A stretch of DNA of 64,000 bases from Rhea pennata (Eukaryota > Chordata > Aves > Rheiformes > Rheidae). The notes beneath the pieces were generated by a model that saw only the letters and a list, made by a program, of their open reading frames with translations, made no database searches and was not told the origin of the DNA. Where the stretch lies: positions 4,067,501 through 4,131,500 of the forward strand of contig NC_084672.1 in the NCBI RefSeq assembly GCF_028389875.1, written 5' to 3'. The position numbers and the translations under genes were made by a program. Shown in pieces: positions 1 through 64,000 of this stretch; within the stretch, counting starts at the first letter, position 1, and each line of letters starts with the position of its first letter.

Positions 1-350
1 ATTGCCTCTTGCCCTGTCCCATGGGACAACTGAAAAGAGTTTGTCCCCATCCCCGTGACACCCTCCCTTCAGGTACTTGTACACATTGATCAGATCCCCC
101 CTCAGTCTTCTCTTCCCCAGGCTGAAGAGGCCCAGCTCTTGCAGCCGTTCCTCACAGGGCAGGTGCTCCAGCCCTCTGATCATCTTTGTAGCCATACGCT
201 GGACTCTCTCCAGTAGCTCCATGTCTCTGTTGTCCTGGGGAGCCCAGAACTGGACACAGTACTCGAGATGAGGCCTCCCCAGGGCTGAGGAGAGGGGCAG
301 GATCACCTCCCTTGACTTGCTAGCAACACTCTTCCTAATGCACCCCATGT
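1..350 (-). mobile_element. CR1-like LINE fragment (3' part of ORF2)
   Basis: The block resembles the reverse complement of the avian CR1 retrotransposon 3' region. Hallmark stretches are the 'gcccagaactggacacagta' area at 242-261, 'gatcagatccccc' near 89-101, and 'cacctcccttgacttgct' near 304-321. Similarity fades at about 350, just after 'aatgcacccca', which fits the 5' truncation typical of CR1. The 3' tail lies outside the window. It is not a functional element: only the end of the reverse-transcriptase ORF region would be covered, and no intact frame is seen. CR1 abundance is the main repeat-based reason for calling the genome avian. The subfamily was not determined. Confidence 0.88.
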
Positions 351-3300
351 ATCGGTAAAACCTGTCAGGAGGAGGAAGGGAAACTGCAGTGTCTTTCACC
401 CCTGCCTTCATTAGTCACACCACACCTTCTGGAAGAGGCAGTACACAAAACTTACACAAAAGCAAGTAATTCCCCGTAGGTTGGGCAAAAGTATTTATGC
501 TAAGGCAGAAAACGTTCCTCTTGGTGTCTTCTTGTTGACTGACCTGACAAAACCAGAATGTCTCACAAGACCGTGGCTGTCCTATAATGGGAGAAACGTA
601 TGGTGCAGTCCTGCTCCCCTCTCCCTTAAGCGTTTTCGTTGGGGTACAGCACAGCAGATCCCAAGACCAAAACGTCGGATGCACAGGAAGAGTCCTGGGT
701 CCTACCATCTTGTCATTGGCACACAGCTTGGGTGAAGTCATGACGCGTTTTGGGCGACACATCAAAGAGGGCATTTACTCTACAGTCTAGGAGCAGCAGG
801 AGTGAGGTGGGCTAGGGTTTCGGAAAAGGTTGGTGGAAAGAGCTTTTCGGGGGGAGGGGAGAGTTATAAACTTTGGAAGTTACCAACGGCATATATGTTG
901 AGCCTGATGATAGAAAATAAAGACCATATGTATCTTAGGGACTTCCTAAAATATTAAATTGTTAATAGTTCAAGCAAAGAGGAAAAGTTATTGCAAGAAA
1001 ACTTTGATGCATAGACAAATGGCACAGAAGCAAACATCTATTTAGATACATTTGCCTATTCCAGTTCTTTTTTGTACAGAGAGGACAAAACACCCCCTTC
1101 AAGCCTTTTCTGGAGCTCCAAAACTCTTTGGTGCCACTCTATAGCAGGTAATGATGATGTTCTGCACTGAAACCTTATAGATAGGTATTGCTCTGAAGGC
1201 TTTTTAAGTCTTTCCTTTAAGAAACCTTTTGGAAATCTAGTAGGATCTGGCTATCATGGTACTAAATATTGGAAAAATATAGTGCTTTCTAATAAAAGTT
1301 AAATAATAAAAATGAAAAAGTCTGTCAGTTAATTACTGAAAGGAAGATTAATTTGAATTTCTAGTCTAGACTTATTTCAGCCACAAAGTAAATGAAACAG
1401 TATTTAGATGCAAGAGTGTCAAGCAATATGAATCATCTTTAAAGCACTGTGTTTAATTAGGCCAGGACAAAGAGGTTTAAACAATGTCACTGAAATCTAA
1501 TTCTCTGTATTAACCTCTGTCATAAAGCAGAAGAGTGAAATCAGTAAAAGTGAAAAAGTGATGGTTTAGCTAAGCTTATTTGTTACAGCCACTGCTCTTG
1601 AACAAAGTGATTTTTATGACTATGAACCTCCATAAGAGCAGAAGTCAAGGTCACGATAGCAATACATCATTCTGGGGAAGAACCGTACTGTAACCTCACA
1701 TCTGTGCACTGCAAGAATAAAAGGCAGCTGCAACTAGCTACTTTGAGAATAAATGCTACTTAAAATAATAAGTATCTATGCTGCATTATGTTCTGGTAAG
1801 ACAGATGAGTCAACAAGAGGCCACACTAAACAGAGAACCATAACAGGCTGTGCAGTCGTATCTGGACTTCATTTACACTCTGTAATAAAAATCTAAGTTT
1901 CTTAAGAGTATACAGAACAAATATACATAAGATGTCAATTCGAAGTAGCTTTTTTGCGGTAGAATAGTTGATTGTGTGTAAAAAAAAATTCGAGCTGAAC
2001 TAAAAATTAAAACAATTTGTGTGCGTCTCTTGGTCTTCAAGTACTCTGCAGCAAGTAGCAAACATAACTGTTAGCTGTAACATATTTTGGAAACAGAGGT
2101 AGAGGAGGAAAGAGATAAGGACAGGAAACAAGATTAGGCTCCGAAAATGAGCTGTGCCTTTTCGTCTGTGTGGATTAAGACGGTACTTACATGTGAGGTA
2201 AATTTTGGTCCACCTACGTACTTTGGTGACACCGTTTCTTCCAACACCAACTCTAAGTGTGGCTCTTATACAAGGAAAAACAATTTTAGGAATGAGTAAT
2301 TAGGGCAACTTCCATGCCTCCAGTCCACAGGAGCGCTCTGCTAGCTCAACAGAACCTCAAGGGCTCCAAGTAAGATAAGCTGGAGAAAACAACCAAGCAA
2401 ACAAACCCCAAACCCCACCAAACCGCCACTCTCTTCTCTGGGCAGCCAATTGACATCGCTGCTTCATTGCTTCACAAGCAGGAGAATCCTGCAAGGAAGG
2501 CTCGCTTTTACTGAAGCCCTGTTCAGAATCAGACAGCTTCAGTAAAGATTTGGTAGGTCTGCGCAACGCAAGTGTTTGCTGAAGAGCATGTGGGAAAACT
2601 TGACAGCATCAAAAACAACACAGGGAGTGGAAGAGAATCTCTTTAAGCCTCATTCTACTTATAAAGTGGAAGTCTGAATAGTAATTATTTACTACCCCAG
2701 TGATTATACATGAAAGCGATATCATGAATGAGATGAAAAGGCTTCAGAAATGCAGCAACATTTGTTACTTCCCAGCTGAAATGAGAAAGATTCAGATGGA
2801 AACAAAGACTTCGACGTCTCAGCAGTAGGGCGATTAAACAGAAGTAGCTGAACAGTAGAGAGTTTTGATTTGCCATCATAAGGACCTTTAAGGTACATTC
2901 AAGCTTCTTCCTGAAGATACGGTTTCATCCAGTTGTTGAGATAAATTATTTGGCTTAGGTAGATGGGAGCTGAAGTCTGAATTTACCTTCTGATCTCCCA
3001 TGACCCACTGCAATAATAAAGATCTGTCCCACTGAGCTCAACTCTTCTAAGACACTTTTGGCTCTCTCTTAAGAGTCAAGACCATGTTAGCTTCTGTTCT
3101 GAAGAATATCCTTCTCTATTCAAGCCGCTAGCCTGTCTTACCTGCCATGCTCACCTCTGCAATTCCCACCTAAGAGGCCAGCCTGCTGTTGTGCCAGCAG
3201 AGCAAGGAATAGCAGGATGTGGAATAAACAATCGATATCCTAAGCCAGACAGCCCTGGAGCAGGACCGACTGTAAAAGGAACAGAGAAAACAAACGAACA

Positions 3301-6300
3301 AAAAAGACTATCCACCCATGTAAGAGCCAGTAACGCCGTCAAGATACGAATTCCAAGGCAAGCACCACTTAAGACACAGGAGCGAGGCACAGGCTAGAGG
3401 GTTGCTTGTGTCTTCAACAACGTCTGTCCCTCGGCCAGGCAGTTTAGCTGCATCTTTGGAGTTTTAGAACAGGGTTCCTGCCTACGCAACAGTTCTGTCC
3501 ATAGCAGAAAGGCTTGAGAATTTTAAACACGGCACTCTTGCCGGAGGAAGTAACTACTCCAACTTGCAGGTGAGGTATGCTTTCTGACGCCAAGCCACAC
3601 GCAGGCAAAGAGTGTTTATAATGCGGAGTACAAATGCAGTACAACGTGGTATACAGTCCACGTGTGGCTCAGCAGTGACAACCAAATTCTCACTGAGGAA
3701 TATAGTTTTGCATAGCATAATTCACTACAATGGAAAACTATGCAAGTCAAAAGAAAAAAAAAAGTATAATCTAATTTTTTTGGCTTCCCAGGACGGAGGA
3801 AGAGAGAAATTAAAAGCAAACAATGCTGTGTTCCTCGATAAGGAATCCTACAATATAAGAACTGCAATTTAAAGCACTGCAAAAAATGAATGGCAATTTT
3901 CGGTAGATACAGCACTAATATATATTAGTGTTTCTGACAAGCCAAGAATGTCAGCTTCTAAGCACAGTATGAATCACATTAGAATTAAGAACAGCTGAGC
4001 CTGCATAACAGATTATATAAGCGTTTATAAAGCACAGGAAATACATTCTTATATACAGCTGAACTTGCTGGCCTTGAGTAACTAATAACTGTTTTGCTGT
4101 ATGCATCTGATAAAAAAAGTCACTTTATTGACAAGATAACTACAATTTAATGAAGTACTAGAGATAAGACACTGAACAGCTGGGCAGAGTGTAGTGGCTA
4201 TTAAAAATGCCCTATAAAACAAGGGGTCCGCTCTCATTAGAAGTTGTCCTTCTAACAGGACAGAAGGAAGACCAATGAGCTGTGAAAGCAATTCAAATTC
4301 AGCAAAATGTTTCTTTGTTCAAAAATGGTAGACTTTTCCCTCAAACAACTTTAGGAAATTCTGGCAAAATAATCAGTGTTGGTCCTCATGCTTGAGAAGG
4401 AAAAATAACAAGGAAACCCAAAGACTCTATTACCAGCAGAGGTTATCTGAATCCATTTATCAGATGCAACTGATAGTGCCCATATCTAGATCATCTTTCC
4501 AAGAAATCTTACTTGGGATTGTTCAATGCAAAGTGTTTTCTAAAATTAATTGATAACAACTGATGAGACTCGTAAAATAGTGAATTTCATTGCTGTGGAT
4601 AAGAACAAATTAAAAGCAGAAGATATAGTACTAATACTGCAGATACGTCACTGCAAGATTTCGTTGTGCTCTTAGTCAGTCTGATCCATTAAAACAGTAA
4701 CTGGCTGTGACAAGAAGCAAGTTGTTAAATGTGTTCATAGCAGAAGATAATTCAGCGATCTGGCATTCCACTGGGCTGGAACATTGGCACCAAAGTCAAC
4801 AAAAATGCAGAGTAAGATATTTTGGGTTTATATATTAAGAAGTATGAATTCTTCAGCCAGGCAATCAGATTAAAATAAAAATCAAAGCATGTAAAAGCCA
4901 TTAGCAGTATCATGAAAACTAGAACCATGTAAGACTTTTCACTTACGCTAACATTAGATCAATAGCAAACCTCGTTGTGCATTGACAAAGCTGTGACTTT
5001 TCCACCAACCACCAGTTTAGGTGCAAATTACAATTAATCACTGCCACCTTAATTATCATCCTTACGGTCTTCTCTTCCTCACCACCTTTTCTTTTCAAGC
5101 TACTCTCACTTCAGGTTGTGAGGAAATGGCTCAGAACAGGCCGACAGAGTAGGAAGCTAATGTCCTGGAGGTGAGCGAAGGATGGAGGGGACAGCACTAA
5201 GACTGACACAGTGCATCCACAGCATCCCCGAGTTGTGGCAACGACACATTCCTTTGATGCAGAAAAGGTGGGTGCAGTTGCCAGACAACAATTTCTAACG
5301 TTTTTAAGAGACTACACTACTTCCCCTTCACAGTCCTGCTCTACAAATCACAAATAGCATTTGTTTTGTACTTGCTTTCACTGCATCCTTTTCTTCTGAT
5401 CATATAGTCTTCATCCATGAACTTCACTCTTCCAGCTGCCTGCACGGATTATTCCTTCCAAAAAGGGAACCAATTGTGGAGCCGCAAGGAACAGAGGGAA
5501 TCATTCCCAGCAGCTTCCCCAGAAGTGATGGCTGACAACAGAGCACCAGCATGTCCTTCGTGGATCTGAGCACTACCAAGCTCTAGGCGTGGTACCTTCT
5601 GAGTGTCACCATATGATCCCGAAAATTCAATCCACTTGCTAGGCTGGTCTCCTTCTGACAGAGGGAGGCCTTGTTCCCTGTCCTCTTCAGTGAACTAGCG
5701 TGGAGGTGAGGTTGTGAAGAGGAAGAGGTGGTCAGCAATGATATCAAAGGCTACAGCTGGAGGCAGGTGGGTGCTCATGAATACAAATACCACCAGAGCT
5801 TGAGGTAAAATGCTCATGGCACCAGAAAAGGCTTGAATGATCATCTTCTCCAGGTAGAAGAGAGGTAAGCAGGGACAAAGCCAGTCCTTTGTTCACATAG
5901 GCAAAAGACATGAGGGCGAGCTCCACCCAGTAGGGTAGACTCTGAAGCAGACTCTGAAAAGTCATTCAGAGTAGCTGTATGAGGGCTGGAGGTTCCCCCC
6001 CCCCCCCCCTTCCTTTCTTTCTCACACATACACACCTTTAAACCCCTGTAATCACAGCACTGAAAGGTGGGAACATTAGTTCAAATCCCTAGCCTTAATT
6101 ACTTTGCTTGATAGAGAGCAGGAACCTGAAACTAAAGCCCCCACTCATCAGGAGGGTGCTTGAACCATCAGAAAATAGAATGATTTTTTTCTGTCTCACT
6201 GACCATTAAATAGCTCACAAATTAGCGAAGGATCACTCAAGCACTCACACAGATCATTCTATATTAAGGACATTCAGACTTCTTAGCCCAACAAACCACA

Positions 6301-8790
6301 TACCAAATAGTTCTCTAAAAGCAACAGATCCTCTCTTTCATCTTAACTTCTTTCTCCTACTAAACATCTGCATCATTCTATTTTCATACCGATCGCTATC
6401 TGAAAACTATTTGTTTTTACTTCCTGAGAACAGTTTGCCGTTATAGGATGAGCAATATCCAGATAGCCAGAGGATGGATCTGTAGTTGAATTGCTCAGGG
6501 CAGGTATGGCTCGCCAGGCGCATTTCAGTACCCCTTGCCTAGCAGCTGGGCTCTCTCCAAGTTTAAAGGCAAGCACAGGAGGGAACTGAACCTAAACCTC
6601 CACAAGCCATGGAAACACTATAGTCAGATAATAACAGACAAGGGAACCTAAAACACACAAAGCTAAGCATGTATTCAGCAACAGGCAGAAGACCCTGATG
6701 TTACACTGAAGAATTTAGCAGTTGAATGGACAAAAACCCCTCAAAACAAAAATTCCACATATCATAATCTGTAATGGTTTAAAATTAATGAGGTTTTAAA
6801 AATAAAATTAGTTTACATTTTGCTTCAGACCTACTTTAACTAATCTGCTGTATTGTAAAATAAGCAAATCTATTAAGTTTATCAAAATACAGAACAAACA
6901 AAATTGAAAGTTTGTTATCAACTCAAAGGATTTAAGCAGCAACTCTATCACATTACAAAAACAGGCCACGGTTATAGAAAAAAAAATTTACCTATTTCTA
7001 GCTTACAAATATGACCTAACTACAGAACATCTCATAGGGCTCCTTCACAAAGGGTTTTGTGAATACTTTTACAAAATACTTTCCTTATTAGGCCATAAAG
7101 CAAGAAGCCAGACTGAAAGCTCCTTATATTAATAATTTGCTCTTTCATACTAGATTAAATGGTGAATAACAACCAGTTTCAGTGAAGTTACAATGGTATA
7201 AGTCAAGAACGAGCACATAATTTAGTGCTATACAGATAACTAGGAGTTAATGAAAGTAATGGAACTGGAGGTGATCTTTTGATATACCTGGTGAACACTA
7301 AGACTGCAAATGAATACTATTTTTTTCAAGCCAGAACAGAGGAGTTATGGTCAGTTCTGTGGCCTGTAAATAAAGAAGAAAACTGCTTAAAAAAATAACA
7401 AAGAGATGCTCTTTGCTGTTTATCGGTAGTTTTCAGGCTTTTTCTCTTAAAAGCACATATTCTTGTATAACCTACTGGATATAAACTTGTTTTTCATTTA
7501 CCTTTCCCAGACCTTCTAGAAATATTTCATGGACCCAGTGGGATCTCCAGAACACTGCAACAGATCAAGTCAAAAAAACTGGGAAATACTCTCTGTAGCA
7601 CTTGTAGCTCTCAAGGACACTTGCTGTAAGACTACACAGACTCCATTACAAGGAAAAAGTGGGCAAATTAAGAGAAGGCACAGCAATACTTCCTCCCGTA
7701 CACTTGTAAAAGTACCTACAGAAGCAGATGTTTCAAATGTCCCTCTTGCAAACATGAGGACAAGCCCTGACTGTAACAGTGTTCAAAACTTACCTGAGAC
7801 CTCACAAACAGCACTCAGCAGCACTGGGGATCCCAGATGCAGAGGAAACAGCTGGAGTTCAGATTTCTTCATGAGACAGCTGGAGATTTCCCAATAAAAG
7901 TCAATGCAGCTTTCGATCTCAACTTTTCTGCTGTTCCAGCTGCACGTTGTGGATCCCTGGGGAACGTACTGCCTGAGCAACTCGTGGTAGCATGGTTTCC
8001 ATGCAGTAGTGTATATGGCTGGTTTGTTTCTTATTTTCATGACATTAAATTACATGTTGAATTTTACTTTGGTTAACATGATAGGTCAACAAGTAGAATT
8101 ATGAAGAAAAGATTCAAATATGCTAATAATACGGAAAAAGAATAAACTTCAGCCTTTCAATACTTTAGTTTCAAAGAAAAGTATAAAAGCCTTTGAGATT
8201 GCGGCAGTTGCAAAAAAAAAAAAGAAAAAAACAAGGAAAGAGAGAGACAGACAGGTACACACACTACAGCAAAAAAGTTAAATGCTTCAGCCCAGGCTGT
8301 TTGGGAAAACATGCGACATAGGTAGAGCAGAACTCAGCTCCACGGTCATAGCGCATTCTCATTGGCTCCACTGCTTTTGCCTTCGAAGTTTAAAAAATGG
8401 TTTAAAAAAAGTAATGTATTATATAGAGTAAGTACACTTTCTTACACTTATATTAATATACGGAAATACCGTATATTCTATATATAATCTCATTTGTCAA
8501 CAGTTTGTAAATCAGTTTTTTTAAGTAAGAACATCAGCCATTAATTGTTTTAAACTTAACAAGTGAACACGCAAGCAGGAAATATGATACATAAACAGGA
8601 ACAACGTCTTTCACACAGCATTTAGTAAATACACTAGTCAAAGCCTGGTCAGTCTGTTAGTAACTATGATCAACAGTTCTAAACACAACTGTTGTCTCGT
8701 ACAACTTACGTATACCCAACGATGCTTGAATTCTTTGCTCCTGGGCAACAGAAAACATCTTTTTCACTACCTTTTAGCAGCAAGTCAAGT
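351..8790. other. Intergenic AT-rich sequence beyond ASB7, no gene recognised
   Basis: No open frame longer than about 122 codons and no recognisable protein family was seen on either strand. The stretch holds a C15 run at 5995-6009 and many short A or T runs. Part of it, near 5640-5965, shows two overlapping hydrophobic frames on the minus strand, listed separately as a finding. In human the next gene on this side is ALDH1A3, but none of its exons was recognised here. The right-hand limit depends on where the ASB7 3' UTR ends. Confidence 0.5.
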
Positions 8791-8791
8791 C

Positions 8792-8797
8792 TTTATT
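8792..8797 (-). terminator. ASB7: Candidate distal poly(A) signal for ASB7
   Basis: Minus-strand AATAAA, followed within about 40 nt by a T/G-rich run (minus-strand sequence near 8730-8770). A similar signal sits at 9163-9168. Either could end the ASB7 transcript. There is no direct evidence of use. Confidence 0.3.
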
Positions 8798-10740
8798 CCA
8801 GTTTCCTTCCTCTCCAACTTTTGGAGGTGCAAAAACTTATTGCAATTTTTGCTTGTACATTGCTCTCAAGACTGAAAACGCTTGCTTCCAGATCCCACTT
8901 GTGTGCCAGGAATATTCAGATATATCCCCTCCTTATTCCACTTTAGCATTAGTAAATGGACACAAAGCAGACTTATCTACAATATCTGACCTCTATTTGG
9001 TCCACTTTTGCTATTTCATTCAGCATAGGAACTTGAGAAGGAAGAGTATACCTTTCAGACCTTACAGGGGCTGTACTGGAACCCAAACAGGGAAAAAAAA
9101 ACTATTCACAGCAAAAGACTAGTTTGTTCCCTCCCTTCTGCAGGCCAGCTCTAAGATGGAGTTTTATTCCCTGATGCACTGGTACAAATCCCGTTCCAAT
9201 TCACGAGACAAAATCCTATGCAGGGTGGAAAATTTGTGTACCGACTGTGTTACCAGAGTCAAAGCACTGGAGAAGGGAGAAGGAGTAGAAGAGACAGACA
9301 AACGTTGAGAGAAAGTGTGTAAAGTGGTATTATGTTATTAAAACATCACATCAGAAATAAACAGAATGTAAACCAAAAAAAAGGTTTTAACCAGATTTAA
9401 CTTTTTTTTTCTTTAAGTTTCAAATTGACCCAAAGCAAAAACTTACATTACAAAGGAAGAACAAAATACAGTATGATATTGATAACAGAGTTGCGTGGAA
9501 GCGAGATTTGTGGGCAGGTTGTAAATTGTTCTTGTTGCAATTGCATTCTAGGCTCTGGACAGATTTTACTGAGAGAGTTGGGATCCAAAATTATTCATCT
9601 AGTCCGGGTCCACCCTGGTGACATGCTACATATTCTCTTTGCTTCAGGGCACACGTCCGACAAGCCTGTCCAGATGTGGTCTCCTACTATTGCCAACTAG
9701 AGCCAGAAAACTAAATTTTCCACATGATCCCAAGGAAGTCAGAGTTATTCCAAGCATGGGTGATAATGAATTTAAAAAAAATCCCAAAAAACAAAAAACA
9801 CTCAAGAGCTTTTCAAACTAACAAGTATTATCTATAATGTAAATAGTTTAGAAATATGGTAATTAAATAATCTAAAAAACACTCTTACTCTGCTGTACAT
9901 TTATAAACATAAATATTTACAAAAACTTTCTGCTTTGTTTTAAAGGATGAGGTTTGCAGTTTGTTAATGATCAGAGTCTTTTACTCATATTGTTTCTTTG
10001 GTGTATTTGCCAATTTTTAAGGTTTATTACAAGTATCCAACTGTGAATTTTAAGGTAATGGAACTAGGCTACATAACAAATTTATATTATGCACTTATCA
10101 TTCTACATTCTCGTCCAAACAAAAAAAAGTTCAGTTTGTTTTCCAAAGTATTTGTGCACGATTTTTAAAACAAAGAAAACGACCAAATTCCCCATTACTG
10201 AAGTTCGGGTAGGATTAATGATGAATACGCTCTTGCACTTCACTCCCTCGAGCACGCGGGTAACTCAGAACAGCCAACAGTTCAGAGCTACACGCGTGCT
10301 GTAGTGCTTTGCTGAATCAAGGTTGGAGAAACCAACTACAAGAGATGGTTTAGCTTCGTAAGAAAGGATGAGGGCTTCCCCCCGCCTTAGGGAAGGGAAA
10401 AGAGAACGGGATAAAAATGAATTTAAAAGAACAGCGTTTTACTGGCCTGAAATCTGTGTGTGCTCCCTTTAGATGTCAGTCACTCAAAAGAAATATCCAA
10501 AAAACAAACCTCAAACAATAAATAATGGAATTACACTTTTCTTCGTTAAATAGTATTTTTGTTACCAACAAGGTCTTCCATAATTTTCTTCAGTCACAGC
10601 AACAGACAGAACAAATAATTTTCCTTAATATAGGTTGCAACTAAAATATACTCTAGATTACCTTAGAAAATATTACTGTAAAAATTCAGTGGGGATGGAC
10701 ATTGGTTTAGACCAACTTACAAATGTAGTGAACAATAAGC

Positions 10741-10767
10741 AAAAAAAAAAAAAAAAAAAAAAAAAAA
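10741..10767. repeat. Homopolymer A27
   Basis: Twenty-seven consecutive A residues on the plus strand. No target-site duplication or recognisable retrocopy body was noticed beside it, so it is called a simple homopolymer and not the tail of an insertion. Confidence 0.9.
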
Positions 10768-11970
10768 CCCACAACGTTAAGGTTCTGATTTCATTTCACC
10801 AAACTGAAGACTCAGGCTTAAAACTTGCCAGTCAATTCTTCACTTTTGTCATCATGCCTCAGTACTGTCGAGGTTCAAAGATCTTAAAGGTTGATCCTTC
10901 CTGCTTCTACAAAAGCTGACAGATACCATCAAGCACGCATGCTCTCACACACCCTACCCACGCTCTGTTTGCTGCCTCTACGGTGCCACCACCGCACGTA
11001 CAGTCTGGAGGAAGCACTGTAGAGACGGGCGCTCTGCTGCCCAGGGGTGGCCAACGCACGGGCTGTACAGCTTTAGGAGCGGACGTATTGGCTTCCTGCG
11101 TGCTGCTGTGACATTAACTTCTGGTCACTGCTGAAGCAGGCTGGACTTGAACCAATATGGGTTGGAAATAAAAAGGTTCAACATCCCATTACCAATCCTC
11201 TGAGCCATAAATCTCCAAAATCACTATTGTTTGGAAACCTGATGCAACGTCAGGCACTATAGTAAGAGCGAATCCTCCTTGCTTGCCACAGCTCCAGTGC
11301 ATCCATTATTCGTGGTAAGATTTGTGTTTGAGGAACTGCAATATAGGGTTGTAGAAAATTAAAAGGAACTAGGAAAGTTAAATAATACAAGTATTCTTGC
11401 TTCCCCTTTTCATATTCTAATATTAAATATTTTGAAAGTGACAGTGTTAAAACTAAAAGCCACTACTATTCCTTTCATCTCCCCACTGCCATTGATACAA
11501 TTGGTACAAAAGCACTCTTGATACTAGAGAGGCTCTTTACGAGCCAGCAGGATGGCAAAACAAATGTAGAAGACACTGGCAAGAACCTTATGATCAATCA
11601 ACAATTCCTTAAGAATTAGGAGAATGAAACAATTGCAGATTTTGGCCCACTTTTTTTTTTTATGGCAAGAGTAGTGTTTTTTTCATTGCAAACAAAACTC
11701 TTTAACAGGTCTTTTTAATACCTATTACGAAAAACACATTTAGTAGCCAAATTCCGGTACTGCTTGCAGTTGCTGCTTTCAGATTAATAGAAAGCCACTT
11801 AATGTTTACAAAACTTAAAATTTTAATAGGAATGGGACTTTTCTTGTTAGTGCACATAAAAGATGCAAATTAGTAAGTTACATGCACTTCCCACCCTTTG
11901 AGCTGAAGCAAATTGAACTTTTGCAGGAAAAAAATCATCACTGCCTTTAAAGTAAAAGGGGTTAGACCAA

Positions 11971-12017
11971 TTTTTTTTTTCTTTCTTTTTTTTTCTATTT
12001 TCTTTTTTTTTTCTTTA
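11971..12017. repeat. T/C-rich simple tract
   Basis: A run almost entirely of T with scattered C, about 47 nt on the plus strand. It lies within the probable ASB7 3' UTR, where the transcript would read A/G-rich. Confidence 0.8.
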
Positions 12018-13061
12018 AATGGACACAATTTATCCGAGAACCCGTAGATAAATTTCAACTGAAAGTGAAATAAAGCAGGTTATACATTCATGAAATTTGG
12101 GATTAATAATGAACAGCAATTGCTGCATCATTATAGCAATATCATATCAACACTACAGTGAGGCAGCAGTTCCTATTCTTACAAATAATGTACTCAGACT
12201 AAATGAGGAATAGTGTGTGTGGGGAAAATCACACATAAAGGGAAAATACATCAGAAAGATTATTGCACAGGAGGCACTGCATGAGAAACAAAATACATTG
12301 GCTTCAAAAATCCAGATCTGTGTACTCTGAAGTTAATGTGAAAAATACAAAGGCTATGCCTCTGTGTAGTGTACTGTCACTGTTAAAAACAGACTTACAA
12401 ACAGCCACCCATTTTACAGGGAATGTCAGGAAAGCAGAGGGCCCGAATTTTATCAGCATCCAAACTACAGTAATTTGGAAGAGAATAATACAGAAGGAGT
12501 CAATGCTTACACCTATGAATTGAATAGGTTACCTGAATCTTTTTTAGATTTCCAAATGATATTTCAGTGGTACTTCAGGACATGCTGATTACCAACTCTA
12601 CCCTCTATCCTGCAAAAACATACAGCCAGGCAGAGACTTACAGCTACAAGTCTCAACACGCAACATGGCCCTGAAGATCTTCCTATAGGTATCCTTTTGT
12701 AGGACTGGTGCCTTGGTTTCCAAACTTTCAGTTTAATAATTGCTCAGCATGTCAATTCGAACCAATCACTTCCCTTGAAAGGCTATTTTCCACCTCCACT
12801 GCAAGTCTGCACACTTAATTTGAAAACAAACAGAAAAACCAACAGCAATTTTTAAAATGTAATATTGTATAGAAAGCTTGGACCTTGTAAACTTGGACCA
12901 AGAAACCAAAAATTAAGACCTTCTAGCATGTGGTATAAAAAACCCAAGGAAGTGTATACCTGCCTTCTGACTTCACAGAAAAATCAGAACTTGCATAGGA
13001 TATACTTTGTGCAAGGCAACAAGCCTCTTAATCTTGCTCAGAGTTCTTCTCTTCATGGATA

Positions 13062-13201
13062 TCAGATATCATCAAATTTGTGTTTTAAGTAGTCTTTCAT
13101 GACCTTGGCAATGGGTAGTTCATCAAGTAGTTTTAGGTTTTGAAGGCCTATACACTGACGAATTTTAATTCGGCATAGATCTTGCAAGTTTCTGGGCTGT
13201 C
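13062..13201 (-). CDS. ASB7: ASB7 coding exon 3 (SOCS box, C-terminus)
   Basis: Last coding exon, 140 nt including the TGA stop at 13064-13062. The acceptor is a minus-strand TTTTCAG ending at 13202. The first two bases GA complete an arginine codon begun with the final A of exon 2. The exon encodes residues 273-318, beginning R-Q-P-R-N. This is the SOCS box: an Elongin B/C-binding segment around 'DLCRIKIRQCIG', then a Cullin-5 contact segment around 'LPIAKVMKDYL', ending in FDDI. In the ASB family the SOCS box recruits Elongin B/C, CUL5 and RBX2 to form a ubiquitin ligase. The three exons sum to 957 nt, or 318 codons plus stop, equal to the length I recall for human ASB7. The exon cannot be read as an independent gene because its apparent upstream frame is intron. 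Confidence 0.95.
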
Positions 13202-14829
13202 CTGAAAAGACAAAAGGAACACACAAAAGTAAAATGATCACATTTAAAACATAATTCAAGAGAGCATCTACTTATTCAAATCACAGATGTTTTTTGCTTT
13301 CTTGGAGGAAGAGGGCAAGGGCACAGGCAGAGGAAAGGGAAAAACTAAAAAAATCAGGTACAACTTAGTAACTTAATAACCAACAATAATTCAAAAAAAT
13401 CAAGTGATGAATCCTAAAAATGTTGACACTTATATGCAAAGAATTTTACTAACATCAATGTAAAGTGACATTATGCATGTAAGGAGTTACGTTCATTACA
13501 TTCACAGGAGGAAGCAACACGTATTTTCCTATCCCTTTATCACCTTGTGAGAAAAAACAAACTCAGTCTTGCCTTTTAAAGCATTAAGGCAAAAATTTCT
13601 ACAATCAATTGTAAGAGGAATAGGCGGTGTCCCTTGAGAGCAAGGCTCACCAGAGTCATCTGAGGATCACGTGGCAGAGTTAAAGATTACGTTAATTTTC
13701 TCTTTCCCTGTCCCCTCTTTCTAATGAAAAAACCAGGACTCTGGATGCAGCCACAACCTTGTCGAACTCGAGAAATTCTGGCAAGCGTTTCTCAAAATAA
13801 CCAGGCCCCTTTCAAGCTCTTGAAGAGGAAACTGTTAAGAAGCCAAACACTTTCAAAAATGGTCCCCCATGCAACATAGCATAATAAAGGCTAATCTAGC
13901 CTCGTCTCAAAAAGCAGCCAGTAATGGATCCCAAGGAAGGAAGAGGGGAAAAAGAAAGAAAAAAAGAGAAGGAAAAACAAAACCCTCACGAACAACAGAT
14001 ATTGAGAAATCCTGTCTCAATACACCCTCCTTGCTTTCAGCACCAGCGGCTTTGGGCCTCCCTCGGCCAGCGATTGCATGCAGATCAATGTCTTTAATGG
14101 CATGTCCTCCGTAAATCTGCCCGATGGTCTTTGCACCCATTCATACTTTCAGTATCCAAAACATCCTGTGGCAACAAATTTCACAATATAATGAGGCGTT
14201 GGCTGGAAAACTACCAAGTATCAGTATTTATTTTAGATCTCCTTCCTGATGGCTTCACCAAGTGCCTCGCATTCTTCTGAGTTACGAGGCCTAATTAATA
14301 ACCGTTCTCATGCCAGTCACGGCTTTACAGACCTTTACAGTGTTCTCCTTCTGCCACGCATGCCTGGTACCTCTTTTCAAAGCTGAAGACTTCAGTCTAT
14401 CTAATCTCATCCTATGGAAGCCACTCCAAAAGTGGGACCAAGCTAGCTGCCTGCCTTCAAGCATGAGGTACCGCAGGATACCTCATCCTACGGTATCTTT
14501 ATGAAGGCGACACTGATAACACACGGCGCATATGCTACTCAGTATTTTGATCACTGACTTACATGTGTCAAGGTCTAAACCTGAAAAATGGGCCTGAACA
14601 ATCACGTCACCAGGTGACTGCGCGAGCGGATGAACGATGCAGGTGCTTTGGCTGGTATCAATAAAACCCGTGTCCGACGGACCACGTTGCTGCAATCGAT
14701 TATCCGTGCAATTAAAGGCAAAAGACAGCGCTTGCTTTTGCAAAGGAAGGCACAGAGATTTTACTGAGCTGACTGTTCAAATCCAGCACTTTCTTGAAAA
14801 AGGTGGGCGAAACACACGTAAATTTAAGT

Positions 14830-15130
14830 AACTCAGGTGGCCGCTTCCAGCGCGATTTCCCGAGCTGCAACAGGGAACGGCTTCGCCGCCGCGCACAGGG
14901 TTCACGGCGAGGAGCCCGGCGCTCTCGGCTCGGCGGGCGGCAGAGCGACGAGGGGAGGGCTGCCCGCGGCGCCCGCCCGCCCGGCCCCGGCGAGCCGCCC
15001 CGCCGGCTCCGAGCTGCCCGCGGGAAGCCGCTGCCCTTCTACCACCGAAGGCGACGGCGACACGACGAGCTGATTAGGCGATCCTGGTTAGGGCGAAGAG
15101 ATTACGAAATTGCTTCCCGTTTTCTACTTT
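14830..15130. promoter_or_regulatory. Orphan CpG island A inside the last ASB7 intron
   Basis: About 300 nt very rich in G+C and in CpG dinucleotides, for example around 14880-15060, set in roughly 40% GC sequence. Unmethylated islands of this kind often mark promoters or alternative promoters. Stop-poor frames across it are a by-product of base composition. A possible plus-strand donor, AAG followed by GTAACG, lies near 15277-15282. No coding homology was recognised, so function is inferred only from composition. Confidence 0.5.
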
Positions 15131-17407
15131 GGGCGCTCGGTCGTGGTTTCAGATGCCCTCTATGCTGAGTTCCCTTTTTCTCTTGTGTGGGTTTTCCTAC
15201 AGAAATGGATGGACAGACCTGTATATACTTGCATTTATCCTGAACACTATAATTATCTGCAGTAAGTTGGCAAAGGTAACGCATGAGATTAGATTTGAAA
15301 TTAAACAGCACAAAAAATTGAGTTTCCTTCATATCAGCTTATAATACTTTGATAATATTTAATCACTAGGGTATCTAAATGTCAAATTCTTTTAAAATAT
15401 ATTCTTCCACCATGATATTGTGACTTTGAATACTGATGATAAATTACTTAGTCCACTGCTGTTTTTTTCTCACCAAAATTGTTTCACGGGAAGGAATGAA
15501 CCTTTACAGTTCAGAAGTTTCAGTTCAAGTCTCAGCTGCAGAACAGAGCAGCTACAGCTACCATTTCTTTTGGTAAGAAATCAAACAGAGGAATCTTACG
15601 ATGACAAAGAAATAGTTCTGACACTTCCAAATGTGAATGGAAACAAGGTTCATAGGGAAACACCTTTTCAAAGGTAATTGCAAATGACAGCGTTAGAGGT
15701 TACAGAGGACTATAAATCTGCATGTATATTTTATGTACTAGAATACACCGTAACACAGCTATGAGGCAATGATTTCTGGTTTCACAAATGAATGCCTTTC
15801 AATTAACAGCCTATGTTTTGTGTGGGAGTAAAACAGAACACACAACTTAAAATACCCAGAAGAAATTGGTCATCGGTTAATTCAAAAAGACCCGATCATC
15901 AAATGTATGACATTTTCCCCTGATAAGCCTAAAAATATTTCCTGGGAATGTGCTAACAATGGACATTTCCAATGTTAAGCACCAGTTGCTACATCTAGTG
16001 GCTGTTAGTGTCTTAGGTCATGCCTTGCAAATTCCAGGGTTATTAATGCATTTGTGATTTATTAGAAACGGTGTCTAGAGCACTTACTCATTCTTGGTTG
16101 CATCTGAATGAAAAAGAAAAAAAAATGAAGGATTACAGACCAATGTCAGTGAACCTTAGTTTGGCAAATGAAAAATGTTATTAGTAACTTGGCAAAGTAA
16201 GCCAAGTTAAGTGATGAATAAAGTTCTGTCTAAAAACGATTAGGAAATAACAACTTTGGGTTATATCCTGCATCACAAGTTTGGAAAGGTGTTTAAGCAA
16301 ATAAGCTACAGAAGAAAGAAATTAAAAAAAAAAAAAGCACAAAAGGCAAGATTGAGCAAATTACCACCATTGTGCAACACAGCAACATAAAAATAGTTCT
16401 AGTACTGAACACCTTTAAAAAAAATCTCTTATCTAATATCAAAGGGACACCCAAATTACTGCAAAGCTCTTATTCTGGAGCAGTTAGTTTACTGTCAGAT
16501 TTTTATATAACTCTAGTTACTAATACAACAGCAAATACTTGCAGTTGCTGTAAAGCTGCAGGCTAGCTAACGTGTTCACATGAACAAGTTAGATGTTTTA
16601 GTATATTTATTTTGCAAGCTTTATAGCAATAATCAAAAAAATTAGAAGTACTAATTACAGGAACAGAAAAGGAGATCTCTATATTTCATTTTTGTCTTCC
16701 ACAGCTTTGGCATGTGCCATAATGGCACACTTTTTGCATAGTTTCCCAAATGTGACAGAAAAGTTTCTTCCTTACAGAAGAAATTATTGGAGGAAAAAAA
16801 ATTATAAAATAAAGAGGACTATTGCTTTTCAATTTTATTCTCCCTACAAGCAGCAGACTTAAATATTTATGAAAACTAACATTTTCCTAACAGTTCTTCA
16901 ATTGATCACAAAACAATTTCCCAGACTTCTTTCCTTAAATAATCTTAAATAATTTAAAGCAATTATTTCGTTAAAAAACAAAGTAAACTTTTCACCTATT
17001 ATTTTTAACAGATTGGCCTTCTCTTCTAAAACAAGGAGAAATATGTGTTTTAACCGCAAGAAATTGCTACAGTTAACCTTGCATTTCCATTCACTACTTT
17101 ATCCCTTCCCCTTTTTCAATTTTAAGAGTTTCTGCGATCTTATTTGGCAGTTTGTTGTTCTACCCCAAAGACAGACAGGCTGTTTCAAGCAGAGCTAGTC
17201 TCTGTTTAAGCCCCAGGTTCAGTTTCAGAAGTTAGAAGCCACGGTACTGTTCATTACATCCTACAATAATTTACTAGGCTCAATTTTAATATAGTTAAAA
17301 AAAAAAGCCTCAGTTTAAATACAGCACAAAATTTCACTAACATCTGTACGCATTAGTTACACGAGTTGGGAAGGGACAAGGTAAACAGTAAGCTTTAAAG
17401 CTCTTAA

Positions 17408-17440
17408 GAAAAAAAAAAGAAAGAAAGAAAGAAAAAGAAA
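17408..17440. repeat. GAAA-rich simple repeat
   Basis: A poly-A run grading into several GAAA tetramers, about 33 nt. Located in the last ASB7 intron. Confidence 0.8.
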
Positions 17441-18944
17441 TCACAGAGTAAAATATTCCTGATTTTTGCTGTAGAACATTGCAGTAATTTATTTCCAGTC
17501 ATCCTACACAATAAACCAGCCAAGTTTTTCTTTTAAAATGTGCACGTAAGAGCTGTAAAGGCAGGAACACTGACAGCTTTGTAGAGGGGACGCTTACAAA
17601 ACAAGGCAAGTCCAGTTTGCACAGAACGCGATCACTGCGAGTTTTTATTTTTGTGAATGCCGTACCATTACGTTTCATCTCCGCTGAACACTAATTAGAT
17701 GGATGCAATTGGAATCTCCCTCTGGCATATTATTTATTCATCAGGAGCGCAGTCTTTAGGAGATTTTTTTTTCCTAGTGATCAAGATCTGAGGAAATCAC
17801 GTCTCAGGCTTCAGGCCAAACAGACTGATGAGAACCGAGGGGAATACTCGGTGCAAAAGGATATGCCGTTCAGAGCATTTTCGATTAAAACTTGAAAAAC
17901 ACTAGGCTTCTTTAACAAACGCTAATAATTCTTGCCACGCATTTGTGTCGTTTGCACTTACCAGAGACCTTTTGGATGGAACACGCCGTTTTTCTACACA
18001 GGGCACACTACTGAACAGGGACACGCGCACGTGGGAATACTCGCACAACTCCTCCACGGGCACGACCCCCAAGAGCACCACACTCGAGCTCACCCAACAA
18101 GTTTATCTTTAAGGATCATTAAGGCCTAATATTAGAGCTAGTCCCTCTGCAAACGAAGATGCTTAAGGATGGCCTCAGCCTGCCTAAGGAAAAGGGACCC
18201 AAATCAGCGGGGGAAACCCCCAACCGCTGTCTTCCACCAGGAGACACGAGGACATCTGCACAAGTAAAGAAATCATGAGCTAACCTGTTCTGCTACCCAA
18301 GAGAAAGCGTAAGAGCAACTAGAATTAATGCATTTGTAGGCTGTTAGATAATCCTCTCCCCAGTGTTTTCTTCCACCTACTTAAAAAAAAAAAAAATCTT
18401 ATAAAAGCTAACAAGCAGCGTCATTGGATTCACATGAACAGGCAACTTCTGAAAAAGTTATAAAATAAAAAAAAGAAATGTCAGTTTTACATTTGGGATG
18501 CTGCCCACAGTTTTCTTTGCAATATTAACACATTTCTTTAGAAACAGCTTACAGCGGTATTTCTCAAATTGAGCTTGATTCCTCTGGGAATTGTGAAAAG
18601 CTGAAAACAGCATCAAGAAAGCATTTAGTACCTTCTTTTCAGCTACAAAGGAAATTTAAAAATAGAAGTTTTGTGGAACATGAAAAACAACTGAAACCAG
18701 GCTGACTTACAGCTGGCGACAGCTCAGTTCCTCCAGAGCATGGACATAAATGTTTCCTCTGCAGCTAACTATGAATCCAGTTTAATTCTAGAACCATGAG
18801 GGAACTGAGCTGCTGCCAGCAACCGAAGTTAGTTAAGAATTCGCTGGTTTTGGGGGTAAAAAGGGTCACGGAGATGAGAGACGTTCAAGAAGGGGTCGTA
18901 ACTTCACACGCACACACGATGTAAAGAATTAACTTATCGACTGG

Positions 18945-19145
18945 AAATTCGGAAAGCCGACAGCACGGGCTAACGTGCCGCGAAACACGCGGAGGCCGTT
19001 ACGCGACCCAGCAGGGTCCTGCCGGAAGGCTGCAAGCTCCGAGGCCGCCGCCGCGCCGAACTGCAGCGCGACTCGGGCGGCGGCTCAGCCGCACGCCGAC
19101 CGGGGCGCTTCGACGGCGGCGGCTTCTCGTACCATACGAGCTGTT
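18945..19145. promoter_or_regulatory. Orphan CpG island B inside the last ASB7 intron
   Basis: A second CpG-dense block of about 200 nt, densest at 18975-19130, about 4 kb from island A. Flanks are AT-rich on both sides. It shows no visible sequence similarity to island A beyond composition. It could be an enhancer or promoter of a noncoding transcript. There is no motif evidence strong enough to name a factor. Confidence 0.45.
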
Positions 19146-22100
19146 TTCACAGTTCTGGCTTAATTTTGTGTTCAGTATGTTTCTGCTAGAATACTTCAAA
19201 TCGTTCTTCATTGCTCTTCGAAAAAATAATTCTCCGGAATTTAACTCTTAAATTTCCATTTCTGGCACAGAAAATATGCACCAACAAGGAGTGGTTTTTG
19301 GGCTGAAAATTTACATACGGAAAAGCAGAATGCCAGTAAAGCACAACGTTGGGTATAATAGGTGTATTCGGCAATTAAATTAAGATCTAAGTATGATAAA
19401 CTACATGCCTGCATCAGATTTTAATATTTCACAACTTATCTATAAATTTGGTCTCCGTTGAATTCACACAGCAGTTTTAGAGAGAGCTTCAATAGCATAA
19501 TGCTTACCTACTTTTACGAGATAGGTAGTAAAGTGGCTGAACTGGTAGGCAGATGTAAAGAAAGGCTTAAGTCACATTGTGTTACACTACTTTCACACTG
19601 TAACAGAGTACAGCCCAAACGTGTAAATAGTGCCTTTCCCCTGGGGGGAACACCATACCTGACACATAATAATATAAAATTTATTTTAGATAGGCCTCTT
19701 GAAGTGACTATTCTACACATCTAGAAAAAGGATTCAACACAGTCAGCTGCAGTTTGCTTTGCTAGCTACCTTTAAGCATCACATTCGGTTTAGCCAGGCA
19801 ATTCTGACTCAGTCACAGTCAGACAAGCTTTGAAAGTTATCTTCCCTTTTTCTTGAAAGAAAAGAATCGGGAAGTCAGTTCCCTAAACAGAGAATTCGAA
19901 CCAACTTATTTTGTAAGGTATCAAAAACTACACTGGTCTTTAAAAAAAATAGTTACCTGAAATCAACAGAAAGTAATCATGATTTAAGCAACATTTGTGC
20001 ATCACTGATTGAGATAAAATGAAATTTATAAAATAACTGTTTTTCACTAATTCCCTGCATACCACTGGATGACAAAGCAGATCACATTTATCAGTGCAAT
20101 ATTTCCAGCAGCACCAAAGGAAACAATCAAAACTTCTAATTCCACTAAATTTCTTCTATAGTATAGTATAGCAAATATGAAGACACTGTTTTCTCAGTAA
20201 TTATCCAGAGTGAATTAAACAGATTGCTACATATTTTGTTATGACATTTCTGTATTCTTAAACTATTCTTAAACTTTTTAAAATGCTCTTCCAGTAAAGA
20301 AATCCTAGTGAAAAGTTATCCTTATTTAGCACAAACAACAAGACAAAGAAAGTGTATGTGTTTCCATACTGGACTTTTGTCTATTTTTTTCTGCACTTTG
20401 ATAGTACTTTATAAGTGTTCTAAACATAAATTAAAATCTCTTCTCAAAGCCAATGATTTGCCCCATGGAAAATACAAAACTGAATGCAGATGAAATATCT
20501 GCATTTCATTTATCTACTCATTTGGTGACCTTCAGATCTCATTCCAGATCTATAGTTAGTTGTCTCTGATGCCTGCTAACATGCACGCCGTATTACACTA
20601 CCGTGGCCGTATCCATTTACTTTGTTATCTGCCTCTGCACAGAGGAGCACCTTGCACAGCCAGTTATAGGCTCTCTTCTCAGCTAAGTTACCTGAACAGT
20701 GATTAAATTAAATGAAGCTATGGGGAGGGATTCAAGGGTTCAAGATTCTTCAAGATCACAATTGGATTTTTAATATGTTAAAGTTTTTAAATTTAAGTAT
20801 TTTCCTAATACTTAACATTTTTACTACCTACAATATTCTCTTTATTATTATAATAGTCTCAAATCCTGTTTAAACTCAACTTAAACCATTCCATCCAGGA
20901 CTGTAATCATAAATACAATTCTTTAGACATATTAATTACCAAACAAAGTATATGTGTGAGTGTTATGTATATATAAATATATTCACACATATACGTGCAT
21001 CTGTATTTTAATTTTATATTAATTTATTCCTAGCTTAACTCACTCACACCCCAGAAGAGGCAAGTCTACATCCCGTGTCTTAAGCCTCTGACAGCCCAGG
21101 CAGCAAGTGAATTGCCGCTGCTTCTTTGCACGACTGAAATGTCACACGGAAGGGCTCCAAAATGACTCTTCATTAGACGATTTCAGCTACTGTAGTGGTT
21201 ATCAATACGTGTCTTTTGAGTGGGAAAGCATAAGCCATATCACATGAAAGGGAAAAGGAAGATGATTAATAAAATCATTAAGCATTTATCTTCAATATTG
21301 CTATTTCATGGAGAAACAGTACTCATTTTTTGTGTTGGGGGGGAGGCAGATGAGAGCGACTGCCTCGCACTGAGTCAACAGCAGACTCACGATTAAAAAT
21401 TTCCAACTTCATGCTTTAATACTGAGAGGCAGCTACACACTAACTTCATTCCTTTCCCTCGGAGTCAAAGAACAAAATCTCCAACGTGCCAATCTTCTTA
21501 CAGACTTACGGAGTCAGTATTAAGCATTTCTGAGAGTTTGGTTTCTTGCCTGTTCTGAAGAACGTGGGACTTGGCTAAGATTGCGGTTATTGCCCATTAC
21601 AGCATCTACCAGGGAGTCAAATGCTTTAAAGCAAAACACTCCCTATATGCTGGCTTTTGTGGACTTGAAACTGTGCAAATACGTTATTTGAGGATAAAAA
21701 TAACAGTAACTTTATCTTACATATTTAGACTGCTAAATATTATCTCTTTTACCTGAAGCACATAACTGCTTTCTTTTGAGTATTTATCAGTTTGATACCT
21801 TTCCTAACTTACATACGTTAAGCCTAAAAAATTGAAAATACTGCAAGTAAATACTGGTTTCTGTTTTACTATCAAAGATACCTTTTCTAAGCTCTGAATG
21901 CGTATATAAAAACTTACAGCTACAGATTTCTACATTAAGCATTTAAGCTAATGCTCAAATAAACAAAGTAAAAACTCCCTTTCTAGCCCTAAAACCAGGG
22001 CACTGTTACGAACCACAAGAGATAATTCCAGTGCGACAACCACTAGAAAAGTGTTGTAAAAGTTTTTTCAGTAAATACACATTGCAATAGACTCAGAAAT

Positions 22101-23931
22101 ATCTTTCTCCCCTAGAGCGCCACAGTATAAGATTTCAAAGCTCCTCTGCATATCATCTGAGCTAGCTGGGAACTCCGCTATGAGAATTCCAGCCGATTCT
22201 TCCCTCGTGTCCTTTCTCCTACATTGTCTTATTGGAAAGATTAATTATGAAAACAGTGGAAGACAGTATTTGGAGATTTATACTAAGGGCAGGCTGTTTA
22301 TAGCCGTTGTAAATTGTATATGAATATTAATTTTGCTCAGAATCGCAAAGCAAAAGTGTTTTTGTCAGCGTTAGACATTCCTCCTTTCCCACTTCTCCCT
22401 CCTTTCACACACAGAAATATAAGCCTTCGGCACAAAATCAGGACAGTTCCAAGATTATAATATGGGCCACAAATTTAATCTACAAAAGAAGTTTCTGTAG
22501 ATCTAGCAGAATTTACTTATTACTTCAGTGAAATCATAACTTTAAACCCTTAAAATATGGAATCCATGATCTAAAAATAAGTCAGAATACCAACTTTCTG
22601 AATTAGTCTTTAGATACTGCAGAAAATCTCTGAAGCAATCTAACTCTTCAGCTTTACAGATAAGTTTTAAGACCGAAATATTAAAGTCTTGATATTAGAT
22701 CATTGACCAATAACCTTGACTTTGCTATTATATATGAAGCTCTCAAAAGAAAAGTGGGAAGAAATATGTTTGAATAAGAAGGTGTAGGGGAAATTATATA
22801 AAACCAATTAGTTGCTTGTATTTCCTACTGTTTCCCCTGTTAAAAAATTCTCTTTGGATTTCAGATATATGCAGAAATAACAACACAAGGCAGGAAGACA
22901 AGAATCAAATTCCAAATACTTATTTGTGTCAGCTACTGCCAGATCTCAGTCCGTCCCTCCACCCCCCTTCATTAAATTTCACTTTCTTTGTAGAATATAT
23001 AGGGTACTTACCACATTAAAAAAAACAGTAATAATAATAAAAAAGGATGGGGGAAGAGGGGAAGCACGTACCAAATACCCTGTTCTTTTCTAAAATTCAA
23101 AGATAATTCTAGTTGGATGATACATTATCGGGCCAGTTTAATATGCCTGAATTAGCAAACTCCTAACTGCTAATCAACAAGTCCTAAATGCTTTGAGTAA
23201 TACTATAACTATGAAGCACTTTATTATAGCATTGCATATGCAATGAAAGAGTAGGAAAAAAACTTTCAGTAGTCCTAATATAGCAGAAAGTGACAATCAA
23301 AACTGAACATTAACAGCCTATATTCCCCCAGCTGTTTAAATATCAGAAGTAAAGACAAGTTCAACTCTCTCTCGTATCAGAGATATAAACAAAAATAAAA
23401 TCAAAGCTACACAGCCTATGAACCCACAACAAGTTGTGCAAATAAAAAATGCCCATTTTGTTGTCTGGATTGAGGGAAAAGAAGGTGAGAATGTGGGAGT
23501 ATATAAAGCAGCAAAAGGTCTTTTTTGCTCTAGTCAGAGTGCCAGACGAAATAGCCACCAACTGCAAAGTACTGGCATGGCACTAACAAGGAAAAGACCC
23601 TTAAACCACCCCCCCCCCAACACCACAAACTCTTGTGCTAGGACTATTAATAAAACTAGATTTTACACTCCATTTTTTTTTGTTTAAATGACTGCTTTCT
23701 GTAGATATTTAAACAAAACAAATTTAAACGAGATATACTTAACATTAGCACCTTTGCTGAGCAGGATAGCAAGAGATTCCCGGTACCACTATCCCTTCGC
23801 TTTCCCAGTAACTTTCTAGTGCATTTAAAAAGCCTCAAGGGGCAAAGAGAAAACATTTTTTCTGGGACTAAGCTCAAAGAAGGCTTTAAGAGGACATTGT
23901 GTCCTGTGATTAACTTTTCTTACATACATAC

Positions 23932-24537
23932 TTGTCACTTCTTGTAAGAAATCCAGACAGGGTCGGCTACTTCCAGAAATACTTATTGAAACAGCCAGTG
24001 GGGTTTGTCCTTCATAGTTCCTTGTGTTAGTGTCTGCTCCATAATTATACAACATTTGTGCACAAAGCACATCATCTCTAAGAGCAGACAAGTGTAAGGG
24101 CGTCTGTCCATCTTCCAAGCGACCCAAGTTTGTATCCGCCCCTCTCTGAAGGAACATTCGGCAGTAAGAGTGATTGCTTTTGATCACAGCGTATCGTAAC
24201 AGGAAACCATTTTGAATGTCGATGTTGGCATTATGATCCAGAAGGATTTTCACGCAGCTTGACCTCTCTCGGATAATGGCCAGCTGAAGCGGTGTAGTAC
24301 CTTTATCACTGAGCGGATCAACCTCAGCCTTGAACTCCAACAGGAGCCTGACAAATGAGTCTCTGCCGTAGTGAGCTGCTACATGGAGGGGAGTCCAACC
24401 ATCGTTGCTTTTCGCATTAATAATGTCACTTCTATATTCAGACTCCAACATCAAGCGCGCAATCCTTGCTCGGCCATGCATGGCTGCGTAATGCAAAGCA
24501 GTGAAGCCTCCAATTAAGTCCTTAACAGTGGGATCAG
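23932..24537 (-). CDS. ASB7: ASB7 coding exon 2 (central ankyrin repeats)
   Basis: 606-nt exon encoding residues 71-272 of ASB7. The minus-strand acceptor CTTTAG ends at 24538, and the first bases CT complete the alanine codon begun by the last G of exon 1. The donor is GTATGT at 23931. It carries most of the ankyrin repeats, with visible consensus cores such as 'GFTALHYAAMHGRARI', 'DGWTPLHVAAHYGR', 'KGTTPLQLAI', 'DGQTPLHLSAL' and 'EGQTPLAVSI'. ASB7 is the substrate receptor of a CUL5 ligase. From published work on the human protein, it targets the spindle protein DDA3 in cell division. The sequence is almost identical to the human protein as I recall it. The frame stays open past the donor for 35 more codons, so intron retention would give a 307-residue form without the SOCS box. 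Confidence 0.96.
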
Positions 24538-24602
24538 CTAAAGTTAAGATGAAATAAATAATTAAAAAAAATTAGAAGACATTACTGTAATCTGGTTCTG
24601 CC

Positions 24603-24803
24603 AAAAAAAAAAAAAAAAAAAAAAACCCAAAAACAAAAAACGAAGGGTTTAATGTTATTGTTTCCAGGCATAACATTACCTTTTTTTTTTTTTTTTTTTT
24701 AATACTTCAAACAAATTCTTACTTTCACGAACAAAAACACTTTTAAGGAAAGTTAAATTGCACTTAAGAAATAATTACACAAAAATGCTTTCCCCCCCCC
24801 CCC
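24603..24803. repeat. Cluster of homopolymers (A23, T20, C12)
   Basis: Three long mononucleotide runs lie within 200 nt just upstream, in the ASB7 sense, of the exon 2 acceptor: A at 24603-24625, T at 24681-24700 and C at 24792-24803. Run lengths may be affected by sequencing or assembly error. Confidence 0.85.
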
Positions 24804-25639
24804 TTTTTTAATGAATTTGACTAATAGTCTTCCACATCTTTTTAGCGCTCTTTGGTTAACTACTCAAACCTCCCTGTCCATCCAGTTTTCCTTCAGTTCT
24901 ATAATATTATATTTCTTTCTCAGCGTTAAACTTTTTGTTTTATTTTCCCTTGTGCTGCTTCTTGATCTTAAAAAGAAGCATGTGTAGCAACATCTGCAAT
25001 CCCAAATAGCGGATGTTTTGTGGTCTGGCAGGATTGTATTGTTTTTAGGGTGTAATACTGTATTAGGTAAAATGTTTCTCTGTGGTCTGCAGGATTTCCA
25101 AAGCATGGAGGATATATGTTATTTTAGATTATCTTGATAAAGTCTGTTTTTATAGATGACAAATCTGTTCTGAATTTATAGTTTTATAAAAATTTAAGAT
25201 TTTACAAGAATGTAAGCATCCCGTTACGGAAAGAGTCAGGAGACATTGGTACAGAATACAAGTGATTACACAGATTTTGTTTTCCAAAACAGCACACAAA
25301 CTCAGTGAGCTTTGAGTTTAAAAAATAAAATAGCAAAGCCAATTTATTTAATTCAATTCACTCAGGACACTCGGATTTCTAAAGCTAATGATTGTTCACA
25401 CTTGCCACATTAACTACCAAAGGAAAGGTGCCTGCCTCATTACCATTTTTCAGCTATAGAGCAAGCCAGGCCAAAAGGTTTCTCTTTCCACTGCATGCAG
25501 ATATCGCCTGTGGGATGGTAAAACGGGAGCATGCTACAGTTTGGATGTTTGAGGCACTTTCCTAACTTACATCTACCAGCTGGTAAAGAGAGATATTACC
25601 TACACAAGAGACTAGCCTGAAGTCCACACACGTTCCGTG

Positions 25640-25800
25640 TGCCAGTATACCCATCGGAAAAACTGGTGAGGTCTGTCCTCCATCATTCCTTGTGCAAGTG
25701 TCTGATGTATAGGCATACAACATGTGTGCTCAAAGCACATCACCTCCAAGGGCAGACAAGCTTAACCCTGTCTGTCCATCTTTCCCGACCTTGAAAGTCC
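25640..25800 (-). pseudogene. Fossil partial copy of ASB7 exon 2
   Basis: 25671-25782 aligns without gaps to 24003-24114 of ASB7 exon 2. My hand count gives about 89 of 112 matching bases. Weaker similarity continues from about 25640. On the minus strand the copy reads co-linearly with the ankyrin segment starting 'DGQT': about 25 of 38 residues agree. The frame is broken by a TGA where the parent has a cysteine codon (TGT). The copy lies about 1.6 kb upstream of the real exon in the gene's own intron and in the same orientation. It is therefore best explained as an old tandem partial duplication, now nonfunctional. A processed retrocopy is less likely, because nothing from neighbouring exons was seen. 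Confidence 0.82.
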
Positions 25801-27456
25801 TGTCCTTGCATTCTGGCAATCAATTCCCTCTTCTATACCTACTGCATTTTAAAGAAAACTAAGGACGGTCGGGGAAGCATGGGACATTGAGACTACTCAG
25901 GTTTACTTAGCTGAAGGCTACAAACACTGAGTGATCAGATACATCACTTGAGAGGAACCCTTGGTCTGCTCTTCCATAGAGAAAGGGCAGAATTCTTTGT
26001 TCAGTTGCCAACATATTTCCAAAGTGCAGGGGCAGACCTATTCCCATCTTAAAATTCCAGCCTGCAGTGAATTAACTTCACAGTATAGTATTAATTGCAA
26101 GCTAGTTTAGTCTAAATGTCTGAATATGTAAAAATTATTACAGGAGAATAACAAAGAACTTCCCAGTATGGATCTACTGCAACCATATCTGGAAAATGCA
26201 CTGAGATAGAGACCTTACCAAAATAAAAGGACAGGCAAGAAAGTTCTAAGTACAGTTGCAGAAGTTATCCAGCAACCTTCAGGATTTCTTAAAATTTTAA
26301 ATAAAGACTAGGAAAAAAAAAAAAACAGAAAACCAAACAAAACTAAAGCAGCCTGGCTACACAATTAAAACATCAAAGAAATAAAATCAGAGAACTGCCT
26401 CTAGTAAATAAATAGCATAGGTACCTAGAAGTAACGACAGAAAAAATAAGGAAAGTTTAGACCCCTAGTGGCAACAGTCTTCCTATCTTCTATGAAAGGC
26501 AGCAGAAGTTTCAGCACTCTGCAAAGTTACATCTCAACTGAGTGAAAATAATTGCTGAAGCATCCGCAGGTTGGTAGGAAGATGAAGTCAGTGACCGAAA
26601 AGCTGGTTCCTGAGCTGCAACTATGACAAGGTCCAAAACACAGCAGAAAATCAGTATAATCGACAAAGTCATTGAAAACTAAGGGGAGTATTTCAAAGGG
26701 ATGATAGCTGCTCTCAGGGTCTGTTTCTTCCCACTGCTCAGACTACTGTAGATTGTTTCCTGATTGGCGATACATAACCTTAAGGGAGAAGCAAAAACAT
26801 GAAAATTAAGATGCATAGGGGTGATGCATTCTGGACACTAGAATTAGGGAGAAAGGGGACATAATGGAAAGGAGATAGCATCAGTGAGGGCCATTTTCCA
26901 CCCCAAAAATGTTTCAAGTTTTGACAACCACTGTTTCATGCTGTGTCTTCTCTCTTCTATGCTGCACAGGGCATGCACATCCATCATTTCTATTCTCCGA
27001 CTGAAGTACAGGTCACTGTTGCTATCTTGTTTGGCCTATGCCATTTTCAAATTGAATTAGATACGGTCCAACATTTGCATGCATATATTTTTGATAAAAA
27101 TTTTTGTATTTTAGCTCACAAAACGGAGATGCCCTTTCCCTAAGGTTCAAAATAGCTTTCTGTCTTCCCTCCACAAAATCTGCTTTTGATGACAAAGGTC
27201 AATGAAGAAAAAAACCAAATCACATAAATGTCAAGAAGAACAGGAAAAAAAAATCTTCAGTTGGTGGGGGGGAAAGCAACACTAATAACAAAACTTCCAA
27301 AAGCAAGTTTGGAAACAAAATCTCATCAAAAAATATTGCAATTTCTGTTAACATTATGGATTTTAGTGAACTGACTGGTACCATTCATCTCCTCAATTAG
27401 GTAAGTAATTTAAACAAGACCAAAACATTGTCCATTACTGTTCAGTAAATGTTTTG

Positions 27457-27470
27457 CTGCCATCTCCTGG
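27457..27470 (-). promoter_or_regulatory. CTCF-like motif
   Basis: The minus strand reads CCAGGAGATGGCAG, which matches the CTCF core consensus CCASYAGRKGGCRG at 13 of 14 positions. It lies in the ASB7 intron between coding exons 1 and 2. Occupancy cannot be judged from sequence. Confidence 0.4.
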
Positions 27471-29198
27471 ACAAACTATTATTAAGTGCACAGGTACTTC
27501 CAGCCAAAGTTGGACCTGCATTATGTTCATTATGCTGCATACGATTTCCATCTTTTCAGTTCCTACGATATTACTAAAAGTACGCTACACAGCTGATACT
27601 GCCTTAAGAACTTAGGATTTTTTTCTTGACTTCAGCATTTGCTCGCTATCATGAAATAACTCTCTACCCCTGGAACACAAGCAAGGTAGAAACAAATTTG
27701 GAAAAATATCTCTTGCTTACCTTCCAGAATCTGCGGGGGGAGTGGGGAATGTAGCTGTTACTAGTATGTTTAACTAGGAAAGTAGGAAGCCAGTAGTTGT
27801 CAGTATTTCTTTATCTTGCCTTTAGCCTGACTATAAAGCAATTATAGTTATTCCTTCTCAAGCTTCCCATTAATTTGGGGATGACAAAATCTAGAAATAT
27901 GAACAACTGCATTTCTTCACTTCTAATATTCTTAAAGATTAGGTATAGTAAAGTGACATAAACCTTGAACTGCTGCATCAGTTATCAAAGACACCAAATA
28001 ATTGCTATTGATCTCAAACGAGACAGAATTTGCAACTTTGAATGATACTCAGGTTTATCTCATTCCATGTTAAAGTCAGGCATCTAAGTTAGCCATTTAA
28101 ACTCAACTGTTACTGAGAACGAGACTCTTCTTAATCCTCTAATCTGGAGGATATATAGATTCCTGGACTTCAGTCCAAAATGTTAGAGTTTTAATTTACT
28201 GTTCAGTGGGACAGACTCTCCCTTCTTCCATGCTACCTTTGCTAGGTCATTTTATCCTAGTCTCATTTGTGAAGCCAAGAAAGCAATGCTTCTATCTCTA
28301 TAAAAGTATGTCTATTATGTCAAGCTTTCTCCTCCATTAGGGTTTAATTATGACCTCAAGGTTTAGATACAAGGCAACATATGCTTCTTGTTTTGAATCT
28401 TCTAGGACAAAGCTGATACGAAAGACCTCCGGGAAAGCGTTACTGCTCAGGCATAAAAACACTTCATAAGCTGGCTTAGAGAGAGAAGCATTTCCCATTC
28501 TCTAGTTTCTCCTGGATTCTGCACGATCTTGCTAAAATTAGATACCTTGCAGTTAAGACTAAAAATAAATACAAACCTCTATTTGGATACTTCCTTCTCT
28601 TTCTTCAATTTCTAGGAGCTTTTGTGAATTATTCCTTCATTTTAATACAAGTAACTGGAAACTGTCCTGTTCCGATAGTGTTAAGATGATTTTACCAAAA
28701 GACAAGCAACAGCTACACACTTCCAAGCCTCTAGTTGGTCCTAACCTTAATAGTGATGGCAATGGTGTGGATTAATGAAATGTATTTTTTTGTCCAGCAT
28801 TGGGCTAACTCCATAAGTGATTTTAAAAGCAAAAAGTATATCGGGGGGAGAAAAAAAAAAGCTTGTTAGGCCAGAATTACAGATTTCTCAAAACTATGTG
28901 CCTATTTTTGCGCTGTTCTCCTAAACTTGAGTTTTGTGACACTAGATATTCTTGTGGAGGGGAAGTACTAAATTCATAGAATTGTTACTTTATTAAAATG
29001 AGACATATTCAAAAAATCTAATTTACTCTTTCCTATGAAAATTAAGTTTCTCCATGATTCTGTTTAAGTTTCTGCATTTCAACACTTGCTAAGGAGTACT
29101 TCTTACCTGATCTATTATCTCTATATCTGGTTGTTGTTTTCTGCTTGCTCCATCCTTAAATCTGGACCAGCTATATTACGCATTTTCCACATCTATCT

Positions 29199-29780
29199 GT
29201 GTCTCCCTCTTATTTAATGGATAATAAAAAGCTTGCTCCTGTTCTATCCTCTCTAGTCAGTCAAGTCAGCCTGCATGCACAAGTCCATCCCACGGTTCTT
29301 CCTTCACTGGTGAGCAATAATAGAAGAGTGAAAGAAAAACCAGGGAGCAGCCTGGTCCTAATTCCTCATAAAAAGCTACCTTTTATTTCTCAGATCCTTT
29401 CTCAGCCTACATTCATCAAGCTCCATCTCAACTCCACTATCATTCAAGATTCTAGGTCAAGAGTGTTCATGTCCCAGACCTTAGGCACAGCACCTTCCCC
29501 TCACCTACAGCCCCGCATGAGTTTCTCACTCCTGTACCACGAAAACATTTCCAGCTATGCTAAACTTCATCACCACTCTAGGTGGCCACAACCATCACGA
29601 GTCTCCATCCTTCCCACTAACACTTCAGTCTCCTCTTCTTCAGTGCTTCATCCACTCCCTCTCACTATCTCTTTTATTATAAACTTACACAGCCAGTCCA
29701 GGACTCTGTCTACCATAAGATTCACACCAGAAAATGACTTTGTCCTTCACCACAATATCATTTTAGTCTGCATGGATTAG
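29199..29780 (+). other. Long pyrimidine-rich open frame, probably fortuitous
   Basis: A 193-codon open frame with no recognised domain, antisense to ASB7 within its intron. The plus strand here is rich in C and T and poor in G, which by itself depletes TAG and TGA and lengthens open frames. The translation is rich in Ser, His, Pro, Leu and Thr, as expected from that composition. No splice context, Kozak-like start or protein similarity was noticed, so it is listed as an oddity and not as a gene. Confidence 0.15.
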
Positions 29781-31590
29781 CACCCAATATCAAACTAATC
29801 CATTTCCTGAGTGGGAGGAAGGTGAAAAATTGTGTTAAGAAAGGTAGAGACAGACCTCTCAGTAATGAGGCAGGAATGATTAAGTTTGCCTTTAACAGTC
29901 AGCTCATTCACTGTTTAACAGCTCATTTGTGTCATTATTATTTTTTAAATATTCATTATCTTTTATGTCTCTGTTTTAAGGGAAAACAAGGCAAAACACA
30001 AAACAGCGCCAACTTTCTGAAGCAAGGCTCAGCTAAAGAAAAGCCGCTGTAGATGACTAATCCTCACACTACTTGTTACTCAACTTTCTAGTCCTGGTGA
30101 TTAAATTCCCCTGTTCTGGAAGCAACATGATGTTTCACTACAAACATTTCTCACCAAGCATCAGATCCAGTCAGTGTTTCATTTAGCAGAGAGAGTAACA
30201 ACAACAAAAATAGAAACAAAACAAAAACGCTAAGCCAACAGCTATCCAATATCAAAACCTATTCAATGAAAAACATTTGAGATTTACTCTTTTTTTGAGA
30301 TCACCTTCAAGTTTATAGAGTTAAAAAACAACTTATTTCCAGATTTACAGCCTAAAAATGTAAAATTATGAAACTGAAGACTTGGGACCTACATATATGA
30401 CATTTAAAAAAGTAAAATTTAAAGTTATTTATTTATTTGTGCAGTCTAGTAGCTTCTTCTCCCTCACCCCCACCCAATGACAAGGGGTGGTTGCTAGTTT
30501 AATATAGTTAGAAAACTGTAGTAGGTTTATGAACAGAGCCCAGTTGTTCAGGCTATATTTCACTACTAATCTGAAGTAACATACCACTAACGGTACAAAT
30601 ACAACAGCCTACTAGTGCCACCCAGCTTTAAGTATGATTTATACATATAACAAATAATGAAATACAAATGAGGGGCTGTATAGCCTCAAGTATAAATAAA
30701 GCATCAAAAAGAGAACTCAGATAAGTCTGCTTGTGACTGAAAACATCTTAATTCATTATTTATCAATTTAGCTGACAAGAACAGTGCTACACTACAAAAT
30801 GCTGTTCCGTTAAGACCTCTACTCAGAATGTGGAGAGCCCTTCCTAATTTTTGTTTTCCACTCCTAGTGTTAGATTAAAAGTTTAAGACTACCAACTTCC
30901 AAAACTTTAGGTGGTCTAGTAATAAAGCTATAGCAAAAAGCAACTTCGACTCTACCATTTGAGGGGGAATAACCATCAGCTGAAGGACTATACCACTTAA
31001 ACTGTCAAAATTCAATCAGTTCTTCAAACAAAGCTTCACTGTTCCTGAAGGATGCAGGAGAGACAAACTCAACTGGACTAGCTGACACTAAAATCCTAGC
31101 ACAAAGAGTATTGTCTTCAAAGTTTAGCAGACTGTGTTAAAGCCTATGCGAAAGCTTAGCCTTTAATTTGACTTGTTAACTTGCTTGAAAATTATGAAAC
31201 AATCTTCCCGAGGATTTCAACTCAAACACTTGCCTTCTTCTAATAATCCCCCTAACAGAGAAGGAAGGCCTATAGATGCACTCACAGCACTCACTAAGTT
31301 CATAATGAGCTTTTCTGTCCTACTTTTATAATGCTTATTCATCCTTACAACAGTTCCTAGCCAATAAAAAAAAAAAAAAAAGGTATTTAGATACAAAGCT
31401 CATCTACTACCTCATTTACAGAGCATGCATCAGATGGAGATAGAAATGAAGCATCATTCCAAAGAAAGAAAAGAGGAAAAAAAATTATCAGAAGTAGTCT
31501 GACACTTAACTGGTCCTGGAAAGGCATACAATAGAAACTGAGCTAGAAAGTTGCAAAATGAGAATCAAAATTTTTCTCTAGTTAGCTTAC

Positions 31591-31801
31591 CCCCATGTTC
31601 AAGAAAAACACGGACACATCTCTCTTTCCCTCTTGCTGCAGAGAAATGAAGCAAGGTCCAACCATTGGCATCTCGTCCATTTGGAGAATAACCTTGCTCC
31701 AGCATCTTGCGCACAGTGTGAACATCGCCAGCAGCAACTGCAGCCTGAATCTGCAACTCTTCCTGTAGTTCAGGGTTTCTCCGACAGTGATGGTGTAACA
31801 T
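31591..31801 (-). CDS. ASB7: ASB7 coding exon 1 (start codon, first ankyrin repeats)
   Basis: 211 nt from the ATG at 31801-31799 to the donor GTAAGC at 31590. It encodes residues 1-70, starting MLHHHCRRNPELQEELQIQA, then ankyrin repeat cores around 'AVAAGDVHTVRKMLEQG' and 'DANGWTLLHFSAARG', ending in EHG plus the first base of an alanine codon. The start was chosen because it matches the known ASB7 N-terminus and has A at position -3. The frame continues a few codons past the donor, but the next residues differ from ASB7, which fixes the splice. A short 5' UTR piece is expected upstream (about 31802-31850), with weak acceptor candidates. It joins to a noncoding exon in the CpG island about 9 kb away. 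Confidence 0.95.
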
Positions 31802-31849
31802 CCTAGCTGAATCTGACTTTTACAGAAGCGTCATGAGGTCATACTAGTC

Positions 31850-34800
31850 ACCTTGAATCAATATAAAACATGAATAAATTAGCACAGGGACAAAGAAAAG
31901 AGGTATCTAGAAAGAATCAGTACTAGTGAAAAGCAATGCTAGGATTTACTCTCCACATGCAGAACATCTTATGTGTAAGATAAGAATTACAGACTATCTT
32001 ACTACTGCTAGCAAAAACATAGCATATGGTTCAAATCACTGAACTGCAACAAAAAGGGACACTTGCACATTATAAATAAAAAACACTTTCTTCAGAAATG
32101 ACAGCATCAAAAAACAGTCCACTGTTAAAGTAACCTGAGTAATAAGCAAAATGAAAAATCCCCACAACGCAACTTTCATTTAAGATCACAGCATGGCTAT
32201 TATCACCAACTCCAGAGATACCAGTTGAATAGATTACCTAAACTGTCGCATGAAACAATGCTGCCTTACTAGAGCAACTGGACGATGATATTTTCTAGTT
32301 TTTTCTGGAAATATATAACCTCTAAGCTAAATTGAAAACATTTTTGTCTGATTAATTTAACTTTTTCTTGAGACGCACTGTAAAGGAACATTAGTAAAAC
32401 TAACATTCAAACTAAAAACTTTATTCTAAGTCACAGTCTACTGCCTGTATTTTGCCTCGTGGAATTCTTTATTGGTACAAAAACACTGTTAAGGACATTT
32501 ATAATCCAAGGATCAGACACAAAGACGATCATATATGAGACCTGAGGAAACAGGTGCAGTTAATACAGCCCTCTCAAACACCACGAGTACATATACTCGA
32601 ACAATTCAATTTATAATTACCTTGACACAGTATATGAGAGAGCTGGGCCAAAAGGCTATCTAAAATAGCCATTGTAAAAGAGCCTATACACCAGCGTATA
32701 TTGGAAAAGAAATAAGTACTATATTCCATGCTCTGTTTGAAAAGTATTCATCTTCAGTTCTATTTGCTACCCGGCTGCAGACAAGAAAAAAAATACAGAT
32801 ATTTAGGGACTCTTTCACAGTATATAAAGTCTGTTAAACACTTGCATTTTCACATACATTATGTATCACATCCCATTAACAGGTATTCCTAGAATGGAAA
32901 GAGGATCAGAAGAAAATGGACAAACACGAGATATTAGAAAGGGAATGCTGAACAGCAGAAGTCTCAGAAAATATTCAGAAACTGTTGGAACGGATATTAA
33001 CATACAACTTCAAGATAAAGTTTAGAAAAGACTCCTGTAAAGTTAATTAAGTTACTCTTACTCATACAAGGAGAAATTCTAAAGACAAATATGAATTTTA
33101 AACTATCTTTAAAATTTACAGCAACCCTATTTTATTAGGATGCCAATCTATGCCATCATCTAACCCTTCATTTACATAAATATAAGGATTTCCAGATCCT
33201 CATGATTCATAGGTCATTCAAAAGACATTGCAATCAACTCCTCATATCCCACTGGGCACTTGTTTTCCTCTGATTCAGATAAACATGCAGACAAGAGAAA
33301 AGTGAAAACATCAATCAATGTCATGCTTCCAGATAAAGGCTTGGACACCTAGTCACTCTTACAACCTATTTGGGCCCATGGCAAAGTTATTTATGTGCTA
33401 CATGCAGAGATACAAACTCTGAAGTAACAGGTAGCTACAACGACTATTTATTTATACAGTGAACATGGAAATTACATACACAAAATGCCTGATTTTGACA
33501 TTTATAAATGCTTCAAGATACCATGTATGGCAACAATCACCATTTCAGCATGTGGTTATGAAACATTTTCTAACTCAATAGGTTATATACAGCTTAGGAC
33601 CTGGCTTTGTTTTGTTTCATAATATTGATTCCATTATCTGGTACTAGAAGAAAAGAGGCTTTGCAAAAGCAGCACCTGCTCACTCAATAGTTCAGCTTTT
33701 GCAGCATATCCAAAAAATCAAACTTGATTAATCAGATGACAATGGAAGTATTTTTATTGACTCTAATAAGCTTTTGCTAAGCCTTTTCTAAACTCCACTT
33801 AGCACTTTAGAACATGGTCACCTGTGAGAGTGAGCTGCATTTTGTCTGGATCACACTGGTAATGGTAGTATTAATGAAATTCCAACCATATAGCCAAGAT
33901 CTTCCTTCGGATTTACAGGCGAAGACTGATAGTAAAACCTGTCCGATAATAAGTATGAGCCATGAGAAGATCCCTCAAAAAACAGAGCATGGCTCTTTGG
34001 CCCTACTTTCTGAATGCGTAGAAAAGCAAGATATGAAAACTTTTCCCTCAAATTGAGAGCATCTGATAAAAATGAAATATTATTTGTAAAGGAGTAACAC
34101 TTGCAGGATCTCATATCATCTTGAAAGTGAGGATCAAACTAGTCACTGAAAATCTGAGAAGAGACTGGATGACTGAACAGATCAGGAGAGAAGAAGTGGT
34201 ATTTCTCATTTAGGGGCCAGCAGCATCCCCCCAAGTATCTATGAAGACAGTTGGTTAAGGGAAAGCAAAGCTCTTTATATCATACTTCTCAGCTGGTGGA
34301 TATATTTGTAATGCAGCATTATAAAAAGCTGGCATTGGCCCCGTATGTTGCACGCAACTAGCAGAATTTATTCAAATTAGCTAGTACTGAAGTATGTAAG
34401 TACAAAAACATACAAAACAGAAGACAAAGTCAGGCATAAGAAGCTCCTTTTATCAGTTGTGGAGTTTCTCAAAATAGCAATTTTATCTCACCTCCATTGC
34501 AAGCAATGAAATTCAAATTACATGAATACTAAAGTGTAATGTTGAAGGTTTCAGGATAGTTCTAGACACATACCAGCTTTGAAAACATTTTTGCTTCCAC
34601 TCCATAATTCATTTAAAATTCCCATTTAAAGATTCCCCATTTACAGCATCAATCTTTGGAGACTGAAAGGACTACTGGAAGTCATTAGCCATTTGGCACT
34701 TAACAGTTACTGTTTTACAACTATAATCAGTCTCATTCAGAACACAGTATGTGTTTCGATGACTACATTTTGGCTTTCTCCATACAAGTAAAAAAAAATA

Positions 34801-37800
34801 AAATAAAGACAGGAAAAATGTACTTAGACATTCTTGGTTATAATGACAGTAGCACCATGAAAATAGAGGACAACTACTGAACTGATTTTGCAAGTATAAC
34901 AAAATAAATTCAATGCTTTCCTGCATTACCTTATAGGAGGTTGTCACTTTGTGATGTATGTCCCACTCTTCACTGTCTTCATTATTCATAATCTTGTGTG
35001 GCCATGTGTGTCAAACAACCTGCTACCCCTTAAAAAGAATAATATTTCTTATTAGGTACAAAGACTGAAAGTGAGAGGTCTAGCTAGTTTTATCCTGAAC
35101 CTATGCTACAATTCTATGTTATAATGCAGTTATGCCAGAAAAGACTCTAAAGTGTGTTTTCTTTCATTATTAGGCAGTTCTCCAGAGGCCGGGGGTGGGG
35201 AGGATGCTACCGACAGACAAGGCTGCAGAGAATACTTAATGGAAAAAAAAAGAGAAACTAGAGATGTGCTGTATCACTGAAGTAAACCTAAAAGAATCCT
35301 TCTTTCAGGTTTTCACGTATCTGTTCCTGCCATGGAACAAGAATGGATGCAAAGGTTACAGTACACATTTCTGCCTGACTGCTTAACATCTCCATGTAGG
35401 AGCCAGACTCCAGGAAAAACATAGACAACCCGTACAGTTCCTCCCAAACCATTTTTGTTTCTCTATCATATCTATGTTTCTTCATCTAAAAAATAAAACC
35501 TGACAATACAGATCATTGTCTTCCCTGACCTCTGACGGGACTTCTCTAGGGCTACCATACAATCTTCACTCCCTCACACAAGAAATCAGCCTAACACACA
35601 CCATATCTTACAAACAGGCAAACATACTTTCACAAAACAAGCAATAGCTTCAGCTCAAAAATCTTCACCCCTTTCTTCATATGTAACACTTTCCCTTTTA
35701 TCCCTAAGTTTAGTAAACGGCGGTTACAATCCCTATCCAGCCTCTTCCTTCAGATAAGGAGAGCTAATCCTCTTTCCCTGTCATCTATAGTTAACAGTAT
35801 CAGCCCCACAGTCAAACCACTCCTCACAGTACTTTTGAGAGCCTATGCTAATTAATATCATTCATTAATTCTTTGTATACCTCTTCTATCTGGCCTTTCT
35901 TTCACTTTGACTGCAAGCTCTTTGGGACAAGATCACTTTTGAGCGTGTGTGTACAATGCTGAACACAACGGGAACTTAGACTATGACTAGGCATTGCAAT
36001 AATATAACAAATAATAACAGTATTAATTACTTCATCATATAGCAGATCATACAAGAACAACCCTGACTTGTTTCTGCTGTAAATGAATTGTACCAGAATA
36101 GTTGCAAGAACTACGCAGCTTTTAGCTTAAGTGAAAATTTCTGTCACTTAACACAACATAAAATCTTGCCTTCCTGATGATAGCTTAGAGAAGATGAAAA
36201 AAGCACTCTTCATCCCTCTCATGCACGTTTTCAAGAGCTTTGCTTCCCAAGAAAAAAAAACATACAAGGTCTGCAGATATGCTCACAGCCCTGCACAAAA
36301 CTGCACTGCCATGACCTCATTTGATCACATTTCTAGCCTTGTTTTTTGCATAGACGATCGGTCGTTAGTTCACTCTTTTTTTTTTTTTTATTTTTGCATG
36401 ATTTTCACTTAAAAGCCCACACATTTTTTATTAGCTAATGCAAATTAGAATTGCACTGACTTCACAGACTACAGACAAGGTAACAGATTGCTCCACTAAA
36501 AAAGTAACAAGCTTTTTTTCCCCCCAAAGGAAAATTAGCTGCATATGGCAAGAGTAAGATCTGCAACTTTAATAAAAAGAAGTTATATTTTTAGTGAAAG
36601 TAAAGTCACTTACTGAACAACTAGACAAAGTTTGCTTAAAATACTAATAATTGTAGTAGAAGTAGCACATCAACTAAAAAAATAAGACAAACATCTTCAT
36701 TACCTATGCATAAGTCTCATGTTGTCAAAGAGATCTGAGACTTTTCTACATCAATGCGCTCCTTCATTAAACAAATCACTCCAAATATGATGTGGAAAAT
36801 TAATTCTGACATATCTATATTTTTACTTTAAAGATGGCTCAAAGTTGGCACTAAAAGTAAGACCTTATAATATAGTATTTTGTTCATTCAGATGGCCTTA
36901 TAGACCTCCAACCAGGGCCACAAGGTCACACATTCAAGAGCAGAATAAGGTTAACTGATGTCAACGTAACGCTATACAACAGTAAAAGTGTACTACTACA
37001 CAGGACATTTATCATTATTACATTAATTACATTATTACATTTATCATTATTACATTCATAGCTAGCATAGACCTCATCAATGTAAATCCTAATTGTCTCT
37101 GGTTGAAATGAAGTATTCTAAGATTGTGGAGGGGGGGGGGAAGCCCTTTGAACTAAGGATAATCACATTAGTGTTCGTCATCCCCACAACCCACTTATCT
37201 CACCCAATTCAAAATTCAAACAAGCTGAATGTGTTCTCACTCAAAAGGCATTTTAAAAACGGTCAGTGTGTGTTCAACAAGAAGTCTAAATACAACTATC
37301 ACCTTCCTATTTGCAAAGCTCTTCAGACAACAGAGTAAAGCAACACATCGCATTATTATTTGTGTTCCCATGTCACAATAATAAAGTTTGCAGATAGCAT
37401 GTGAAATAGCAGAATTTCACAGCTTATAACCCTGAATATATTTTCTGCTGAGTGCTCAACACTACATCTCAGACAGGTATCAAGCAAAGTATACCTTATC
37501 TATCCACTTGACTGAGATGAAGATTATCAAGCAACACCTGTGTACTGCTGGGTCTGAAAGCAATGAGTTAAGAGTGCATGAATCCCCCAAAATATCATAG
37601 AGGAACTTAGATTTCAAAGGAAAGAAACCATCACTAAGAAGTCATTAAAAGATACACACACACTCACACACACACACAATTCTCGTGACAGCATCTCTAA
37701 TGCCATCTTGCAGCTGGGACAAATTTAACTTAAAATAAGTATAATCTAACACTACTACATTAACAGCAGTTTTTTTATGGTACTGTAGGATGCTATCTAG

Positions 37801-40800
37801 CGTTGTTATATACTAATAAGCAGCTTCTCTTACATTCTGCAGGTGGCTGCAACTCAAGTCTAGAGGTATCACTTTACCAACTATTATCCATTTCACATCG
37901 ATGTTGTGAGGTCTGATGTTTTGGGCCTGATGCAGAAAGTGAAATTACACAGCTCATATAACTTCAGGTCTGCAAACTGGAGAACAGTAGAACAGTCCCT
38001 GCCGTCGGAAAGTGCTAGTTATGCATCGGCTATTAACCACTCTCAAAAATTTCAACCCATACACTAACAATCTGAACTGCAAGTAGAGCCCAGTAAAGGA
38101 AATACTGCAAGTCCTTTCAAACCAAGGACTTCAATGTAGTGCTAAAGCAAGGTCCTATGGATCTTTTTCAGTAAAAAACACAGCAACTGGTTTGCAGAGC
38201 TACGACTTTCCTTCCTCAAAGTCTATACCCACAAACTGTACAGAGTTTGCAGTCTACAGCATGATCCTCGAGATCCTCACATACCAAGCAGAAGACAAGC
38301 TCTCTTAAGTTACAGTGGTGCTGTTATTAAGTTTCAAAGAATGATGCAGTATAAATAAGATGAAAATTTTGCTTTAAGAGCATGTTACAATTCAGAGCAA
38401 GTGCTAATATATAGGATTTCTATAATTTAACACTGCTACAAGCATACAAGCACTAACACGTCATTGATCAACAGAAGCAGGAAATGGCTAGTTCAAACCT
38501 TGCTAAAGCAATCACTTCAGTTCTAATATTCGCAACACAACCGATGAACAAATGAATGCTGTTTATAAAGCTCATTTCATTCAACAATCTGCAGAAGACT
38601 TAAATTTGCTCCATATTTTTTTTTAATATCCTAAAAGAGTCTGAAAGGACAGAATTCATTAAATGACTTCAGTGGATAAAGCAACAGTTTTTCACCCTGA
38701 TAGTATCATTCTGTAAGCAAATCCTAGAACAACATAAAGCAGTATCTCAGTCAGCATATTTTCTTTAAGGGTTTAGAATTCACTGTAAAAAAAAATAAAT
38801 AAAATGAGCATATACACAAAAGATCATAAAGTCTGACTGTGCAACTTTATCTAATGGGACAGCTATAGTTGCAACACGCTACATTTCTTCCAGAGAAGAG
38901 CAGGCCTTCAGCACATTGTTTACCTTTGTTTCTTGTTTTGGCCATGTGTAAATTTCTGCCAAAAGGTAATTCTCCCATTTCTGTCAACTCAGTTTCAGCC
39001 TCTGCATCTGGATCAAACTTCACTGCACTGGCATTTCACATTAAGGAGCTTCAAAAAAATCAAATGAGCAGTTGCAATTCATTCTGTGAATAAATCCTAA
39101 CCATCCAAGGACTTATCAGCACTAGAGGTGTCCTGTTTGAGTAGCTACATTAATGCAAGCCCCTATGTTAGGTGCACTGGATGGGCTGTAAAAAAGGTGT
39201 TTATAATAAACCAACTTCATATGAAACAGGTGTGGCATAATTACACTGAAAAGTTTGTACTAGTGCACATCCATCTTGTCTCCTGCACTGTTACCAAAAA
39301 CCCCTCCTGCAATTACACTGGACATGTTCACATGTTCCAGTGTTACATATGTTTTTATAGTAAGCTATCAAAATAATTCGAGTATTTCTTCATTGTATTT
39401 TTAAAATGCATCTCAAAGTTTGCTGCACTGGGGAATGTTCTATTTAGTCTTTGAAGTTTAACAGCTACTCTTCGCCATACGCCAGAGATGCCTATATTAG
39501 AAAAATGATCCATCCTTGACCAAGGTTGTTGGCAACAGGTACTGCTCTTCCCCTGCATCTAATGCTAAAAAATAATTTATTGCTGACAATGAAATACGTT
39601 ATGCTACAGTCAATGACATCTCTGAAAACATGACAAAGACAGCAAGATGCATATCGAGGATATATTTGCCAAAATAACACAGGCCCATCCACATCTGAAA
39701 TGGATTAAAATGGGTTCAGTACAGACTTTACACAAAAATAATGAGTAGAAATTCCATTATTCAGAGCATACTAACAGTAGGATGCAGAAAAAGCCTGATA
39801 GACATCTTTCCTCCCCCTCTTGCTCTCTTTCCTTCTAAAGCCCATCTCTGTATCTTCTTGCCACACAGAACAGGCAATTCACCCTATGAATCTTTCTTCC
39901 CCTGAAACCTAACCTTTCTCCTTTTAGCAGTAGCATTCAATTTTTGATGCCATGTTTCATATTTTTCCTCAAGTATCTAACAATATTATCTTCTCCTGTG
40001 ATTTCAACGGAAAAAGTTAGCACATCTAAGCAGACACCCACCCAATTAAATGAGTTTCAATTTTTGCAACTTGGTTACAACACAACGCAAAAAGCTTGAC
40101 ACATGCAAAAATTAGATATACCTAAACCAACATAATGCAATTACCATGATCTACCCCAATAATAATTTTAGAATCTGAGCAGCTACTAGAAGTCATGTGT
40201 TGTACCCATAAGTCAGTGAGAAGGCTTTAAGAAAAGATGCTTTTAACTACCCAGAATGAAGTCATTTTAAATTACATTCCTCAAACGAAGAGCCAAAAAA
40301 AAAAAATTACGTAGCAGATCACAGTGAAAATGTTTGCAGATAAAATTTAGAAAATGAACACAACAAGAAGAGAGAGGAATAGAACTTCAGCTGGGCTTTA
40401 ATGCTTTTCAACTTTTAAACCTACTTGCTATTATGCTTTAAGAGAACAAAGAAATCTAATACTATCTATTCAAATCTATCAAAAACATAAAAACATTCAC
40501 AACACGAGGCCCCAAATCCAGCCAAACCACACATCTAGGATGATTTTGGAGACTGTATATAAATTATCACCTTCTCTTTTTTTTGAGCACTGCTTTCTCT
40601 CTTTCTTTCTTCTGTCTTATTTTGTTCTTTGGAGTCAGAATTTTTAATTCTCCTTTAAGGCAGCTTAAACCTAAAGAAAAGGAAAGAAGAAAGGTGCACT
40701 GAGCCACATAATGACATTAAGAGAGAGAAACGGAGAACAAAAACAGTTAATACCAAAGCAATAACAGGCTGGAAAGGGGCAATTCTTCAAAATTTAGGAA

Positions 40801-40810
40801 GCAGAGGGTT
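31850..40810 (-). other. ASB7: ASB7 5' intron (between noncoding exon and coding exon 1)
   Basis: About 9 kb of AT-rich sequence with no recognised exon on either strand. It includes a CA-type microsatellite at 37653-37679 and a small duplicated 'catttatcattattacatt' motif near 37006-37056. Open frames here are all short (at most 105 codons) and unlike known proteins. The exact ends depend on which 5' UTR exon and acceptor are used. Confidence 0.65.
37653..37679. repeat. (CA)n microsatellite, interrupted
   Basis: Alternating A and C for about 27 nt, interrupted once by a T. Located in the ASB7 5' intron. Confidence 0.9.
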
Positions 40811-41462
40811 ATTTACCCAAACTGGGACCTCAGCATGGAAAGAGGAGCGCTCCCTCAGGAAACCGAGGAGTTGGAGGGACCTCAGCGGCAGGACTGCCAG
40901 CCCTGTCAAGCGCAAGTCTCAGGGGAATTGAAGTACGAGGCAAGCGCTACAGAATGGGACAGGAAGTGACCCGCAAAGCGCGGCTGCCGGGAAACGCCAT
41001 CGCTCCCTCGCCACAGCCAGTGCCCCGGGAGGCGGCCAGCGCGCGGAAGGAGCCGGGCAAAGCCCCAGCGCGGCGCTCCGCGGCCTGGCGGGCGGGGAGC
41101 CGAGCCCGGCGGGGGCCGGAGGGGCCCGCGGCTCCCCCCGGCCCGGCCCGGCCCGGCCCGGCGGAAGGGGGGGGGGCGGCCCGGCGGGGCAGGCCCCGGC
41201 GGGGGGGTGTGTGTGGAGGGGGGGGCAGCCCAGCCGCCCCCCGCCGCGGCCGCAGCGGGGCAGGGGGCTGAGCGCCCCCCCCCCCCATCCCGCGCGAGGG
41301 GGCGGCGCGGGCGAGGCTGCCGCGGCGGGGAGCGGAGCCGGGGCCCCCCCGGAGCGGCGAGGCCAAGGGGTCGCGGCCCCCCCCCCCACACCCCCCTCCC
41401 GCCGCCGCCCCGCCGGCGGGGACGCTCGGGGCTCTGCCCCCCCCCCCCGCCGCGGCCGTTAC

Positions 41463-41650
41463 CTGTGTGCCGCCGGGGGGGGAGGGGAGGGGCCCGCAGC
41501 CGCCCCCCGCGCTGGCGGCGGCGGCGGCGGGGCGGGGGGAGCGGCGGAGCCGGGCGCCGAGGGGGCCGAGCCGTGTGGGGACACTTTGCACCGAGCCACC
41601 CCCCCCCCCCCCCCCGCCCCGCCGCTCGCGGCGGGGTCAGCGGGCGGGGA
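41463..41650 (-). other. ASB7: Putative ASB7 noncoding exon 1
   Basis: On the minus strand CACACAG is followed by GTAACG, a good donor, with the exon ending at 41463. It sits just left of the paired CCAAT boxes, which would place the start site near 41640. An alternative first exon could end at 40817, where TTTGG is followed by GTAAAT and an ETS-like site lies upstream near 40960. Neither is proven. The exon is noncoding in either case, because the ASB7 start codon is about 9 kb downstream. Confidence 0.45.
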
Positions 41651-41666
41651 CTGACCTCCGCCGCGG

Positions 41667-41728
41667 CCAATCGGACGCCGCCGCGCCGGGCCCGCCCCCG
41701 GCCGTGCGTCGCCGCCGCGCCGGATTGG
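41667..41728. promoter_or_regulatory. Inverted pair of CCAAT boxes
   Basis: GGCCAATCGG on the plus strand (CCAAT at 41667-41671) and its reverse form ATTGG at 41724-41728. These are likely NF-Y sites, facing ASB7 and LINS1 from the middle of the island. Confidence 0.6.
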
Positions 41729-41799
41729 GTGCCGGGCTGACGGCGGCTCCGCCTACTTCCCCTCCCCTTTGCCGTAAAGGCGCCGGGGAGGGAGAGGGT

Positions 41800-42012
41800 T
41801 TTGCGACAGGGAGAAAGAGGAGGGGCGGTGGGGGAAGGAGGAGCGGGCTGTGGCGGCGCCGGCGTTTAGGCGGAGGAGATTTGGGCCTTGCCGCGCCCTG
41901 TCCCCAGGGGGCGGGTGACTCGGAGCGGTTGCTTAGCAGCGGGGGAGAAGGGGCAGGGGCGACCCGTATGCGCGGCGGCTCGCGGTGACTAAGCGGGGCC
42001 GCGCGCTGCCAG
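41800..42012 (+). other. LINS1: Putative LINS1 noncoding exon 1
   Basis: The plus strand reads GCTGCCAG followed by GTGAGG, a strong donor with the exon ending at 42012. The 5' limit is not visible; 41800 is a guess placed right of the CCAAT pair. It contains a six-codon upstream open frame starting at 41968. The exon would join the acceptor at 44934, skipping the GGGCC minisatellite. Confidence 0.5.
41902..41914 (+). promoter_or_regulatory. CTCF-like motif in promoter island
   Basis: CCCCAGGGGGCGG resembles the CTCF core around CCAGGGGGCG, with a mismatch at the 5' side. In such G-rich DNA a chance or SP/KLF-type match is also possible. Confidence 0.3.
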
Positions 42013-42061
42013 GTGAGGGGCGGGGCGGGGCGGGGCGGGAGGCGGCCGCACGCTCGGGGGC

Positions 42062-42556
42062 GGCGCCGGGCCGGGCCGGGCCGAGGGGGGGCCGGGCCGG
42101 GCCGGGCCGGGCCGGGCCGGGCCGGGCCGGGCCGAGGGGGCGCGAGGCGGGGCCGGGCCGCGCCGGGCCGGGCCGGGCCGGGCCGAGGGGGCGCGAGGCG
42201 GGGCCGGGCCGCGCCGGGCCGGGCCGGGCCGGGCCGAGGGGGCGCGAGGCGGGGCCGGGCCGCGCCGGGCCGGGCCGGGCCGGGCCGAGGGGGCGCGAGG
42301 CGGGGCCGGGCCGCGCCGGGCCGGGCCGGGCCGAGGGGGCGCGAGGCGGGGCCGCGCCGCGCCGGGCCGGGCCGAGCCGAGGGGGCGCGAGGCGGGGCCG
42401 CGCCGCGCCGGGCCGAGGGGGCGCGAGGCGGGGCCGCGCCGGGCCGCGCCGGGCCGAGGGGGCGCGAGGCGGGGCCGGGCCGGGCCGAGCCGGGCCGAGG
42501 GGGCGCGAGGCGGGGCCGGGCCGGGCCGGGCCGCGCCGGGCCGAGGGGGCGCGAGG
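42062..42556. repeat. Nested GGGCC minisatellite
   Basis: A pure G/C-rich tandem array. An initial block of GGGCC pentamers (about 42066-42134) is followed by ten copies of a module with core GAGGGGGCGCGAGGCGG, separated by variable numbers of GGGCC-type pentamers. The GCCGAGG anchors start at 42131, 42182, 42233, 42284, 42330, 42376, 42412, 42453, 42494 and 42540. Spacings are 51, 51, 51, 46, 46, 36, 41, 41 and 46 nt. Every change is a multiple of five, so the array varies by whole pentamers. It lies about 50-540 nt inside LINS1 intron 1 and is probably length-polymorphic. Copy number could be wrong in an assembly. Confidence 0.95.
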
Positions 42557-44097
42557 CGGGGCGGCCGCGGGGGAGCTCGCAGCTCACGGTGGAGGTTACT
42601 CGCAACCTCTGGAAGCAAATCACATTTTAGAGGCGGTTACGGTGTTTCAGTAGGCTGAGGTGTAGTGAGAGATGAACCTGCAAAGCCGCGGCCGGTCCGA
42701 GCCGGTCCGAGCGTGTTTTCGCTGTTCCTCACGCTCTGCCTCGCAGGAGAGCCACGGCCGCCGAGCTCGTGCCCGTGAAGTCACGCACCGAGACATCTTA
42801 TTCTGTGACAAGAGTTCTTCTCCCAGTTGCCTTTTATGTGATATCATTTAATAGTGTGAACTGCAGGGAAAGGCTAAAGCAGGGTAGGGATTGACGAGAG
42901 TTTCCTCTGCTACTGGCTGTTCTTCACCGATATCGTTGGGTAATCGCAGTGCGTTGCTGTAAGCCAATTATGTTAGTAAAAAAATAAAAAAGTAAATGGA
43001 ATAGTAGCAAGATATTTCAAAGCTTTTTTTATTTTTTTTCAGTCAAACCAATGATTTCTGTGACTTCACGCTAAATTAAGCATCCTACCCTGGAGAAATA
43101 CACTGACTTTGTAATTCTGTTTTAGGATATTCTGGGGGCAGTTGCAGCCACTTAAACTTGTGTCAATCCTTAAACATTGTAAGCTTCAGCTGTCATCTAA
43201 GGTTTCACTTCTGTTCCTTTATTTCCTTTTTTTTTTAATCGAATTTATTCTCTTCTTCCTCTGTCTGCAGCTCCTTGTGACTTTGTTTTTGATTTTAAAG
43301 CTTAACTAAGATAGCCATGGAAATAATATATAACAGAATATTTATTCTGTTTCTTACTGTATGATTATCCTCCCTGCCTGATCTGTCTGTATCTGAGCTC
43401 TTCATAACTTCCTTGGTGTTTATGGCTGTGTCTAGCGCTGTGGGCCTTACCTTAATTGCTTTTTAGATACTGTCATGAATAACACAAATAAACAATACAA
43501 GTAAGGGTTGGAGTTTGTCATTTCTTGTTTATGGATATGATTGCTTTTTTTACTCTTTAGCTTTGTACTTTTCACTGAGCTCTCTCTTACTATGGAGCGA
43601 ATTTAGTCATCTGACATTTCCCCCCTCCCTTTCAAATAAATGTCTTTAATTAGTAAATTTTTTAATAAAATCCTATAAACAAAACAACCCCTACTCCCAA
43701 CTTGGAGTAGATAAAGATAATGCCCTTTTTATTTTTTTTATTAAAAGGATGCTGAGTAGGTAACTTTCCTGAAAAGACTGATATTACAGGCTAGCATTAC
43801 TCATAATACAGTTGAAAAAGAAACCTTTGTAATCTTAGGAATATTATTTTTGTCTTCTGGTGAGATCCGATATCTGTCTAGCCACTTTTATAATGATTGG
43901 AAATTTGTAGGTACTTAGGTACTCACACTTGAAAGTAAAGAGATTTGAATTCTTAATAGCTTTTCATTTTAAGCTATCCTGAGTTCTCATGCTGTTGAAA
44001 AGAGTTCCATTGACTTTGTGATCAGAAAGAGTTTGATTGTTGTGTTTTTTTTTTTTTTTTATGTGGTTAAATATTTTTACTGGCTTCCAACACGTTG

Positions 44098-44126
44098 TTT
44101 TTTTTTTTTTTTTTTTTTTTTTTTTT
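44098..44126. repeat. Homopolymer T29
   Basis: Twenty-nine consecutive T residues in LINS1 intron 1, with a second run of 16 T at 44045-44060. Simple repeat. Confidence 0.9.
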
Positions 44127-44934
44127 GTATTTTCTAACTTTAAATTTCTCAGTCACTCACCCCTTGAGCCTAATCCCATGACATTGTTGATCTTCTGCTT
44201 ATCTAAAAATCTATTCTGGATTACAAGATTTAGGGGCTCAGAATGAGAGTTCTGCAGGTGTAGATGTAAAGGAATTCTGTTAGGTGTTCTTCAGTGCTCC
44301 TTCTTAAATTAAGAACTCAGTTCTTCCCTGCAGTGTATTCATGTCGCTAACCTTGTATGTCTGTGTGCAGCAGAAAACAAGATTTACTCTTTAGTCTCAA
44401 TTTGGTTTTTTTTGAATTGTGTCACCTTACCCAATCTTAGTGGAGCAATTAGCATTGCATGTTAAATTAACAGTTTTCTGTTCAATTTCCAGCTTTCCAT
44501 GCTTCTTTTCTTTTCTTTTGGAATCACACAAAGGAAATGAGGTTGAGGAAGTTGTAGCTATGTAAAGGTACAGAAAGTTCTGATCAAATTCTGATCAAAA
44601 TTCTCGTAGAATATTTCAGATTAAGTCCCTAATTGTAGACACTCTTGTTTGCATTAGGTTCAGCAAATCAGTTTTGGTTTCAGAAGTATTGTACTTGGAA
44701 CTATAAACTCTTTTACTACATGGTCATTCTTGTAAAGTTAAGTCATTTAAATGTCCTATTGGGACAAAATTTTATGCGACTGTTAGTTTATCACTCTTGC
44801 TGTTTAAAAACATAGTGAATGTATATTCAAATTTTGTTTAATAAGGGTAGTGTTAACTCTAAAAATGTGTGGTTTTGTTTTTTATCTTCCTGCTTATCTG
44901 TTAAGTTCAGTAACAGTGGAATGTTTATTTCTAG

Positions 44935-45069
44935 GTAACTTAGAAGAGAAATGCCGGGTAGTGCTTCTGTTTCTCTTATGGATAAAAATAACTTCAAAAC
45001 AAATTTGCAGTGATCAGAAATAATCAGTGAAGACATAAGACATTCTCCAGAATATTTATTGTTCGCATA
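44935..45069 (+). other. LINS1: LINS1 5' UTR part of the first coding exon, with uORF
   Basis: Starts after a TTTATTTCTAG acceptor at 44934. An ATG at 44951 opens a 20-codon upstream frame ending in TGA at 45011-45013, out of frame with the main start at 45070. A second AG at 45009-45010 is a weak alternative acceptor that would remove this uORF from the message. Confidence 0.5.
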
Positions 45070-45477
45070 ATGAAGATCTCTCTGTTACAGCAGATGTATA
45101 AAGATGTATTGGCAGGCATTCCGCTAGCAAAGGAGAGCCATCATTATACCTCCTTCCTCAATCTGTGTATTGAGCAGTCACCAGAAAGAGATGAATCATG
45201 TAATCGGATGCATCTGTCATCTGTTAACAGTGGTATTAGCAGCCATCAGAACCCTGGTATTTCAGATGCTGTTGTCCCCATAGCAGATGATGCATCTAAT
45301 AACTTTGCAAACACGAACTCCTCATTGTGTCCACGAGAAGTGATGCTGCTTCAGTTAACTTTGATCAAGATGATGGTGGCAAAAGTACAGTCCCAGGAAA
45401 CTGAATTCAGTACAAGACAGAAGTACTGTGATATCTTTGTCCTTCTTGTGAAGGAGACACAAATTGACTCAAAACTG
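45070..45477 (+). CDS. LINS1: LINS1 coding exon 1
   Basis: 408 nt encoding residues 1-136 of the Lines homologue LINS1. The start ATG at 45070 (A at -3) gives an N-terminus starting MKI, comparable to MKV in the human protein. The conserved block 'CPREVMLLQLTLIKMMVAKV' matches the human 'SREVMLLQLTVIKVM' region. The donor is GTAAGC at 45478 in phase 0. LINS1 is the vertebrate counterpart of Drosophila lines, which acts downstream of Wingless and Hedgehog signalling. Human loss-of-function variants cause recessive intellectual disability (established knowledge). Its molecular function is poorly understood. The total coding length here is 767 codons, close to the human length of about 757. Confidence 0.93.
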
Positions 45478-45561
45478 GTAAGCTTTTACAAACTTCTGGG
45501 AGGTTTTTATGAAAAGAAGAAGGAGTATAACATACTTTTTTTTTTCTTCCCATGTCTGCAG
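45478..45561 (+). other. LINS1: LINS1 intron, 84 nt, stop-free and in frame
   Basis: Donor GTAAGC and acceptor TTTTTTTTCTTCCCATGTCTGCAG. The length is exactly 28 codons with no stop in the LINS1 frame. It is called an intron because the retained sequence has no counterpart in the human protein, while the flanks join cleanly as DSKL-ICLL. Retention would insert 28 residues. Confidence 0.88.
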
Positions 45562-45651
45562 ATATGTCTGCTCAGTAGTTCTGATCAGCTGTTATCTCAC
45601 ATGGCATCAAAAAGTTTAGCATCTCTTGTGTATTTCCAGCTGAAGGAAGAG
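45562..45651 (+). CDS. LINS1: LINS1 coding exon 2
   Basis: 90 nt, residues 137-166, phase 0 at both ends. It encodes 'ICLLSSSDQLLSHMASKSLA' followed by SLVYFQLKEE, which parallels the human 'SDKLLSHMAAQCLALLLYFQ' segment. The donor is GTGAGT at 45652. Because its length is a multiple of three, skipping would keep the frame. Confidence 0.92.
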
Positions 45652-46848
45652 GTGAGTATGATGTAACCTTCCTTGGCTTAGAAACAATGAGTTAGTGAAT
45701 GTGTGCCTTCCAGTTGTTCCATTTGACTCGAGGCAGCTTTTTGTAGTACTTATACGGTGCAAAAGCAGAGACTACGTGACTACACGTATCTATAGGCTTG
45801 AGATGTGCATTCTGCAATTAGACATGAAGCAACAGCAGGACTGCTGCTTTCCTGCATGTGTTGCCCTCGTGTCTGTTGTGCTCCAACTTTCTGTAAGGCA
45901 GATCTACACTCTGCTGGTGTTCAGCGAGTTTGCTCAAAATGTCATGCAGTTTCATTAAGCTGTCTTTCGACCCAACATCAGGAACAAGGTGAAAGCTATA
46001 CAAGATAATACTATATGGTAATCTTCCCTTAAAGAGTATTTTTAGTGGGGTTGAAATGATTGATAGGAAGGATATATAATAAATATTCCAAGAGACTTTT
46101 TCAAGCGTCTTAGGAGATGCAGAAAGTTCAGAAAATGTGTGGAAAGAAGGAAGGTTGGATGTATAATGGGAATAAAGTTTAGAACGTTTTTCTATATAAA
46201 GATCTGGAGTTTATGAAACTACTTTAAGAAGAAAAGCATGTCTGAGGTGCAAAAAAAACCCCATTCTTTTTAAGCTTACAATATGGATATTGCCAAAAAA
46301 CAATCAGCTATATAATCAATACAGTTACAGTTAATTGAGCTGTTAGATGATGCAATTAGAACAATATACAATAACCTATTGGAAGTTAATCAAATACTTT
46401 TCTGTATTTTGTTGTCTGAATATTCCAGTTCTTTATTGTTTTTTCTACTTGTATATTTGATGGATATGTATTGTAGGTACCATAGTACCTTCTCTGAACA
46501 GAGATTTCTTTCAGAAGCATGTTTGTAATATTTCTTGCAAAGTTATGAGGGACTATGTGTCTTTACAGTACTATCAGATTTTGCAGCATGTCACGTGACA
46601 TTAGCAGGTTTGTAGTTTTTTTTTTTTTTTTCTGGAAGATATAAATTCTATTACATGGTTATTTGACTTCACGTCTGTAAACAGAGGCCTACACTTGTAA
46701 GTATGAGGAGATCTTTTTCCACCTGTTTCACTCTATGCCTATGCTTGCATCTTTTAAAATCTACAATTTTAGATCATTGTATTGTGATTGAATTTAATTT
46801 GCACAGTTGTAAAACATACATGATTGTTTTGAACTTATTTTTTTTTAG
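45652..46848 (+). other. LINS1: LINS1 intron (coding exons 2-3)
   Basis: 1.2 kb, donor GTGAGT, acceptor TTATTTTTTTTTAG ending at 46848. It contains T15-17 near 46618-46632. Nothing else was recognised. Confidence 0.85.
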
Positions 46849-46990
46849 AATACATTAAATGTCACCTGGCTCACCTTTAGTTTGAAGATTCTGTCAGAAT
46901 TCCCTACAAATACTCAAGTAGCAGAATGTCTGTGGACACTTACAGCTATTATCAGGGATACTTTGAAAGATAAAGATTTACCTAAAGCAG
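46849..46990 (+). CDS. LINS1: LINS1 coding exon 3
   Basis: 142 nt starting N-T-L-N-V-T-W, encoding residues 167-213 plus the first base of codon 214. The segment 'VAECLWTLTAIIRDTLKD' corresponds to the human 'IYCLWTLTAIIKEIFKD'. This exon is too short to stand out as an open frame and was found by splice sites and phase. The donor is GTACTG at 46991 and leaves phase 1. Confidence 0.9.
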
Positions 46991-47288
46991 GTACTGTAGC
47001 AAATTTATGATGCCATCAATATATATGAGTGCCCACTAGGGGGAGAAATATTACTTATAATCTCCAGAGCAGGTTAGCTGAAAATACCAATGGCACTGGG
47101 TTATTTTCTTGATTGAAAAGAGGTGGGGGGCAAAGTACTGTTAAAAATGTTGTGTTTTTAACATGCTTAAAAACACCAGCTGATTGTGATTATTTTCAGC
47201 TGTTTATCTGATGAGGCTATTTTAAGTGATACAGCTGACTGTTGTACTTCAGCAAGTTTAACTCTCTGTAATGTTCTTGTTGCTGTAG
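46991..47288 (+). other. LINS1: LINS1 intron (coding exons 3-4) with CTCF-like motif
   Basis: 298 nt, donor GTACTG and acceptor TGCTGTAG ending at 47288. It contains CCACTAGGGGGAG at 47033-47045, close to the CTCF core consensus. The end of the intron is open in the downstream frame from about 47186, which extends the apparent ORF but is not coding. Confidence 0.85.
47033..47045 (+). promoter_or_regulatory. CTCF-like motif
   Basis: CCACTAGGGGGAG matches CCASYAGRKGGCR at 12 of 13 positions (A in place of C near the end). Plus orientation, in a LINS1 intron. Confidence 0.4.
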
Positions 47289-47879
47289 GTGTCTTGAAGA
47301 AGTTGCTGGCTCCTCTCGATGCTGTGCTTGAAGGATTTTATAATTCCATTTTGTGCCATCATTTTGACAGTCTCCACTATACTTCACCTTATTCTGAAGC
47401 TGCAAACAACTTGATCAGTTTCATAGATCTGCTTGAAGCTCTTTTGGTTTCCAGAGTTGAGTTAGAATTACCACTGAGATGCCAGAGAGTATTATTTTTG
47501 AAAGTTTCTTATGTCCTGAATGTCATTAGCTCATCAGTTCATTATTTGTTCAAGAAGTTGTTCATTATGCTCCTCAAAAAATGTGTCCTTTACAAATCTA
47601 GAGAAGACTCTGTAAGCGGATCACCATTCTTACAAAAGCCGTATTTGTACGAGGATATGCTTGCACTGAGTAATGGTGTTCTGCAAGGTGTGAATTTGAC
47701 TTGGCTTAATCAGATCCCTCTCAGTGAAAAAGCAAGCTACTTTGGAGGCAGTGAACCTCATCCTGAAGATAATACTCACGGTGGTGTTGATCAAACCCTT
47801 CTCAGAGCCCTAAGTCTAGTTGTGCTTAAAGCACTGGAATTCAAGTTTCTGAACTCTACTACAGAAGCTGAAGTCAAAG
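47289..47879 (+). CDS. LINS1: LINS1 coding exon 4 (Lines N-terminal domain core)
   Basis: 591 nt, residues 214-410. The G from exon 3 joins GT to give glycine, then VLKKLLAPLDAVLEGFYNSI. Conserved blocks include 'HHFDSLHYTSPYSEAANN', 'FIDLLEALLVSRVELELPLR', 'CQRVLFLKVSYVLNVIS' and 'LRALSLVVLKALEFKF', all with clear parallels in human LINS1. Most of the Lines N-terminal domain, an alpha-helical region, lies here. The donor GTAATA at 47880 follows EVK and leaves phase 1. The open frame runs on to 47950 but diverges from LINS1. Confidence 0.94.
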
Positions 47880-50770
47880 GTAATAGTCTTTGTTTTGTTC
47901 ATCAAGCAAGAAGCCTTAAAGCTTTCAGATTTCTGGTTGCAGCTCATTAAGACTGTAAATAGAATTAAGCTGAATTAGAAGTTATTAGTATGAAGAAAAT
48001 GATTTTCTTAAAATTAAATGAATGGAATGTTAGAGAGTATGGGGGGAGGAGGGAACCCAGTAGAAAACCTGCTACCAGTGTCACTTTGTGTCCTGATTAT
48101 TAGTTGTCTCCTTGCCTTTGATCCTAGCCTTAGCATAGGGATATGGGGAGTTGAAACAGCTGCATTTGGGGTTGAAAACCTTTCTTTTTGAGAACATTGG
48201 CAAATACGTGAAGTAGATGAGCCAGCTTGAGGAAATCAGACTCCTCTCCAGCTGAGAAAGAGGAAAGCCCGTAGAATAAAAATCTACTCTATTTGTGGAT
48301 GGAGAGCTACAGGAAGGGCAGGAAACAGTCTCCTGGTTTCTAATGTGGAGGCAGACCTTTAAAGTACCGTTATGCCTTTATCCTGATTGAGTGTACTAGA
48401 CACTACTACTGTCAGACAAATAATGCAATAGGGCAGAAAATAACAATGGTGGAAAAGAGAAAAATAACAAACCTGTAAAGTAAAAGGCAGGAAAACTATG
48501 GGAGTTTTTAGAGGATAGTGTTGTTCTTTACCCTTACTTATAATAGGCCTAGTCCTATGGATTAGTAGGTGCTAGGCATACTTTTCCTACTTGCTCAACC
48601 TGAGTGTGTTTGTTCCACTGAATAGGTGAGTTAGATTATTAGAAGAGCAGATTAATCTCTTGTACTAGAGGTATAACAAGGCAGGTGGTGGGAGGGCAGG
48701 GGATGCTGTGTGATTTGCATTCCTGACCGGAGAGAAAGCATTGCTGTGTCACTGTAGCCGGGTTGTAGTCAGCCTTCTCATATGCTGTAACGGAGTGCTA
48801 TGGTGAGACTGACCTCTTCTGCCTTGAGATACTTCTGGAGTGGTGTCTTCTCACCTATCTTTTTACCTCTCAGAAGCATACGATATGCATCTTCTGACTC
48901 TAAGCCATGTGGATGTGCAAATCGTATGAACAGAGCAACTTGCTGTCCCTGGATTACAGACTTTATGGCAAAAATGGAAAGGGGGCTCTGAAACAATGTT
49001 TCTAGTCAAATGCAAGTGAGAATGTGTGTACCTTAGTGTCAACCAGTCAGGCAAAGTTTACTGTATATATATGTATTTTGGTACTGATGAAATTTGACAG
49101 TATTGTAAAAATGCCCCAATATATTCACAAGTCCTAGATGTAAATATTTCTGCCTTTTATGTTTCTACATTCTGTACAAAGCATAAAATCCTTTTTTTTT
49201 TCCTCTGGCTGTGCAAAAGAGCTACAGAATCCTGCAAGACAGCTTCTGATGCCTTTTCCAGATTTTGTCATAGTTGTGATTCCAGTAGCGTTCTTAGAGT
49301 TTTTAGGTATTTGTAGGGAGGATTTTTCTTACAGTCCACCTTCTCAAAATATATAGAGACTCTGAGATCCTCCAAGAACAAGTGAATAGAATAAACATAG
49401 CCTAAAACTATTTTTGATACCTATATAAAAGAATCTTTCTTAAAGAAAATCTTTTTTTTTCCAGACTTATGCCACAAATATTTTTCTTTTTAATTGGATT
49501 CAGATATCGTAACCATCACAAGGAATTTCATGTTGAAAGTAATGATGCTTCTGTTTTATTGACATTAAATAAAGTGGTTAGAACAAGCACCAAAATGCTT
49601 AATATGCTAACTTCCCTTCCAGGAAGGTTGATCCTGTCTTTTTTTTTTTTTTTTTTGTTAATATGAATTAAAGTGGCTTGACTTTAATTCATTTCAATTT
49701 TGAGAGTAACTTCCAGATAGCTTTGATATACAGGGAAGAATTTCAGCCTGAATAGTAACTATTAATAACTAAGATAATTTGCTGTTTATATGTCTTTGCT
49801 AACAGGAAAAGCAAATCTTAAAGTCAAACATTCAGGCAAGCCATATAATGCTGATTTTGTAAGTAAAATTGATTCCCATGTTGCAGGAAGTCTTGTAAAA
49901 GCATTAATCACTGTTTATATGAACTATGCAGCTTTGCTGTTCAAGCCGTGGTGTCCTTCAGCACCATGAGAATTCTTATCTAAGGTGTACATTCTGGGTA
50001 AAGATGTATGTTACTCTCTTTTTTTGCCTGTCTTCTAAATGTTGACTATATGCTACAATACATGAAAAACTTAGGTAAGTTCAGACATGCAGAATCTTTT
50101 TCACAGTGTACCACTAGTACTGAGGAGGTAAGTTTCTTGATTTATGGGGAACAGTCTGTCTCAACTGTATGGTTTAACTTTAGTGCAGTGGTTTACTCTT
50201 GAAAGTGGTGTAAGTTTTGAGGTGTCTTTTGCATTCAGGAGTGCAATGTTTAGAGTGTGGGAAATCTGCACTGAAGACTTGAATGAAAAACAATGCATAT
50301 ATTACCTTGAGTTCAGTAAATTCAGTACTTCTAGCAAGGCTCTTGTACCATCACATGAATGTACCTTTACTCCAAGCTAACATGTACTTGAGAAATGTAC
50401 ATGACTTGATGTCATTCATGAAGATTTTATTTTATAAAGAATAAGTTTGGTTATGAGTATGTTACAAGCTTGATACCTTGTTTTGTTGGAGGAATGACAG
50501 TTTGTTCCCAGAGACTAGAAATTGCTGCAGCTGACTATCTACAGTGTAACACACAGTAGGGGTTTTAGCTTCAACCCCATTAAAATGTTGAAATTGTATT
50601 CTTCTTTCGTGTGGGAAGGACTGACACGAAATCTCACCAAAATGCTCATATTGGATCATTAAATCTGTGGCTTTGACTGTATTACAATTCACTTGTCTTT
50701 AGTTGCCATGTGCTAAAAAAAGAAATTTAACAAAACTTAGTTACTTTTTTTTCTCCTTTCTTGTTTTCAG
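47880..50770 (+). other. LINS1: LINS1 intron (coding exons 4-5)
   Basis: 2.9 kb, donor GTAATA, acceptor CTTGTTTTCAG ending at 50770. A minus-strand open frame at 48778-48996 looks slightly exon-like but has no recognised homology. Several T-runs occur. No gene was called. Confidence 0.85.
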
Positions 50771-50951
50771 GAGAGTTTCAGAGTTCCATGTCCCAGCTGT
50801 TGACATTCTGGAGGGGTCATCTGACATCTTCCTCGTGTTCTCACCCAGTTGTACATAACTGTGAATGGCTTTCCTTGATTTTCATAGAGCAAGATGATGA
50901 TATGTGGGAAGCTGCTAAAGCATTGTTACTCATTTATTTAAAAAGTGATAG
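50771..50951 (+). CDS. LINS1: LINS1 coding exon 5
   Basis: 181 nt, codons 411-470 plus two bases. It encodes 'EFQSSMSQLLTFWRGHL' and the highly conserved 'CEWLSLIFIEQDDDMWEAAK', matching human 'CKWLSRVFIEQDDDMLEAAK'. The acceptor is at 50770 and the donor GTTAGT is at 50952. The donor splits an AG|G arginine codon completed by the next exon. Confidence 0.93.
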
Positions 50952-52210
50952 GTTAGTATATATTTTATTTGACAGAACTAGGAAGATAATTCAGTAAGGT
51001 TGTTGTGAAATACATAATGACATTGTTATTGATGACTTTGCATAAGGAAGGTATATTTTTAATAATTTTAAGACTCAAAACTATGTAGGAATATGTGATG
51101 TAAGAGCTGTTAACTTTTCTGATAATTAGATTAAGTGTTTTGGATTGAAGTGAGAGTTGTGCAACAGTTTCCTGTCAAATACTTGTTCTGGATTACAAGG
51201 TACGATTAATTGATTTTTTGCAGATCTAAAATGGTGATTATACACAGGTAAAAGGCAAGACTGATTTCTTTCAACGTAGAGAGATTGAGAAGAATGCAAT
51301 ATTATAACTAAACTCCAAGAAATCAGGGGCTTGTGGCATAGTTGCCCTCTGAGGATTGGGCCTGTGTTAATTCCAGATACTTCTTCTTTTTTTTTTTTTT
51401 TTTTTTTAATACAACTGTCATTACTAACACCTGAAGTATGCTGTTTATGAATTTGTCATGGACAGTCACTGCTTCATTGCTGTTTAAATTCTTATACAAG
51501 ATATTATCCAAATTTATAAGAGCTCAAAGTCTTATTTCCCAACTTTCAAATTTAAAGATACTGCAAATAGTATCTTAGATATCTAAAATTCTTTTTAGGC
51601 ACATAAATCCAAGTAGGCCACTTTTTCCAGTAGGCTTAGCATCCTGAAAGCTAGTCTATGTTTAGGTGTACAAGAACATTGAACAATTCATATGTTGTAA
51701 GTAACTTTGCTCATTCCAGAATGCGTCCTGAGGAGAAGGACAATTCAAGGAAGCCTGCTTTAAGTGCTCTAGCTTCCTAAATTCTCTGATCACGCACCTG
51801 CCTGAATTCTTACTCATCCTAGCATCAAAACTTTATTTTCTTTTTGATGTTTACTTTTCAGCAAAATCAGATGTGCCTGGTGGATTATTGGATTTCAGGC
51901 TGTTACGTACCGTAGGCAGGAACAAACTTCAAAACTGTAGGCTTGCATAGAAGGCCCTTCTGGCCTAAACAAGTTCTTCCGTTTTGGTTCCAGTAGGTGC
52001 TTTTCTGCAGATTTTGTTGACTTAAAATATTTCTCTGGAAATGTATCACTGTAAAGGCAGTTAATTGCAGCAGGATCTGGTACGCATGCTTTTAAAATCT
52101 GTATTTGAGAAAACCAAAAGAGATCAACAGTAATGTTTTCCAAAAATACCTATTTTTAAACACCTCTAGACTTCTATTAAATTTAACCTATTTCACTAAA
52201 TACTTTTCAG
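50952..52210 (+). other. LINS1: LINS1 intron (coding exons 5-6)
   Basis: 1.26 kb, donor GTTAGT, acceptor TACTTTTCAG ending at 52210. It contains T21 at 51387-51407. Nothing else was recognised. Confidence 0.85.
51387..51407. repeat. Homopolymer T21
   Basis: Run of 21 T residues within a LINS1 intron. Confidence 0.9.
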
Positions 52211-53102
52211 GTTACGACATGATGCTGTTGATGGCATAAGCCTAGAAGAGGCGGAAACTTGGAACTTCTTTACACATGCAAATGGCTATAATCCCCACTG
52301 TGTCTTTTTATTTTTCCTAAAAAATATTGCATTTGATTCCACAGTTCTTCTAGATTTTTTGATTTCATCAGAAACTTGTTTTCTGGAGTATCTAGTAAGG
52401 TATTTAAAACTTCTTAGAGAAGACTGGCACCATTTTGTCAACATCTGTAACCATTTTGATACAAAACATGACATTTTTCAAGCTATTTCCTCTGACAAGT
52501 CACCTCATCAAGGAAAACAAAACTGTATGACTGATGTGAGCTTGCAAAATACTTGTTGTGAACCAGGTCCGCAGGTTCTATCTTTGGCTTCTTCTCGCAA
52601 TTACTTGGCATTTACAACAGAGCAAGGTGATAATGAAGTTGCAGAGTCTAACCAGTCTAACTCACTGCTATGCACTGATAGCACATTTCTGCCAGGTTCT
52701 CTTCAAAGCCTTGTTAATTATGACAGCTCAGAAGATTCTGAATCGGAGTCAGTTGGAGAAGAGTGTTTGGCAAACACAGAGCAGATGCCTTTAAGTTATG
52801 AGGCAAAGATAAGGGAAGCTGTTTCCAGCTGCAGAGATGATAAACAAAATACACTCAAATCTGAAGTGTTACCTCTGAAACAAAAGGGATCTAATACTTC
52901 ATCCGTTCTGGCTTCTGCAGTGTCTTCAGATAATATCATTCCGCTAAGAGTAATGCTTTACAAATCAACAGCGTGTTTGGAAGAATTGCAAATAGCTATT
53001 TCGAGGTTGCAGAGGAGAAATCTTTTCCCATATAATCCATCTGCATTGTTAAAACTTCTAAGTCATGTTGAGAAGATCAGTAAGAACATGAATCCACAGT
53101 AA
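52211..53102 (+). CDS. LINS1: LINS1 last coding exon (C-terminal domain)
   Basis: 892 nt, residues 471-767 and TAA stop at 53100-53102. It begins by completing an arginine codon and contains 'NGYNPHCVFLFFLKNIAFDS' and 'LLDFLISSETCFLEYLVRYL', nearly identical to human LINS1. A variable Ser/Glu/Gln-rich linker follows. A conserved acidic patch 'LVNYDSSEDSESES' lies at about residues 638-651 and could be a casein-kinase-2-like phosphorylation region. The extreme C-terminus 'RRNLFPYNPSALLKLL' (from about residue 739) fits the Lines C-terminal domain. No frameshift or missing segment was seen, so the gene looks intact. Confidence 0.95.
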
Positions 53103-53560
53103 GACAAAGAAGTGTTCTCGTGATTTCTCACTAGTATACAAGGGAATATTTACGTAAGATAAATTCTAAAACTCATGCATTTTGCACCTATTGTGTATTT
53201 GAATTCAATAGGCTAAATTTGTTTTTGTTGACACCTTAAAAAGATCTTAAAATCTGCAGTTGCATTCAGTGACCTGACCCTGTTACCTTAGAGTCCTAGG
53301 CTTATTCATGGTATGTATGTCACTGTACTGTACATATAGAGGGATTGTTAGGTATTAAAAATCTGATAATAAATGATTAATCCGAACGACTATCAGCAGT
53401 ATATGGTATTTAAAGTGATATCAGTTATACCTAGTGTCTTTCTAATGTAAGAAGTCACTGCCAGATTGGTAGTGATTTATGTACTCCAGTGTGGTGTTAC
53501 TGCAACTCTTAAGTGTTTTGAGGCTGAGCCAAATAAAACCTTTTAGTCAGGGACAGTTCT
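53103..53560 (+). other. LINS1: LINS1 3' UTR
   Basis: Sequence after the stop up to the predicted cleavage site. An earlier AATAAA lies at 53368-53373, but its downstream sequence is less G/T-rich than that of the second signal. Confidence 0.7.
53532..53537 (+). terminator. LINS1: LINS1 poly(A) signal
   Basis: AATAAA about 430 nt after the stop. It is followed at 53560-53590 by a strongly G/T-rich stretch, the expected downstream element. Cleavage probably falls near 53550-53560. Later hexamers exist, for example near 54601 and 54775, but are less well placed. Confidence 0.7.
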
Positions 53561-54913
53561 TTGTTTTGTGTTTATGCTGTATGTTCTGCATCGGTGGTCT
53601 GGCCTGAATGGACACACTGGGTTACTCTCACAGCTGCAAAAAACAGGTCTCTCTTCTTGGCTGAAATGCTTAATTGATGCCTAGGATGCATATTTTAGCT
53701 TTTACTGTTTACTTGAGTTAATCAGCAGTGTTACCATTTCACTGAAAGTTGGATTTAGTGTTTCTTAGATATTTTATAGTACATTCCTTTAATTAAAAAG
53801 AAAGGTTAACCTGTTTATATTAAAAAGAAAGGCTAGCCTATCTATAGGCATTGTGTTGCCTGTCTCTAGAGCATTGTAATGCAGCATGAAATCTAAAATC
53901 AAGTTTGGGTAACATAGAAGTGAAATTCCAACAGAATTCCTCATTTCCATTACAAATTCTTTATAGAAGGGGTATTTATTTTAAAAAATGTTAGATTAGA
54001 AATAACTCTAAATGTTTGCAGTGCAGCAAGATGGATATTGAACTTAAGGGATGTAAGTGTAAAAGCTTATTAGAGCTAATTTTAATTACCTGAAAAGTGC
54101 CTAAGACAGTGCCTTGAGTCAGTCAGTTCAAGAACAGGATCCCAAACAGTGGAAGCCATCTGGTGCCTCTAGATATAAGATGATTCTTAGCAACTATCCT
54201 AGAAGCTTATCAATAAACTGTATGTTCAATATTTAAATGAAATCCAGCTAGGTAAAAGTTTGCAAGTACTTGAAAGTTGGTATTTATAATCCCCAGTTGT
54301 TAAATATGTGAGAGTCTTACTGGAATCTTTTGCTAAGGCATAATTGAAGCCTATTAATGATCTTGGTTTTGCATCTTAGCAAAGCAGTGGTAGCTTGCCT
54401 GACAGTCGAGTGCGTTAATGTTCATTCACTGCTTTCCTGTCCGTTGACTTTACCCTTCTAGTATTACTACCGATATTTTATGATGTTTTTGATATTTTTA
54501 TGCAATTGCCATCTTCACTCTTGTTGTTAAGGCCCAGATTCTCAAAGTATTGCGTTTCCTAATTCTTGCTGAAGTTCAGGAGAACCAAGTTTTGAAGCAG
54601 TAATAAAAGATTTAATCATTTTGAGGATCTGGGCTTATGTGTTCAAATGCGAGTGTTCCTGCTTCGGTGGTGCAATGCTGTTCATGCACTGTAAGTATTT
54701 ATAATACAAATGTTTGCTTTATTCAATATCGGGTATGTGTTCTCCAGTTATAGCAGAAAGCATTATTAATTAGAAATAAAGCTGGCCTTAACTTGAAACA
54801 CTGTATGGATTACAAATCAGGTCATACCTTCTAGGTAAGCAAGGTGTTGAGCAGAAAGCTTTTCAAGAGAATCTAAATGGATTATTTCATCTGTTTCCAG
54901 TATGGGAAGATTG

Positions 54914-54934
54914 ATATATATATATATATATATA
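54914..54934. repeat. (AT)n microsatellite
   Basis: Alternating A and T for 21 nt, downstream of LINS1. Confidence 0.92.
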
Positions 54935-57315
54935 CAGAGAAGATATGAACACCTGTGAAGAAGAGAAGCTTAGCTTTTAAGCTAGTGATTGCAAGATTGA
55001 CTTCTGATAGTGATGCCTTTTTTGTTTGAGCACATTTCTTCATTCACGTTGGAATGATTAATTTTCAGGTGTTTAAGGTGCAGAAAGGATCAATATCAAG
55101 GTCTTTACCTCAATCTTGAAACAGTTCCAAATGACATGTAGATGGGTTCCAGTGATAGTGAAAAGAGAATTCAGATTGCATATTGTTGTTGTTAAAGACA
55201 CAATTTTGACCTATTTGATCAAATTAGCTGTGATTGTCAGATGATAGATTCTTGCTAGTCTTACTAGCTGTATGAGTATTGTGAGGAAAATATGTAACTA
55301 TCTTTCTACTTTTTTCCTAGTGAATGCATATTTGACTGAGATTTGATTAATTTTGATTAACCAGTTGTCTCAATGGCATTAACAGAAATGACTGGGTACT
55401 AATAGACAGTGTAGTTAGGACATTGATCTGTGGCTCCCCAGAAGAAATTATTATTTTTTTTTTCTTTTTTATTGAAAGAAAACAAAATCTTTTAAATTCC
55501 CCTACCAGTAACATCATACACAACAGCTCTGATCTCTGAAATTTTTAGATTTAATACAGTCTAACAGAATAGCTGAGGATTTTTTCTCTACTGAGATAGT
55601 TAACTACTACTTAGAAGCTCGGGTAAAAACTTGCATCTAATATTTGGACTCACAGGGATTTAATACGTGTATTTAGCTGATGGGGGGGAAAAAGAAGTAA
55701 ATATTTCTGTTGGGTTTTGTCCATACTTTTTCACTGAGAAATTCTTTTATGTAAATGTTGCCCTTTCCAATGATCTGTGAAATTAATTACTTGGATCAAA
55801 TATATGTCTCTGTTATCTAGTTATGTTTAATTTTCATCTGATTGAATGGCTGTTATGCTGCAAGTAAGGAGTGTTTACATTTGCAATTTTTCCTAATGAG
55901 ATGTACAGACTATGATTTTTGTTGGCTGATTGTTTTTCCCTTTTGCAGCATTCAGATCTGAGATAACCTAAAGGAAAAAGTGCTATGAAAATGCAGTGAT
56001 AATTGAAGGGTCAGTGAATAGCTTTGATTAAGAGGGTATGGTTAGCTTGTTGTTTACTATGCAATATCTTTAATCTTGTAATAGAATTCTACAGAAGTGG
56101 TGACTTCTACCTAACAAGTGCTCTTCAAAAAAGTATGTAGAAATCACGTTCTCCTATTTTGTTACCTGGAGCAGCCCTAAATTTGCTCCAGTCAAACAAA
56201 AGATATTTTTGCAATATAGTGCAACAGTGAAGAAATTGTGGATTGAGGCATAAGAGGTGTTCCTGCTAATTACCTATTAAGTTACAAGCACTGTATTAGC
56301 TAAGTGATATATGAATCAGCTCACTCCAGGCTTTCCTAATCCTGTATCTTCTGCTTGGCTCATTCGCATGGTTCAGATGTGGGAAAGTGTGGAGATAATT
56401 TAAAGCAAGAGCAAAGCTACTACCTTCCTGAAATAATCCTTCATGTTTAATATTCCTTTGGTACTTCAGTTTATTGAATACCGCTCCCTATTTTATAGTC
56501 GGGCTGAATAAATGTAGTAGCTAGAAAAAACAGTACTTCAAAACAGCAAAAAATCCTATATGAGCAAAAGCAAAACTTTCAGTCCACTTTGGGAGAGAAC
56601 TGGAACTTGATCCAAGTATTGGTCATGTCGTCTTTTACTGCAGTTTTATGGATTATGATGAAAGTTTCTGTACGCTCAGAAGGAGTTGTGGAAATTAAGG
56701 AAAAAAGTCCATCCAGAGGTGATATATACATAGCCACTGTCTCTGGCTTAGGAAGTCTTTGAGCCCCAGACTACCGAAGGCTTGGGTGTGAGATATCGGT
56801 AATTACCATATTCTGCTTATGCTGTTCTTGTGCTCTTCCGTAGCCATCTGCTATTAGCTCCCTTCAGAGACAGAAGTGAGACTGGGTGAGATTAAACTTT
56901 GATCCAGCTTTGACATGTCTGTTTTTTTCCATTGGTTCCTATTTGCTGCAAGCTGAAAAAGCAGGCTAAGGAGCTTCTCTGCAGACTCAAAATGCTGAGG
57001 CTCCTAACTTGTACATAACACTGCTTTCTGCCTTCCCAGTAACATTAAGATGTCCTACCATCAGAATATTGAGTAGTGCCAGCATCTTTGGATGCTGTAA
57101 CTTATTATTTGAAACTTGGGGGACCTGGTGGAGAATGGCTTTCAGCCTTATTCCTTAGTCATGGAATTTAAAAAAAATCACCTTGGGTTAAGTAAAATTA
57201 ACGTGTTTTATGGTACCTGTGACCAAGCACACATTCAGTTTGTGCAAGTTCCCTGTGCTTCAGGAGTTTCAAGAATTCCAATTTATATCATTTGCGAAAT
57301 TGACGAAATTGAGAC

Positions 57316-57341
57316 TTTTTTTTTTTTTTTTTTTTTTTTTT
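57316..57341. repeat. Homopolymer T26
   Basis: Twenty-six consecutive T residues downstream of LINS1. No retrocopy body was recognised next to it. Confidence 0.9.
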
Positions 57342-60300
57342 AAAGCATTCAGTTGATTGAGGCAGGAAATATTCCTGAGAGTGGTCAGTTAAAAGGGGAA
57401 GCCTTTCCCCAACTTTATTTTAAAGCCCATACCTCATTTAAAAATGCTTCAAAACATATTTGTGCAAAGTGGTGTATTTGGGTGTGGTTTTTTTGCACAG
57501 TCGACAGGCACAGCATCCTCCCATGCATCTCTGGAGCAATGTAAGTTGAGACAAATTCATGTACTGCAACAAGACGTTATGTGACTTAGAACATTTCTTC
57601 ATCTATTATGTTGAAACAGGCACGATGGAAGGCACTCAACCTTACTGCTCTGAGTTTCACTGACTGGATGCATATGACATCAGGATTGCCCTCAGTCAGA
57701 AATCTTGAAGTGCAGCTTTGCTGGGTGGGTCTTTGAAGAATTTGAAAGAGTTCTGGAGATAGGGCGTGTTTGCCTTGACAAAGTAGTGAGCGTAATACTT
57801 CTTCCCTGCTAATGTGCTTACGTTCTGTTCGACTGCAACATCATAAAGGTAGGAATTTCTTTTCTTTTTCTTTTTTTCATATGTGGGATTATGGTTTGAA
57901 TTGTTGGTGTGTGCTCGTCTCTAACGCCTATTTTTTAAGGGAAAGTTAGAGTAACTCTTCTAATAGTCTTAGGTAAGGAATTCAAACAAGGTAGACATTT
58001 GGACAAGATGAGATTCTTTTATATTACCGCTAGTTATTCCAACCCGTGAGAACTGCTTTCCATTTTAGAGAAGGAAGTACAGGTTACAGTAGTAGTTTTT
58101 ACTTCTTTTTTTACTTTACCTCCTGTATCATCATTGTAGAAAGTGTTTCTAAAAGTACTTAATTCTGAATGAGAAAGGAGGAAAATATTAACAGGAAAAA
58201 CAATGTTAGTGAATAATGTAAATATGTTTTCTTTAAAAAAAATGAATTTAAGTTGCTTGAAAAAGCAGGTTCAAATTTTGTTCTTTAAAATGCTATGAAA
58301 AATCTGTTCCATGTGAAAAGCAGTTTAACAGAGTATAATACATGACTTACCTGCTGCAGATCTGAAGCAGATACTGCTATGAGTAATGCACTTTAAACAA
58401 GCTGCCACACATGCTTCTTTCAAAGTCACGCTGCAACAGTCAAGTGGAAGAGCTCTGTATTTTTTCCTCTTATTTTTGTAGTGTATACCTATTTTAGTTA
58501 ACTTCCTAGCTTGGATCAAATTTGCAGCAGGAGTGACATCACTGGTAAAGAGGTTATGGTGGTACGCATTAGCTGAAGATATATTTCTTGCATTTGTTAG
58601 GACATGAAGGGGATGCCAAACAGAAGCTGAAATAGTGAAATAGCAGTTATAGTCTGGCTCCTCCTCTAGCTGACTTTGTGGGTTGAAAATGAGAGCAGGT
58701 GAAATTGCAAAGGAAGGGATAACTGACAGGAGGAGAACTAGGAACTGTAATGCACAGAAAACTTAATTTCTTGTTTGGGGGTGCTGGTGAAATTATTAAA
58801 GGCAATGTACTAGTTTGAGCCACTGTATATCTGTGATAGCCAAAGACCTTCACTGTCTGACAGATCCTGTTTCAGGAGGTAGGAAATAAGACGGTTTGCA
58901 GAGTGCTGCTGCACCACCACATCTCTTTCCCTACCTCCCAAGGGCTAATTTAAAACATTAAGTCATCCACAGTGCAGGCAAAGCAGTCAACGTCTTTGCC
59001 TTTGCACCCTTAGGCCTGCTCTCCAGTCCCACGTATTCTGCTCCCTTCCCATATTTTGTAGCACTGTTGTACTCATTACTGCTAATAATGTGTTTATTCT
59101 TGATCATGCAAGCATGTGAGTAATGAGATATTTCCTTTCCTGAGAATCTCATAGTTTGATGAGGCAAAGCGAGGAGGCTCAGGGCACGGGGATATTACAG
59201 AGTATGTTAGGTGACTGCACTGTGTAACAGCAAAGCTCCCTGTTCCTTACATATATTTAACTGGAGGGTCATAGGAAGGAAACATGAAATGGCATAGAAA
59301 AGGCAGCAGCAAGAAAGAGCTTGTAGCCACCTTCCGTTCACGATGGACTTGGCTTCTGGTGTGGCTCACCGTCACCTCCACCTAAAACTCTCCCTTCTTT
59401 GCTCTTCACACGTTTGATTTGACAGAAGCCTCTTGCTGAATCTGGCTCTCATCTATTGGAAGAAAAACCACCTGCCACCTTATTTGCAGTATCTTCTTTC
59501 ACATCACAGATCTGGGGTCCGTCTAGTTCTGGTTTGCCTTTTGGAATGCTTGCCTGCATCAGGCCTTGCTCCCTGGTGTGTACTTCGTACAGTCGGCTCC
59601 CTTGACGCCGTGTACCTGTACTCTTCTGTGTTCTTTTCTCCCCTGGCATGTGAGCGTATGATGATGATTCTTAACCCTTACCTTAAATAGAAACCTGATG
59701 ACCAGTCTTACACCTCTGCTAAAATCTCCTTTATATAACTTAACATCTTAAAAAGTTAGACTTTTTCAAGTGTTTATTTCAATTAAAATTTTGGTAAATT
59801 CCCCAAAATAATCACTTCTGTATATTTTCCTCAATTTATTATTAGGGTTGGAGGGGGTCATATTTGTCAAAAAAAGCAGAACAAAACCAAAAACTAATTC
59901 TTGTTACATTCTGACAAGTTGTACTAGCAAGTTCTTGAAGCCACTGGTATTGCCCCTCTTGGTCCACTCACAGCTCTTATGAGTTAAGCATCTACCTATG
60001 AACCTGTACTTACAACAGGGCATTTTTTTCATACAACTGTAATTTTATAACTTCAAGATTATTGCAGAGATTTTAGTTTTTATCTAATCAATCCATGTTA
60101 CAGATTTAAAGCTTAAAAGCAGACATGGCAGTGTAACAGTACAGTGAGAGAATTAGTTCTCACTTTCCTCAACTGCCTGTAATCAGCTAAACAAATTCTA
60201 GATGCTTCAAAATAATTCACCTTTAAGTGGAGAGGGTATTGAAAACTTCCCCCATAAAATGAATTCTTTCAAACAGTTCTACTTCCCCGCACACACACCT

Positions 60301-61273
60301 CTTACCGCTTGAGAACGGGGAAAAATGTGATAAAATTCATTTGCCACCTTGACTGAGGGTTACTGCAAAGTGTTGTTTTAGCATGCTACAGTATAGAAAC
60401 CACGTTACAAGGTAAAATGATAGAATAGTGAAAGATGTAGAATATTATAATTGCCTTATAAACAGGCTCTTGTAACTGTTTACAGTTGAGACTTGTATGT
60501 GTTGGTGAGTAAATCTGAAGTTAAAGGTTTTATACCAATCTTAATTTAACTCCTTTTTATGCATGAGTTTCACCATAAGAGCCTGTAAGTCTGATAGTTC
60601 TTCTGTTCTGTGGTACCGCTGGTTGTGTGTGTAGACTTGGTAAGATGTCTTCCATGCTGTGGCTCAGGCTGTGTGAAATTTAACTGGAATTCTTGTTTCA
60701 CATTTGAATAAACATGATGAGGAAAGATGGGCAAGATGCAGAATGATTCTAGCATCAACCTAGTATTCTTCAGTTCTTTCCTTGAATTGTGTATGCCAGT
60801 CAACTGTGAAATACAGTTCAATCAAATGGAAAAAAATGTGCCAAGAAGCAGAAATCAGCAATATCTCTGAGAGACAGGTAGCTAGAACTAACAGTTAGTG
60901 CTTCTAACTGGCAGGTATCTAGAACGAACAGGTGATGTCTGAGTAGATTTTTTTGGATGGGAGAAGAGGATGGAGGTCAGGGTTGCCCTTTTTGCCTTAC
61001 AAGCTAATACCTTTTTAGCATAAAAAATTACCAGTGGAGAAACTGCCCTGGTATCACTTCCTGTGATCCTACAAGCGATCCTGCGGTCGCTCACAAATGT
61101 GCAAGTTTGTATGTCCTGTCTGTGTGTGTAAAGCAGCTTTTGTACATTTGAAAGGCTCTGTGGCACAATGTCAGCTGTCAGCACTTGTACAAATACTATT
61201 ACTATTAGCAAGTTAGGGTTTGTACCTGTGAGCTCTTTGAATTTTGTTGAAACCCACTTTTCTCCAGTATTAG

Positions 61274-61918
61274 GATTTTTTTAAAAGGTATCTCTTGGCT
61301 AGTGCTTCTGCTATCCTCAGTAGGAAAAGAGTTGCATTACTGTCAACAAGAAGGTATATGTTCCGTATTTTTTTCACCTGGTACCTGGATTCTTTAAGCA
61401 CTGTGCTGTCTAGTATTAGCAGAATACAAATTCGCTGCTTGAAAATTGCATGTTCATGCATTTGTTGCTTACTCTTAAATGAAAAGAAAACCTGTGATAT
61501 GGTGGATCAGGACCTTATTAACTCTTTCAAACCACTTTGGTTTAATGTTGATGTTCAACAGCCTGAAACAGCCTTGTTATCTCTTTTGATATCTGAGAGT
61601 CTTGATTTTTCCCAAGTTACTGCACCAGTTTTAATAGTTTTATCACATGATAAAAGAAATAGGAGAGAGATGATATTCTTGCTTTTTTGCTGATTTTATA
61701 CTTTCCCTATTGCACCTCCAGAACCACAGCCAGTAGACAGTCTAATAAGATGCTTAGAGAAATTAAACTTGCATGTTTGTGTTAATGAGCTACTGGGTTT
61801 TCCAATTTATTCAACAGATCAAGAAAGGAACTCCTTGCAATGCAATGCATCCTTCAAATCTGGATATCTCTATCTCTTGCTTCTGGTCTTGCAAGTTGGG
61901 TTTTTGCAAGCAAGGTTT
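61274..61918 (+). other. Long open frame interrupted by one TGA, identity unknown
   Basis: One plus-strand frame is open from 61274 to 61918 except for a TGA at 61691-61693. Before the TGA it includes 'DMVDQDLINSFKPLWFNV' and 'PETALLSLLISESLDFSQV'. After it come 'PEPQPVDSLIRCLEKLNL' and 'NELLGFPIYSTDQERNS'. These read like ordinary protein, but I do not recognise the family. A plausible acceptor (pyrimidine tract then CACCTCCAG) ends near 61720, and no convincing donor was found before the TGA. It could be a decayed pseudogene, exons of an unknown transcript, or chance. Confidence 0.2.
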
Positions 61919-64000
61919 TGAGTTTTCTGAACTTCTATACAGGAGCAAAATCAAAGCTTTTCCTCTGTATTTTCTTACTCATTCCCCAGGTTGTAGTAGC
62001 CAAAAGTTCTGACTTTGCTTTTTGCAATCTAACCACTTAGTTTGTCGAACAAATTTGTTGTTCTTTGCTTAACAGCATTAAAAATTACATTTTTTAAAAA
62101 ACTGAGTATGTCAGGATCCAAGGAACAGAGCTTTAAAATAGACTTCACTTTGGTACTTCCCAATTGTATAGGCTTTGATTTTAATTATAAAGCATGCAAT
62201 TCTTAAACTAATCATTCCTGATTTTCCTGTTTCACATTAGCCAATTTAAAACTAGATTAGACAGGTTGCAGAAGAGATCCTTCCTTAGTAAGGAGGTGAT
62301 TAGATTTCTCTATCTGGAGTGTTTAATTTTCAGGATGCAGGGGAACATTCCAGTTTCGTAAAACATCTTTATTTAATTGTTAGCCTGGCTTTTATGTCCT
62401 TTTAAAGCAACGGCAAAGATTGCAGTTTTGTGGATGAAAATAATGTTGACAGTGCTTGCGTATGAATGTGTACCTGGGAAGAAGCAGCGGGGTTTTTTTT
62501 CACACTGGGTTTAGCAGAATATGGGTCACTCAGCTGCTGAACCTAACGCACATCACTGTTTCCACAGCTCTTTTAGGAGCTCTAAGAAAAACACTCTGAA
62601 AAAGTGCTGGGAGCAATCGGAGGTTCGTGCCAGGCAGGCTTTCAAGTTTCTTGTCAGAGCTGGTCCCGGATGAGGAGAGACTGGGTCTTCGCAGCCGCAG
62701 CCAGTTCGTTGGAAGTAGTGTACGTGCAGGGGGATGACAGCTGGTGACAAAGGAGGCGAACTAAAGCTGTTGCCCTCCTTTGGCAGCCATCATCGGTGGC
62801 ATGATCCCGGCACCGGGACTGACGGCCAGCGGGGTTATGCTGGATGTGTTGTGACAAGCTGCTGAGTGAAGTGAGTGAGTGCGTGCGTGCTCTGGTTTCA
62901 CACCGGCGTGCTGGGGATCTGAGCCTGTGTCCTGAGTGCTGCGGTCCTGGCATTTGCTTTTCAGGGGTGAAAGTTGCTTGGCAGCATAAAACGAGCCTGT
63001 TGCAAAATACACTTCCCTTAAGTGAGTAATAAGAAACTGGTTCTCCCATTACCCAACAAGGTTTCAGGCACTCTCTGTGGAAATGCCTGTCTACACCGTG
63101 CTGCCTGCAGCCCCTGTTCCTGAGTGGCAGAAGGGGCAGCTGAAGGGAAGACCTCTGCCTGTTTGTCAGTCCTCTTGCACTGTGGGTGTTCAGAACAGGT
63201 TTTCTCCATCAGTGTAAAATTGCATAGCCAAACTGTGCTTGCCGGTCATTCTAACCTGTTAGCATTTAACAAGCTGCCAAGTATCTTTGGGTTAAAAGCA
63301 AAACTAAACAGTATAGACAAATGTAACTTAAAGTATATGCAAGTGCTTGAGGCTGGTCTACATATAATGTGCCAGAACCGTATGCCACTCTGATTTAAAG
63401 AAAAAATTCTTTTTTCTTCACAAAACATACTGTGCAAACAGTAATGGGGAAGTTTTCTCTTCTATCGTGCTGGCAAGGTGCCTTTAACCTGTTGTGGTCT
63501 GGGAGAAGAGAGCAGTCTCTGGCCACTCAGCCTCTGCCTGCTGGGGGGTTCCCAGGGTCTGCGAAGTCCCGCTGCCACTGTTGGGCAGGCAGTGGGTGAT
63601 GGGCAAGCAGAATTGAGTGGCAGCACTGATGGCCCAAGTCAGTGTGTCCAGGCCAGATCACAGCTGTGTGATCAGCAGAAAGGAGGAAAGATCAGCAAAA
63701 GCAGCTGTGGCTTTTCTAAAGAAAAAAAAACAACAAAAAAGCCCACTAAACTTTACAGCTTGCTAGAAACAAATGAGCAGAGCGCGCTCTATCCATCCCT
63801 CCATCGCTTTTTCCTGTTCTCTGCCGTCTCATTTCACAACTCATGCAGTCATTCTTTAGGGCTAAAAGTATTCAAAGCAAATAATGTAAACTGAAGCAAT
63901 CAAGTGCTAATGTGGAAAAGCTGATAATGAGGATTAGCACTGGGGGCAGTGGTTGCTCTAGATGTGCTGAGCAAGCCATGGGGCTGGATTATTGTTTCGG
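61919..64000. other. Right-hand end, no gene recognised
   Basis: Moderately AT-rich, with a CpG-enriched patch at about 62620-63010 that is listed separately. A C/T and G-rich stretch at 63480-63670 carries a 138-codon open frame starting with a non-ATG codon and without recognised homology. A purine run occurs at 63720-63740. Confidence 0.5.
62620..63010. promoter_or_regulatory. Weak CpG-enriched patch
   Basis: Roughly 18 CpG dinucleotides in about 400 nt, against a CpG-poor background, with a small GAGT/GCGT repeat near 62867-62888. It could be a weak promoter or a methylated remnant. It lies where the promoter of the next human-order gene (CERS3) might be expected, but no exon was identified. 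Confidence 0.25.

Follow-up and report, generated by a model that had tools for sequence, protein, structure and literature searches.

A nested GC-rich minisatellite at the predicted start of LINS1 in the ASB7-LINS1 CpG island of Rhea pennata

Human UPS29, the closest printed counterpart that we found for the repeat array described here, is a minisatellite in an intron of ACAP3, built of 46-nt units and reaching 745 nt in total with 72.5% GC; the available passages of its description list alleles of 17, 9, 8 and 6 units (PMC7730309). Like the array at the predicted start of LINS1 in Rhea pennata, it is GC-rich and intronic and bears a GGGCC element in the middle of each of its units. It differs in belonging to another gene, where it occupies introns 3-4 to 14-15 depending on the transcript; the likeness is one of description, and the available passages make no mention of variation by pentamers (PMC7730309). 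The CSTB dodecamer CCCCGCCCCGCG is likewise a GC-rich tandem repeat near a gene start with a unit longer than six bases, and it is set apart by its 12-base unit, its place in the 5′UTR and its loss-of-function expansion disease (PMC11006399). The CGG repeat of FMR1 resembles the array in that it lies past the start site within a CpG island and has positive GC skew and G clusters, and R-loops span it in its skewed island; it is a trinucleotide repeat of the 5′UTR, and its R-loop has been measured, whereas that of the LINS1 array is a prediction (PMC3990486).

The earlier note on this DNA had likened the array to the intron repeat of C9orf72. That repeat is also GC-rich, lies in a 5′UTR or first intron and is of G-quadruplex type, but it is a simple GGGGCC hexamer and not, as here, a pentamer nested in a module of 36-51 bases, and expansion and toxicity are known there, whereas none are known here (PMC11006399). 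The analogy extends to the predicted location and to general chemistry: the G-rich strand of the array is the sense strand, and by splice consensus the array would fall into a first intron. It breaks down in the unit, which is GGGCC and not GGGGCC, in the 17-base core that interrupts the pentamers, and in the five-residue, not dipeptide, periodicity of the pure tracts; moreover, two or more uninterrupted GGGGCC hexamers, as in C9orf72, were found nowhere in the window. In general, G-tract motifs on the non-template strand downstream of start sites are reported to be typical of warm-blooded animals; in these, chicken among them, the motifs are enriched over the first kilobase of a gene and are mostly spliced out (PMC3905843); the array, as predicted here, would fit this pattern. 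A mention of the array was found neither among the LINS1/ASB7 nor among the minisatellite/CpG-island/bird matches listed from open-licence PubMed Central, which consisted of titles or abstract beginnings and leave its absence from print unproven. In the same collection, the sole match for LINS1 with "tandem repeat" concerned skeletal dysplasia panels, and the passages available of the complete chicken genome paper held nothing bearing on the array (PMC9974502).

The DNA analysed, called the window throughout, is a stretch of 64,000 nucleotides. It includes a CpG island at about 40811-42890, common to ASB7 on the minus strand and LINS1 on the plus strand, where GC reaches up to 94.6% in 500-base windows; the array lies within this shared island, just as had been described. 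ASB7 is represented by a coding exon with ankyrin repeats (23825-24496, minus strand), whose best PDB match is ASB7 itself (8y1u, 1.1e-129). The plus-strand gene to the right of the array is LINS1, as identified by the Pfam matches LINES_N (1.2e-58) in the ORF 47186-47950 (+), and LINES_C (6.7e-19) together with the end of LINES_N (8.5e-15) in the ORF 52359-53102 (+). An ORF at 45070-45666 (+), with no Pfam match of its own, probably holds the start codon, and from its position we take it to be the LINS1 protein start.

Donor-like sites were scored against the splice donor consensus. On the plus strand between 41600 and 45100, seven sites reached at least 7 of 9, and only CAG/GTGAGG with its donor at 42013-42014 reached 8. 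Downstream, 13 acceptor-like candidates were found in 42566-45200; the nearest pyrimidine-rich one, CTCGCAG/GAGA, has its AG at 42745-42746 (+), so that 42747 would be the first exon base. Because of this lone 8-of-9 donor and the acceptor candidates downstream of it, a LINS1 intron 1 around the array is likely. The array then lies 55 bases beyond the donor, counted to the first GGGCC run at 42068, in agreement with the earlier placement about 50 nt inside the predicted first intron. Four GGGGC pentamers (42017-42036, plus strand) stand just after the predicted donor, upstream of the array.

The array itself is a nested GC-rich minisatellite on the plus strand, delimited by Tandem Repeats Finder, core matches and parsing, in which ten full cores and one shortened core are separated by GGCC and GNGCC pentamers. 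The core GAGGGGGCGCGAGGCGG, 17 bases long, has exactly ten exact copies in the window, all on the plus strand, starting at 42134, 42185, 42236, 42287, 42333, 42379, 42415, 42456, 42497 and 42543. The spacings are accordingly 51, 51, 51, 46, 46, 36, 41, 41 and 46 bases, and this exact-match count bears out both the ten copies and the spacings first reported. A scan of both strands allowing up to 3 mismatches revealed no diverged cores inside the array, the sole extra place being 42029 with 3 mismatches. The nine linkers between the cores measure 34, 34, 34, 29, 29, 19, 24, 24 and 29 bases, and every one of them (9/9) consists of GGCC followed by three to six whole GNGCC pentamers, which makes directly visible the earlier claim that the modules differ by whole inner pentamers. 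These 44 pentamers comprise 31 GGGCC, 11 GCGCC and 2 GAGCC.

Upstream of the first full core a shortened eleventh module, module 0, starts 51 bases earlier, at 42083. By eye it reads as a core without ten bases followed by GGCC and eight GGGCC (42083-42133, 51 bases, plus strand), and the longest pure GGGCC run of the array, 9 units, is found at 42089-42133. It is followed on the same strand by modules 1-3, three identical 51-base modules (42134-42286), and by modules 4-9 (linkers of 29, 29, 19, 24, 24 and 29 bases) with the last core at 42543-42559, together occupying 42287-42559. Since module 0 is added upstream, the array extends from about 42065 to 42565. Tandem Repeats Finder gives 42065-42569 with a period of 51 and 9.9 copies, and an overlapping row, 42058-42538, with a period of 41. 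The head-to-tail order and a repeat length (period 51, spacings 36-51) within the range of about 10-100 bases are those of a minisatellite. The observation as first described is confirmed and slightly extended, by module 0 and by a GGGCC run on the ASB7 side, and the earlier reading of it is supported in part.

Such repetition far exceeds that of random sequence. Under an order-1 Markov model built on 41001-42700, a lenient choice as this includes the array, the commonest 17-mer occurred once in 899 of 1000 sequences, twice in 99, and three and four times in one each. Against this random maximum of four, the real sequence has ten copies of the core and 15 of its commonest 17-mer.

The distribution of variants shows how the array may have grown. 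All 13 of the 44 linker pentamers that are not GGGCC differ at the second base alone, and not a single difference was found at the 170 core sites and 212 other linker sites; these counts cover the ten full cores and nine linkers, without module 0, and the cores were picked by exact match, though the scan with up to 3 mismatches added none in the array. Modules 1, 2 and 3 match one another exactly, and module 4 departs from them by one pentamer. When the linkers were compared as strings of second bases, neighbours proved more alike than in random order: among 362,880 orders, 132 had a sum of adjacent distances as low as the observed 10 or lower, and so did 22 of 5,040 when the identical modules 1-3 were collapsed, in permutations that treat modules as exchangeable and are silent on rate. 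From this we infer that modules were duplicated locally, with the latest copies near the 5′ end (though module 0, lying further 5′, is diverged), and that pentamers slipped inside the modules. Pentamers would be gained or lost by replication slippage, and whole modules may have spread by unequal exchange or duplication, the latest of these events near the 5′ end. An origin of the core from degenerate pentamers was also considered and is not supported: six edits separate the core from a pentamer run, and of 500 shuffles of the core 455 were the same or closer. As the core is no closer to the pentamer run than its own shuffles are, such an origin is not claimed.

The stretch 42062-42565 contains 305 G, 176 C, 23 A and no T, which corresponds to 95% GC and 60.5% G, the GC skew being +0.27. 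It holds 109 CpGs and not one TpG or CpA, compared with 71 CpGs and 1454 TpG/CpA in 30000-40000, and 24 CpGs and 27 TpG/CpA in the flank 42566-42800. Such retention would fit a germline in which the array is unmethylated, though CpGs would be kept by recent copying as well. The absence of TpG and CpA is the weaker as evidence for non-methylation because recent duplication copies CpGs unchanged and because the variant pentamers represent few independent changes.

Since T is missing, 42062-42565 cannot contain a stop codon on the plus or the minus strand. The stop-free frames that had been remarked upon across the array are therefore real and are a consequence of the T-free sequence. The Gly/Arg/Ala/Pro strings are present as well, the translations containing Gly/Arg/Ala/Pro/Glu/Ser strings and, on the minus strand, Leu, but they lose their significance as a product of base composition whose frame is broken by the spacings of 46 and 41. 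Neither spacing is divisible by three, so that the frame shifts and coding constraint is not suggested. A coding repeat was rejected, as none of the four overlapping ORFs of 100 aa or more begins with ATG, their first codons being GTG or TTG, and one of these four, the 222-aa ORF 41985-42650, was scanned against Pfam with no match up to E 0.01. No Rfam match at the gathering score was obtained in the whole window.

The potential for G-quadruplexes and R-loops on the LINS1 sense strand, proposed in the earlier note, was reproduced as a prediction, and prediction is the kind of support it has. Ten non-overlapping G4 motifs were counted in the array on the plus strand, the sense and non-template strand of LINS1, and none on the minus strand, while in 500 dinucleotide shuffles the plus strand averaged 5.4 motifs and reached 9 at most, and the minus strand averaged 0.11. 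The strand asymmetry is thus largely compositional, as the shuffles average just 0.11 on the minus strand; the number on the plus strand exceeds what composition leads one to expect. G4Hunter gave a mean of 1.12 for the array, with 1.76 in the best 25-base window, and a higher mean, 1.88, for the short GGGGC-bearing stretch 42013-42061 before it. From 42030, the longest stretch averaging at least 40% G measures 1207 bases with the array, a running average extending beyond it, and 142 without. A scan run on QmRLFS-type rules predicted R-loop starts throughout the array, and also upstream on the plus strand and on the ASB7 strand. The island around the array is thus already prone to R-loops on either strand, so that the array may make no difference. 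Its G-rich strand is the non-template strand of LINS1, and R-loops or G-quadruplexes would be plausible. Of the features of R-loop-forming CpG islands, the island, positive GC skew and G clusters are seen, next to a predicted start site and a putatively unmethylated state. A strong RNA hairpin as a special feature was rejected: the folding value of -383 compares with a shuffle mean of -385.5 (sd 5.5, z 0.45), and 64 of 100 shuffles folded at least as well as the array.

The same island harbours a simple GGGCC run of 5.2 units by Tandem Repeats Finder (41137-41162, minus strand), G-rich on the ASB7 sense strand and hence opposite in orientation to the LINS1 array. On the ASB7 strand a predicted donor (41462, 7 of 9) precedes it by some 300 bases, another 7-of-9 site being at 41655. 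Markov models of orders 1, 2 and 3, fitted to the island after removal of the array and run for 2000 sequences each, gave no sequence among the 6000 with four or more whole GGGCC units in a row; as such models do not imitate slippage, this shows no more than that 41137-41162 is a microsatellite. That ASB7 and LINS1 each carry GGGCC on their sense strand is suggestive, but two cases prove nothing.

We consider it quite probable that the array is a nested GC-rich minisatellite which arose within the island where LINS1 begins, growing and shrinking by slippage and duplication, with a predicted R-loop and G4 potential and a nearly neutral effect. The island would be unmethylated in the germline. 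On transcription of LINS1, the G-rich non-template strand and the nascent RNA would favour R-loops and G-quadruplexes, which may help the island to escape methylation or retard the polymerase a little, and the repeat would probably be removed together with intron 1. The array is probably close to neutral, with a modest tuning effect at most. That it instead serves as a regulatory VNTR, its allele length tuning the transcription of LINS1 and perhaps ASB7 by way of R-loops or G-quadruplexes, or through binding sites that the invariant core would repeat, seems unlikely to us. The identity of the ten full cores beside variable linkers speaks for it, but recent duplication likewise predicts identical cores. 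It is also the array that makes up the larger part of the G-rich sequence after 42030 (1207 bases with it, 142 without); yet the surrounding island is itself R-loop-prone by the QmRLFS-type scan. The second GGGCC run on the ASB7 sense strand counts in favour as well. In a bolder form, which we regard as highly improbable, the sense-strand GGGCC arrays of the bidirectional ASB7-LINS1 island, nested at LINS1 and short at ASB7, would be a length-adjustable R-loop/G4 pair that keeps the island unmethylated and balances the promoters, the invariant 17-base core being a repeated protein site.

A pathogenic-type repeat resembling that of C9orf72, which on expanding would be toxic and give rise to RNA foci and repeat-associated translation, is extremely improbable: the array shares the GC-richness, the probable first intron and the sense-strand G4 motifs, but its unit and structure differ, it is interrupted, with nine units in the longest pure GGGCC run, and the spacings of 46 and 41 break its reading frames. 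DNA of 95% GC with identical 51-base modules is hard for short reads, and these very properties, with three such modules, could speak for an assembly artefact in which the length or internal order of the array is wrong in a region difficult to sequence. This is very unlikely, for the window is free of any N, and the modules show diverse variants in an order along the array that a random join would not produce.

Read as a nearly neutral repeat, the array is a well-formed yet ordinary kind of minisatellite, and it cleanly illustrates repeat evolution on two levels, with pentamers changing inside modules that are themselves duplicated, in a promoter CpG island. If its length varies among individuals, it would provide a natural test of how strongly a G-rich first-intron repeat affects R-loops, methylation and the transcription of two divergent genes.

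Elsewhere in the window, a 193-aa open frame (29199-29780, plus strand) lies in the interval that separates the ASB7 ankyrin exon from the CpG island, opposite to the ASB7 strand; it has no Pfam match and is probably due to chance or a decayed repeat. Two more CpG-island-like stretches were noted, at 14741-15200, with a 124-aa open frame that has no Pfam match, and at 18841-19240, and these may mark unannotated promoters.
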